NCBI RefSeq assembly: GCF_037975245.1
Contig: NC_092578.1
Location: 1,612,001 to 1,676,000 of the forward strand
DNA: 64,000 nt
Origin: Apostichopus japonicus
Lineage: Eukaryota > Echinodermata > Holothuroidea > Aspidochirotida > Stichopodidae
Direction: 5' to 3'
The notes beneath the pieces were generated by a model. That model saw only the letters and a program-made list of their open reading frames with translations, searched no databases and was not told where the DNA came from. This document shows, piece after piece, positions 1 through 64,000 of this stretch. Both the position numbers and the translations under genes were made by a program. Position 1 is the stretch's first letter. Each line of letters starts with the position of its first letter.

Positions 1-707
1 GTCGGGAAAAACACCAAAATGACCTAATACAGTTGTTTGTTTTGACATATTTTCCAGTCAACATCATTATTTTTCTGCCTCTATGTATGTAAATAACATA
101 AATCAATATACAGATGGCGTGAAAATATGAAGATGACCTAAAGCATTTTTAGAAATGCTTTGATTAAATGTGGAAATTACTGCCAGCGAGTTATGCGAAG
201 TGTTTGGGTTCAGTATGCTAAAGTTGCTCCTCTTCTAGCTCAAAATCTAAACGGTCATGATATGGAAATTTGCAAAATTTTGAAACATGACATACCAATC
301 CACCAGCTATGGTGTATGTAGGGTGTAAGATATCCCAGTTGAAAACTTATCTTTATATTTTAGGGCAATTGGAAAGTGACGATTTTTGTCTGCAAAAATA
401 ATTATTGTGCGACACCTGAAGAGGATGGAAAGAGGCTAGAAACAGGTATACAATTTCTCTAAATAATTCCAACATGGATTTCAAATACAGTTAGATTGTG
501 TGTGACAGTTACCTATTAAAGTAACATATTTGGAAATCTTTTATTAACAAGAAACAATTACCACCATCCAAACATACAAATAAAAGTAAATTGAAGTTGT
601 TTCTAAGAAAGCCACTGAGAACACTGACTGTTATTGGAGACCAAAAATAAACAACCACTAACACTTTTGTGGAAAATAGTGTGTAATTTGACAGATATTT
701 CTTGATT

Positions 708-757
708 TTGATAAATGGGGTGGGGGGTTGGGGTGTGGGGGGGGTTGGGGCAGGGCA
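708..757 (+). repeat. G-rich run with G-quadruplex potential
   Basis: The plus strand carries at least five runs of four or more G separated by one to four bases. This fits the intramolecular quadruplex pattern on sequence alone. It lies downstream of the IDI1-like gene, where the transcript strand would be C-rich. Confidence 0.45.
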
Positions 758-1799
758 ATAAAGATAGTTCACAACTTTTGTATGAAACATAACACAAATT
801 CCAATTACCTCAATGAATGCCGAAAATCTAGTTTTGTAACCGTAGCAATGAAATGTAAACAAAATGAGAGACTGTGATCAACACATCATGCTAATGATCG
901 AACCAGTTATATTTAATTTATTCAGAGATTGTTTGTTCAATCAGTCAATACATTCAGGTCTGTGATCCTACTCAAATATTCAACACTTTATCAAAGAAGA
1001 CACATAACTACATCCTATAGAGGAAAGTGAAGTCCATTCTTTTGTAATCTTCAGTTCAATATCCAACTTTAAATGTTAACATAAATTCATCACTTATTAT
1101 GGCATATGTGTCTGCAGTAAATTCAAACTCACCTCCAAATGTAATATGAGCTTGACTTGACATACTACATGATTGTATGTATGAATCTTTACCATGTTAT
1201 CAGTCAAGCATTGCTTATTATTGCACTGTGAATAGTCACTACTTTGCTAACTCAAAATAATTGTGAGAGGACTGAAGAAAACATTTCATCAGAAACCTCC
1301 AGTCCTTTCCTGACAGGTGGTACTCTCAAAGTTGTGGGCAGCTGGGCTGTTGAACCCTGGGTCCCGGGTTCATCAAATGTGGGATATACAACAATGGGTT
1401 AAAGAATAACATATTTTCATACCAACACGAAATGTACCATGAATTCATGAAGACCCCAAAATGGTGGGGGCGGGGGGGGGGGAGGGTGCAGTGACATAAA
1501 TATCCTTGGGGTCCAACCAGACTCTCTAATCTCCTGATTCTGGGGAAGGAGAGCGAGGGAGGTAGGGAAGTGACAGGAAAAGCTAAATAGAGGCCACTAT
1601 CTGTTCTCCTCAAGGCTGAATAAAATATAGCATCATTTTACGACAAAACATGATTTAATCCTTTCCCCCATATCCCTCACACCAAAAGTACTGTCTCTGC
1701 AACTGCATTGAAGCTTAATACCACTCTGATATCAAACCATAAATTTCATCGCTGCCACTCAAAGAAATGTTCACTGATTTGTTTTGAAATTCGTTGTCA

Positions 1800-1805
1800 T
1801 TTATT
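1800..1805 (-). promoter_or_regulatory. Candidate poly(A) signal of the IDI1-like gene
   Basis: TTTATT on the plus strand reads AATAAA on the minus strand, about 36 nt after the stop codon of the isomerase. It is the nearest canonical hexamer. Other TTTATT copies further left (for example near 541 and 917) are alternatives, so the real cleavage site is unknown. Confidence 0.3.
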
Positions 1806-1840
1806 GTCATTGTTCAGCTGTTTGTAGTTGTGTAGTTCAC

Positions 1841-5108
<3,268 letters not shown>

Positions 5109-5960
5109 TCCGGTAGATATCAAGTGCCGGAAGAAAACAAAATTTTGCTGGTACTGTATGAGAAAACAAAATGGGTATGTCTTTCCAATATCTAAAGAGG
5201 TTACAATGGTATTTCAATCATGGATTTCATGACAAAGCTTGGACTTAGTGAAATGTGTGTCACTGATTGGTCACAAGGCGCTCTAAGGGTATTTTACTTA
5301 TTGTCCACAGGCTTAAGTCCTAGCTTTGCAGGCAAAACTGTAACAACTGGTACTTTGTAGCATACACTACTCAGGCCTATGTTGATTCCTACAAGTACAA
5401 TAAGTGAAAGATAAAGGATACAAACGTTTGGTTACTCAATCAATTAGTGTATATAAATGATAATTCAACGTCTCAAAAAACAGAACAAGCCTTAGAAGCG
5501 ATATAAATTGCTGTCAAAGCATAATTGTCTAGGCTAAGCCGATAACGATGCACAAATCTAGTTAGTTCTTACTGGGTGCTGCTACGACGAGGTACAGTAT
5601 AGGCCTAGTTTATCCGACCTAATGTAGCCAGCAATATCGGACTAGTTAAGCGAAAATCAGAAACCTTCTTACTTCTCACGATTATAACGAATAAAGACTT
5701 GGTCTCGCGTAGAAATACTGGTTATCAGGAAGCAATTAGAATGTTACTTAAATACTTCAGTGATAAAGAAAATGAGAATTTGTGCTTCGTACTGTCTATG
5801 TCAAGTGCGACAAACTAAATTAGCACACACACTTATCGCGCAGAATTTATTTTCTACGGAGGCATAGAAGGAACATTATATTGTCAATGTATGATCTCAC
5901 CGGCACACAGAACTACAGTCGAAATCTGAAATTATTTTAAACACTTTTGAAGGGGACGTT
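5109..5960 (-). promoter_or_regulatory. Upstream/promoter region of the IDI1-like gene
   Basis: Upstream of the first coding exon. A pyrimidine tract ending in ACAG near 5160 (minus) could be a splice acceptor, which would put a 5' UTR exon further right. From about 5510 to 5960 CpG dinucleotides are visibly denser than in the surrounding DNA, as expected around a transcription start. I found no clear TATA box or sterol response element. Confidence 0.3.
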
Positions 5961-8900
5961 TTGCGAATTGCTTTCATGATTAAAGCATGCATTTTTAATT
6001 GCATCTTTTTTAAGCTCGCTCAAAGGTTCATGATTCAGTTCATTGCATAATCCTTGCTAGTTCTTAGTCACTTTACATACCTTAGTTTGTTAGAGCTATC
6101 ATTATGTCATCTGCAAAAGCAGAATAAGTTCTTGCTGCCTGGGGAGGGATAGGGGGGGGGGGGAAGGTAAGTTGATATATTCTCCCTCCAGTTTGTGAGT
6201 GTATGTGTGAAGGGAGGGGGATGCAGGGAACTTATTTTGAAGGGTACAACCATGGGAACATGACAAGATTGTATGTTATAAATTCAAACTTAAGTATGAA
6301 ACAATGCAAAGTGGTGTAAGGAGAGTGGCTGCACTATTCTTAATAAGCAAATATTTCTTTCAAGACAGGAAAAAACAAAACAAGATATATTACTGTTTGG
6401 CAAATGAATATTATCTATATATTTAAGCTTTGACTACATAGCATATGTATTCATTACTATCATAAAAGCACACAGTGCCACAAAAAGGTACAACAAGCAA
6501 CTAAGCATGAGCAGTTTTTCCCCAGGTCAGGTCAAATAACATAAACATAGAATACATGCATTCATTTCTTACATAGCAAGTGATAACAGAGATTGGCTAA
6601 TACAGTTCTTGTTTCATGTGAGTGAAATTTGCCAGTTATTGAGTATAATGGTCAATTAAATATCTCACTGTGGATAAATACTGTCAGATTGGCAGATTAA
6701 TTTTTCTTGCTGCAATTTAAGCATGGGTGACCATTTTCTAACTCTCTAGCATAATTGGCAGCAATACCAACGACCATATAGTAAGAGCTCTCAAATCATT
6801 TTCTTGTGTTTCATGAAGTAAGAGAGACTAAGACAACATCACAATGCCTGAATATACATTTTAACATGCCCAACATACACTACCATGAACTGAAGGAAAG
6901 GACAACGAAAAATAAACTGTTATTTCACCCGCAAAAGTAGCATAGGGATTATAAAAAAAATGAAATATTACATTAATCTTGTCATCTTGTGATCTTGTGT
7001 TTTCCTTTTTAAAAATGTCTGAGAACAATTTGGAGAGTAAAGACCTCCAGGTGAGTACTTTTGAAAACTTCTAGCAATTATAGCGTACTATAGTTTGGGG
7101 CCTATACAGACTACCTTTAACTCTACCATCTTCTTGGTACTATTGTGTAGTATGTAATCACAAAACATTGTGATGAATGTGACAGTATTCACTAAACAAA
7201 TTCACATAGCAGGTTAGTATACATACAGTTGGAATAGTCAAATTGTTTAGGTAAACTATAAATACTCCTTTAAGGGTTTTAAACAACACTGAGATATTCT
7301 TATTTACACATTAATTAATTAACTAATTAATTAATTAATAAAAAGAAGCCAATCTGGCCATCAAAATTATACACATGATCATCATACATAGCTGAGCACC
7401 CTGTTTGTACACTGGAAATCTATTTACAGCTTTACAAATAAAATTGTGTACATTGCATATTTTAGAAAAGAAGCAAAGTATTATACAAAAAACCTGCTGA
7501 ATTTGATATGTACACAAAGGGCTCTTCCAGTGGCTCAAGTTGATCGTTTTGTTGCTGTCAAATTTCTGTACAACTATGTAGTTCCACATTCATTAATATG
7601 CGCCAACATATGTCTTGTTTCAACTAGCAATCGTGCCAACATTTTTCCTTTGAAATGTCACGTTACTTTGCCACCGAAGAATGATAAATCCCTCTCGCAG
7701 CAAGTAATGCATCAGAAGCAAGTACTGAGCTAACAGCAAAGACCATTAAATATTATTCCGTTTTCCTGATAAAGCCAGGAGGTTTCTTCCCCAGAAATAT
7801 GACTCTTAATAAACACATTCAGATTCAGAAATAAGACATTTGGATGGGTATATCTACTAATCTTTGCATGTAGCTGTTCTCTTTAAAGTAGCAGATAACT
7901 ACCGGGTTCCAACAATGATAGCGAGGAAATACGACACTGTGTACAGCGATCGAACAAGATACATTCATATGTAAATTTTACCCATTTAGATGTCATGTTC
8001 TTTCAGAATTTGGGGAAATACTTCAGTTAGATTTTAACTTGGTAAATGTGTCTACTTCCTGTTTTCATGACACTTGCATGATGGAACTATAAAACCACAA
8101 ATGAGAATATTTATCAACATCATAAATGATATATCACACTCATCAACAAGGGCTTCTTTCTCTTGGTATGCTTCAAAACCCATCAGCCACCCCACCCCAC
8201 CCATCCACCTCCAACCTCACTCTTTCAAGTCAACCCTTCCAACATAGGCCTACTGTTCTTCTCACACACTAAGATGGAGATTTAACTTTTGTAATTTTGT
8301 GATAGACATCTAAATAAACAGCTTTTATTGTAATTCATGCAGGCTTCAATTCTGTTTTGAAATCTATCCTGTACAGTGCCAGAAATAATATTGTAAAAAT
8401 TACTCAGGAGCTCTTGACCAAAGCTTTATGCAATATTTAAAGACTACTGATAGGAGGTGATCAGATGAGCATTATAATTAGCAACCATCATCATCATCCC
8501 CATCATCATCCAGTATGGGACAGAAATGCTGTAGAGGAAAGAATGAACGGAATTAGATATTAAAATCCCGGTTATCAACTTGTGGCATCTCTCTGCCACT
8601 TGAACCCCACGCATCAGTGGCAACACTACATGAAATGATCAGTGTGAGGTGCATAAGACTAGATATACCTCTGTAAACAGCAACAACTGATGACTAAAAT
8701 AAAAGATGCTATTAAACGGTTGTGAGGGCTACAATCCATCACACTCGTCAGATTGTGGGGAATGATCTTATCCAAAAGACATAACTGGACACATTAGGCA
8801 AACTAATCACTGATTTTAGATCTTTTAAAATGGCAAGTTTGATTAAGCATTTAGTACCCATACCAACATTAATTTACAAAATCAATCGTTAAATCAGTAA

Positions 8901-9737
8901 TTAAACTTTCATGGAACAAAGGAAATGACACAAAACTCACTTCAAGAATAAGACAAAAAGAGAAAAGGATACATGAAAATTTATAAAGCTTTAGTAAAAG
9001 AAGATAAACAAATCCTAGTAAAATGTTCAGGAGTCATCTTAATTTGTGACAGATTTTTTATTAAGATCATCCAAATGTCTGTTTTGTCCTGAAGCTAATA
9101 AAACTAAATGCTATACATTTGCTTACTAAAACTCTTATCATCTCGGGACACAACATTTTTCACAGGAGCTGTGATGCTACAGTGTGTGTTGAAGCGACAA
9201 TCTGAGGCTACCATACTCCATGACTGAATCCAAGATATGGTACCATGAAGAATAAATCATGCCAGTAGCAAGAAATTTTAGTATAAACTTCAGAGATTTG
9301 CAAATGAAATCATAAAACATCACATTAATTTTTAAGAGATTCAAACTTTACTGAGATGTTAGCAGCCCATGATTCGGTGCAGCTACATGGATGTAACCAT
9401 ACAGATCTCTTGGTTAGATTGAGGGCGCACGGATACAGTTGTGAGTATAAACAATAGGATTGGTTACAGTGACAACAAAAACTATGACAATTATGGCTTG
9501 CAGTCTTGCAAGTGATGTACTAAGGATAGAATATTAATAGCTACTTCTGTTATGTATGATGAGCTCTAAATAGCATAGGTGATGGTTCCCTGGTAGAGGG
9601 GTATACTGTCAGTAACAGATTCCCAGAAAAAGAGCATTTTACTCAGCGATTCTTGGTCAAATGTTGCCACTGCTTCCAACGGGTGATACTGCATTTCTAC
9701 CAGGGTTGTTTCCCTACTTTTATCTAAACATTTTCCA
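5961..9737. other. Intergenic DNA, no gene seen
   Basis: No open frame here shows a recognisable family or a credible exon chain on either strand. Contents are AT-rich unique-looking sequence, a G-run near 6148-6165, a TTAA-type tetranucleotide tract near 7308-7342, and C-rich pieces near 8186-8225. It lies between the 3' end of the TROAP-like gene and the 5' end of the IDI1-like gene, both on the minus strand. Confidence 0.6.
7308..7342. repeat. (ATTA)n tetranucleotide microsatellite
   Basis: Nearly uninterrupted repeats of ATTA/TTAA over about 35 bp. A similar but longer tract is at 27498-27545. Confidence 0.8.
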
Positions 9738-10690
9738 GGACCAAAGTATCAAGTCATGTTGGTAACATATGTACAGGAATAGACAAGAATTATTTCCATG
9801 AGGTCAATGTATCAAGTCATGTTAGTAACATATGTACAGGAATAGACAAGAATTCCATGAGGTCAATGTATCAAGTCATGTTAGTAACATATGTACAGGA
9901 ATAGACAAGAATTCCATGAGGTCAATGTATCAAGTCATGTTAGTAACATATGTACAGGAATAGACAAGAATTCCATGAGGTCAATGTATCAAGTCATGTT
10001 AGCAACATATGTACAGGAATAGACAAGAATTCCATGAGGTCAATGTATCAAGTCATGTTAGTAACATATGTACAGGAATAGACAAGAATTCCATGAGGTC
10101 AATGTATCAAGTCATGTTAGCAACATATGTACAGGAATAGACAAGAATTCCATGAGGTCAATGTATCAAGTCATGTTAGTAACATATGTACAGGAATAGA
10201 CAAGAATTCCATGAGGTCAATGTATCAAGTCATGTTAGTAACATATGTACAGGAATAGACAAGAATTCCATGAGGTCAATGTATCAAGTCATGTTAGCAA
10301 CATATGTACAGGAATAGACAAGAATTCCATGAGGTCAATGTATCAAGTCATGTTAGCAACATATGTACAGGAATAGACAAGAATTCCATGAGGTCAATGT
10401 ATCAAGTCATGTTAGCAACATATGTACAGGAATAGACAAGAATTCCATGAGGTCAATGTATCAAGTCATGTTAGCAACATATGTACAGGAATAGACAAGA
10501 ATTCCATGAGGTCAATGTATCAAGTCATGTTAGTAACATATGTACAGGAATAGACAAGAATTCCATGAGGTCAATGTATCAAGTCATGTTAGCAACATAT
10601 GTACAGGAATAGACAAGAATTCCATGAGGTCAATGCATCAAGTCATGTTAGTAACATATGTACTGGAATAGACATGTGTACAACATATGT
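9738..10690. repeat. 59-bp minisatellite, about 16 copies
   Basis: Head-to-tail array with a 59-bp period (for example unit starts at 9800 and 9859), about 16 copies. The first is divergent (extra bases near 9791) and the last two decay near 10640-10690. Internal copies are almost identical. The main variable position is T or C inside GTTAGYAAC, and each unit carries the near-palindrome ACATATGT. The array lies about 300 bp beyond the stop codon of the TROAP-like gene, possibly in its 3' UTR or just downstream. Confidence 0.97.
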
Positions 10691-10978
10691 ACTGGAATAG
10701 GTCTGCTGACATTATATAACATTTTCTTAATTATTTTTCACTTATTTAGACACTTGGGCAGCTTCTCTTGGCCACAAAACTCTCTCTCTCCCGATTTTCA
10801 TGTTTTCTCCTTGACTTTTATGACAGCGCAAACAATCCGAATGAAGGGAAGGAACAAACAGGTACACTCATTTACAAAGCAAAAAGGAGAGGAAAAAAAA
10901 AAAAAAAAAAAAGGTGAAAAAAAAAAAAATTGGAGCACAGCAAAAAACATGGAAGAAAAGTTAGTTGAAATCAAAACC
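10691..10978. other. 3' flank of the TROAP-like gene with poly-A/T tract
   Basis: Between the minisatellite and the TROAP-like stop. It contains an A-rich tract (about 10889-10930 on plus; U-rich in the TROAP transcript). No AATAAA hexamer on the minus strand was seen in this piece. A 117-codon plus-strand open frame here is low complexity (poly-Lys) and not credible as a gene. Confidence 0.5.
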
Positions 10979-13900
10979 CTAGTACAAAATTACCATGTCA
11001 TCTTGATCTGACAATATCTTGGCGACTGGATTGAGATCTGCTCTTCCTTTGCCATGGTTTCCATGGTGACTAATGGAATAGAGGGAGCACTCTTGGTCAA
11101 GCAATGCCTCCTTGAAGATCAGCTCTGTTTTATCTATAAAAGAGATGTGACAAACTGAACAAATGAGAAATATGACAAATTCGTTGAATTGTTTCCAAAC
11201 TTAAGAAAACATTCTTTAACGTATTAGACAAAACTACAACGGAAAATTGAGGGCTCTAAAAAACTTCCTCAAAACAAAATAAAGAAGATAAGAAATAGTG
11301 AACCTGTCAGTGTTATTTACTGTTAAGTTGTTATTTACTGTAAAGTCCCTCACAATGTGTTATAAGGTTTTTCATGGGTCTTGGTCTACCCTTGTGTGAG
11401 TTTGTAATATTTCAAGCAGCTGGGTTTTTGTCACAAGCTTAGGTTCTCTAACCCGTCAAACATGGTTCAACAGAAATTTTCTTGTATTTTTACTGAATTT
11501 AAGTCACAACTGATGTTTACATTTCTTGTCGTCTCAAAGAGAGCTGACCTTTGTTTTGACTTGTAAATGTAACAGACTATCACTACTGTTTAAAAAACAT
11601 TTACCTAATATGTGATACAAGTCATGACAGATGTCTACTCTGGTATTTCTAGTGAATTAAAGATGATAAGTTCCAAGAAAAACACAGCTACTTCCAGAGG
11701 AAACCTGTTACAAGTTTTGATACATATATTTACTGATTTTACTCCTACCTCTGATAGCTGTTGCAGTTGATGCAAAGGCTTGATGGGGAGGCATCTGTCC
11801 TCTCAGAGATAATGAACCAGCCTTATGAGACCTGCTGGTATCTGGTATTATCTGGGCTCTTTGACCGGTAGGCTTTATGGATGACAGAAAGTCATTTATA
11901 TCTGATTGTAGACTAGTTGCTGGATGTTCTTTCACTGGAGTTGGTCTCAAATGGCGATGTTCTGCAGGCGCTGACAATTTATTGGAAGTCTCAGGGGAGT
12001 ACACAGTCGATGAGTTCTTGGTGTAAACCGAAGAAGTTTGTTTATCTTGCTCTTCATCAAAGTTAAGTTTACCTTGAACATCTTCAAGGCTAAGATCACT
12101 CCTCTGTTGAGGTCCTTTATTCTTGAGAATGCCTGGGTGTGGAGTAGTACGGAAGTTACATTTCTTTGCCTCAGACTGGGGTCCTAACACTTGTGGCGGT
12201 GCAAAAGTGACCATTTTAGCCAGGTTGGGAGCAAGTCCAATTGGAGAATAAAGTATTCCACCCCGTTGTAGCAACGGCTGTTGCATCAAGTAAGACTGCA
12301 TCTGGAAGGCACCGTGATTGGCCATGGGAGCTCTTTGTGCGCCAGCAGAAGCCAAAGTAGGTATAGGTTGTCGGTAAACTTGTTGGGTGTAGGTAGAAGT
12401 GCTCCCCAGTTGCAAAGATGGCGCCATGGTTGCATTAGAAGGGAATTGAACACTAGGTATTTGACGATGATAAGGAACGTCAGCCAATCGAAAAGGTTCC
12501 TCAGAATTAACCTGTGGCCTAGACAATGGTCCAGTGACATTATGTCCTAATCCAGGCATGCAATTGTCTAATCTGTCCTGCAAGGAATGTGAGACTGGCA
12601 ATGTTGCATTACTTGGTTTTGTACAGGCAGAATGTGGTGTCCTTGAAATATTGATTTGCCCATTGTTGCCATGATGTCTCATCTGTAGGACAGACACAGG
12701 GCTTTGAAAATTTCCTTCCAAAGAATTCATGTTAACAGTCTGAAATGAATAGTTTCCTCTTTGGTTAACTACCTCTGCTTCTGATCCAGGCTGAAGACCA
12801 GTAGTGACTCTGTTAGCATAAATCTGGCTACCTTGATGGGTCAGCAGTTGGTTACCCACTTTAGAATTCACTCTCATTAGTTGTGGTCCATCATTAGTGA
12901 CCATTCCTACTGTGGTCTGTAAAAATTGAACCTCTGGGTGCCCCCCTCTTACAGGAATAGAAGAACTGCTTTCCCCACGAGAGATTTGCTGGAGTACCAC
13001 CGGCTGGTGGTTTAAAGGGGCAGGTTCTGCCCTCTGCGACGGTGTGGGCACAATAACACTGCGTTGTTGCTCATCAGAATGAATCCATGCAGTTTTTGGT
13101 GGTATTGATAGATGTGACTTCATATTAACTGGTTCTGTTCCTGTATTATTCATCCTCTCGACAACTGTCACTACATTACCTTGATGTGATGTCTGAATGT
13201 CCTGAGAGTCTGCAGGGATATGCAGGTTACTACTATTATTATTCCTAGAGTTATAATCTCCACTCTGACCGTAAGGAGCAGTCGAATGATAACCGTATTG
13301 CATGGTTGAAGAGCCACCACCCTGTGGCATCGATAAAGAGTGTTCGTATGACATGGTCGATGGATCACCTTGTCTATTGTTCCTGTGTGCTAACAACTCA
13401 TCACTTTGCACTGCTTGCCCCTCAACGGTCAAAGCTTCAAGCCTATTTGCGTCTTTACTAAATGTTCTTGAGTCTAAACTTTGTGGCAGTCTCTGTTTGC
13501 TTGGCATCTCAGATGGTACATCTTCCACCGATTCTGGAACTTTGGTCTCATCTTCCTTTAATTCATCCATCTCAGAGAGCATCTGAATCTCCAGTTCCAG
13601 TTGTTTCTCAAGTTCTTCCATCTCCTAGAAAAGGAGTTGTGAAAATTTCAGCAAAAGAAACAATGTTTTTTGATTGATTAAATTTGTGATTAATCTCCAA
13701 TAACTGTAATTGAAGCACTCCCTTCTTAAACCATCCTCGAGTGACAGAAGCCGAAGAGACATTTTTTCTGGGTAGTAATAAATAATTAATTACTAACTTA
13801 ATTATCAGTAGTATTGAAACCATTGTCAGCAGTTATGATCTTAGACTCATTGAGGGTAATCACACAAGGCTGCAATTTATTTCATTTCATTTCATTTATA

Positions 13901-16900
13901 GTACATGGCCAGGTAAGAATGACACAGAGGTTCCCAAAATAATAACAAAAGAATAAAATCTCCAATAAGTAGATTGCAATTTACAATCCTATCCCATAAT
14001 CAGTGTTAAGCAACCCACCGTCCTCAAACCACTAGGGGGTCTGCCAAAACATAATGGTTCTGTGAAAGTGGGCGCAGTAAGAGGGAGATTCTTAGTAGTA
14101 GATGGCCTTAAATCTGCCTAAAATACAGACATGATATTCACAAACCTTGATTCGTGTGGGTGGGTTCTTATGACAAGATCACTAGACTGCATGTCTGGAC
14201 ATGTTTGTACACGCACAAACCTAATCAGACGACACTAGAGCATTATTGATGTGGGGCCCACAAATTGTTCGCCTGGTAGGAAATGTTCCCACGGACCCGA
14301 AAAATGTTGAGTCCAAATAATAACCATAATGCATCATCTAGAAATCTGTTCACATAAACCAATTACCTGGAGTTTCACAACTTGCTGTTTTCTCTCATGC
14401 AAGAAGACTTGGTTTTCAGCTTGGTCCGAGAAGAGAGAAGTCGCCAGTTCCTGCGTTAGAAGACAAGAAGACAAAGCTTGGATTAAATTAGTGTGTAGTA
14501 AGACAACCTCAAGGATTACATTATCATATCATTTATACGGTAGCTGGGAGTGGGGTTGGGGAGGGTAAGGGGCGATAATGTCACAACTGAGAGACCTATT
14601 GAAGTTTTAGAGCTGAGGCTCCACTTCTATGCGGACCTCCTTGATTTAACGTACAATGACACAGTTACGCACACACAAGCCATAACAACTGTAATATGCA
14701 ATATCAAGAAAAATTGGAGTCAATAATACACTTATGTTTGTGATAATCCCATCCAAAATCATCCAGCCTGAGATCTCTTCAATATCATGTATACCTTAGT
14801 GTTAGTCTCAGTTGCTACTCATAGACAAATACTTCAAATGACAGACAAAGATAATACTCCTCCTGTTAGAATAGAAGTCAATGGTATTTTGATCTTACCT
14901 CAGCTGAAGGGATAGCTATGGTGTCCTCTGCCCACTGGACTTTCTTTGAACACTGTTGGCAAGGAGTAACACAGAGAGTCGGATGTTAAAACGACATTGA
15001 AGCAGCTAAAATTTGCATTTGGTCAACGTTTTCCTGAAATTTCCCAAACCCCACCTAGTATCATGCCGGCTCTGATTGCAAATAATCCAAGTACAGCATC
15101 CAACTAGGTTTTGTCAACAAATTGACATGAAAATCGGAACCCTTTTTTTTTTTTTGTGAATGTGAAGTTTATTATGCTAGTTTAAAAAAAAAAAACAAGA
15201 TTCGATGAGTTTTCCCAGTTTGCTGTTAAGTTGTCTAATGCATACTTTTGAAATAAAAATGCTTTGAATACTGTGTGGATGAAGAAATATAGAAGATGTT
15301 ATTAAATGTATTTATTTTTAAAAGCTTCTTAAAAGAAGTGTGTATTTTTATTGTGATCAATTACAGTCTTACTTTGGGTAGCATATACTTGCAAGGTTTG
15401 GTAAGATTGTACACCAACTCATAAAGCTACATAAAGTATCTAGGAACTAGCGATAACACTTCATCCCAAATATTAGTTCCCCATACAGTCTTTCATGTGA
15501 TGTTAAAAAGCAAATCAAATGTTCAAATTTCTTGACTGCTTGAAATGAAAGTCGACTATTCCTGCTAAGGAAGTACATCGTTCATACTTACTGAAGCACT
15601 GCGGAAATGTGACTCTGGTTCCTGCTGTGAACCGGATAGCAGAGGAGAGCTTGTGATTTCCTGCTTCTGCAACACTGAGTGGAAATGAGGATTTGGCACT
15701 CGGGAAGCCTGAAAAAAGAACAGTAAAACACATCTTAGAAGTTACTTGACTACATAATGTTTGAGTGGAAATGAGGATTAGGCAGTTTATTTGACACTGG
15801 GGAAGCCTAGAAAAGAACACTAAAATACATCTTGAAGTTACTTGACTACATAATGCAGTGTCACATAAACAGACACTTTATACGTGATTTCTGGAAAGAC
15901 CTTGGATTCAAACAATTGATAAATTAATTTAGATAAATTAAGGCTAAAATTGGTCAAACCCCATGTATAATTTTGCAATCACGCTTCATGAATTGTGTTC
16001 ATTTTTCTAACAGAGCATTGCCCAACCGCCCCTGCCTTCCCATCCCACTTCCTTACAAACCTTCCCCACTTTCAGCCTTTCAGTCTTGGTTGATGTCAAG
16101 TTGATTCATTAAGGTAACTGTAATAGAATCCAGCCGATCCTTTAAAATCAGATAAGTGACTCACAGTCCGAGGAGTTTTCATGGCACTGGTTGCCATGTT
16201 GGATTTCTTCTGAAGAGGGATCTGCACCCTCCCAGGGGTGCCCCTACTCGCACTGATCTCCACCACATTCACAGCATTGGTTGCGGGTTTCTTGGATCCT
16301 TGGTGTGGCTTACGGTATATACTGGTCCTCGTTGCCGGGTTGTGACTGCTCACCCGAGATGGGGCAGGAACAGTCCCTTCCTCGCCCAAAGTAAGTCGTC
16401 TCATCACCAAACTGGTGTAGTCCTCATAGACATTTTTGGCAGCCTTCTTAGATTGGTAGTAGATAGAGGTCCTTTTCTGACTCAGAGGCTGGTAGTATGA
16501 GATAACAGGGTTCACAAATTAAGGAATACGCTACAGATTGCATATGCCAAGGGTCCCAGAGGAATCAAACACAGGCAATAACTGAGGTTGCATGTAATAT
16601 CATCGTGCTCATTCGTTTTGTGGCAAATTTGCTATACCCAGGCATAGCTTTCTTTCACCACTTCATTCCATATGCAAATAAGAAGCTATCATTGATTTGC
16701 CTTTACAAATTGCTCTGGGGAATCTACAGAAATTTAAACAATGATAAAAAATCTGCAGAGTCATGTAAATGAGAGCAAATCCAAGCATGTAATACAAAAA
16801 ATAAGTTTGAGGAACATAATGTAACATACAAATGCACATCTGTTGAAGGTCAGCATCTCTGATATAAAATGAGTACTGGATATGATAATTACCAGGAATT

Positions 16901-19900
16901 AATTACTCACCTGCCCACCAAAAAGGCTTGCCCTTGGTCCGCCAACACCCCTGGAGGTAGCAAACGTTTGCCTGGATGCTGGTGGTGCACCTCTGTTATG
17001 ATGAATACCAGTGTTGTTCAGAATACTGGCTAGTGCCCCACAGTCTGGATGAAATTCCAGTCCCATATCTACAACAGAAATTAAAAAAGGTCTTCTAAAT
17101 GTATTTTCTTATCCATTTATGTATTTGTCACTCTTTATCATCCATATTGTGTAAGCTACCACAATCACAGCCAGGCTCCAGTTACAAATAATTACCTGTC
17201 ACTATATTGAAATCAAATTCACCGACTCAACCTTTGCTTCTGCATATTCATATACATTTGGACATTTCTCAATGCTGATTGGCCTCCCAATTTACAGAAA
17301 TGTTCTCTGAATATTCATCATCCTTACTTGGATATGACAAATAAATATATGAAACTGTCAAAGAGCAGGAAAAACCCCTCCCAATTCTTAATCTTACCTC
17401 TTTGCTGTTGCACAAGAGACTTCCTAGCTCTCCGTGGGGCATCTTCTTTCTTTGCACCATCAAATGGTCCTTTGGCCTCCTCTGGCTTCCTACCTCTGCT
17501 CTGAGGGACTGGAATACTCTCCAATGTCTTCCTAATAGGTGCGGACCGTTTTATTCCTAAAGTCCAGATGGTGAGTGCGCGAACAGATACACAAGGCAAC
17601 GGTTATTAAATACAATAGAGATAACACAGACACGAGCAGTCCACGAGAAGAAGGAGTGGAAGGGTTATTTGTTTTCCATCGTCTTTAAAGCAGTGGGTTA
17701 CATGTACAAGGATAAGGAGCTTCAGACATTTGACACCTTGCATTTTCACAGGAGATCTATCTACCTCTTACTTTATTTATAATAAATACCAGTCAAGAAA
17801 ATTATCATTGCCATTCAAGGATTAGGCTAAATACCATACTAGTTAATGACAAAGGTCTTTTGGGGCAAGAGAAATAGTAGCAATTGGCGCTTACTTACAT
17901 GAATGTGTAAAAGTAAGTTGGCCTGACGTTTCGATCCTAGCAGGATCTTCTTCAAAGGCTAAATGACAAGTGAGCACCTGTCATTTAGCCTTTGAGGAAG
18001 ATCCTGCTAGGATCGAAACGTCAGGCCAACTTACTTTTACACATTCTCCTACACAGGCTCTCTAGTGGATAAGCAGTTTGTAAACAGTTTTTATGTTATT
18101 TTGATTTTTACTCTACATGAATGATAAAACATGTAGTTGGGTATGTGTGTTGGGAAGAGGGTTATGTAATGGTATTTGGGGGAGCAAGAAACTTTCCCGT
18201 ACCTGTGGTTGCTGCTATTGTGTTGCGGTGGGCTCTGGTCTGCTCCTGTGAGATGCCCTTCTCGGTAAGGATGCTCTCAAGAGACTCATGATCTTCTTTG
18301 AATGGTTCTCTCTCAGATTTTTCATCCCCGTTGTCATAGTATGCACTCTTGAAGTGGGTTCCTGGTCTAGTCAAGTCAAACTCTCTGACCTGATGTAAAA
18401 CAAAGGAGACAGAATCCATGATAGATATCTAGTAAACAATTGATGATTTATGAGGATGTGATAGGACTTGACAAGAAACTGAAGACACAAACAAGGCATC
18501 TGGCAACAGTAAAGTGAACGATGTGTCATGATGACAAATCAGCAGAAAATGTTTTTGTTTTTCTTTAAAATTCATTGCGAATATGCCATGTTTCCCTCTA
18601 ACCCGTGCAGAAATCGAACTAAGAACCCTTGTTATCCAGCACTAGAACTGACCTGTGTGCACGTTTTCTTGTTAACAGCTTTGCCCTGAAGAGGAGAGAA
18701 CAAAAGAAAAACAAAACAGATATTCAACATAGGTTAGAAGGACAAGTTGGCTCTCCTTGAAGAATTTACTACAAAGCTGTTAAAGTATGTAATTTTTTTT
18801 GGCCAAACATGTTGGAGATAGATCCGATTAAAACTACAATTGATCAAACTAAGCGAGAGTTCTTAAAGGTGCTCTCTTCCAATCTATCCACAGATGTTGA
18901 TGAGTGTTAAATTAGACTTCACAGTCAGAAGAAAGTGTTTCTGTGTCCATGCACTGTAACACGTTTGGTTGTATTTTGTGTAACGATAACTCCCACAATG
19001 TGCCAACTGTACTGGTTAAATAAACCACAATAAGCAAATAAACTAGCCATGGATACCCAATAAGAGTTACTAATTGTTACACCATTGGCGATTGGAAAGT
19101 GTGATAACTTGGGAACACAGGACAAAGTCTCATTATGCCATAAAAATACCAGACTGAAATTTAAAATTGTTGTTATTTTAGTATTATTCAGCAAAACAAG
19201 TTGACATATATTTTCTATGTATAAAGTCTGACAGACATTCTCAAATCTTCCAAAAGAAACATTTGCCTTTATCTTAGCATGAGCTCAGCATGCAGCAAGG
19301 GCATGTTTTTTAAAAATAATTTATTTTATGTTAAGACTATGAATACAGTGATTAGATATATATACTTACCTTTTCAAATGTATTGTGCCACTTTTTATGT
19401 AGTTTGGCAAAGTCTGGTACTGGCCTTCGTTTAGACTTGGTATCTGTCTTTCTCTTGGGATTCAATGCAGATGAGGAACTCACTGGAATTTTACTGTCAA
19501 AAGAAAAACAAAATGCTTTCGTTATAGGAGCTTATACTTAAACACATGTTGGACAAAGGAATCTCAATCTGCACTTTTGCAGCCAACCCCCCCCCCCCCC
19601 ACTCCATCATTTCATCAGTTTGTCACACTAGTACTGCACATTACTTTTCATGTCTAACAGCAAACGTAAGTTTAAATTTTACTTGTATTTCACTGAAGAT
19701 CTCTTGCAAGCAGCCAAACTACTTCCCTACTACTTTTTCTCCTTTAATTCCTAGCCTGTGAATTGAACCATTTACAGTAATTTCAGGCTGTGAGTCCAAT
19801 GCATACTACACACATACATTCATGAGTAACTACACTGAATAGGTTTTTCTGGTGATAAACAATGTGAAACTTATATTATGAAGAGCAAAACATTCCACAA

Positions 19901-20841
19901 TGCTGGTTGAAAACCCCCATCTCAAATCTTGCCCCTATCTCAAATATGGTTGATTGAATGCAACCTATTTTGATTGGCTAAAACCTTCAACTACTCCAAG
20001 AAGTTGGATTAAATAGGAGGAATGTGATGTCATAAGAGGAAATGCTATTCTAAAGCATTTCTAACACTATAATAATCTTTTTGTTGATTTATCCTTGAAG
20101 CATGACTTATTTGGAAATGTTTGCTGATAGCTGCCAACAGTGCTAAGAGATTAGAATTATATAGTTTAATGTATCTTTTTATTTTGTAGAAATATTCTTT
20201 TCAGGACTCTGCGGATAAATGATTGACAAATTATTAAAGAAAAACAAAGACAATTTACATTGAAGTGCCCTGATTACATCATCCATCCTGCCATTGCCAA
20301 TATCTTGTAAGAAAAACCCAAATTTAAAGAAATTCATATCTTTGCAAAAAATATGTTTCTATGGGGATGTAAAAGAAAAGTTCAAAAAATTGTGACACAT
20401 CTTTTTTTCCAAACAGCATGTAACTTACAAACATGTCACCATTTTGTCTCAGACTTTCTTTTTAGTAACAGGGATGAGCCTGGGGTAAAACAAAAATCAA
20501 GGAACTTTGCAAAAATTGCGGTATAGGCTCCAGTTTGAGTATGCTACAGTGTGTTAGAATATTAGGTTTTGTCCCCGAGGTAGAAATCACAGATATTCCG
20601 CGAATTTGCGGAAAAAGCTCATGCCTGTAGTAAGCATGTATGTACAGAGAGAGGGTCACAGTTAGACTTACCTTTTAGATCTTGTCACTGGTCCACAGAT
20701 GTTATGTGATTCAGTGTTCTCTTTCTCAGGATCAATTGTGGTCTTCTTCCTTAAAGCCACTGACTTGGTCTTGGGGAGAGGGTTGTTCCTGAGATTGTAG
20801 CGGCTGGTAGGCTTGATCTTAGTCTCCCCTGCTGTTGGCAT
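10979..20841 (-). CDS. TROAP: Tastin / trophinin-associated protein homologue, 12 coding exons
   Basis: Tastin is a microtubule- and centrosome-associated protein needed for bipolar spindles. Coding exons (minus): 20841-20672, 19493-19370, 18685-18653, 18389-18203, 17556-17398, 17068-16911, 16488-16165, 15708-15592, 14952-14899, 14450-14367, 13624-11749, 11133-10979. All have GT-AG sites and consistent phases; the sum is 3441 nt (1146 aa). Residues 40-42 are KEN, and RYNL at 14-17 fits a D-box, both APC/C-type degrons. Around 230-245, EFHPDCGALASIL matches the human DPAALATIL region. A helix rich in Glu/Leu follows at the exon 10/11 border (EMEELEKQLELEIQ). The last exon (FKEALLDQECSLYS ... 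NPVAKIL) matches the human C-terminal block (FHEARLDDECAFYTS ... NPVATLL), the best family evidence. The 1876-bp exon 11 encodes a long Ser/Gln/Pro-rich, probably disordered stretch. The identification is from remembered human sequence, not a search. Confidence 0.85.
15677..15855. repeat. Tandem duplication across a TROAP intron/exon junction
   Basis: Two copies about 96-97 bp apart. The left copy holds the 5' part of TROAP exon 8 and its acceptor (exon start 15708, minus). The right copy (about 15773-15855) lies in the upstream intron, repeats the exon start and keeps an intact pyrimidine-AG acceptor, but carries a 17-bp insertion and soon reaches a stop codon. It is a decoy or pseudo-exon. 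Confidence 0.85.
17902..18045. repeat. Long perfect hairpin (67-bp arms, 10-nt loop)
   Basis: Arms 17902-17968 and 17979-18045 are reverse complements with a single mismatch seen, separated by a 10-nt loop. It lies in the TROAP intron 17557-18202. Each arm contains a block reading GATCC-TGCTA-GGATC followed by GAAACGTC, which looks like stem II plus the 3' core of a hammerhead ribozyme, though the CUGAUGA half is degenerate (UUGAAGA). It is most simply a MITE-like or retroelement-terminal fragment in inverted arrangement. Confidence 0.85.
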
Positions 20842-22320
20842 CTTGGATATTGTGATCAGGAATTCATGGATTTCTCAAGGCATACACAATCTTTGAAAAT
20901 ATCAAATGGAATTAATATGGAATGAAGCATAACCAGCGTGTTTTCTTTCAATAAAGCAAGTTTTTCAATTTCAATTGGGAATTTTTTTTTTCTTATTTTA
21001 ACTTAATAATGATTGGTCATGTTTGTAGCCTCCCATTTTGATTCGTGTTGATATAGACTATCGCGAAAAGCAGATGGGTAATACCATATCACAGGGTTTC
21101 TCCTGGGATTTCTCTTGTGAGAGTTGTTAACTGGTTTGTGACTCTGGAGGGCGTGAGCATACCTGGGCAGGGGTAGGGGGGATGGTCACGCAGAAAATTA
21201 TGTTAAACATCCTAATCACCCTAACAATAAATAAGATAAACATGCTATGTTAAATATGTTTGTTGATATGATTTAGTGTTCCCAACCAACTTTTCAATGT
21301 CAGATAATGGCATGAGTTAAGAAAGTTGGATTGCATTATATCATTGTATTTTTTATTCCTTGTCTGAAAAGGAAAAGGTGGGACAGCGATGTTGGTAATA
21401 TTTTTGTGAGGCAGTAGCAAAAAACAGAGGAAGCCACCTCACAAAATGAATACCAGCCTGGGAAACCTATCAAGCCAACAGATTTTTGCAAATGTTGTGG
21501 TTCAATTTCCATTAAAAGTTACTCAATTTATTATATACTTTCAGCGCTTCATGAAATAAGGATTTCAGTAGCATTGCCTCAAAATGATCAGCTAGCCTAG
21601 GCCTAGACAAGTGTGGGCAGCAACACCGAGGCTTCTAACTACTCGTGTTTCACCTGCTGGTTAGGATAAGTACATTTCTTCCCAATTCACTAAGATTTTG
21701 AAAAAAAGAAATTGCTGAACCATGTTACTATACTACTGAACCATTTTCATACCTATCCTGCGTAGCCTAGTGGTACTGACACTGTGACAGTTCTAGAATT
21801 ATGTTATTAGTATTTCTGTAGTGGTTGTTTGGTAAGTTAGAACTAGACTAGGTTTTGATGCTTAAAAAAATTAAGCTTGGTAGCATGTTGTGACACACGA
21901 ACACATCGACTACAACGTATTTGGCATTAGGGCCTAGGCGTACATCAACTATAATTTACACTACCTGGTAGCATGTTGTGACACACAAACACCTCGACTA
22001 CAACGTACGTAATTGGCATTAGGCCTACATCAACTATAATTTACACTACCTGGCTTAGAAATGGCGTACCACGAAGGTTTCACTGTGACATACTTACTAC
22101 GTACAGTAAGCTTAGATTGAGAAGCATTAGCTAGGCAATACTGTAGACCTAGCCCTTCGTAACTTAGTTCCTAACTAATTTCACTCCATTCCAATTCCAA
22201 GTTCGCAGTGCTGGACTCCGAAAACATCGATATATAACACACGTTTAGAAGGAACTGTAGGCTTGAGATTACGCCTAGTATAAAGAACATGAATACCTTG
22301 CAGTGTGCTCTGGTCATATG
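20842..22320 (-). promoter_or_regulatory. 5' region of the TROAP-like gene
   Basis: Sequence upstream of the TROAP start codon with no coding exon recognised. A 5' UTR exon may lie here. CpG dinucleotides become denser around 21890-22260, which may mark the transcription start. Contains the 88-bp tandem duplication listed separately. Confidence 0.3.
21879..22052. repeat. 88-bp tandem duplication
   Basis: Two adjacent copies beginning GGTAGCATGTTGTGACACAC at 21879 and 21967, about 88 bp apart, with a few substitutions and small indels. It is upstream of the TROAP-like gene. Confidence 0.9.
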
Positions 22321-25256
22321 ATGTCTTATTTTTATTCAAAGATGGTTGAAATCATTAATATAGCTAAATGTGAGTCGTAGCTTGGATTGTTTTGAATTGA
22401 CATGACATGTGTGTTTATTAAATCACCCTCTGATTAAGAGTCATTCAATTTGATTGGCTAGAAGGTAAAGCAACAACCAATGAAGTTGGTCGTATGTTGC
22501 TAACACGATGCACTAATGATTATTCATATCTTCAATAGCCTCTAAACGTAGTATGGAACGCCAAAATTAGTGTACTTAAAACTTTTGAAAGAAACACTTA
22601 TCATGATAATATTATACCAAGCAGAATTTTCATCTGCAGAATCATTAATAAAGAATTAGTCTTAAAACAGGGAGCTGCTGCTCAAACCAAAATCTTTAAT
22701 CCAGCCTTTGACGTTACACGCAAGAAAAAAGAAAAGAAAAAAAAACAGAGAAGAAGGGGAAAAAGAAAGCAGAACAGTAAAGAGGATATTAATTTCTGAC
22801 TGATTAAAGAGAAACACTTTATAAGCATCCTGCTGGTCAGTTAACATTCAGTACATTCGTACCCAATTTCGAAATTACAACATTTGAAGTTGACAGGACT
22901 TGTACCCAAAGTGAGCTTGAACTTGAAGCAGAAAGGTGTGATGTTAAAGCATCACCCTAGCAAATTTCTTTATTAAAAAAAAAACGTTACATCAAATTTT
23001 CTATAAAATTGGGATACATTATGAAAGCACTAAAGTCATTGGTTTATCCCCAATCTAAGGTAAAAAAATAAGGTGAAAAATAAAGAAAAATTAAGCATTT
23101 CGCCACCAGTTTGCTACAGTGACGTCACAAATGTTTGCTTCAAGTTCTCATATGGTACAATATATGACGATTGCAATTATCAATATCTCAATGACACAAG
23201 GTAGCTTTAATTTCTAAGAATATTTCCTTCTTTTCATCAGTAAAAAATATATTTTCCTCTGGATTTATCCGTTCAATCGCATTGTATGACACACAAAGGG
23301 AACTTCTAGGCCTCCATATGAAAATGTGACGTTTGGCGTAGCACACAATGACTGCGAAGATGTGTTAAATTTGCGTTTCACTCGCCAGAAAGTGCACAAA
23401 CCGCGTGAAAAGTGGACCTAGCGTTACAAATTAACATCCCAATTACAATAAAGCCTAACATGCATTATATACGTAAAATAAAATGATAAATTTCTCACAT
23501 TTGTTCTTTTAAAATCCTAAATTAATCTTACAATTAGTCATTTACAAACACAGTTGTTTTATTACAATAATAAAGACAGCAAATAATGCATTATTTCTTC
23601 CTGCGGTGTAAAGAATACGATGGTATTTATAAACTATGGATGCCTCAAGAAAGACAACTTCAAGATTATCATCACAAAAAGAATTTTCCACCTATAAGTG
23701 TAATATATATTACAAGTTTAATGTATAATGTAATAGAATTAAAGTCAAATTAAATGCCACATGAATAGGCAAACCATTTCTCACAATGTTACATATTATT
23801 CAGTAACAACATACAAGTTAATTCTTCTTCGAATTATGTGAATTTTTCGTTGACATTAGCACTACTTCATCGCAAATCACAGTTTTGGAAGAAAGTGTCG
23901 TTCCCTTCTCATCGTAAAGTGACGTAAGCTCTCAATGCTCGCTAAGAAGTTATAATAGCATCGAACATTCATCAGTGGTGAAGTAGTTTTGTTTGCTTGT
24001 TTAGAGGTAACAAATTTACAGTTTTCAATCTTGCATTGTTGAAAAGGATGATACTAAAGCATATTGGTCCGCCAGTGTAGCGAAACAGGTTCAGTTAGTA
24101 TACTAGCCTACCCTTTGTTACACACAGTAAACTATCTGTTCAACAATTTAAAATTCTGGGTAAAGAGGGTACTTTCTGTGGCGAAAGTCATTTTTTGAGC
24201 CTCAGTGGCATGCACGTTTCTGGATTTTATTCCTCGTGTTTCATGTAAGGTAGGTGACACCAAGTTGCGATAGTCTTTAAAGTTTACCATCATCTAGACA
24301 CTGTGCTTGCCTTCTATTGTTGTATATACTAACTAAGTTCTAGTAGTAGTAGCATGGTGGGCTCAAAATTGACGCACTTAAGGGTTTGATCAACGATGTC
24401 TATCAAGGAAAATTGCAAATCACTTAACTGTATGTGTTTTTCATATGTGTGGTTCCTCAGAAATGTAATGAGCTCAAAATATTTATTGTTCTGTGCATAC
24501 TGTATGCAACGTACAATTGAGCAGAACATGACCACAAAATGTCTGCCGTGGTTCTTTCATACCCCTAAATTGACACATTCCTCGATAAGCTAACTGTAAT
24601 TTTTGTGTAAGTATACATCAATTGAATCTGGATGCTGTTTGCTATGCTCTAAGCTCAGACAGGACAGGCCCCAGAGAGTATAGTGGTATCATGCTGTGGT
24701 AATATTGGTTATTTGGTCAGCAAATAGCTGAAATGGATTCAAACTCATGAAATATGTATATAACTCTGCTTCTCTGCAAAAAGTTGCCTGCTGTATCGTT
24801 GCCAGTAATATTTGAAGGTGCGTTAATTACGAAGGTGCATCAATTATGAAGCCTTTACTAGTAGTACTGCATGGTTAGTGCAGATCAGTATGATTAATTA
24901 ATTGTATAGTCTAGTCGTGATTGTGCCACCACCATCCCTAACCCCATTACCTTGGATCCTGGTAAGGTTTTATAACTTAATATACACGTAGCTGCATCGA
25001 CAATGAGAATGTTAATCCATCCACATTATTCATCCCACACATATGGTTCATTATCCACCCTCATTCTTTCCCCATCACTCGATCCACTTCTCCCTTGTGG
25101 TTGATTTTCGTGTCTGTAAACTTTTAATATTGGTAAAGTGAAATGTTGTTTTGAGAAAGCTCATGTATTTGTTATCTTTGGAATTAAGTCAGTTGCTTTA
25201 ATGCAGGTATTAAACAGTTTTGTCCTTTTGTTGCAGAGAACGAGAGAGCCTTGAAG
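22321..25256. other. Divergent intergenic region TROAP / GH3
   Basis: No coding exon seen. It holds the promoters of the two divergent genes. CCAAT boxes occur in both orientations near 22452 and 22477, and a perfect CRE palindrome is at 23120-23127. CpG-richer patches lie near 23280-23420 and 23830-23960. An acceptor-like TTGCAG just before 25237 suggests that the GH3 gene has an upstream 5' UTR exon. Small open frames near 24330-24590 have no support. Confidence 0.5.
23120..23127. promoter_or_regulatory. Perfect CRE palindrome (TGACGTCA)
   Basis: An 8-bp full consensus cAMP response element between the divergent TROAP-like and GH3-like genes. Function is inferred only from sequence and position. 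Confidence 0.4.
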
Positions 25257-28200
25257 ATGAAGTACTTCTTAGCTTCTGTCTTTTTGCTGACTACTCATGT
25301 TTATATTGGCTACTATGTAGTTGTACCACTGCTTCATGGAGTTTACAGTTGGTGGACAATCCCGATTCTTCTACTCTTGAGTAAGCTAAAACCCAGGGAA
25401 GGTCCGATGTTTATTATATTAGAAAAATCCATCAGAAAGAAGAGATTCCACACATGCTCAGTATTTAACAACTTTTCAAGTACTTAGTCCTGAAGTTTGA
25501 ATAACTTTTGTGCATTGTAGTACTGTATCTGCTCTAAAGTATTAAGAAAATGCAAAAAATCACTCAGAAAGTAGCATATGTAGCATACTGTTGAGTAATT
25601 TATGTGTCAAATGTGGTGTAAGTGTGTTAACATTTTAACACAAATATTAACAGCTAACCTAGAAGTATCACAATTGAAAAGCAGATTAAGTTAATCTAGC
25701 ATATTTTGTAGTTAGGATTCTGGGATGCTGAAGAAAATTAATAGTTCATCGCACAATATTTGAAAGAAGAGAGATAAAAGTTTGAGTGAATCGCTTAGTA
25801 CTTGTAATATAGTTGTCAAATGCATGTTTATCACATTCTGAAATATCTATTCTCAAGGTGTTAAAATGTCTTGTGACTGCTGATAGAACAACGCTTCCTC
25901 TTACTGTACTTTTATGAAGTCCACTTCAGTATCATTCATATTGTGTCAGTGTTATTTGATATAATGTAATCTTGTAATAGTAATCAATTCTTTCTTTGTT
26001 TATTAATTATTGTTTATTTTTTCCTCCCTACTGTAGGTGCTATCGTCATCATAACTTTCTTGCTGGGACTAGCTTTCTTCCATATTTCGTCACAGCCGGT
26101 CTCAAAATATCATTCTATTTCTTCTGCTTTGCTTCACTATATTATTGACTATGGCATGCTGAGAAGTGGTAGAGCTGCTTTGAAAAAGTTGAAAGTGGTA
26201 AGCGAGAGACCTCGGGAATATCAAGAGAAGATGTTAAAGGACCTGATGGCAGAAAACAAAGACACTGTCTATGGCAAGAAGCATAAATTTTCTGAAATAA
26301 GAAACTTAAAAGATTTTCGAGCAACTCACCCTTTGACAGATTACAAGCACTTTAAACCCTACATTGAAGACATTGCAAAAGGTAAAGAAAACATCCTCAG
26401 CTCTGAACCGCCCGTGCAGCTGTCCCTGACAAGTGGTACGACGGGGGATCCAAAGACTGTACCCACGGGAAACTCATACTTGAAGCAGGACTACAACGAA
26501 CTTGGCTGTTTGGTATCTGCAATTTCCAAGGAAAATTTCCCAGGGTGGAACATCATGCAGAAACGTGTTTGGTTCTATTGTAACCCGACTTTGACATATA
26601 GTGAAGGAGGATTACCGGTTGGACCGCTCTCAACCATCCCAGATTGGGCAAGGAGCCTTCTGGTGGTTTATGCTACCCCCAGCGATGGGTTTCGGATTAG
26701 CACCACCTTTGAGGCTACTTATATCCACCTTCTGTTTGGGTTACGAGATCGTGGTATAGGCTTTATATTCCCTGGGTTTTCAACCACCCTCTTGACAGCT
26801 ATGCGGCTGATGGAAGACGAGTGGGAGCAGCTCGTTGAGGATATCCGCGAAGGCAAGATTAATTCCGAGCTAAAACTCGCTCCTGATATTCGTCGGAGTC
26901 TGGAAAAGGCATTGGGCAAAGGAGACCCAAAGAGGGCATGCGAATTGCAAAAGGAATTTGAGAAAGGATTCGATGGAATTATTAGGAGAGTCTGGCCAAA
27001 CATATCTTACATCATGTCAATTGACATCACAAATCTCAAGAATACACTGGCTAAGTCCTATGCAGAAGGTACTGATCTCTCTTTAAAATTCTCTGTATTT
27101 TCATGTAACCCTGTTTTGTGAACAATTGCTTCAAGTACTTTGGCCTGACTTTAACTCTACAGGGCCTCTCATTGATATTATAGGAGGTAAAATTGTAAAT
27201 GATTTCATTGGCAAAATATAGGTAAACAGAAGTTAGATGTAGGTGGTAGATCCAATGTGACACGGTTTTTCTCAATAAACTAACAATAGAATTGACTTTT
27301 GCATTCAATCGCAATGAATCAGGTTACGTAATTGAAATTTTTAGCGTGTTCTAAAAGTTTGTGCAATTAAAAGTGGGCAAATTGTTTTAATCCACTGTTT
27401 GCATTGAGTTGCCAGATTATGGTAATTTTCCCAAAATTAATTAGAAGAGTATAATTTATCAAGTTTAGAAGTTTGCCTCACTGTTTGCAAACGATGAATA
27501 TTAATTAATTAATTAATTATTTATTAATTAATAATAAATTAATTAAAACCAATGATTCTCACTAGTGTTGGCACTCAGACTCTCTGCTAGGAATATAAGT
27601 AACATGTAGAAATATTGGAAGACTGCATTCTAATGAGGCTCTGATGTGATTTCTAGTAAAATGTAGATTCTATGATTGCTTTCTTTTGTCCTCGCAACAG
27701 GTGTCCCAATGTTTTCTCATTGTTACGGAGCCACAGAGGGTATCATCGGACTGAACATGACCCCTTTACAAGAAGAGGAGGAATTTCTCTTGACAGCATC
27801 ATACACAATCTTTGAATTTATCCCAGAAAAGGACATGTAAGTTTAATACCACACCAAAGAAATTTCTGCTACTTTTTCTTCACAGAAGGCGCAAATCAGC
27901 ACTTAGTGTAAACCTTTTCTGCCTGTTTATTGTTCCTTTCAAGTAATTTTTGGTTCTTGACGTTAACCAAAACATTTTTGGTCTATTTTCAGGTCAAAGC
28001 CAAGTCCTAAAACTCTTTTCATCAATGAACTGGAGGTCGGTCAAAATTATGAAGTGGTTGTGACGGTGTCATCTGGGTTGTATCGATTCAGGTTGGGTGA
28101 CGTAGTTCAAGTCACAGGATATTATCAGCAATGTCCTACAGTGAAGTTCTTATACAGGTGAGAGCATGGCTGGGATTAACTGACTGCCCAATGCCCATAC

Positions 28201-31200
28201 AGTAAATTGCTCTCGGTTGCCCTTTTGCCGCAATGCCATTAAAAGTTATTCTCTTTTACCAGCAGTAACAACTGTCGCTTAATCATGTTGCTGTTGGCCC
28301 CCAATAACTATCTCTCGATCATTCAGTTTCATTGTCAAGCTAAGTCAGGGCTCAAAACTTGTCTGAGGCTTTAGCGATATTTGCATTAAGCTCTGTGAGT
28401 GAATTAAATCTTCACCCCAAAAACAATGGCTAAACATGTTGTAAAGACCAAGACTGAACCTGAAGGTCAGACAGTGAGACTTCCATGAATGAGTTACATC
28501 ATGTTACAGGTCAAAATTTACTCATTTTGTATTTCTTTCATGAATACTGATCACATTTTCTTACATCTTCCGTACACTAAATTAATTTACTCACCTTCTT
28601 CAACATCTTAAAATAATCTGCAAATAATATATGCAAATTGTAGCACTTTTTAGCTTCTTAAAAGTTTGGAGGCAGTACTTTTATTTCCATTCTCCTGTGA
28701 CTGTCCTCATATGTCCTTGTGGTTTTGAAAATTTCTGAAAACCATAAAAACTAACAATCCCTTGACTGTCCTCATTTGTCCAGTGTGATTGTGGACATTA
28801 CTGGAAACCATAAAAACTAACAATCCCTTGATTGTCCTCATATGTCCAGTGTGATTGTGGACATTTCTGGAAATCATTAAAACTAACAATCCCTTGACTG
28901 TCCTCATATGTCCAGTGTGATTGTGGACATTACTGGAACCATAAAAAGTAACAATCCCTTGACTGTCCTCATATGTCCAGTGTGATTGTGGACATTACTG
29001 GAACCATAAAAACTAACAATCCCTTGACTGTCCTCATATGTCCTGTGTGATCGTGGACATTACTGGAAACCATAAAAACTAGCAATCCCATGATTGTCTT
29101 CATCAATCTTCAAAATCACTCCATGTCTGAATTCTAGAAAGTCTTAGGTTTGTTAATATTTTTGCATATTTATGTTGTCAAGAGTCGCTACTGTTCGATA
29201 TGGAACAGGTTAGTATCGGTTACTTCCACTTTTTAAAAAGTCAAAATTCTGTTTGCATAAAGAATATACACAAGTGATGGAACCGTACTTAAATTGTAGC
29301 TACTGTCAATTCAGGGTGAGAGATGTAGAGCAACATCCAAACATGTTGATCATGAGAAAGCTAATGAATATTTCATTTCATATTTTAAGATCTGGTGCTT
29401 TGTTAAACTTGTTTGGAGAGAAATTAAACCAAGCTGTGCTTTCGGAGGTACTTAATGATGTCATTACTAATGTAACTGATGCTGAACTCATCCAGTATGC
29501 TGCTGCAGAGAGTACTTTACTGACCAATGAGAACCTTGATGGTGAGTGTAATGTTACTGACTTGGGTGGACATATCAAAGAAGAACATAACAAGTCTCTG
29601 ACTTCAACGTATATATATTTACAATAAATAACATAAATATAACGAGCACAGATACATAACTTAGATACACAAAGTAGGAAAGTGAAGTGGAGGCACACGC
29701 CTCGTGTACTGCTTATGTATCACTGGTTGGACACTTCTGTTTGGTCTACTCAAGTAACATGTACACGTAACGTTTTTACATAAAGTTATGTAACATCACA
29801 TCACAGTGAGGTTAACTTGTGATATTCACCCCAAACAAAATATATAAGTATATTTAAGGAGTTTGTTTAATATCCTATAAATATACATGTATGTAAAATA
29901 ATGGGTGGAAATGGAATTTATTTGTGTACTCCATAATCCTATTACAACAATCCTTCATTATCTTTATGGCTAACATTTCAAAGTAGCATATTTTTCATAA
30001 TAATCCTTATATTTTGCTTTGGATCTCTACAACCTGAAAGCCTAATGTAGATTTGAAGAACTAATCCCTTGTTTGATGCTGTATCTTTAACAGAGACCAA
30101 CGAAAAAGCTGATTTGTATAAAATGTTACGTATTTCTGTCCAGAATCTGGGAAGGGAAGGGGGGATTGGGTGGTTTCCCCATGAACCCTTGGCTATGTCA
30201 CTAATATAAGCATAAATAAATAAATTGTGTGACAAGAAAGGCAATATTTGGGGGGGGGGGTGAGGGGATGCTGGGATTAATGTCTTGAAGTATGCTTTTG
30301 GCAAGTTCATAAACTACTCAGATCAGGTTTACATGTCATCCGACCTTCTTGTTTGTCATCAGGGAGCAAGGATAAACAAAAACAACCTTATTACATCTTC
30401 TTCTTGGAGTTGAAATTTGATGCCAGCAGTAGTCTCTCTGAAGATTTACAGACTATTGAATTTGGAAAGGTATTTGTATCTGTCTTCCCATTGTCAATAT
30501 AGGGGTCTGGAATCATTGGGTATAATGGACTGATTGAACAGTAATTGATCAATGATTGTTGCATTTCAGATAAATGTTGTTTATTTGTCGTAGATGTAAC
30601 ACATATATGACAGAAGTGTAGAGACTTATTTTCATTCCATTTCATATTCCAGTAGATGGTTCCATTTACCTACCTGTATTTCAAGTTTTCAACTAAGCTC
30701 CCTCTGGTTACTAGTACAATATTCCCTGTGAAATCTACAGTTATGTTATGTGCTATTTATATCATAAGTCTCAGTCGCAGTTACCATATTTCAGGTTTTG
30801 ATTGGTTGTAATTCTCATGCAGTATAAAACAATAATGAATATTTGGCTATCGAGGAGATTTGCATAATCAAGAATACAGATAATAAAGGCCTGGATAATC
30901 ATGATTTTGCTGTTGTAACATTTTCTTTTTCGTTTTCTCTTCAAACTATTTCCAGTTTGGACTGATACATTTTTATTTTACTTTTGTCTTTTTAGTTAAT
31001 TGATTCTTCTCTTGGCCACCGTCATCACTACTACAGACGACTCAGGCACGGTAATCAGATCGCAAAGCCATGTGTCCATCTGGTACGAAGAGGAACATTT
31101 GCCAAATTTAAAGAGTACATTCTGGAAAATAGTACTGCAACAGCCAATCAAATCAAAATGCCTCAAAAACTCCGAACCTCGGGAATGCTGACATTTATGT

Positions 31201-31226
31201 TAGAAGAGGCAAAGAGCAAGATTTAG
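25257..31226 (+). CDS. GH3-domain acyl-adenylating enzyme, membrane-anchored (GHDC-like), 7 coding exons
   Basis: GH3 proteins adenylate a carboxylic acid and, in plants, conjugate hormones to amino acids; the substrate of animal members (GHDC) is unknown. Coding exons: 25257-25380, 26037-27068, 27701-27836, 27993-28157, 29390-29541, 30363-30469, 30996-31226. All are GT-AG with phases 1,1,2,2,1,0; 1947 nt, 648 aa. The three ANL-type ATP/AMP motifs are present: SLTSGTTGDPK (about 171-181), YGATEG (394-399) and YRFRLGD (461-467), so the enzyme looks active. The N-terminus (about 3-26 and 33-58) has two hydrophobic segments, suggesting anchoring in ER or another endomembrane with the catalytic domain after residue 65. 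The ATG at 25257 is chosen because it directly precedes the hydrophobic segment and follows an acceptor-like site. The length is slightly above the usual 530-610 aa because of the anchor. Confidence 0.93.
27498..27545. repeat. (TTAA)n microsatellite in a GH3 intron
   Basis: ATTAATTAATT-type tetranucleotide run of about 48 bp with two interruptions, in the intron between coding exons 2 and 3 of the GH3-like gene. Confidence 0.8.
28698..29100. repeat. 65-bp minisatellite, about 6 copies, in a GH3 intron
   Basis: Tandem units of about 65 bp, each with GACTGTCCTCATATGTCC followed by a GTGGACAT block and a CAATCCCTTGA end. They differ by a few substitutions and one-base indels. The array lies in the intron between coding exons 4 and 5. 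The minus-strand open frame through it is a by-product of the repeat. Confidence 0.95.
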
Positions 31227-34200
31227 CAAACTGCAGATAGCAGCGTGTATGAACCAAAGATAAGTTTTAGGTACCTATCCTGCTTGGCTGAAATTGGAGA
31301 GAAAGGCATTTGTCAGCTCCTGACTTAAAAGAATGATTTGGTAGGTTGCTGAAAAAGTTGCAAAAGGATCAATACGAAAAAGGTTGCTTGCCATTGATCG
31401 TGGGGTAGTGAAAGAAGCTGGTGACTATAATATTGTAATATCTCACATTCATGTAAATACACAATTTCTTCAGTTGATCAACATTAAGAACCCCCACCTC
31501 TAGATTTTTCATCAAACGTCAAATTAAAGTACGGAATAAAGAACGATTCCATTAAGTTGAAAACAACATTTTCGTCCAATCCACTCCCTCATATACCATA
31601 AACCTTATCCACATTGCTAGGTAATAATGTTCCATTTTTGTAGTAGCAGTTTTGAAGGCTTTGATTTGTCTCTTATAAAATATTATGGTTCCTGTGTAAG
31701 AAAAACCTGCTATATACATCTTTGGATTTAAACATTTTGTAATGTGATACTGGACAAATTATTCCCTGGTTGCAATATACTTTTCATCATAAGACTAATC
31801 AAGTAATGACATTGTTGTATCAGCACGTATCAGGGAAGTAAATAAGAATAATTACTGGTTGGGAAGCTCAATTGTGTTTGCTCAGCCAGTGAGTTTTGGC
31901 AACATGTATTTTCCCACCAAATTAAAATAAGGGTAAAGTTTGAGTAATTCTCGTATTTGTACTTGAAGTACGCCTGCGATGTTTTGGTAGCATTTTTATT
32001 CAATCATATCTCTGATATGAAAATGACAATTTTGTTGATAAAATAATTTAATGGGTTGTCAAAATAATTTACTGTTTGGTCAAAGGGCAAGCTCAATTTA
32101 ATGGGTGGGCAAAAGCCATGCAGGTAATGTGTTATGTATTTCCTTTGTAAGAGTTGAAAATTGAAACTCAAAAGTTGCTATAGCTCATAACTGACTAGCT
32201 AGAATTTCATACAGACTGTTGTATCATTATTTCACGCAGACATGCTCATTCCATTGTTACTGGTGCTACTATGAATTTTAATTGTGCTTTTTTACATCCT
32301 GAAATACGTTTTCTTTCTCTTAATACCTATGCTGAGGATAGCAATTAACTTAAGTATTCAAAATGTGCAATTTTTTGAGTCCTTTTTGTATCAGATTATG
32401 GATGTTGAAAAATGTAAGGTATTGTAAGTTCAAATAAACATCCCATATTGGGAGTCAGCCGTTGATTAACTTAAGATGGACAATATAATTTACAAAAGAT
32501 CAATTGAGAAAATAATTGACTAGTAATGATAAGCAGGTTTTTTTTTCTTTTTCTGAGAACACTATGAGCCATAATACATTTTGAAATTGCCATTATTGAC
32601 AAATTCACAATATATTCGGTGAGGCTCACAGAACATTTTCAATAACTTGATTAATGCCTTGTCCAAAACCCTGGTGATACTTTATTCCATCGGAGTGGTA
32701 TTAATGTAATATCACTGTGACTTGACATTATGATGTTATTCTCTTTACATTATCTCTTTTAAAGGTTTGCTGTATAGACCCCAACTATATATCATGGAAA
32801 AGTTTCTTGAGATATGCAAACTGCCTTGGTCATAAAATGACCTCTTTTCACCAATAAGTCTGCAATGCCTGCCACATATTTTTCTTGTATGAGGGCCTTT
32901 GTTTGAACGCTGTATGATTAACTACACTGTAGACATGAACATATTTCCACACAGTGTTTTTTAATACACAAATGGCCTAATGCTTGATGGTGTTAAGAAG
33001 CTATGCAGGCTAACCTTAGAGCCTGAGGTGGATTTAAGACTGTGGCAGGTCGATTACGTAATCACAAAACTTTCATAGCTATGCTACAATTGGAGCCAAT
33101 AAAGCAGATCTTTAAGCCTGGGTCTTTCTTAATTTGACTGAACATGTGTTTTGAGCTTTTCCCATATATATCGAAGATGGAACGACAGACATTCCAAACC
33201 ATCAATAATTAGGTTTACGCTTTGAAGAATGCTTCAATGTGTTTGGAAAAGGAATAGCATGAGAATATTTTAAGCTTAGTCTCTAAGTGAAATATAAATG
33301 AGACTTGGCATTTACAGTAGATCATTATTGCTTGGAAGAGATTTTCAAATAAAAATAATAACGCAAACATTGTGTGGCAGTAATGTACATTTCTAGTGAC
33401 ATAGTGATGTTCACGCAATTATTACAACCATCGTGACCAAAACATGCGACTGAGAGATTAATACAGATTTGTTTATTTGGTTTTTATTGCAAAAGCTCCT
33501 TAGCCCAGAAAACATGCGCAATAGTTTTACAATAAGGATTCATAACTTAGAAAAATTATTTGAAATACTAGAGCAGCCTTCCATCCTCCCCAAATTTTAC
33601 ATTATTGACATATAGGTATCCGTATAAACCAGAAGTAGTTCCTACTTCCTTTGTAAACAGATTCAACTGGACGGATCTGTGCCTGAAACACGACAGCATT
33701 CACCTTCTTGCAAACCTGTCAACTATCCTTCGAAGAGGTGTTTCGTAATAGCGCCCTCTATTACGTTCCCTTTTATAAACCCCAATATGTGCTAGCTGAT
33801 GGGAGTATTAAAACTTTGAACAATATTGGCTATCAAATTTATAAGGAAGCGACACTTCAATGCCCCTACACCCTTGGGAGAGGCCCGGGTGTCATGATCA
33901 GTCTTCAGTGTTTCTCACTGTGAAAAATGTTCACAATAGTTTGGTGCAGGCAAAGGCGACAATCTTAACATTACTAAACAATTGATATGACCAGCCTGAG
34001 TCTCAAACTGTTGGGTCTGCCTTTGAACTTTGTCACCATTTTCGCTAGAAGCAGATTGTACCAAGTGGTCCTAATGACGGAACTCTTACAGTACCCCGTA
34101 TTCGTACTTCGGGACGACTGACCTACTTCTCGGGGTGGGGATACGGGCTGAGTATGGGGGTAGGAACTAGGATGACCCGGTGAATTTAGATTGGTTTCGT

Positions 34201-35975
34201 TAACTACGCGAAACTTTAGGCCCGCCATAGCAGAAGCTAGTTAGTGGTTGGCAGACTAACTTAATTTCTTCATGGTTTCCTTATCCTTGAAATGATGGCT
34301 TCGGCAAGGTTTACTGAAAACAAGTCTTTTAATATTCGCGTTCTAACATAGGGAACGACTTACGGTCAGTTTCTACTTTTTCTGACTTTGCCCCACGCCC
34401 CACCAGTGGTCGGGTGGAAAGGATCGCCGCGGACAAAAGCACCTTTTTTTCTACTAAACTAAAAGCAACTGTTTTACTGTGAAATGATTGAAGTCTGTAT
34501 TCACAGAATGCTTGCAGATCAACTTTCGTCATTGATGGTGAGCAATGCCATCGGTATCTTGTACTATTTCCCATTCAGTTGTAAATGTGCTCCTCACAGA
34601 TATCCATTTATATTTACCTGTAGGTCCGTTCCAATAATAGGTACATCAAATAAAGCCAAAATTTGATTTTTAAATTTTCATGAGTAGAGAATTTAAATTT
34701 GTAAGCAATAAATTTTAATTTTAACAAAGTAAAATGCAACAAGAATTTTGCTTCTGTCACGTCAATTTCCCCCCGGAAGTGGTAGTCGGTAGTGTAAACA
34801 GTATAGTGCAATGTACGCTGTTCGTATGATTCCTAATGTACTTGTTGTAAAGACACTGCTGTTATCTGATATACAGTTCACAACGCTTAGTCACATCACA
34901 CACAAGCGAATCACTCCCTGTTCTTCCTATTAACAAATACATTTTTAAGGGATTATTAATTGCAGGAATTGTCTTTTCAGCAGCCGTTCTAGTTGTGAGT
35001 TTATGTTTCTAACTTGTCTTTAAGGCTAAATTATATAACCATTTAATCGCTGAGAATTTGTAGAGTGGTTTGACATGTTCAGTAATTAGCCTGCTATGAC
35101 TGAATTGTGAGCCTAGCATAAGCTAGGTGAAACGCACAGTACGGTACGCGTAGGGCCTAGGCCTATATAGGAATACAGACCTAGCTATCGTATTAAGGCT
35201 ACAGTTACTAGTTTGGCCTTAGTAAGACCTAAGTTTCGTATAATTTAAGTAGGCTGATGTAGCTGTAGCCCAATATGTACGGTTGACCCCTACGTTTGTT
35301 ATACATTGTATTTTGGGTTAGGCCCAGTTAGTAAGAATATGAAGAAATGCCTTAATATTCACTGTACACAATGGTACATTAACAACACATAATAGTAAAT
35401 TTGATCCATGGGTGACCATACGCCATTGATTTATTGGAAAAGTCTGCCCTTTCCCTGTACTGATCCCTGATTTAATGTGTACTGTCACAGGAATAGGCCT
35501 ATCCCCTAATACAGTCAATTTGGTATTAACAGTTTTGCCATTCTATTTTTAGAAACAGACTGACCGTAAACTGTTATTATTTTGGGTACAGTTACAATGA
35601 CACACTCACTGAATGAAATATATTTATTAGGTGGTTTTTACAGCAAAAAAGTTGTAAATGATATCTCAATATAGTTTTAAAATATGAGCACCACTTCACA
35701 CCCCTTCTTTACTTTTAAATACCGAATACATTGGTTGTAATATACATTATAATGACTGTAACCAGGTGATAGGTCTCACACTATATTGACAGCAATCCTT
35801 TACACTACACATAACTCATTGACAATTAAAATAAATGGAAGCATCCGACCTGTGAGATGATATATATGGGACTTGCTCCAAGTATTGTTTGTTGTGTGCA
35901 ATCTGTGCTATCAGTAAATTTCTGTATAAACGTTTGACAGTACTTTCTTTTCTCTTTGTGCAGTTTTTTTTTCAG
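31227..35975. other. GH3 3' UTR and integrin upstream region, no gene seen
   Basis: AT-rich sequence containing the GH3 3' UTR on the left and the integrin promoter and 5' UTR on the right. Open frames at 33708-33923 (plus), 33974-34228 (minus) and 34329-34574 (minus) have no recognisable domain and no convincing splice partners. CpG-richer DNA at about 33990-34440 and 35090-35290 may contain the first exon of the integrin gene. Confidence 0.5.
31535..31540 (+). promoter_or_regulatory. Candidate poly(A) signal of the GH3-like gene
   Basis: AATAAA about 309 nt downstream of the stop codon at 31226. Further AATAAA copies occur near 32434 and 33098, so longer 3' UTRs are possible. Confidence 0.4.
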
Positions 35976-35989
35976 ATCGCATCTTCAAG
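35976..35989 (+). other. End of integrin 5' UTR exon before the start codon
   Basis: A T-rich tract ends in CAG at 35973-35975, a strong acceptor 14 nt before the ATG at 35990. The gene therefore most likely has at least one upstream noncoding exon. Confidence 0.5.
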
Positions 35990-38900
35990 ATGGATTGTAA
36001 ACATTCAATATTCTTATTACTGTTACTGTACTGTGCGAGGTCTATATATGCCCAGAACCTAGGTAAAGTATCCTACACAAATTTTTATCACATCAAGCCC
36101 TTTTAGGTCTTTCCTCTTAAATTTGTGGATTACATGATCTAGAAATGAACCCTGTGATAACAACTCTATGAGAGTACAAGTTTTCCATCAAAAGTTTGAT
36201 TTAAGAGTTGCTCAAAAAGAACCCCAAAATACGTAAAGTTGGACGTAATATTAAAGCTTTCTGTATCACCTATAGCACCACAAGAAGTGGTTTGTAAAAT
36301 ATACCACAAATTCATCCAAGTTGTCAATTTTCAACATTTCATGATTCATCAGCCTTAAAACTATTTGCATGGGACCTATAAATGGAAGATACTTTGGCTG
36401 GCCATGGAACAGTGTCATTTTTTTGTGACTAATTTTTTCGAAGTAAACTCCTGGCTACTTTTAAATTATAGTTGTGATGCTAAACTTTTTTTTTTTTTAA
36501 ATTGGCTAAATATTCTTAGAATTCAAGAATCACACCGTCCTGACATAGCATAATAAGGCGATGTCGTTAATCTACTGTATACTTCACAAGACAATGTGTA
36601 TGCAGATCATTCGTGCTTTTTTTTTTCATGTATATAATTTTGATATAGAACAGTGACCCCTTTCACATCTATATAGTTAGCAACAAAGCACTAGTAGGAT
36701 TGGACACAACACTTTTTGAAACATTGAAATATATCTAGTTTTTTTAATTCAAGTAATTTCTTGTTTATTTTGGCTTCAGGCGTAAGTCATAACACTTTTA
36801 CATTTCAAACTGCTGCATTTTTCACGCTTACACTTTGTTCAGGTGAAGTAGTGGTCTTCGAGATTATGCAGGGTAAGTTAACATTGGAAAGTCTCAAAGT
36901 TCAGTCTCAAAGTTCTCTCGAGCATCTGCGGTATTTCATGACTTACATTATTTTTGGATCAAATCTTCTTGAAAGATTCAATTTCTGTTGACAAACTGTC
37001 TTAAGGAAATGAATTACATAATTGTATGTAGGTTGCAAGAAAATCTGCTGTTTATGTTCGCGACATTGGTGAAGAATGTTCCATGTCGATGTTGATTGCT
37101 TCATGTGGCATGTTCCTTCCATTTGATACGATGCAAGAAATGCAATTTTTTTTTGTAAAGACGCAAAATTTCTGTGCTTTCCTGTTCCCCTTGTTTAAAA
37201 TGAACTTCAATAAGCTGTTTTGTGATTCTATGTGCACAAATGCTAGTATGCCCTGTGTGTACAAGTTTTCTAAACATAGTTCTTAATGTGAACATGCTCC
37301 CTACCTCTGTGCAATGCTAGAACACAGGCTCTGGATAAATGGTTAATTCAATACTGTCGATATCATCAGTTCTGCTGTATGAAGTACTGCATAGACCAGA
37401 CTCAGAAACTTGAAATGCTCTTACTTTTCCCCTGGTTTCTTCAAATAAGGGGAACTTAAAGAGGATGTTCTCTTTACCAGTTTCGAAGTAAGCAGCTTAT
37501 GTAGTTTGTACAAATGTGTGATGAACCAGACCTGCTAAATGCACACAGTTAGTTTAGATTCCTGATATGGCTTATTCTTCTCTCGTGATTATGGTCGTCA
37601 AAAAAGTTTTCTTATTAGTGTCAACATTCATACAGTTTTTGATAAGCTGTACCTTCAAAGTACAGCACGCCAATCCTTGTCTGAACAACGATACAATTAA
37701 ACACTTCATTTGCATTTGACCTGACCACACTGTGGGGATGTCCTATTTAATGGTTGAAGGAAATACAAGATTCCTGAAAAAGGTTATCTGCTATGTCAGT
37801 CCCCCAAAACAATAACAAGTTTTGTTGAATTTGTGGAAGACTAAATTTTCTGCATTTTGCGTCAAACAGTAGGGGATGAAAATTTACCTGTCACGAGCAG
37901 CCGAATGGTTGAAAGAGAAGAGGTCTGGTAAATGGTAATTATCTTAGATAAATGCCAGAATATTAAAAGTTTTGTGCCAGAAATGTGATTTAGTGTGATT
38001 TTGGCGAAATTATTTCGCAGTATTTGGCATGTAATATTTACTGTGAACAGTATGTGACATATAGCAAAGGACTGTGACCTACTGTAACCCTCTCAACATA
38101 CTGATAGGTGAATCAAATCTTTTGCGTGGACTATCTGTATCAAGTGCGAGAAAGTCCTTTAACGCACTGTTTTCTTAAACACAATTGGATGTTTAAGAAA
38201 ACATTCAAGAACCACCATCTTGTACTTTGCACACATGGACAAAATATTAATGTGAATGTATTTTGCTTGTTTCAAGATCTTACTTTCAGATACATGGAAA
38301 ATTATGCTATTTAGAGAACTTGGGATAAAATATTTTTCTGTATGGAATACAAATGAGCAGAATATCAAAATGTTTCCCTCTTGATGACAGAGAAAGTTAA
38401 ACAGTTTGTAAATCTTGCATTCTGAAAGCAATCTACAGTATAAACATTTAATATTTATTACTTTCGATATTAAACATTTCCTGCATGTTTCCTCGAAATG
38501 ATCTGCTGAATTATGGCTTTCTGTTGCTATTTTGATGGTTATTGCTAAATGAGCTTTTTAGCTTCCCTGCCCACCTGCTTGCATGTAAGCGCTTTACTTG
38601 CAAGATTTAAATGTCATGTTGCTGAGTATAGTGTTGAGCCAATATGGCCGGTTACAGTACCCTGTTGCCCCTATCAAGAATCTGTTCGGTCTGTACGTTG
38701 TTAAATGTAAATAAAATCTTATATAGCGCACTACGCGCGATGCATCTGTGCGCTTTACACACAATCTAGAAAATACAATGCCAAAAAACAATAAATAGAA
38801 AAAACAGTAAATACATATTACCATCTACAGAAATATACAGGAATATAAGATCGAAAAACTATTAAAAGTACTGGTGAAGCGTAAAGCTATACAGCCTATT

Positions 38901-41900
38901 GAAAGCTAACCTGTTCACTTCTACTCATTCATGTGATAAATATGTTATTGTTTTCATGATTTAAGATGAGTGTGGTTTCCATGGTAAAGATGTTCCTTTC
39001 GAAATTCCAGATCGAAAAACTATTAAAAGTACTGGTGAAGCGTAAAGCTATACACCCTATTGAAAGCTAATCTGTTCACTTCTACTCATTCATGTGATAA
39101 ATATGTTATCGTTCCCATGATTTAAGATGAGTGTGGTTTCCATGGTAAAGATGTTCCTTTTGAAATTCCAGTACAAAGTTGTGTACTATACTGTATGGTA
39201 CTTACACTGTAAATTGGTTTGTACAATACCTAATGTACTGTACATTCTGTAGTCAATAGAGCAGGTCTGGATCCTGCAGAATACTGTATGGCCTACTGTA
39301 CATGTAATACTATTAAAACATAATAACCGTATTTTCTCATTGGTTTAAAACTAAAAAGAAGCTGGATCAGGTAAACCTTGAATCTGAATCTGCATTTTTC
39401 AAAAAATTTTTTTTTTCATTATTTCAAATTTTAGTGCAAAACATAATTCCTTGTCCTATAAAGATTTCTGTTATTGTTACTGAACTTTGCTTTAACAAAC
39501 AATTGTTTGTAAGTCAGCCAGTCGCAAGCAGACTTTAGTTTAATATTTTATTTATGTAAATCAGTCAGACATTGATTTGTCTAATGCAACACCTCTCATT
39601 GTCTGAGAATGCTGTAATTCAAGGTGTCAATATTGTCAGGCAATTACTGTAGACGAGCAAAGCCTTAACCTGCTGTTTACAGGTAAACCCCAAATAGATA
39701 GCTATTGTGTGAGAATGCTAAAGCTCACACTGTGACTTTAAGGCTTTAAGCCTTGTGGTTTCAACATTGTGTTACTTACATTACATTCTAAGTTTATGAA
39801 TCATGCTGTAGGAATCATCAGCACATTAATTCGTTTATTATATTATTATAAACAGTGAGGTCTCACACAAGGTGTTATGTTCTATGTTTATCTGTTAAAA
39901 AGATTGCAATACATTTCACCCTCCCCCTGACCTCATACATGTATTAGAATCTACAGTAAGTCAGACTTTTAAGTGTCACTACCATAATTTGTTATTGTTA
40001 ACGAAAACATCCACATAGCTATCTCATCCCTGATTGGTCATTATATATATATCGTATTGTTGATGCTTGGAAGGTATGGTTATAAAATGAGGCCACATGA
40101 TACTAGCTTGCGGTTGAGAAAACAATTTCTAGCCCTTGTGATGTCAGAGGTAGAGCACTCTAACACTATACACGTAGAACAGCTTTTAAAGTAACTGCAA
40201 TGTAGTAAGTTTCAGACATAATATACTTGTGAATGTGGGTTAAGTACAGTATTTGAGAGCCATTGGGAGGGAGGGAGCTGTTAGGTGAGCCATCCTCTCC
40301 CCCTCCCTGCCCCCCCCCAGGTTTAAGGCCTATATTTCTGTAGAAAAGGCTCTTAGATTCCATGTGGTGGGTATATTTGAAATATTGAATGTAGTGTATG
40401 TTTAGCTCCATCATGGCAAGGGAACATATTCTACAAGGTACTGCAACTTATCATTGCTGACATTGCTAATAAGTGGAATCAAACTATTATCAAAGCATTC
40501 GATTGGAATACCAAAAAAAAGAAATCCACATTATTCTTGGCATATTCTTGGCATATTCTTGGCTTATTATGAAAAGTTACATTTTAAACATATTTTTTTC
40601 TCTGAAAGTGTAACTTTCAGTGGAAGTATACTGTATGTGAGGTCAGGGTACATGGAAAGCACACCTACTGTACTGTGCCTATCTGTTTGAAAACACAGTA
40701 AAGATAACCTGTTGAATTTTACCATGGAAACTCACTGATATTGTCTTACAAGCAGTAAGAACTGGATGTGTCTGTCTGTCTGTTAGATCAATTATCACTT
40801 TCGACAGAATGATACCAGCCACATCAAGGCATACGATAGAAGCATGTGTGTGTACAAGTCTGTAAATTCAGACAGTACAGTATTTATGGAATGTAACAAG
40901 TATTCTGTGGTCATGTTTTCAATTTATACAGTATGTATGTAATGAATATCTAGTCCGCTTTTGCAGGATATGTACAGTACAGTATTTTGCAAGTCTGCGA
41001 AATATATTTCCTTCACGCCAATGTTTACCATGACAGAGATCTCATCTGTATACACCATGAATTAGCGTAAGCTCAGCATAATTCTTTGTTTTAAGCAGAG
41101 AAATTTTTAATCTGAACTGAAATCCGATGAGTAAATTACAGGATGTAGCTCTCAATCAGGAAGCTATTGTGGTAAATGTACATGCCATCACTCATCTAGC
41201 ATTGTCTGGTCTTGATGTCATTGAGCTATTAATACAGTGGGACCTAATATTAATTGTAGGAATATGACTGTTACCATAGGAATATACTTGTATCTATGAT
41301 AATGCCAGGGTTTGTTGGTATGGGGCCTGGGAGGGGGGGGGCAGAGGAAGGGACAGGGGTAAAACATGTTTGAAGCTTAAAAGCAGTTTGTGTGGGTTTC
41401 CATTAAGTTTGTTATGTAAGGTACAAAATGTGGATTTTAAAATCCCACAAGATAACTGTTATTATGATTATTATTTACCAGATTTATATAGCGCTCTTTT
41501 CATGCTTTTAAAGTATGTTCAAGAGCGCTTTAAAATGACAACAAAATGACAAAACCCTTAAAATATGAAGACGAAAATTAAAAAATAAAATTGACGCAGC
41601 TTAAATTTAATATAAAAAAATATATACGAAGAAATAATTTTAAAAACAATGTAGATTTACAGTGAAGTTCCTAAAAAGAAAAAGTGAGTTTTAAGTAATT
41701 TCAAGTAACAAATGACAAAACCCCTTAAAATATGAATACGAAAAATAAAATGGATGCAGCTTGAATAAATATTAATACAAAAAAATATACTAAGGAAAAA
41801 TTTTGAAAACAAAATGTTCAAATATGAATACGTCGGCTCCAGATTTGTGAGGTGATGTTGAACAAACAGTGTAGTAATGTGGCAATGAAATATAGCTGTA

Positions 41901-44900
41901 GATCTGTTGTTTGTAAAATTTAAATATATTTGCTTAGGAGCATCTGGTTTTCAGACATCTGTCAGTATTTTAGTTGTTAAGTCCAATCCTACCCCTCCTC
42001 CCATCCCTTCCCACCCTAACATGAACAATATGTCCAACCTCCATGGTTTTCTTTCATTTTGTTCATTCTCTTTGCAAGACTAGTGTATTGCACAATGCTA
42101 GACTCAAATTAATAAATTATTCCATTGTTGGATAAATCTTATAGAGACCTATAATCAGAAGTACTCTAGGTAGTATAAATTTTCCTAATTGAAGTCTTGT
42201 TCAACAGGTGCACGAATAAAGTCTTGTTCAACAGGTGCACAAATAATGCTGTGAAAAACTGTACTATTCTGTACATGTATGCAACTTCATGTATGTGAAC
42301 TGTACACATCCATGTACAGTATAGTCCTTGTACAGTACTCTAAAACCTCTCTGACAGACAAGTAGGTTGTTGTCTTACTTAAGTGCACCCTACAGGATTT
42401 GTGCGAGTTCTAATTTCTGACACTTCCTTTTTCCTTGCCATCTTGGATAATGACTTTCTATACTTATAGTCAATTCTCACCTTGATTAACATGGAAGGAT
42501 GTCACCCGCTCTTCCTCTGTCATTGACCTAACTTAGCATATATATACTAAAGATTCGTCAAATGCTCATCATTTCGTCTGCTAAAAATATGACGGAATGC
42601 TCGGCAGACGTGAATTTGTGATATGCTGTATGTGCAGAATTTTGTCAATTAGAATGCACTGTTAGGGTAGTGCATTCTGATTTGTCTTACTACAGTGTAA
42701 CAAGTATTATTTGCAAGGAAAGGAAGAAAAAGAAAAGAACAAAAATGTAAAGAGAAATTGAAACAAAAAACGAAATAACACCCAGTTTCACTACGTAGAC
42801 CTACTTAACTTTTTTGACTTAAACAAGTTTGTCTGTAGAAGTATGGGTAAATCTCTGATCGGAAAGGGAAGGGGGACTTCAAAAAGTGGTTGAAATTTAA
42901 AGGTTCGATAACTGGTACTTATTCATCCAATCAAATGGTGTCAATTGTAGGTTGATTTTAGGAACATTGCAGGTTGCCCCTGTAGGACAACCTAGAATTT
43001 TATTTAAAAAGTTTTCCAAACAGCACAATGGTTGTCCAACAAGTTAAATGTACACAGCACTTGAGTAGTGCCACGTAAGTACTGTACAGACTCTGTCACA
43101 TATTTGTGAGTCTGACTTACAGTACTCAAGTAATGTATTCACTGCCATCACATGACACCCTGGCAACCAATCAGCTCTTGGTGTAGAAACAGGCACTGGC
43201 TACTGTACTGTACTCAGCGTCTACTGTGAATACTCTGGACGTTTTGTAAGCATGCTGTAAACTTTGTCAGATGTCATCTCTAAAGTGTCACATTTAATTT
43301 GACTCGCATACCTGTAGTCGAATAAATTGTTTTCAATGTCAAACAGGGTGACATATCGTTATTTCTTTGAAGAATAATTCGTTCTTCCTTATAAATGCTT
43401 ATGGTATAATCAGTCAGATGGTTTATTGATCAATTTTTTGAAGTAATTGCACCTTTGTGTCCATTTGTTTTCCTTATTTTCAAGTGGGGATAAAAGCACT
43501 TTAATGGACAATTTTTTGTCTATTTTTATGCCTTTGTTGATCAATAATGTTTTTACGGATGCCATAAAATTGAATTACTCACCCATAGTCGATAGTTTTG
43601 AAGATGTTACAGTACAGTACGTATGTATCTGTGTAGTCACTGCATTTAACATAGTCAAATCAGTTCTTTGCCCACAGATATTTGTACCAGCCTGTAAGGT
43701 GTCCCTTCCAGTCTTCCCAAGAAATTAAATTAAAAATATTAATAAATTTAAATTTTGACAGTCTTGGTTATGATAATAACTGGTAGGGGTAAGACAGTTC
43801 TTCATTTTCAAGAACGGTACAAGGTGTGAACATCCATCATGTATTTCTACAGTACAGTATGTTTCAGTAGAGAGAATCTGAAATTATGAAATTTTTTGGG
43901 ACAGTGAAGCATGTTTCAGAAGAATTTGTATTTATGAAACTTATTGTGAGGAGATAGGTAAGTGAGTAGTGAAGTACTGTTAATACCCAGTTCAAGTGAG
44001 ATGTAGAGGGGGGGGGGAGGGGTTGGAGGGAGGGATAGAGGGAGGGGTCTTCTGTATTTTGCAGATTATCTTGAGACTATAGTTTGTTTTTTCCGTGTAT
44101 ATATTAATATTTTCATTTTTCAAACATTTCCTTTGTGCAGAAGATATATTTACACAAGAAAACAAGAGTAAGTAATTGAATGTGTGTTATGTACAGTTCG
44201 TATCCTTGGTACAGCCTATGGTATAATCAGTAACCCATTATTATTATTACTATGATTAATCCCAACTCTTTTTCATTTAATAATTTTTGTGCTTTTTCTT
44301 CTTTCTCTATCCTGGCCATAATGATCCAAAGCTGGACAATTTGCCTCTTGTTCTTGTCATATTATCCCAATGTTTCCCCGAAAATTGTAACATTCTTTTG
44401 TTCCGAATATTTTTAAGTGCACCTTTCGTTTTTAACAAAGAGTTCAAAGTTTTGTTAGTATGCAAATTAATATGATCCATTTCTCTACCTGAAATCTTTC
44501 CTTCCTCTCAATGAGATACCGTATATCAACAAAACATTTTGTTAAGTATATCTCTTAACAAATTAATGATTACATCTTCACTGAATGAAGCGTAATGTTC
44601 CTCTTTCTGCAAGACATATTCCATGTTAAAAGTTTCTGCATTTTCCAACCTTCATAAATCAACATTTTGAAACCTTTCCAAATTGGGCTTGCCAAAGTTC
44701 AAGAATTTGTGAAAGAAGACTACTGTACATGTATGTACAGAACTGGAGCTGCAGAAGTAGTGAAGTACTGTGTGCAGGCTGTGTGCACAGTATGGTGTGT
44801 ACAGGCCATACTGTATGTGCAGGCAATATGTGCAGTCTGGGTGTGTACAGTAGGCTGTGGGTGCAGGCTATGTGTGCAGTACTGTAAGCAAAGGCTATGT

Positions 44901-47900
44901 GTGCAGTACTGTGTGCCGACTGTGTGTGCAGGCTGTTTGCAGGCTGTGTGCAGGCGGTGTGTGTAGTACTGTGAGTGCAGGCTACAGTATGTGTTCAGTA
45001 CTGTCTGTGCAGACTGTCAGCTGTGTTTGCAGTGCTTTGAGTGCAGGCTGTGTGTGCAATATTGTGTGCAGGCTGTGTGTGCAGGCTGTGAGTGTAGTAC
45101 TGTGTGTGCAGTACTGTGTGTGCAGTACTGTGTGCAGTATTGTGTGTGAAGGCTGTGTATATAGTACTGTGTGTGTAGGCTGTGTGCAGGTTGAGTGTGT
45201 AGGCTGTATGTGCAGGCAATGCATGCAGTACTGTGTGTGGTGCAGGCTGTGTACAGGCTGTGTGTGTAGTACTGTGAGTGTAATGTGCAGGGAATAATTT
45301 GATGGGGAAGGGGGTTGTAAGTAGTTATATAGGTGAAACCTTGTGTGTAGATTTAATTATACTGTAGACCTATTATACTGCTTAAAATCAAATATGCATC
45401 AGAAAGTACAAATTTATGAGGAGGATCTCTAGATCTTCTCCCTTTACATAGGTGTCAGCTTTTACCTCAAAGATGCCACAGCCACACTCCTCATTTTTGA
45501 ATCCTACATTCCAACCCTGATAGCCTCCTTTACAGTTGTTATGCCACTTTATGTTACTTTTCCCAGTTGCACTACCCTTGATTGTTTGTTTGTGGTTGAG
45601 AGGGGGGAGGGAGGGGTGAGGGAGGGAGGGGGTCTAGTGGAATGAGATAATGTTGTTGTTTATCCCTTGCCAATGTGGAGCAGTCCAACTAACGATGTGA
45701 CTGTCTTTTCACCCAAGTGTACTGTAATTGGGAGGCAAGAAGAAATATTGTTCTGGGTGCAACGTTCTTTCTACATTTATATTACAAAGTTACGTCTTTA
45801 TGACAAATTTTCTGCCCCATTCTCCCGGTTTTATCCTGAGTTGCTGCACCAATATGTGTTTTAATGTAATATTGCCCGTAGCATGGAATGTTTGTAAATG
45901 TCTCTGCATGAATATGTTGAAATAAAAAAGTATGAGCCCAAGGGAATGTTAATTCAAATTATTGTCATCTTCTTTGGTGAGAAACAGTCCTGATTCTCCT
46001 GAATGTTGATTGAAATTGAAAGTAATTCATAAATTGCTATACACACAATATTGTGAATTATTCAAATGATACAATGATGTGAATATTCATGAATATAAAA
46101 GTGGAGCTCAGTACCTTGTTCATTATGGGGATGTTGGGGGGGGGGGGGGTTAGGGGTGGGCTTTAAGGTAAAAGGAGAGATCAGACCAGTCATTTACAAT
46201 TTGACTTTCAGTAATCAAATCTTATTCATAGTGATGGAAAATGAAAGTCTGTTCATGAATGCAGACCTTCTTTTTTAAAATCCAAAATCTCTGTAACCAG
46301 AAAGGAGAGAGAGAATGGGCTATCACCTGGCAGGCAATGAACTGCTAAATGTTACTACAGACAGTAGGCTTTGCAGGTTTGGTTGATGACAAGATGTCAT
46401 TAATTATTAATTTTTATTTTACTGTATGTCAGTACAGGAAACCCAATTCTCTCTTTCCGGCTTTCTATATACAATTTATTCAACTAGTAATCTACACAGT
46501 CTACAGCTTGGCAAAACTTTAATTAGCATCGTACAGTAGGTACAGTAGTTTCACTTAAATTGCACAATCAAGTCACAGTGTGAATTTCAATTACTGTAGA
46601 ACCTTTCGTCGTAGTATTGACTTGAATTGGGACTGTAACTTATTGGAGTAGCCTCCCCCCCCCAAATATATGCAGAATATGATCTGTAGAATTGAAATCC
46701 CATATGGTGAGACACTTGTCCCAACTGGTACGGGCACTTGTAATTTACATGTTCAGGAAGTCAATAATATATCTTATTTATTAGATCTATACATATGTTC
46801 TTTTGGATAGATGACATGGGGACTACGTATACACATGAAATTGTAAATTGGAATGAGTGTTTAGAATTGAGACAGATTAATGATACTTTTGTACTGCATT
46901 GTGCAGTTACTGTATTCAATACTGTATGTCAGTACACGTGTACTGTAGGGTACAGTAATAGATCTGTGCAATATTGAAAGATGTATGATTTTGGCACTGA
47001 ACTAGTACAATACACAATAATACAATACAAATGGAAAGAGAGAGATACAGTACTGCACATGTATCATTATTGAACATAACATGCATACTTAAGTTTGATA
47101 GTTACAAAACATGATGTACAGATGTACCACATACTGTATGCATTGAAACTTTCGTCCCGATTTCATTTCCTGATGTGTGTTTTAACTCAAGATGTTTATA
47201 GTCTTGGTTTTACTTGAGGACATGCCATACTACCTTTTCTATAGTTGACATCCATTGGATTGATCTGCATCACTGGTTCAAATATTCTTCCCTGGATGGT
47301 GTGTCGGCTCAAACATTTACTTTTTGTGCTAAATGTTGTTCTGATGGTCCATTGGTCCAAACAGTCAATGATAGGATGATATCAGAAAGTCAGCAATGAG
47401 ATCATTTGGTTAAGAAACTGCATTAAATTTATCTAGTCATGCTGCACTCACGTACTGTACTGTAAAATTTACATTTAACCAACAGAGCAGGAGTTACATT
47501 ACATATATACACTGTAAATCCATGACATCAAATATGTTTGCCATTACAGTATAAGTATACATAGCATGGTTTGAAATGACACTGCAACAAAACGGCGTAA
47601 GTAAACCACTGGCTTGTCCACTACAAATCATTATTAGTATGGACCAATGAATTTTCAGACTAATGAGCCTACATTTATAGCCGAACATGTTATTAAAGGT
47701 GAACATGTTGTTGTAGGTGAACATGTTATTATAGGTGAACATGTTGTTATAGGTGACAATGTTGTTATAGGTCTACATGTTGTTATAGGTGAACATGTTG
47801 TTATAGGTGAACATGTTGTTATAGGTGAACATGTTGTTATAGGTGAACATGTTGTTTTAGGTGAACATGTTGTTATAGGTGAATATGTTGTTATAGGTGA

Positions 47901-50900
47901 ATATGTTGTTATAGGTGAACATTTTGTTATAGGTGAACATGTTGTTATAGGTATACATGTTGTTATAGGTGAACATGTTGTTATAGGTATACATGTTGTT
48001 ATAGGTGACCATGTTGTTATAGGTCTTCATGTTGTTATATGTCAATATTTTGTTATAGGTCAATATGTTGTTATTAGTCAATATATTGTTATATATCATG
48101 TTGGACTGCTGGACATTTGGACCATTGAGTGTTTGGATCCAGTGGTTGTTATCATATAGATTGCATTTATGTAACAGCCCTGGAAATGGAAGCTCAGAGC
48201 AGTCTCAGTAGTATAAGAGATTCCTAAAATCTGTTGAAGTCTGCTACTGGATCAGGACTGTGCTGTGGATATCGGTTGTGCATCGTCTAATTTCCTGCAT
48301 CCTAGACGTCGGAAAGTCAGTCAAAATGGTCCCTCTTCTTTTGCTGGACAGTTCTAAGCATGCACTACTGCATGCTCAAGTAGAAGCAACAAAAGTATTG
48401 ATATATAAGTTATCGGATAATATCCTTGATGTAATGAAAATATTATCTATTCGTCTAATGCAAACTGTTTCTTGCCAAAAATATGATTCAGTGTTTGAGG
48501 TTCAATTTAGAACAAGCAGAAATCATTGCCAAGAAAGTGGCACGGTTGATGTGAACTTCTGTCTGATTGGATGTTTAATGTTATATAGTTTTGTACATGA
48601 CGTGTAAAGAAACAAACTTTCACAGTAGCCTACAGTATCATTCTCGTAAGCACTTTGTCAAAAGCAATGCTGCCAGGCTGCGTGGGACATGCTTATTTTG
48701 ATGTCCCACGCTTATTTTGTGATCCACGTTTCACCACAACAGGCAATGCTGGTCCTTTGTGAGATAGATTCAGCACTTGATTCTGCTATTAGTTTGTTTG
48801 ACAAACTGCCCTAAAGTGTTCTTTTAACGTACAGTAAATATGGATGTTGATGAAATAAAACAGTATTGTCAATTTTGATTTTTGTGTGTGTGGATACACC
48901 TACAGTACAGTAAAGCACAGTAGGTGGAACAAATGATGAACTGCCTTTGGGATGTTTATGTTAATGTTAGGAAAGTATTTGGCCTCAATTTGGAAAGTAA
49001 AAGCTGGTGACTAATAGTTTCCTTCCTTGAAAGTTTTCGTAGGTACCGTCATACATGCTGTTGTATTGGTTATACTTCCTTGCCAAAACCCAAGGCAGGA
49101 TAATGACGTGGACCACATTCGGTGAATTGTTTTGTGGCTACTATATACCAAAAAGATGGTAACATTTTAACATTACACCATGATTATATAGTGTACGCAC
49201 ATACATGATGGGAGAATTTGAACTTTCCCCATGAGAGGATTCATCTTTGCAAAAGTACCCAACTTCAACTGTTGTAAAACCAAACTGGTTTTTTGACCAG
49301 AATTAACTCTGAAATTTGTAAAGACCTTTAAATGTTACACTTGGATACATGTATGAACACCTCTACTTCGACCTGTTGAAAGTTTCATGTTTAAGTAGCT
49401 TTTTGAGCTTGATCGATTTTTTCCCCATTCCTTTCAGGAGGGGGTGGGGGAGGGGTAAGATGTTTAGATTTAAGCCATATATACTGAAAGAGGGGTATCA
49501 TATGGGTTAATCCATGACCCTGTGGTTACCAACATCTGTGGGGAAAATGCATTGTTAGAATGAAAGAAAATGTTGTTTCCACCTTAACTACCATATATTC
49601 ATTAACGATATAAACAACAGCATTTGCTATACTTTTATTACGTCGCGCATTGCGTACATGTATGAGTAACATGCATTGATTAAACACGACCAGCGTATAT
49701 GTGTTATGTATAATAAACCAGAGTAAATGAATACAACAAAGCAGGTGTCACATTTTTGGTTTTGTACCCATGTCCTATAAAGATAGCAAACATAGCCTAG
49801 CGAGGCCTACATTATGCCATACTGTTTTTACAGCAGTATAACAGTAAAGTGAAACTGCACTAAACAGAAAACATGATACTGGATTCATATGTTTGCATAC
49901 TGTGTGACTGACACTTCAAAGTTCAAAGTCTTGGTACAGTAGTAGTAAATGTAGCCAGGTAATATACCACAACACCTCTCCCATTATGCTGTGTATTAAT
50001 AGCAAGTTATCAAAAGGCAGTAAAAAAAATATATTAAAAAAAACCTCCATCAGTAACAGCAAGCTATATAAATAGTTTGCGATGAAGGAAAGGATACCGT
50101 TATGATAGCCCTCTTGAATTTGTTAGATTGTCGAAACAATTCTGCATTTTTGATGTACAGTAAGAGTGCCAGAAATAACTTAAAGGCATTGAAGAATCGC
50201 CCTAAACTGCATGCGGCCATCTGAAGAAGTTAACTTTCTGTTGCTTGCAAGTGACGTTTTGTTTGTGTCGCTAAAAAATGCAGACAGTAATGAAACGTGA
50301 TACCTTGTTATATGTACAGTAGCTGGACCTGAGATGTCCATCGCTGTATCGTTTGTATACTGTGCTGTGGGTATTACCGCAGCTGTATGTACTGACTGTA
50401 CACTATTGTCTAATTACCGACGGTAGCAAGCCGTGTGTGTATTTTCTGGGATCGATGGTGGTGTTTAACACTTCTGTTACACCTCATTCGAAAACTAGCT
50501 CAAATTACAGGCATAAGACGTTTCTTTTTGCGCGAGTCTTCACACCCTTTAAGATTGCTCATATCAGGGAGCTGCTACTCTAAGTAGCAGCTCCCTCCTC
50601 GTACTGTATAGGTCTGTATATATGGTACAGTAGATATGTAAATATGAAGAGTAACATCACTTTAATATATATGCACCTTTGGAGGATAAAACTGTCACTT
50701 TTTTGGACAATGGCAAACTTTGTTTATCAGGTGTCCTGTAATCACCTATAGTGAGTTGGGGGAGCAGTGTACAGTTGAATACTAGAGTGGAACGGTGGTA
50801 CATTGCATGCAGAGGAGAAGATTTGACATTTCATTTCAGCATTTTTGAAATTTTATGATCAAAATCTTTCAGCAGGTGGATTACATGTACTGTTATAACC

Positions 50901-51619
50901 TCAGGAGGTGAAGCTGTGTGAACATTGTAACCCTTCTGGCAATATCAGGTTAAATAGAAACATTCTACATTTTTTGGATCTGTATGTCTTTTACAAAGTA
51001 CAAAGTGCGATAGAGTACAACTGGTGTAAGACCTTTGTAAACATTACATATGTATCAAGAGTCAAGATATTGTGGGATGAGGAAGAGGGGATATTTGGAG
51101 GGGGGGGGGGAAAGGGGAGAAGAGGTGGATGATATTGATTATAGGCCTTTTTGCTAAAGGAAACAGGTTTTGCTACAATCTTAGTGTGAAAACCTGAGCA
51201 AGGTAATCAATTTTGTCACTTATTTGTGAAAGAATGAATCCCTCAGGTTAGGATACAGAAAGTAGTTCGAAGAAGCGGTCACTGGGAGGTTACCATCTTG
51301 AAAACGAAAGAGAAACTGGAACTATCTTCTTTTTATTTATGTTGAATGATGGCAGTGTAAACCTCCACTAAACTCCATTTCCTTCCATGGGTGTCTGTCA
51401 TTAGTTCTGTTTAGACCTGTGTAGATCTTATTGTTTGCAGAGAAGTTTCATCGATATTAACCCATCACTCGAGGAGGTTAACACTCTCAGCTTAAAACAT
51501 TGGATCAACTGTCATTTTCGAGGCAGCTACAATACTTTTGTACATGTACAACACAGTACAGAAGGCCTAGTGTGAACTTACAGCTGGAGTTAATTGGCTA
51601 ACAACAGTTGTATAGTTTC

Positions 51620-51674
<55 letters not shown>

Positions 51675-54600
51675 GATAGATATATATATTTTTATGAAAA
51701 GTTCTACTTTTGGAGAATAAGCAGGGTGACAGAAAACTTCTAATAAACAAGAAACAGTCACAAAAAATAGAAAGAGAACATTAAGAGCAAAGGAACAGAT
51801 CGGAAAAAGAAAAGCTGCATGGATGGATCATTTTATGAATCCTCATCTGTTTTAGTCTAAGATGGACAAAATATAGTATTAAGTGTCTCTAAAAACACAG
51901 TGTGATAATTGTACAAAAAATGATGCGATTGATGCGTTCAAAACAGTTGATATGGCGGACACATGTTCAGTTGTGGTCTGCTGGTAAACAGGTGGACTGA
52001 TCGCGATTAAACCATTTTGTCTAGTAGCTCATTAATACTCATTACTGTAAGCATAAAAATTACTGTAAACATCTGTGAGTACTAACATGAAGATAGTGTG
52101 CGTGAGTCATATTACATATGTGGTAAACAGTCCATCAAGGGTAACAGAATACACCCCAAGCCAAGGTCACTTTGAGGTAAAATAAAGCATACAATTACAT
52201 TACATTACAAATGTTCCGTTCCAATTTTTTTACGAGAATAACTTGAGGAGGGAGGGAGGGTAGAAGGGGGGGGGAGGGGTGGAGGGGATAGAAAGACAAT
52301 CATTTTGATAGAGATGTGTGCTTTATTCGTTATGTATTACTAATTCTTTTTGTATTTTTTCCCCCTTTACAGCTGCTAGCCCTTGCAATGATGCCAAGAC
52401 ATGTGGGGCCTGTATCGTGTTGGACCCGTCCTGTGGCTGGTGCACACAAGGAGTATGTCTCTTTTCCCTATTTTGAATTTGGTCAAGGGAGGGGGTAGGG
52501 GAAAAGTGGGAGAAATATCCTTTAGTTTGAAATGATGTACCACAGAGGTTTACAAAGACAAAGAAGATTCAGTTCAAATTTAGTAGCATGTTTTTTCCAG
52601 TGCCCTTGGGCACTGTGTCAAAATTAGGAAACTAAAGGGGCTGCAGCCTAATGCACTGAAGGGGCTGCAGCCTAATGCAGCCAGGCTGTGTAGGATTATA
52701 TTCTTTTCTGCCATACTGTTTCACACAATAGGCAGAAAGCATCGATCTGTAGTAAACAGCTACTTTTAGAGGAAAGAAATGATAGTTCTCAAGTTATACT
52801 ACATATAATATTTTTCGAGCTCTTTAGCAGTATCTTGTTCTTTAGTGCTTGAAAGTTTTGTTTTTGTTATATTGGATACTGTTAAGATGGCAGACTTTAT
52901 GTCGTTTTAGTGAAACCAGATACGATGTTCCTGGAAACATATAAGGATGTCTGTTTACCTGCTGGTACCTGCAGAATTTGGAGCCGTGTCTTTTCAGTGA
53001 AGTTTGTTGTGTGATAGCTTTCATTGTAATGTGAGATGTCGTCTTTGAGTTAGTTTGACCTGAAAGGATTGGGCTTCAATCGTCTCTGACCGAAAGCGGA
53101 TACGGAGTTGACATATTGAGAAGCAGAACGTTTTCATCAATGGAATGTCCTTATGGTGTTCAGAATTCTGTTTAATTATTACAGCTTTCTGAGAAGTTTG
53201 TGGAGGAAGTCCTTACTTACTTCGCTCCCCGCTTACCTGTCTCCCCACAACCTTAGCACCCTATTCTACCGTGTCTAGTATGCCCTGGTAATCTTTTAAC
53301 ACTGTGCACCCTCAGTGACCGGTCATACCCGTGGGGAGACAAGTAATCGGGTCACTCGTAAATATATAAACCAGTAAGTTTTATAATAACTAAAATACAA
53401 GTCCCTAGAGTGTTATCGTTAAATTTTTGGATAAAGCGTCGACTCCATTGACGTGACAGATTTTCTCCAAAATGTTTACGTTGAATTTGAAACATGTCCT
53501 AGCGGATATTTGATTGAATTAAACTTCCACAGACTCTTCTGAAACTTTACCTTGTTATTATCTTGTTATTCCCTGTGGCATTTATAGTCAATTTGTTTGC
53601 TTGTGGAATGTTTGCCGGCAGTTGGTATATCAAATGAATGAAAAATAGACCTTTCATTCTGAAGAATACCACATAGCCGTGGAGACAATTTGATGATGGC
53701 AAACCTCAAAACTGGCAGTTATTAAAGGACATTAGAAGTTCTGCACCTCAGGGTAGATCTATTAAAAGGAACCACTAAACCTTGGCTATTATGTTTAAAT
53801 AGTGCAAAACTTATGACTGATAGTGACCCACCTTCAAAGTTCAGGAAATGAATGGACATGATATGTAATGTTGTACTGGTACCATGAGGGGGGTTATGCG
53901 GTTATCTTTAGGTGGGGGTGAAGTATATATTTTGGGATTGGTTGAATAAATTAGTTTAAGAAGGAAGTGGGGATGTGTGACCAGACAAGCATTCGGGAAG
54001 TGATGGCGTGGTTGAAGAAATAAGTATCGGTAGAAGTTGGAAAAATGCAAAGTTGCTAAAAAGTCTTGGAAAGATACAAGAAGTATCCACGGTTTGGATA
54101 GGACTGGAAAGGATGAAGGAGCTGATGTGGAGGGGGAGGGAAGGGTGGGCAGGGTGGGGGGAAGCATGAAATGCTGGCAGTGGTAGCACTCATCAAGTGT
54201 TTCACACTTAATAGCCACATTATAACTGAATGAAATTTTGAATCACATTAGTCTGTACTTAAAAAAATATTAATAATATTAATAAATATTTCCTTTTGAA
54301 AGTATGAGTCATCATTGTCGTCTTTTAATGTTATTCACAATTTTTACTCAGAACTTCACAGATACCGGCAGTCCTAGATGTGACACCATTCCAAATCTCC
54401 GTATGCAAGGATGCAGTGAATATACAAGTCCTAATAGTTCTTATACGATTGATTTGGTAACTATTTTTTTTTAGTTTCATTAAATATACAAGTCCAAATA
54501 GTTCTTATCATATTGATTTGGTTCCTGTAAAACTTGTTTCTCACCTCAACAATCAAATTGTTGATGTAAATTGACGACAGTAAATTGATGTCGCAAAAAG

Positions 54601-56810
54601 TTTGCAAATGATTAAAATAACGTGCTTCCAGGTTCCTGTTTATGAATTTCAGTCTGTGTTGTTTTTCCGCCTTTCATAGGACAAAGAATTGAGTAATGCA
54701 GGAAACACAACCAATTTAGGTGAAGCTGTACAAGTGAAACCACAGGAAATAACTCTCAAATTGAGACCAGGTAAGTTTACATGGGACTATTTAATCTAAC
54801 TGTAAAAGTTTACCTCATTTGAAGAGTCCCTTTTGGACAAGCCACTGGCAACATTGTTTATCCAGTGGGTTCTGAACTGTGATTTACAAATTTGAGCCCC
54901 AAAACCTTACTTTTGATATGCAGTCATAAGCTTAATGAAGCATTTTGCGTTTTGTCTCCGTTTTCCACTCTTTTGACAAGTCCATCAAGTTTTTTACATA
55001 TATCAATCACAAAACAGCAAACTTAGATATTAGCCAAGTTTTTTTCTCTGCCAAAAGCGTTAATTGGCGAGTACATAAGGACATTTGCAGATCATGAGAA
55101 AAATGTCCTTCGACAATTACACATTTAATATTAATCGCATACAGTTCCCCCAACCCATTAGTTTGAATTCAACCAATCAGAGATCCAGGTTTAGTTAAGA
55201 GCTTGCTAAAAATAGATTCAAACGTCGAGTTGGTAAACTTGTAGAACCAGCGAGCTGGACTCTAACAGCTCCCTGGTACAACTGCCATAGACAATCTACA
55301 CAAATCAATCATGGTGTTGCATTACGTATTGGCCAATTGGCCAGGTGTTGACAAGCTTGCTAGAAGTTTTTGGCATAGCGCATATATACTTACCTGTTGC
55401 ATATGCATGAGCATGTTCTGAGCTCAACAAAACAGATGAAGACGAAGCTGTCAGCATGTGATTTACTTTTGGACAAAGAGCAGGTGCACCATACAGGATT
55501 GATTTGTTAAACAATTTATAATATTAAAACAGGTGTTGAATATTAGATCTAAAAATGTTTTGTGTAAAACAAAAAAGGGTCAGGTTTTGAATCTTGTTTC
55601 AAGATTCATGCTTAGGTTTACACAGCTGTGATGATGATGGTATCACCAGTCCTTAATAACCTTAACAAAAATTTGGAAAATATGTATTTACATTACTCCT
55701 CTCTTACCTGTCATCTTCTGTACTTCCCCATGTACTGTACCTAACTTACTAAATGGTAGCATTATTAGACCTGCACCCCCAACCCCCGCCCCCTACATCC
55801 AGGACTCCGCCCACTTTCTCCCTTTGCCAGATCTGTCATTCAGGAAGTAAACCAACTGTGAGTAAGAGATGAAATAAGTTCACTCACTACACTATAGTAT
55901 GTTACTGGAATGTTCAGTTTTGTTGTGTCTCTGCAATTTCAAAAGTTAGTTTGAATTTCTCATGTTTGACATGCACACACACACACACATGCACACACAC
56001 AAAAAGCCCATGAAGTAAACTTAATGACACCAAGGTGTTATTTTTGTTAGATCTGTAAATGTCACCCAGAAGGCCCATGGGTAATGTTGTTATACAACAT
56101 TAAAGGTAAAAGATATTATCTTATCTTTTTTTGTTTGTTTATTTAGTGACACCTGTATGAACTTGAGATGTCTTGTATCTTCCTTGGCAGGTCAACCTAC
56201 TCAGTTTACATTTCAAGTGAGGCAGGCAGAAGATTACCCTGTTGATCTTTACTACGTCATGGATCTTTCCAAATCGATGGAGGATGATTTGGTCAATTTG
56301 CGGAAAGTTGGAGATATTCTTGGTAAGTGAAATGAGTGTGGACTCGTGAAGACATCTATCTTGGGTGATGAAATTTCATTAGTTTGGACTTGCAAAGACA
56401 TCTATTGCAACAACATTTCATGGGTATGGACTCCCAAAGACATCTGTGGTGACAACATGTCATGAGTATGGACTCCCAAAGACATCTATGGGTGACGACA
56501 TTTCATGAGTATGGACTCCCAAAGGCATCTACAGTGACAACATGTCATGAGTATGGACTCCCAAAGACATCTATGGTGATGACATTTCATGAGTGTGGAC
56601 TCGCAGTGACAGCTATGGTGATGACATTTCATGTAGAATATTTAGTAGTGAAAAATGAAACAATTGGTTTAAATAGGCTAACATAACTTCAGACTGTAAT
56701 TCAGAATTTAAGTTACATAAGTGTGAATGCAATGACTGTGAGTCTGGATCTTGGTTAAGGCTGTCTTTGGATCCTGTTTAATTTCTTAATCTTGATAATG
56801 ATTGGAAAAG

Positions 56811-56860
<50 letters not shown>

Positions 56861-59800
56861 GAAAATCGTAATGAGTTGGAAAATCAAGAACAGTGAAAAA
56901 ACTTTCAGCCCCCACCGGGATTCGAACCACTGGCCTTCCGCTCTGTACGCGGACACTCTAACCACTAGGCTATGGACGCTGATTGTATGTCCAGAGGTTC
57001 GAAACCGGTAAGGAAGGTCGTAATTCCACTGTAGACGTTTGTCACCTGTATCGAACAATACTAGTTCTGTTTTTGGTGACATATTTTGCCTTACTCTAGA
57101 GATCAAACATGATGCTAACCAACTCGAAATCATTTGTGATTCCTAAAGCCGGATTCCGAAATATATATATATATCATAAGGATAATTTTTGTTGGTTTCC
57201 GATTATGTGTCCAGCTGAAGAGATGAGTCAAATCACAAGTGACTTTCGAATGGGTTTTGGATCGTTCGTGGACAAGGTGGTGATGCCATATGTCAGCACC
57301 GTACCGGCCAAGTAAGTATTTCTCTCAGCAATGGTGGGTTGAGTGAATTGTAATATTCAAAGTGAAGGAGTGGAGGGAGGTGGAGGGGGGGGGTAGTTTG
57401 ACAGATCGGTAGCAGTCTCACATAATATGATAACCCTAAAAAAAAATACTAACAGAAAAGCTTTTTTTAGGGGTTATAAAGAGAAAAGCAGAGTAACAAG
57501 ACTATCTGAGTTGATCTACCTGACTGTTTCAAATTTATTTTTCTCCTTCCTCTATAGATGGTTTTATTATTTTTTTATTTTTTTTGGGGGGGGGGGGTGG
57601 GATGTTGTTCTTATTGTAATTTCTGGTTTTGCTGGGTATTGACTTAGGAATATTTCTGCTGATACGTTGATATGATTTATGGAAACGATGAGTCAGTTAA
57701 TATAAAAAGTAAAATCTAACTACTCTCTGACTAACTACATAATTTCTTTGATAAAGATCAAATGTTTTAACTTCTAAATAAAAGTGTTTTTTTTTAAAAA
57801 TAATTTTCTGAAAACTGACTTTTATTTTATTTCATTCCCATCAAGAGAATCATTTATCCGGTAACCGTATCGCAAAATGCTATGGAAAATGGTCAAAGTG
57901 CTATAATACAATTCCCAAAGATGTATAGCAGGTGTTTCCTTTACACAGGAACTATCATGTTTTATAGGATACAAAATTCAGTGATTTCAATACTGATACA
58001 CAAAAACTGCTAGAAAACACTAAATTATTATTCTCTGCCATTTATTATTTTTTTTTAGGCTAGCAGAACCTTGCAGTGGTTGTCAGGCTCCATATGGCTT
58101 TAAGAACGAACTCAGTCTGACTGGGGATACAAGTGAATTCTCTGTAAGTATAACTAACCACCAATTCAAATATCATCTCCATTTCATGCCTACTTTTAAG
58201 GTTATGCAGAGCTGCCTACTGGTAACGATTTCTCATTATTTTGGATGGGAAATCATTTCAACTATATGTGTGTATGGTTTTATTCCTGGATGGTGGTGGT
58301 GGTGGTGGGAGGGGGGGGGGGAAAGATGCCAAAATCTGTAATATAAATAATGTATGCCTTACAAAAAACTGCTGAATTACTAGACTAATGACAGAATGAC
58401 CTAATTTGACCCTTAGAGTCATTTTAATGACATACATGCTATTTGATTGGTTTGATTTCCTAAACAATGTATGATGAATCAAGTCATACCAATCAAATGA
58501 AGGTTAGCCTTACTAGGACTTGAAAAATTACTGTAGAAAAGACAAAAGGACATATATTGTTTTGAAATGTAACCTTTGTGGTATTCTCTACACATATTAC
58601 AGTATGTGATAGAATGTGGGGGGAAAAACAGCCCAAGGGTATGAGGAATCATATTCATATGTTCAGCAAGGCTTGTCATTAAAGGATTGGTTCAGGTGTT
58701 TGACATGTCTATTTTGTATGAAAGAGCACAAAAAGACAAAAAGGACAGTGAAGAAACTACCATGATAGCATGCTCTGTTAAGGAGATATGACACTTTGAA
58801 GATATCAAAATTTCTTTGAAAACGACTGGTGTAAAAAGACTTACTGTGAGGGTGTGACGTCACATCCTCATTTCCTTAACTTTTGTGAATATATTTCTTT
58901 AAAAATTATTTACATTTTTTAACACATTTGAAAATAATATTATCAAAAATTCTTCAGATGTTTAATCTCAAATACTTCCTTTGACAAATATGAGATCTCC
59001 TGACATATCTTTTGGTTGAAAGTCATGAAATCTCACAAAATATTTAGAGAAAAAAACAAAGACTTTTCAGGAATGTGAGGATGTGACATCACAGCTAGTC
59101 AGATTTCAGCAGTTTCTACACAATCTGATAAAACTTTACACTTGAATATCTCTTTAACTGAAAAAGATATTTGAACAGTTTTTCACCATTGTGTTTCTTT
59201 TATTGTCCTCTTTCATATAACATAAACATGTATGACAACTGAACCAATCCTTTAAATTTCCTCCACAATGACAGTTGTCTCATTATTTTTGCTGTGTGAT
59301 TCCTAGCTGATGTTCATAGTTTTTATGCAAGTTTATACCATGGGCATAAAGTGGTGGGGCAAGATTTCACAGCTAGTAACTGTCGGCTGTCTATGGTCAC
59401 AAAGTTATCGGTGACGTTCCGCTTGTAAAAATGTTTGTAATGTCGGCTTAATAAAAATGAAGACTTTTGAAGATGTTCTAATCAGTACAGGTTTTAATAT
59501 GCAGCAAACTCCTTTATAATATTATAGAAATCAGTGATTACTAATGTATAGTTTAATTTGGGAGATGTTTAGTGGTAATACATTGTCAATCATTTAATTA
59601 AGTTGTCCATTTTCTTTTTAATTATAGAGAACAATTAACCAGCTGCAAGTCTCTGGAAATCTCGATGCCCCTGAAGGGGGCATGGATGCCCTTATGCAAG
59701 TTACAGTATGCAAGGTCAGTATTACTACTAAGTTAACTGGTGTGGCAACCATACTTCAGGAAACAGATTTTTTTTCCTGCAATGTAAAGAAAGAGTAAAA

Positions 59801-62800
59801 GTCGAGGTTTAATTGCGGTTGTTGTGTTATGTTGTTACTATTTCGATAGAAACTCAATCTCCTATCGTTAATGTTTTGTTTTGTTTTTTGATCAAACCTT
59901 TCCAACGTAGGAGGCGATTGGTTGGAGGGACATGGCGAGACATTTAGTTATCTTCACCACCGATGCGTCCTTCCATTATGCGGGAGATGGCAAGGTAAAA
60001 CACTTTAATTCATTTTAAAAGTCTTTTCCTCTTTGAATTTTATTTTGTTCTCAAAACATTTCTCTACAAACGTTCTCATTCACTTTGTCTCTTTCCATAA
60101 TGTTTTTCAACAAATGCCGTGTATTCCTGTCACTCTGTTGTTGTTGTTTTTGTCGTCATGGATATTTTTCCTTTGTGAGGCTATTTATTTGAAGAAGTCT
60201 ACTAATGCCCTAAATTGGTTACACATGATAGGTATGCCTCGAACTGCCGCCCATAGTCATTGCCAATCAGTCATTGCTTTCATTGTGTGTCATTTAGATG
60301 CACAGTGATAATTGGTGCTCTTGATAATATATATAATAAAATATAATATATATATATATAATATATACCCCCATTTTTTTGTCAAAACTGTTGTGCATTC
60401 CCTTGAATGCTGGTTGAGAACACGTTTGAAAATGTAACTACAATTTATATGTATTTAAATAGAATTGTAACAAAGTTATTATGTTAAACCATGATTATTA
60501 ATGTTCTTTTCAGCTTGGTGGTATCGTTAAACCTAACGATGGAAACTGTTACACCACAGCCCTTGACAATACGTACACCATGTCAAGTGAATTGGTAAGT
60601 TTCCCGCACTTCCATGTGTATGCAATTTTCTGGTCTTTGATCATTCCCCAACTGTCATTCCAATATCTCCAAATACTTTCTTGCAAAAAAAAGGAATTCT
60701 GAGGTTCAAATGAAAACTCCTATTGCTGTTTGTTATTTTGTTGAATGTTGAATAAGAACGTATATGAATAAATCTCAAAAACTGCTGTAGCCCCTCCAAT
60801 CTCTTGAAAGCTCAAAAAAAATGTTAGCTTGGTGCATAAAGAAGTCTTGACAGATACTTAAAAAACTAAGGAAGTCCTTTTCCTAGCGAATTTCCTTGAC
60901 GATGTAAGAAACCAATAACAGAGAGATTTCATCGTGCTTGTGTTCTGTTTTTTTTTTAACAGGACTATCCTTCGATTAGTCAACTGAATGCTGCCATGAG
61001 AGATAACAGCATCATTCCAATTTTTGCTGTGACACAGTCTGAATTTTCAGTTTATCAGGTAATCTTAATTAACTGTCCTAAGTGTGTTATGCATTAAATA
61101 TTTTTTGTTAAATCTGTATTTTATTATTTCTTCCATGTCGAACAAGCGTGGACAGATATTCTCAGAGTGAGTGGAGGGCTGAACAGAGTACCAAACCACA
61201 TCGTAGACAAATATTCATAGCAAAATGAAATCGAAGATAATTGAAACAGATATGGGTATTTTCATATAGCGCTTTATACCAGCAATAGTATCTGTAAAGT
61301 GCGTAAGAATGGGCCGAAGAAATGGTGACTACGGCAGTGTAATATAATAATATATGATTTTCATATAGCGCTTCTCACCAGGAATAGGTCTCAAAGCGCT
61401 TTACAGATGTTTTATTACCCCTGGTCAATGATAACCTGTCCCAGAGACAATCCCTCCAGTCGGCAGCAGTTATATACTGCGCCCAATGACAAGTTACCTC
61501 ACAGGTACCCATTTAACCCCTGGATGGAGAGAGGCAAGTGAGATAAAGCATCTTGCCCAAGGACACAACGTAATGATTAGGCAGGAATCGAACCAGCAAT
61601 CCTTGGATCACGAGTCCGACGCCTTAGCCAATTGGCCACCACGCTCATTAGTTAGCAGTTTACACCATACTTAACAAGTTCTTGTGCTTTAGCAATAAAC
61701 TTACATACCAGGATGCCACTCCCACCAGTGTTAGGATGGTAAGCGGTGTTTGTTTGGTACAAATCTAACCGACAGTCTCGATTTCTTCTCCCACAGAATC
61801 TTACGGAATACATTGAGGGCGCTCAAGCGGCCGTGTTGGCGGCAGATTCTCGAAATATTGTGGAAATTGTGAAGAATAATTACGCAGTGAGTATCCAGAT
61901 ACCTTTGTAGTTCGTGCAGTGATATTGGAGTGTAAGAAAAAACACTATTGTAGCACTCTCCTTGTTTAAAACTACTCTGTGAAAAGTAAGGTAAATCGTT
62001 GACAAATCAAGAAGTGTTCTGACAAGTTTAAGAAGAAAAAAATAATGTTGGAAGTCCTCTTTAGTTTAAATGTTGACATTTTCAAACTTTGTTAATCTTT
62101 AGGCAATCACCAGTAAAGTTGAAGTGGTGGATACAGCACCAGAGGACGTACTTGTGGAATACACTGCTATCTGCTTGGACGGTGTTCGGCGGCCTGGTAC
62201 ACAAGTATGTGAAGGATTGACCCTTGGAGACACTGTCAGCTTTGATGTCACGGTAACAGGCAATACCTGCCCTGATAGTAGAACCTCCAGGTAAAGACAA
62301 CCAATAAGAGTTATTGCTATAGTCATGCATATTCGTCAGTTTTGATGTCATGGTAACAGGCAATACCTGCCCTGATAGTAGAACCTCCAGGTAAAGACAA
62401 CCAATTAGAGTTATTGCTATAATCATGCATATTCATGATGCATGTAATGTCTCAGTGTCTGCCCAGTAATTAGAGAACCCATGAATATATATCATCTTGT
62501 TACAGTCAGGCAGGCATTTTACTGTAGTCATGCATATTCATGATGCATGTAATGAGCTAGTATCTGTCTTGAAAGTAGAGAACCCCAATAATATCTGTAT
62601 CTCATTAGGCATGAAATTTACTGTATCATGCATGATACATATGCATGATCATATGCATGATGCATGTAATGAGCCAGTATTTGTCCTGAATTATAAAGTG
62701 CTGTTGCTTTATGTTTTCTTGGGTTTTTTTAATGGTAAGTTGTTCATGCAGTTTGTGTATAACCTGCTGGAAAGTGAGAAAAACTAAGATGAATTATATA

Positions 62801-63633
62801 ACCATAAATAGGTAGTTTGGGATTATTATATGATTATGCATATTCATGATGTTTATAACATCTGATGGTTGTAATTATTTATGTAAGAGTCGTAAATGTA
62901 TTAGCATCGCATATTAATATTCTGCATACTTTTCTTGCTTTCAGTTTCACCATTCGTCCTGTTGGCTTCAGCGAGGAGCTTCAGGTCAACATTGATTACT
63001 TGTGTGATTGTGACTGTGAAGGTTCGGGGGTAAGATTTGATAGATTTGAATTGATTTAATATCTCAACAGTGGAACAAACAAGCAAAAGATGTATGTTAA
63101 GCCAGTGACATGCATTTGAAATGGTATGTCTAATAGAATCTCTGTCTAAGACAAGCTATAACATTGTTAAGAAATTGAGCCAGTGACATGCATTTGAAAT
63201 GGTATGTCTAATAGAATCTCTGTCTAAGACAAGCTATAACATTGTTAAGAAAATTGGATAGAGCAAAGATATATTTTGCATAATTGTATAATTCATTGAC
63301 CTCAGGTTAAAAAAAGTCCTCTTCTACCAACTCAGCTCTTGATACTGAAGTTTTGGGAAATTTTGTTGGTAATGTCAACAGTTTATTCCGAAAGAATGGA
63401 AAACTAGGTCAGGTGTTCTGTTGTAAACATTTCCAAGCTAACTCCATCAAGCAGAACCATTCAATTAGCAGATGGTACTCTCCTTTTCAGATTCCAAACA
63501 GCCCAGATTGCTCTGATGGGGCTGGTACTCTGGAGTGCGGGGCCTGCGATTGCAACGCTGGACATTACGGACGTAACTGTGAATGCAGCTCTGATGGCCC
63601 AACACTGGAGGACAGCGATAAGCTATGTAAAGC
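35990..63633 (+). CDS. Integrin beta subunit, N-terminal part, continues beyond window
   Basis: Cell-surface adhesion receptor subunit that pairs with an alpha chain. Coding exons: 35990-36062, 52373-52452, 54352-54456, 54680-54770, 56191-56322, 57215-57311, 58059-58143, 59628-59714, 59911-59994, 60514-60594, 60963-61058, 61797-61886, 62103-62290, 62945-63029, 63491-63633. All are GT-AG, phases agree, and about 505 codons are present. Signal peptide (about 1-22, [14 protein letters not shown]), PSI (CxxxxCGAC ... CGWC), hybrid segment, betaI domain, second hybrid part, then the first Cys-rich I-EGF (CDCDCEG, CGACDC). MIDAS DLSKS is at 141-145 with ADMIDAS D148/D149; NLDAPEGG supplies the SyMBS residues, so ligand-metal sites are intact. 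[16 protein letters not shown] and DYPSISQL are betaI signatures. The specificity loop is short (PCSGCQ). The beta class cannot be assigned; the stalk EGFs, transmembrane and cytoplasmic parts lie outside the window. Confidence 0.96.
36843..36872 (+). other. Candidate 30-nt phase 1-1 microexon
   Basis: A pyrimidine-rich tract ending TTCAG at 36842 is followed by 30 nt and then GTAAGT. Spliced after exon 1 it keeps the frame and would add about 10 residues ([10 protein letters not shown]) between signal peptide and PSI. A chance match is quite possible in a 16-kb intron. Confidence 0.2.
38712..38770. mobile_element. SINE-like fragment (TATAGCGC ... GCGCTTTAC)
   Basis: Short piece with the TATATAGCGC and GCGCTTTACA blocks also found in the tRNA-derived SINE at 61340-61648, but without a tRNA head. 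Probably a tail remnant. Confidence 0.4.
38850..39171. repeat. 161-bp tandem duplication
   Basis: Two adjacent copies starting at ATCGAAAAACTATTAAAAG (38850 and 39011), period 161 bp, nearly identical apart from a few substitutions. Located in integrin intron 1. Confidence 0.95.
41475..41530. mobile_element. SINE-like fragment with inverted GCGCT ends
   Basis: TATATAGCGCTCTTTTCA ... GAGCGCTTT pair in integrin intron 1, same tail family as the fragments at 38712 and 61340. No tRNA-like head seen. Confidence 0.4.
41545..41840. repeat. Diverged tandem duplication, period about 165 bp
   Basis: Two AT-rich copies, each beginning AAATGACAAAACC and continuing through a TTAAAATATGA block (about 41547 and 41712), with several substitutions and indels. 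Confidence 0.8.
42194..42248. repeat. Short tandem duplication (about 28 bp)
   Basis: AAGTCTTGTTCAACAGGTGC occurs twice in direct succession, each copy followed by ACRAATAA. Confidence 0.9.
44141..44167 (+). other. Candidate 27-nt phase 1-1 microexon
   Basis: A TTTGTGCAG acceptor ends at 44140, followed by 27 nt and a consensus GTAAGT donor. Inserted between exon 1 and the PSI exon it stays in frame and adds nine residues (EDIFTQENK). That composition suits the linker before the PSI domain, where other beta subunits carry a short acidic stretch. Not proven. Confidence 0.3.
44745..45290. repeat. GT-rich composite minisatellite (GTGTGCAG / CAGTACTGTG units)
   Basis: About 550 bp of irregular units built from GTGTGCAGGCT and GTGCAGTACTGTGT, with the palindrome CAGTACTG. 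Open frames on both strands through it (Cys/Val-rich on plus, His/Thr-rich on minus) are products of the repeat. In integrin intron 1. Confidence 0.9.
47647..48159 (+). repeat. 18-bp minisatellite, about 22 copies, open as a 170-codon frame
   Basis: Array (core about 47690-48095) of the 18-bp unit GTTATAGGTGAACATGTT. Because 18 is a multiple of three and no frame has a stop in the unit, the plus strand reads as a 170-codon ORF of hexapeptides (VIGEHV and variants), and the minus strand reads TYNNMF repeats. The array lies within integrin intron 1 in the direction of transcription. No splice or promoter evidence for translation was seen; the repeat itself is certain. Confidence 0.95.
50566..50596. 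repeat. 14-bp perfect stem-loop
   Basis: AGGGAGCTGCTACT and its exact reverse complement are separated by three bases. In RNA this would be a very stable hairpin. It lies in integrin intron 1. Confidence 0.85.
51620..51690. repeat. (AT)n microsatellite
   Basis: About 70 bp of AT/TA dinucleotides with GATA interruptions near 51674, in integrin intron 1. Confidence 0.95.
52240..52290 (+). repeat. G-rich run with G-quadruplex potential
   Basis: Multiple GGGAGGG-type runs on the plus (transcript) strand, about 85-130 bp upstream of the PSI exon of the integrin gene. Similar runs occur elsewhere in this intron. Confidence 0.5.
52626..52682. repeat. Short tandem duplication
   Basis: GGGGCTGCAGCCTAATGCA is present twice about 25 bp apart, just downstream of the PSI exon. 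Confidence 0.85.
54419..54530. repeat. 64-bp duplication of an integrin exon end
   Basis: The last 38 or so bases of integrin exon 3 (end 54456) recur 64 bp downstream (from 54483) with several substitutions. In the second copy the donor GTAACT has become GTTCCT. A T-run ending in TAG lies between the copies, so the second copy has an acceptor-like site but a weak donor. Confidence 0.85.
55973..56000. repeat. (CA)n microsatellite
   Basis: CA dinucleotide run of about 28 bp with one ATG interruption, in an integrin intron. Confidence 0.85.
56334..56632. repeat. About 41-bp minisatellite, about 7 copies
   Basis: Degenerate tandem units containing TATGGACTCCCAAAGACATC and GACATTTCATGAG, starting 12 bp after the 3' end of integrin exon 5. 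The open frame through it is a repeat artefact. Confidence 0.92.
56815..56980 (-). mobile_element. tRNA-derived SINE with (TA)n tail
   Basis: On the minus strand from 56979 the sequence folds as a tRNA-like head. The A box TAGCCTAGTGGTTAGAG lies at 56972-56956 and the B box GGTTCGAATCC at 56928-56918. A 5-bp anticodon stem with 7-nt loop and a near-complete acceptor stem (one G-G mismatch) are present. It ends in an AT microsatellite (56815-56857), typical of a SINE tail. It sits in the integrin intron between exons 5 and 6. It could be a tRNA pseudogene; the attached tail favours a SINE. Confidence 0.75.
58679..59255. mobile_element. MITE with TTAA target-site duplications (piggyBac-like), 569 bp
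   Basis: Terminal inverted repeats AGGATTGGTTCAG (58683-58695) and CTGAACCAATCCT (59239-59251) are exact complements, flanked on both sides by TTAA (58679-58682 and 59252-59255). Subterminal sequence is also imperfectly inverted (TATGAAAGAG on both arms). There is no transposase frame. The TTAA duplication is the hallmark of piggyBac-type insertion. Located in the integrin intron between exons 7 and 8. Confidence 0.88.
61240..61648 (-). mobile_element. tRNA-derived SINE with GCGCTTTAC tail
   Basis: A minus-strand tRNA-like head starts near 61646 (GAGCGTGGTGGCC, A-box-like TGGCCAATTGGCTAAGG), with the B box GGTTCGATTCC at 61594-61584. The body runs to a tail with AAAGCGCTTTAC/CATATAGCGC near 61350-61400. 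A second, diverged copy of the tail motif is at 61255-61315, so the unit may be two nested or tandem tails. Inserted in the integrin intron between exons 11 and 12. Confidence 0.75.
62230..62412. repeat. 100-bp duplication of an integrin exon end plus donor
   Basis: The last about 50 bases of exon 13 with its donor and about 40 bases of intron (from TTTGATGTCA at 62241) recur exactly 100 bp downstream (62341) with three or four substitutions. The second copy keeps an intact exon end and CAGGTAAAG donor. The true exon is taken to end at 62290, because reading on meets an in-frame stop directly (AGG TAA). Confidence 0.93.
62421..62690. repeat. Diverged tandem repeat with ATGCATATTCATGATG core
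   Basis: Three copies of a roughly 110-120-bp unit, each with TCATGCAT...ATGATGCATGTAATG followed by a YCAGTRTYTGTCC-like block (near 62421, 62527 and 62655), directly after the exon-end duplication. Confidence 0.75.
63101..63256. repeat. 78-bp tandem duplication
   Basis: Two nearly identical adjacent copies beginning GCCAGTGACATGCATTTGAA at 63101 and 63179, in the integrin intron between exons 14 and 15. Confidence 0.97.
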
Positions 63634-64000
63634 GTAAGTTACACACTAGAACCGCGTCCGCAACAACACACGTAGTAGGTGTTTAAACCATATCTCAGCA
63701 TGTTGGTATCCGTTAGCGATAATTTATGTAAAGCGTTAGTTACACACTAGTACCGCTCTGCAGAAACACACGTAGTAGGTGTCCAAACCATATATCAGCA
63801 TGTTGGTATCCGTTAGCGATAATTTATGTAAAGCGTAAGTTACACACTAGTACCGCTCTGCAGAAACACACGTAGTAGGTGTCCAAACCATATATCAGCA
63901 TGTCGGTATCCGTTAGCGATAATTTATGTAAAGCGTAAGTTACACACTAGTACCGCTCTGCAGAAACACATGTAGTAGGTGTCCAAACCATATCTCAGCA
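63614..64000. repeat. 100-bp tandem array carrying integrin exon end and donor, about 4 copies
   Basis: The final bases of exon 15 (GCGATAAGCTATGTAAAGC|GTAAGT) and about 80 bp of intron are repeated with periods of 101, 100 and 100 bp (GCGAT at 63615, 63716, 63816, 63916), running off the window edge. Copies 3 and 4 keep GCGTAAGT; copy 2 has GCGTTAGT. The exon boundary at 63633 is chosen because GCG TAA stops the frame. Confidence 0.95.

Follow-up and report, generated by a model that had tools for sequence, protein, structure and literature searches.

The heptamer TACAGTA and its reverse complement TACTGTA, which form a single odd palindrome, TAC[A/T]GTA, are concentrated in the interior of the first intron of an integrin beta-like gene. 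Between 38.0 and 52.4 kb their density is 9-fold that in the rest of the window (the whole 64-kb stretch of DNA that was analysed) once tandem arrays are masked, and this enrichment is not a product of chance. We assign a probability of about 0.5 to the reading that most of the heptamers are footprints left over time by the excision of a Tc1/mariner-type element that hopped locally and has since been lost, in which case the intron may record many jumps by one element or several.

Heptamer density and word specificity in intron 1

The limits of the intron were read from the sequence by eye. A signal-peptide exon borders it on one side and a Cys-rich exon on the other, and the reading frame at 56244 contains what we take to be the integrin beta I-domain motif. 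These limits bear out the preliminary description, which had placed the enrichment in integrin intron 1. Since the densest stretch runs from 38,080 to 50,632, the cluster occupies the interior of the intron and not its whole length. One TACTGTA lies at 36024-36030, within exon 1, in sequence coding for the signal peptide.

36063..52372, + strand: intron 1 of the integrin beta-like gene, from GT at 36063-36064 to AG at 52371-52372 (reading by eye)
38001..52400, no strand: region used for inside/outside tests, with 57 heptamers, or 53 once arrays are masked
38080..50632, no strand: densest heptamer cluster by scan statistic, with 51 sites outside masked arrays against 13.7 expected

The window holds 78 heptamers (on the + strand, 38 TACAGTA and 40 TACTGTA). 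Exact counting gave 54 between 39,100 and 52,100 (28 TACAGTA and 26 TACTGTA on the + strand), 13 at positions 1-36,000 and 6 after 52,500, close to the respective figures of about 50, about 10 and "few" that had been estimated by eye. The preliminary description also stressed that the words occur on both strands; both words are indeed present, but because they are reverse complements of each other this adds no information. The exact k-mer count against a Markov background that it proposed was run on the window, and the enrichment held. With 11 tandem arrays masked (listed by hand, so that the masked statistics leave out four heptamers in 44768-45300), 53 heptamers fell within 12,806 bp inside the test region and 21 within 46,992 bp outside it (binomial p = 3.6e-20), and the cluster contained about 4 per kb. 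The third-order Markov expectation was 13.7 inside and 12.1 outside. The fifth-order expectation inside was 42.2, which means that the heptamer's own hexamers carry the signal. Among 7,423 canonical 7-mers the heptamer was by far the most regionally enriched, and the words ranked 2 and 3, ACTGTAC and ACAGTAC, both overlap it. In 30 third-order Markov simulations, which considered 7-mers with at least 8 copies in a window and used cluster-sized windows moved in 2-kb steps, the smallest p for any 7-mer was 3.9e-9.

We compared words of the form TA-Nk-TA, with k from 0 to 6, inside and outside the region. With three bases between the TAs, CAG/CTG was the sole strongly enriched class (53 versus 21, p = 3.6e-20); the next classes were CTC (4 versus 2) and CCA (7 versus 8), with p = 0.02-0.03 before correction. 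Among flanking dinucleotides, the two trinucleotides were raised chiefly between two TAs (CAG 28 versus 8, CTG 25 versus 13), and the centres A and T were about equally frequent inside (28 versus 25 on the + strand). The strongest class with k = 4 was TA-CATG-TA, with 8 copies inside and 2 outside (p = 1.3e-4), or 6 versus 2 with heptamers masked. Words corresponding to footprints of other element types were only weakly enriched in the region (TACATA/TATGTA 22 versus 53, p = 0.07; TACCATA/TATGGTA 7 versus 8, p = 0.03), and neither TACGAGTA/TACTCGTA nor the double-filled form TACAGCTGTA occurred in the window.

The enrichment belongs to the exact heptamer. Its 20 one-mismatch neighbours (TACTGTA being set aside as the same site) numbered 81 against about 55 expected, an excess of about 1.5-fold that was greater for transitions (1.8-fold) than for transversions (1.35-fold). 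A sharp word with a modest neighbour excess is what a decaying exact insert would give. Microsatellite decay is a weak explanation of the heptamers, given that these neighbours are barely enriched, and a likeness to miR-101 was dropped because the heptamers are intronic and lie in both orientations. The related words GTACA, CACAG and TACATGTA likewise have raised counts, either close to the heptamers or across the region, which does not fit a pure footprint reading; TACATGTA, raised in 38001-52400, may represent a variant scar or may have no connection with the heptamers. C-rich/G-rich tracts are enriched in the same interval as well, CCCTCCC occurring 16 times inside and 9 times outside.

Excision footprints as a possible source of the heptamers

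TACAGTA and TACTGTA are given as the consensus excision footprints of Sleeping Beauty, of the Tc1/mariner type, in extracts of PMC3432063 and PMC4378557. According to an extract of PMC7827188, the cut made by the transposase lies three bases within the element, and the resulting 3-nt overhangs are left at the donor site by NHEJ. The mouse genome contains more than 300,000 such heptamers (extract of PMC4378557), so single occurrences are meaningless and it is their density that needs explaining. The heptamers studied here resemble the Sleeping Beauty footprint in having the same seven bases, both centres, TA ends and unrelated flanks. They differ from it in being natural and in numbering about 50 within 13 kb of one intron; in addition, no element, transposase or empty allele was seen in the window.

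If the heptamers are footprints, their source would have been a cut-and-paste transposon of the Tc1/mariner type, since lost, whose overhangs were 3 nt long and whose terminal bases were CAG...CTG. Each insertion would have duplicated a TA, and each excision would have left three terminal bases between two TAs, with the central mismatch resolved to CAG or CTG so as to yield TACAGTA or TACTGTA in unrelated sequence. Repeated nearby re-insertion within intron 1, where a 5-bp scar would be harmless, could then have produced some 35-50 scars, some of them later doubled by slippage or small duplications. The dispersed micro-repeat seeding put forward in the preliminary description is close in spirit to this reading, but it did not point out that TA-CWG-TA matches a Tc1/mariner (Sleeping Beauty) excision footprint exactly.

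A degenerate tandem array at 44741-45300 contains four heptamers together with many sister units. We deleted 5 bases at each of 523 positions in this array and realigned the result to the rest of the array. Two of the four testable heptamers showed an insertion-like state.

44983..44989, + strand: TACAGTA, read as a clean CAGTA insertion at a TA when compared with the sister unit that begins at 44855 (29/31 bases identical)
44846..44852, + strand: TACAGTA, likely CAGTA insertion at a TA when compared with the sister unit that begins at 45183 (33/39)
44809..44815, + strand: TACTGTA, which fits no better as an insertion than as native sequence (gain -4 to 0, depending on flank length)
44880..44886, + strand: TACTGTA, which fits less well as an insertion than as native sequence (gain -13 to -8)

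Removal of CAGTA at 44983 gave the largest 5-bp-deletion gain of all 523 positions (14), and by this alignment insertion at a TA is well supported at that site. It is likely at 44846, which ranked 15 of 523, and is not supported at 44809 or 44880, the negative gain at the latter being better read as a substitution, probably in a CAGTACTGTG unit. The chance of two of the four array heptamers falling within the top 15 is 0.005, for a threshold chosen after the ranks had been seen. A 5-bp deletion beside 44809, away from the TA footprint place, gained 10, and when the deletion length was varied, removing 7 bp at 45014 gained 14, equal to 44983. When the test was extended to the whole window, the mean gain was -1.6 for the 78 heptamers and -1.8 for 250 control TA-NNN-TA places, no better than controls because sites outside the array are without sister copies; the best heptamer gain was 12 (44846), whereas the best controls reached 8-9, and 44983 gained 5. 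The heptamers of a second array, at 62.2-62.7 kb, can be read by eye as insertions or as substitutions.

The flanks of the heptamers are unrelated. At 31 well-separated sites of the 53, flank similarity was no higher than at random TAs, which agrees with the earlier statement that no single repeat family explains the heptamers and leads us to reject a dispersed repeat family (MITE/SINE). Self-BLAST matches that contain heptamers were confined to the two tandem arrays, at about 44.8-45.3 kb and 62.2-62.7 kb. The only notable positional bias outside the heptamer was a preceding G (25/53), partly due to tandems; counted outward from the TA, C was raised at +1, R at +2 and G at +4. Tc1/mariner targets, those of Sleeping Beauty included, are usually AT-rich. 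The flanks here are, in contrast, less AT-rich than those of other TAs, which counts against footprints: A+T over 6 bp on each side was 0.563 at 41 thinned heptamers and 0.651 at 957 TAs of the region (p = 4e-4), and the outward pattern TRT was found at 4/82 heptamer half-sites versus 121/1816.

A search of the window for inverted-repeat pairs starting with CAG (less than 3 kb apart, 14-base arms, up to 2 mismatches) found none. Tc1-like MITE terminal ends were rejected as candidates, as none of the 17 listed pairs starts with CAG; the listed pairs that start with CTG consist of the heptamers themselves. Tc1/mariner transposase motifs gave 13 loose short-pattern matches in the window, none convincing by eye. 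That no such element was found in the window counts against the footprint reading.

The window contains several other repeats and open frames. An 18-bp minisatellite at 47585-48165 is open on both strands; its + frame encodes repeated hexapeptides with a Pfam match to Hexapep (E = 4.3e-23), probably as an artefact of the 18-bp period. A near-perfect 146-bp palindrome at 17901-18046 (95.9% self-complementary, with TA-bounded arms inside) is perhaps a foldback MITE. A TA-bounded stretch of about 575 bp at 58680-59254 has 14-bp perfect inverted repeats, AAGGATTGGTTCAG, and is MITE-like, with ends that are not CAG. At 56905-56981, a tRNA-Cys-like match that lies within an open frame, close to an (AT)n tract, is possibly a tRNA-derived SINE, and at 11708-13624 on the - strand a 638-aa open frame had no Pfam match at E 0.001.

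Spacing, orientation and alternative sources

Overlapping heptamers had been reported in the preliminary description, and six pairs that have a TA in common (TACAGTACAGTA or TACTGTACTGTA) were found, every one within 38.0-52.4 kb.

40973..40984, + strand: TACAGTACAGTA, heptamer pair with a common TA
43201..43212, + strand: TACTGTACTGTA, heptamer pair with a common TA
43608..43619, + strand: TACAGTACAGTA, heptamer pair with a common TA
43848..43859, + strand: TACAGTACAGTA, heptamer pair with a common TA
47453..47464, + strand: TACTGTACTGTA, heptamer pair with a common TA
48901..48912, + strand: TACAGTACAGTA, heptamer pair with a common TA

We simulated the random, independent placement of 50 footprints in the intron (400 runs). 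Both the number of gaps shorter than 50 bp (19 observed, 9.3 simulated) and the number of same-orientation 5-bp tandems (6 observed, 1.1 simulated) exceeded the simulated values, and neither observed number was reached in any of the 400 runs. Clustering and tandems above random insertion are a further point against footprints. Re-insertion into an old footprint was rejected as the main source of the 5-bp tandems, because half of them should then be mixed CAG/CTG, yet 0/6 are, and because same-orientation pairs are more numerous than simulated. Small duplications may account for part of the excess.

Two rival explanations draw on this spacing. The heptamers could be a homotypic array maintained by selection, in which a protein that binds DNA as a dimer would recognize the palindromic TACWGTA; the array would then act as an enhancer within the intron or as a docking region at the level of the chromosome. 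The AP-1 site is likewise a 7-bp palindrome, similar in form to TACWGTA, and the odd palindrome with its central W, the short-range clustering, the weak G/C preference immediately outside the heptamer and the raised counts of TACATGTA and GTACA would all suit such an array. The meiotic pairing-centre 12-mers of C. elegans are dispersed short-motif docking regions that share with the heptamers a short exact word, regional enrichment and both orientations; the word here is different, lies within a gene intron and has no known protein. We nevertheless consider a binding-site array unlikely: binding sites usually tolerate change, whereas one-mismatch variants of the heptamer are barely enriched, the sites span 12.5 kb and not one enhancer-sized block, and two of the array heptamers appear to have been inserted. 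Our literature searches, which targeted excision footprints and transposons, found no description of a TACWGTA binding array.

The heptamers could also stem from local mutational copying without a transposon: template switching, slippage and the tandem duplication of short segments would have carried a 5-bp unit bounded by TAs, along with related words, through the intron. In favour of such copying, all six 5-bp tandems and 19 of the 26 neighbouring heptamer pairs less than 100 bp apart have the same orientation, duplications of 9 bp and 18 bp are visible at 46532/46541 and 52043/52061, the tandem count is above that of the insertion simulation, and the degenerate array rich in CAGTACTG sits in the middle of the region. 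Copying leaves unexplained, however, why CWG between two TAs should be the one raised class, as well as the occurrence of both orientations over 12 kb and the unrelated flanks, and we regard it as about as unlikely as a binding-site array. Least probable by our estimate is an ordinary regional word bias of the genome, expected in many introns, since although the heptamer is mildly high outside too (21 versus 12.1 expected), each 2 kb of the rest of the window, including the sequence after exon 2 of the integrin gene, holds 0 to 3 or 4 heptamers, compared with 4 to 13 inside.

Scale of the proposed hopping and implications

Under the footprint reading, the events would concentrate around one locus, as in the local hopping of cut-and-paste transposons. 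Published ranges, as given in extracts of PMC4378557 and PMC7827188, are about 100 kb for the P element and megabases for Sleeping Beauty, whereas the cluster here, at 12.5 kb, would be far tighter, and this scale argues against footprints. That one or very few germline-resident Tc1/mariner elements moved dozens of times over kilobases within the intron and were then lost is a tentative suggestion, which we hold with some doubt. Among the literature matches listed, judged by their titles and abstract openings, we found no paper on clustered or accumulated excision footprints; the broader matches were papers on transposon tools, studies of single elements and work on other subjects.

Should the footprint reading be true, the intron would preserve, in nature, a history of hopping over very short distances that can be read from the footprints even though the element itself is gone, and the kilobase scale of that hopping would be far tighter than the extracts cited above report for Sleeping Beauty. 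Excision scars could then be counted as k-mers in any reference genome, and such counts would reveal past transposon activity without a surviving element, together with the distances of germline hops.
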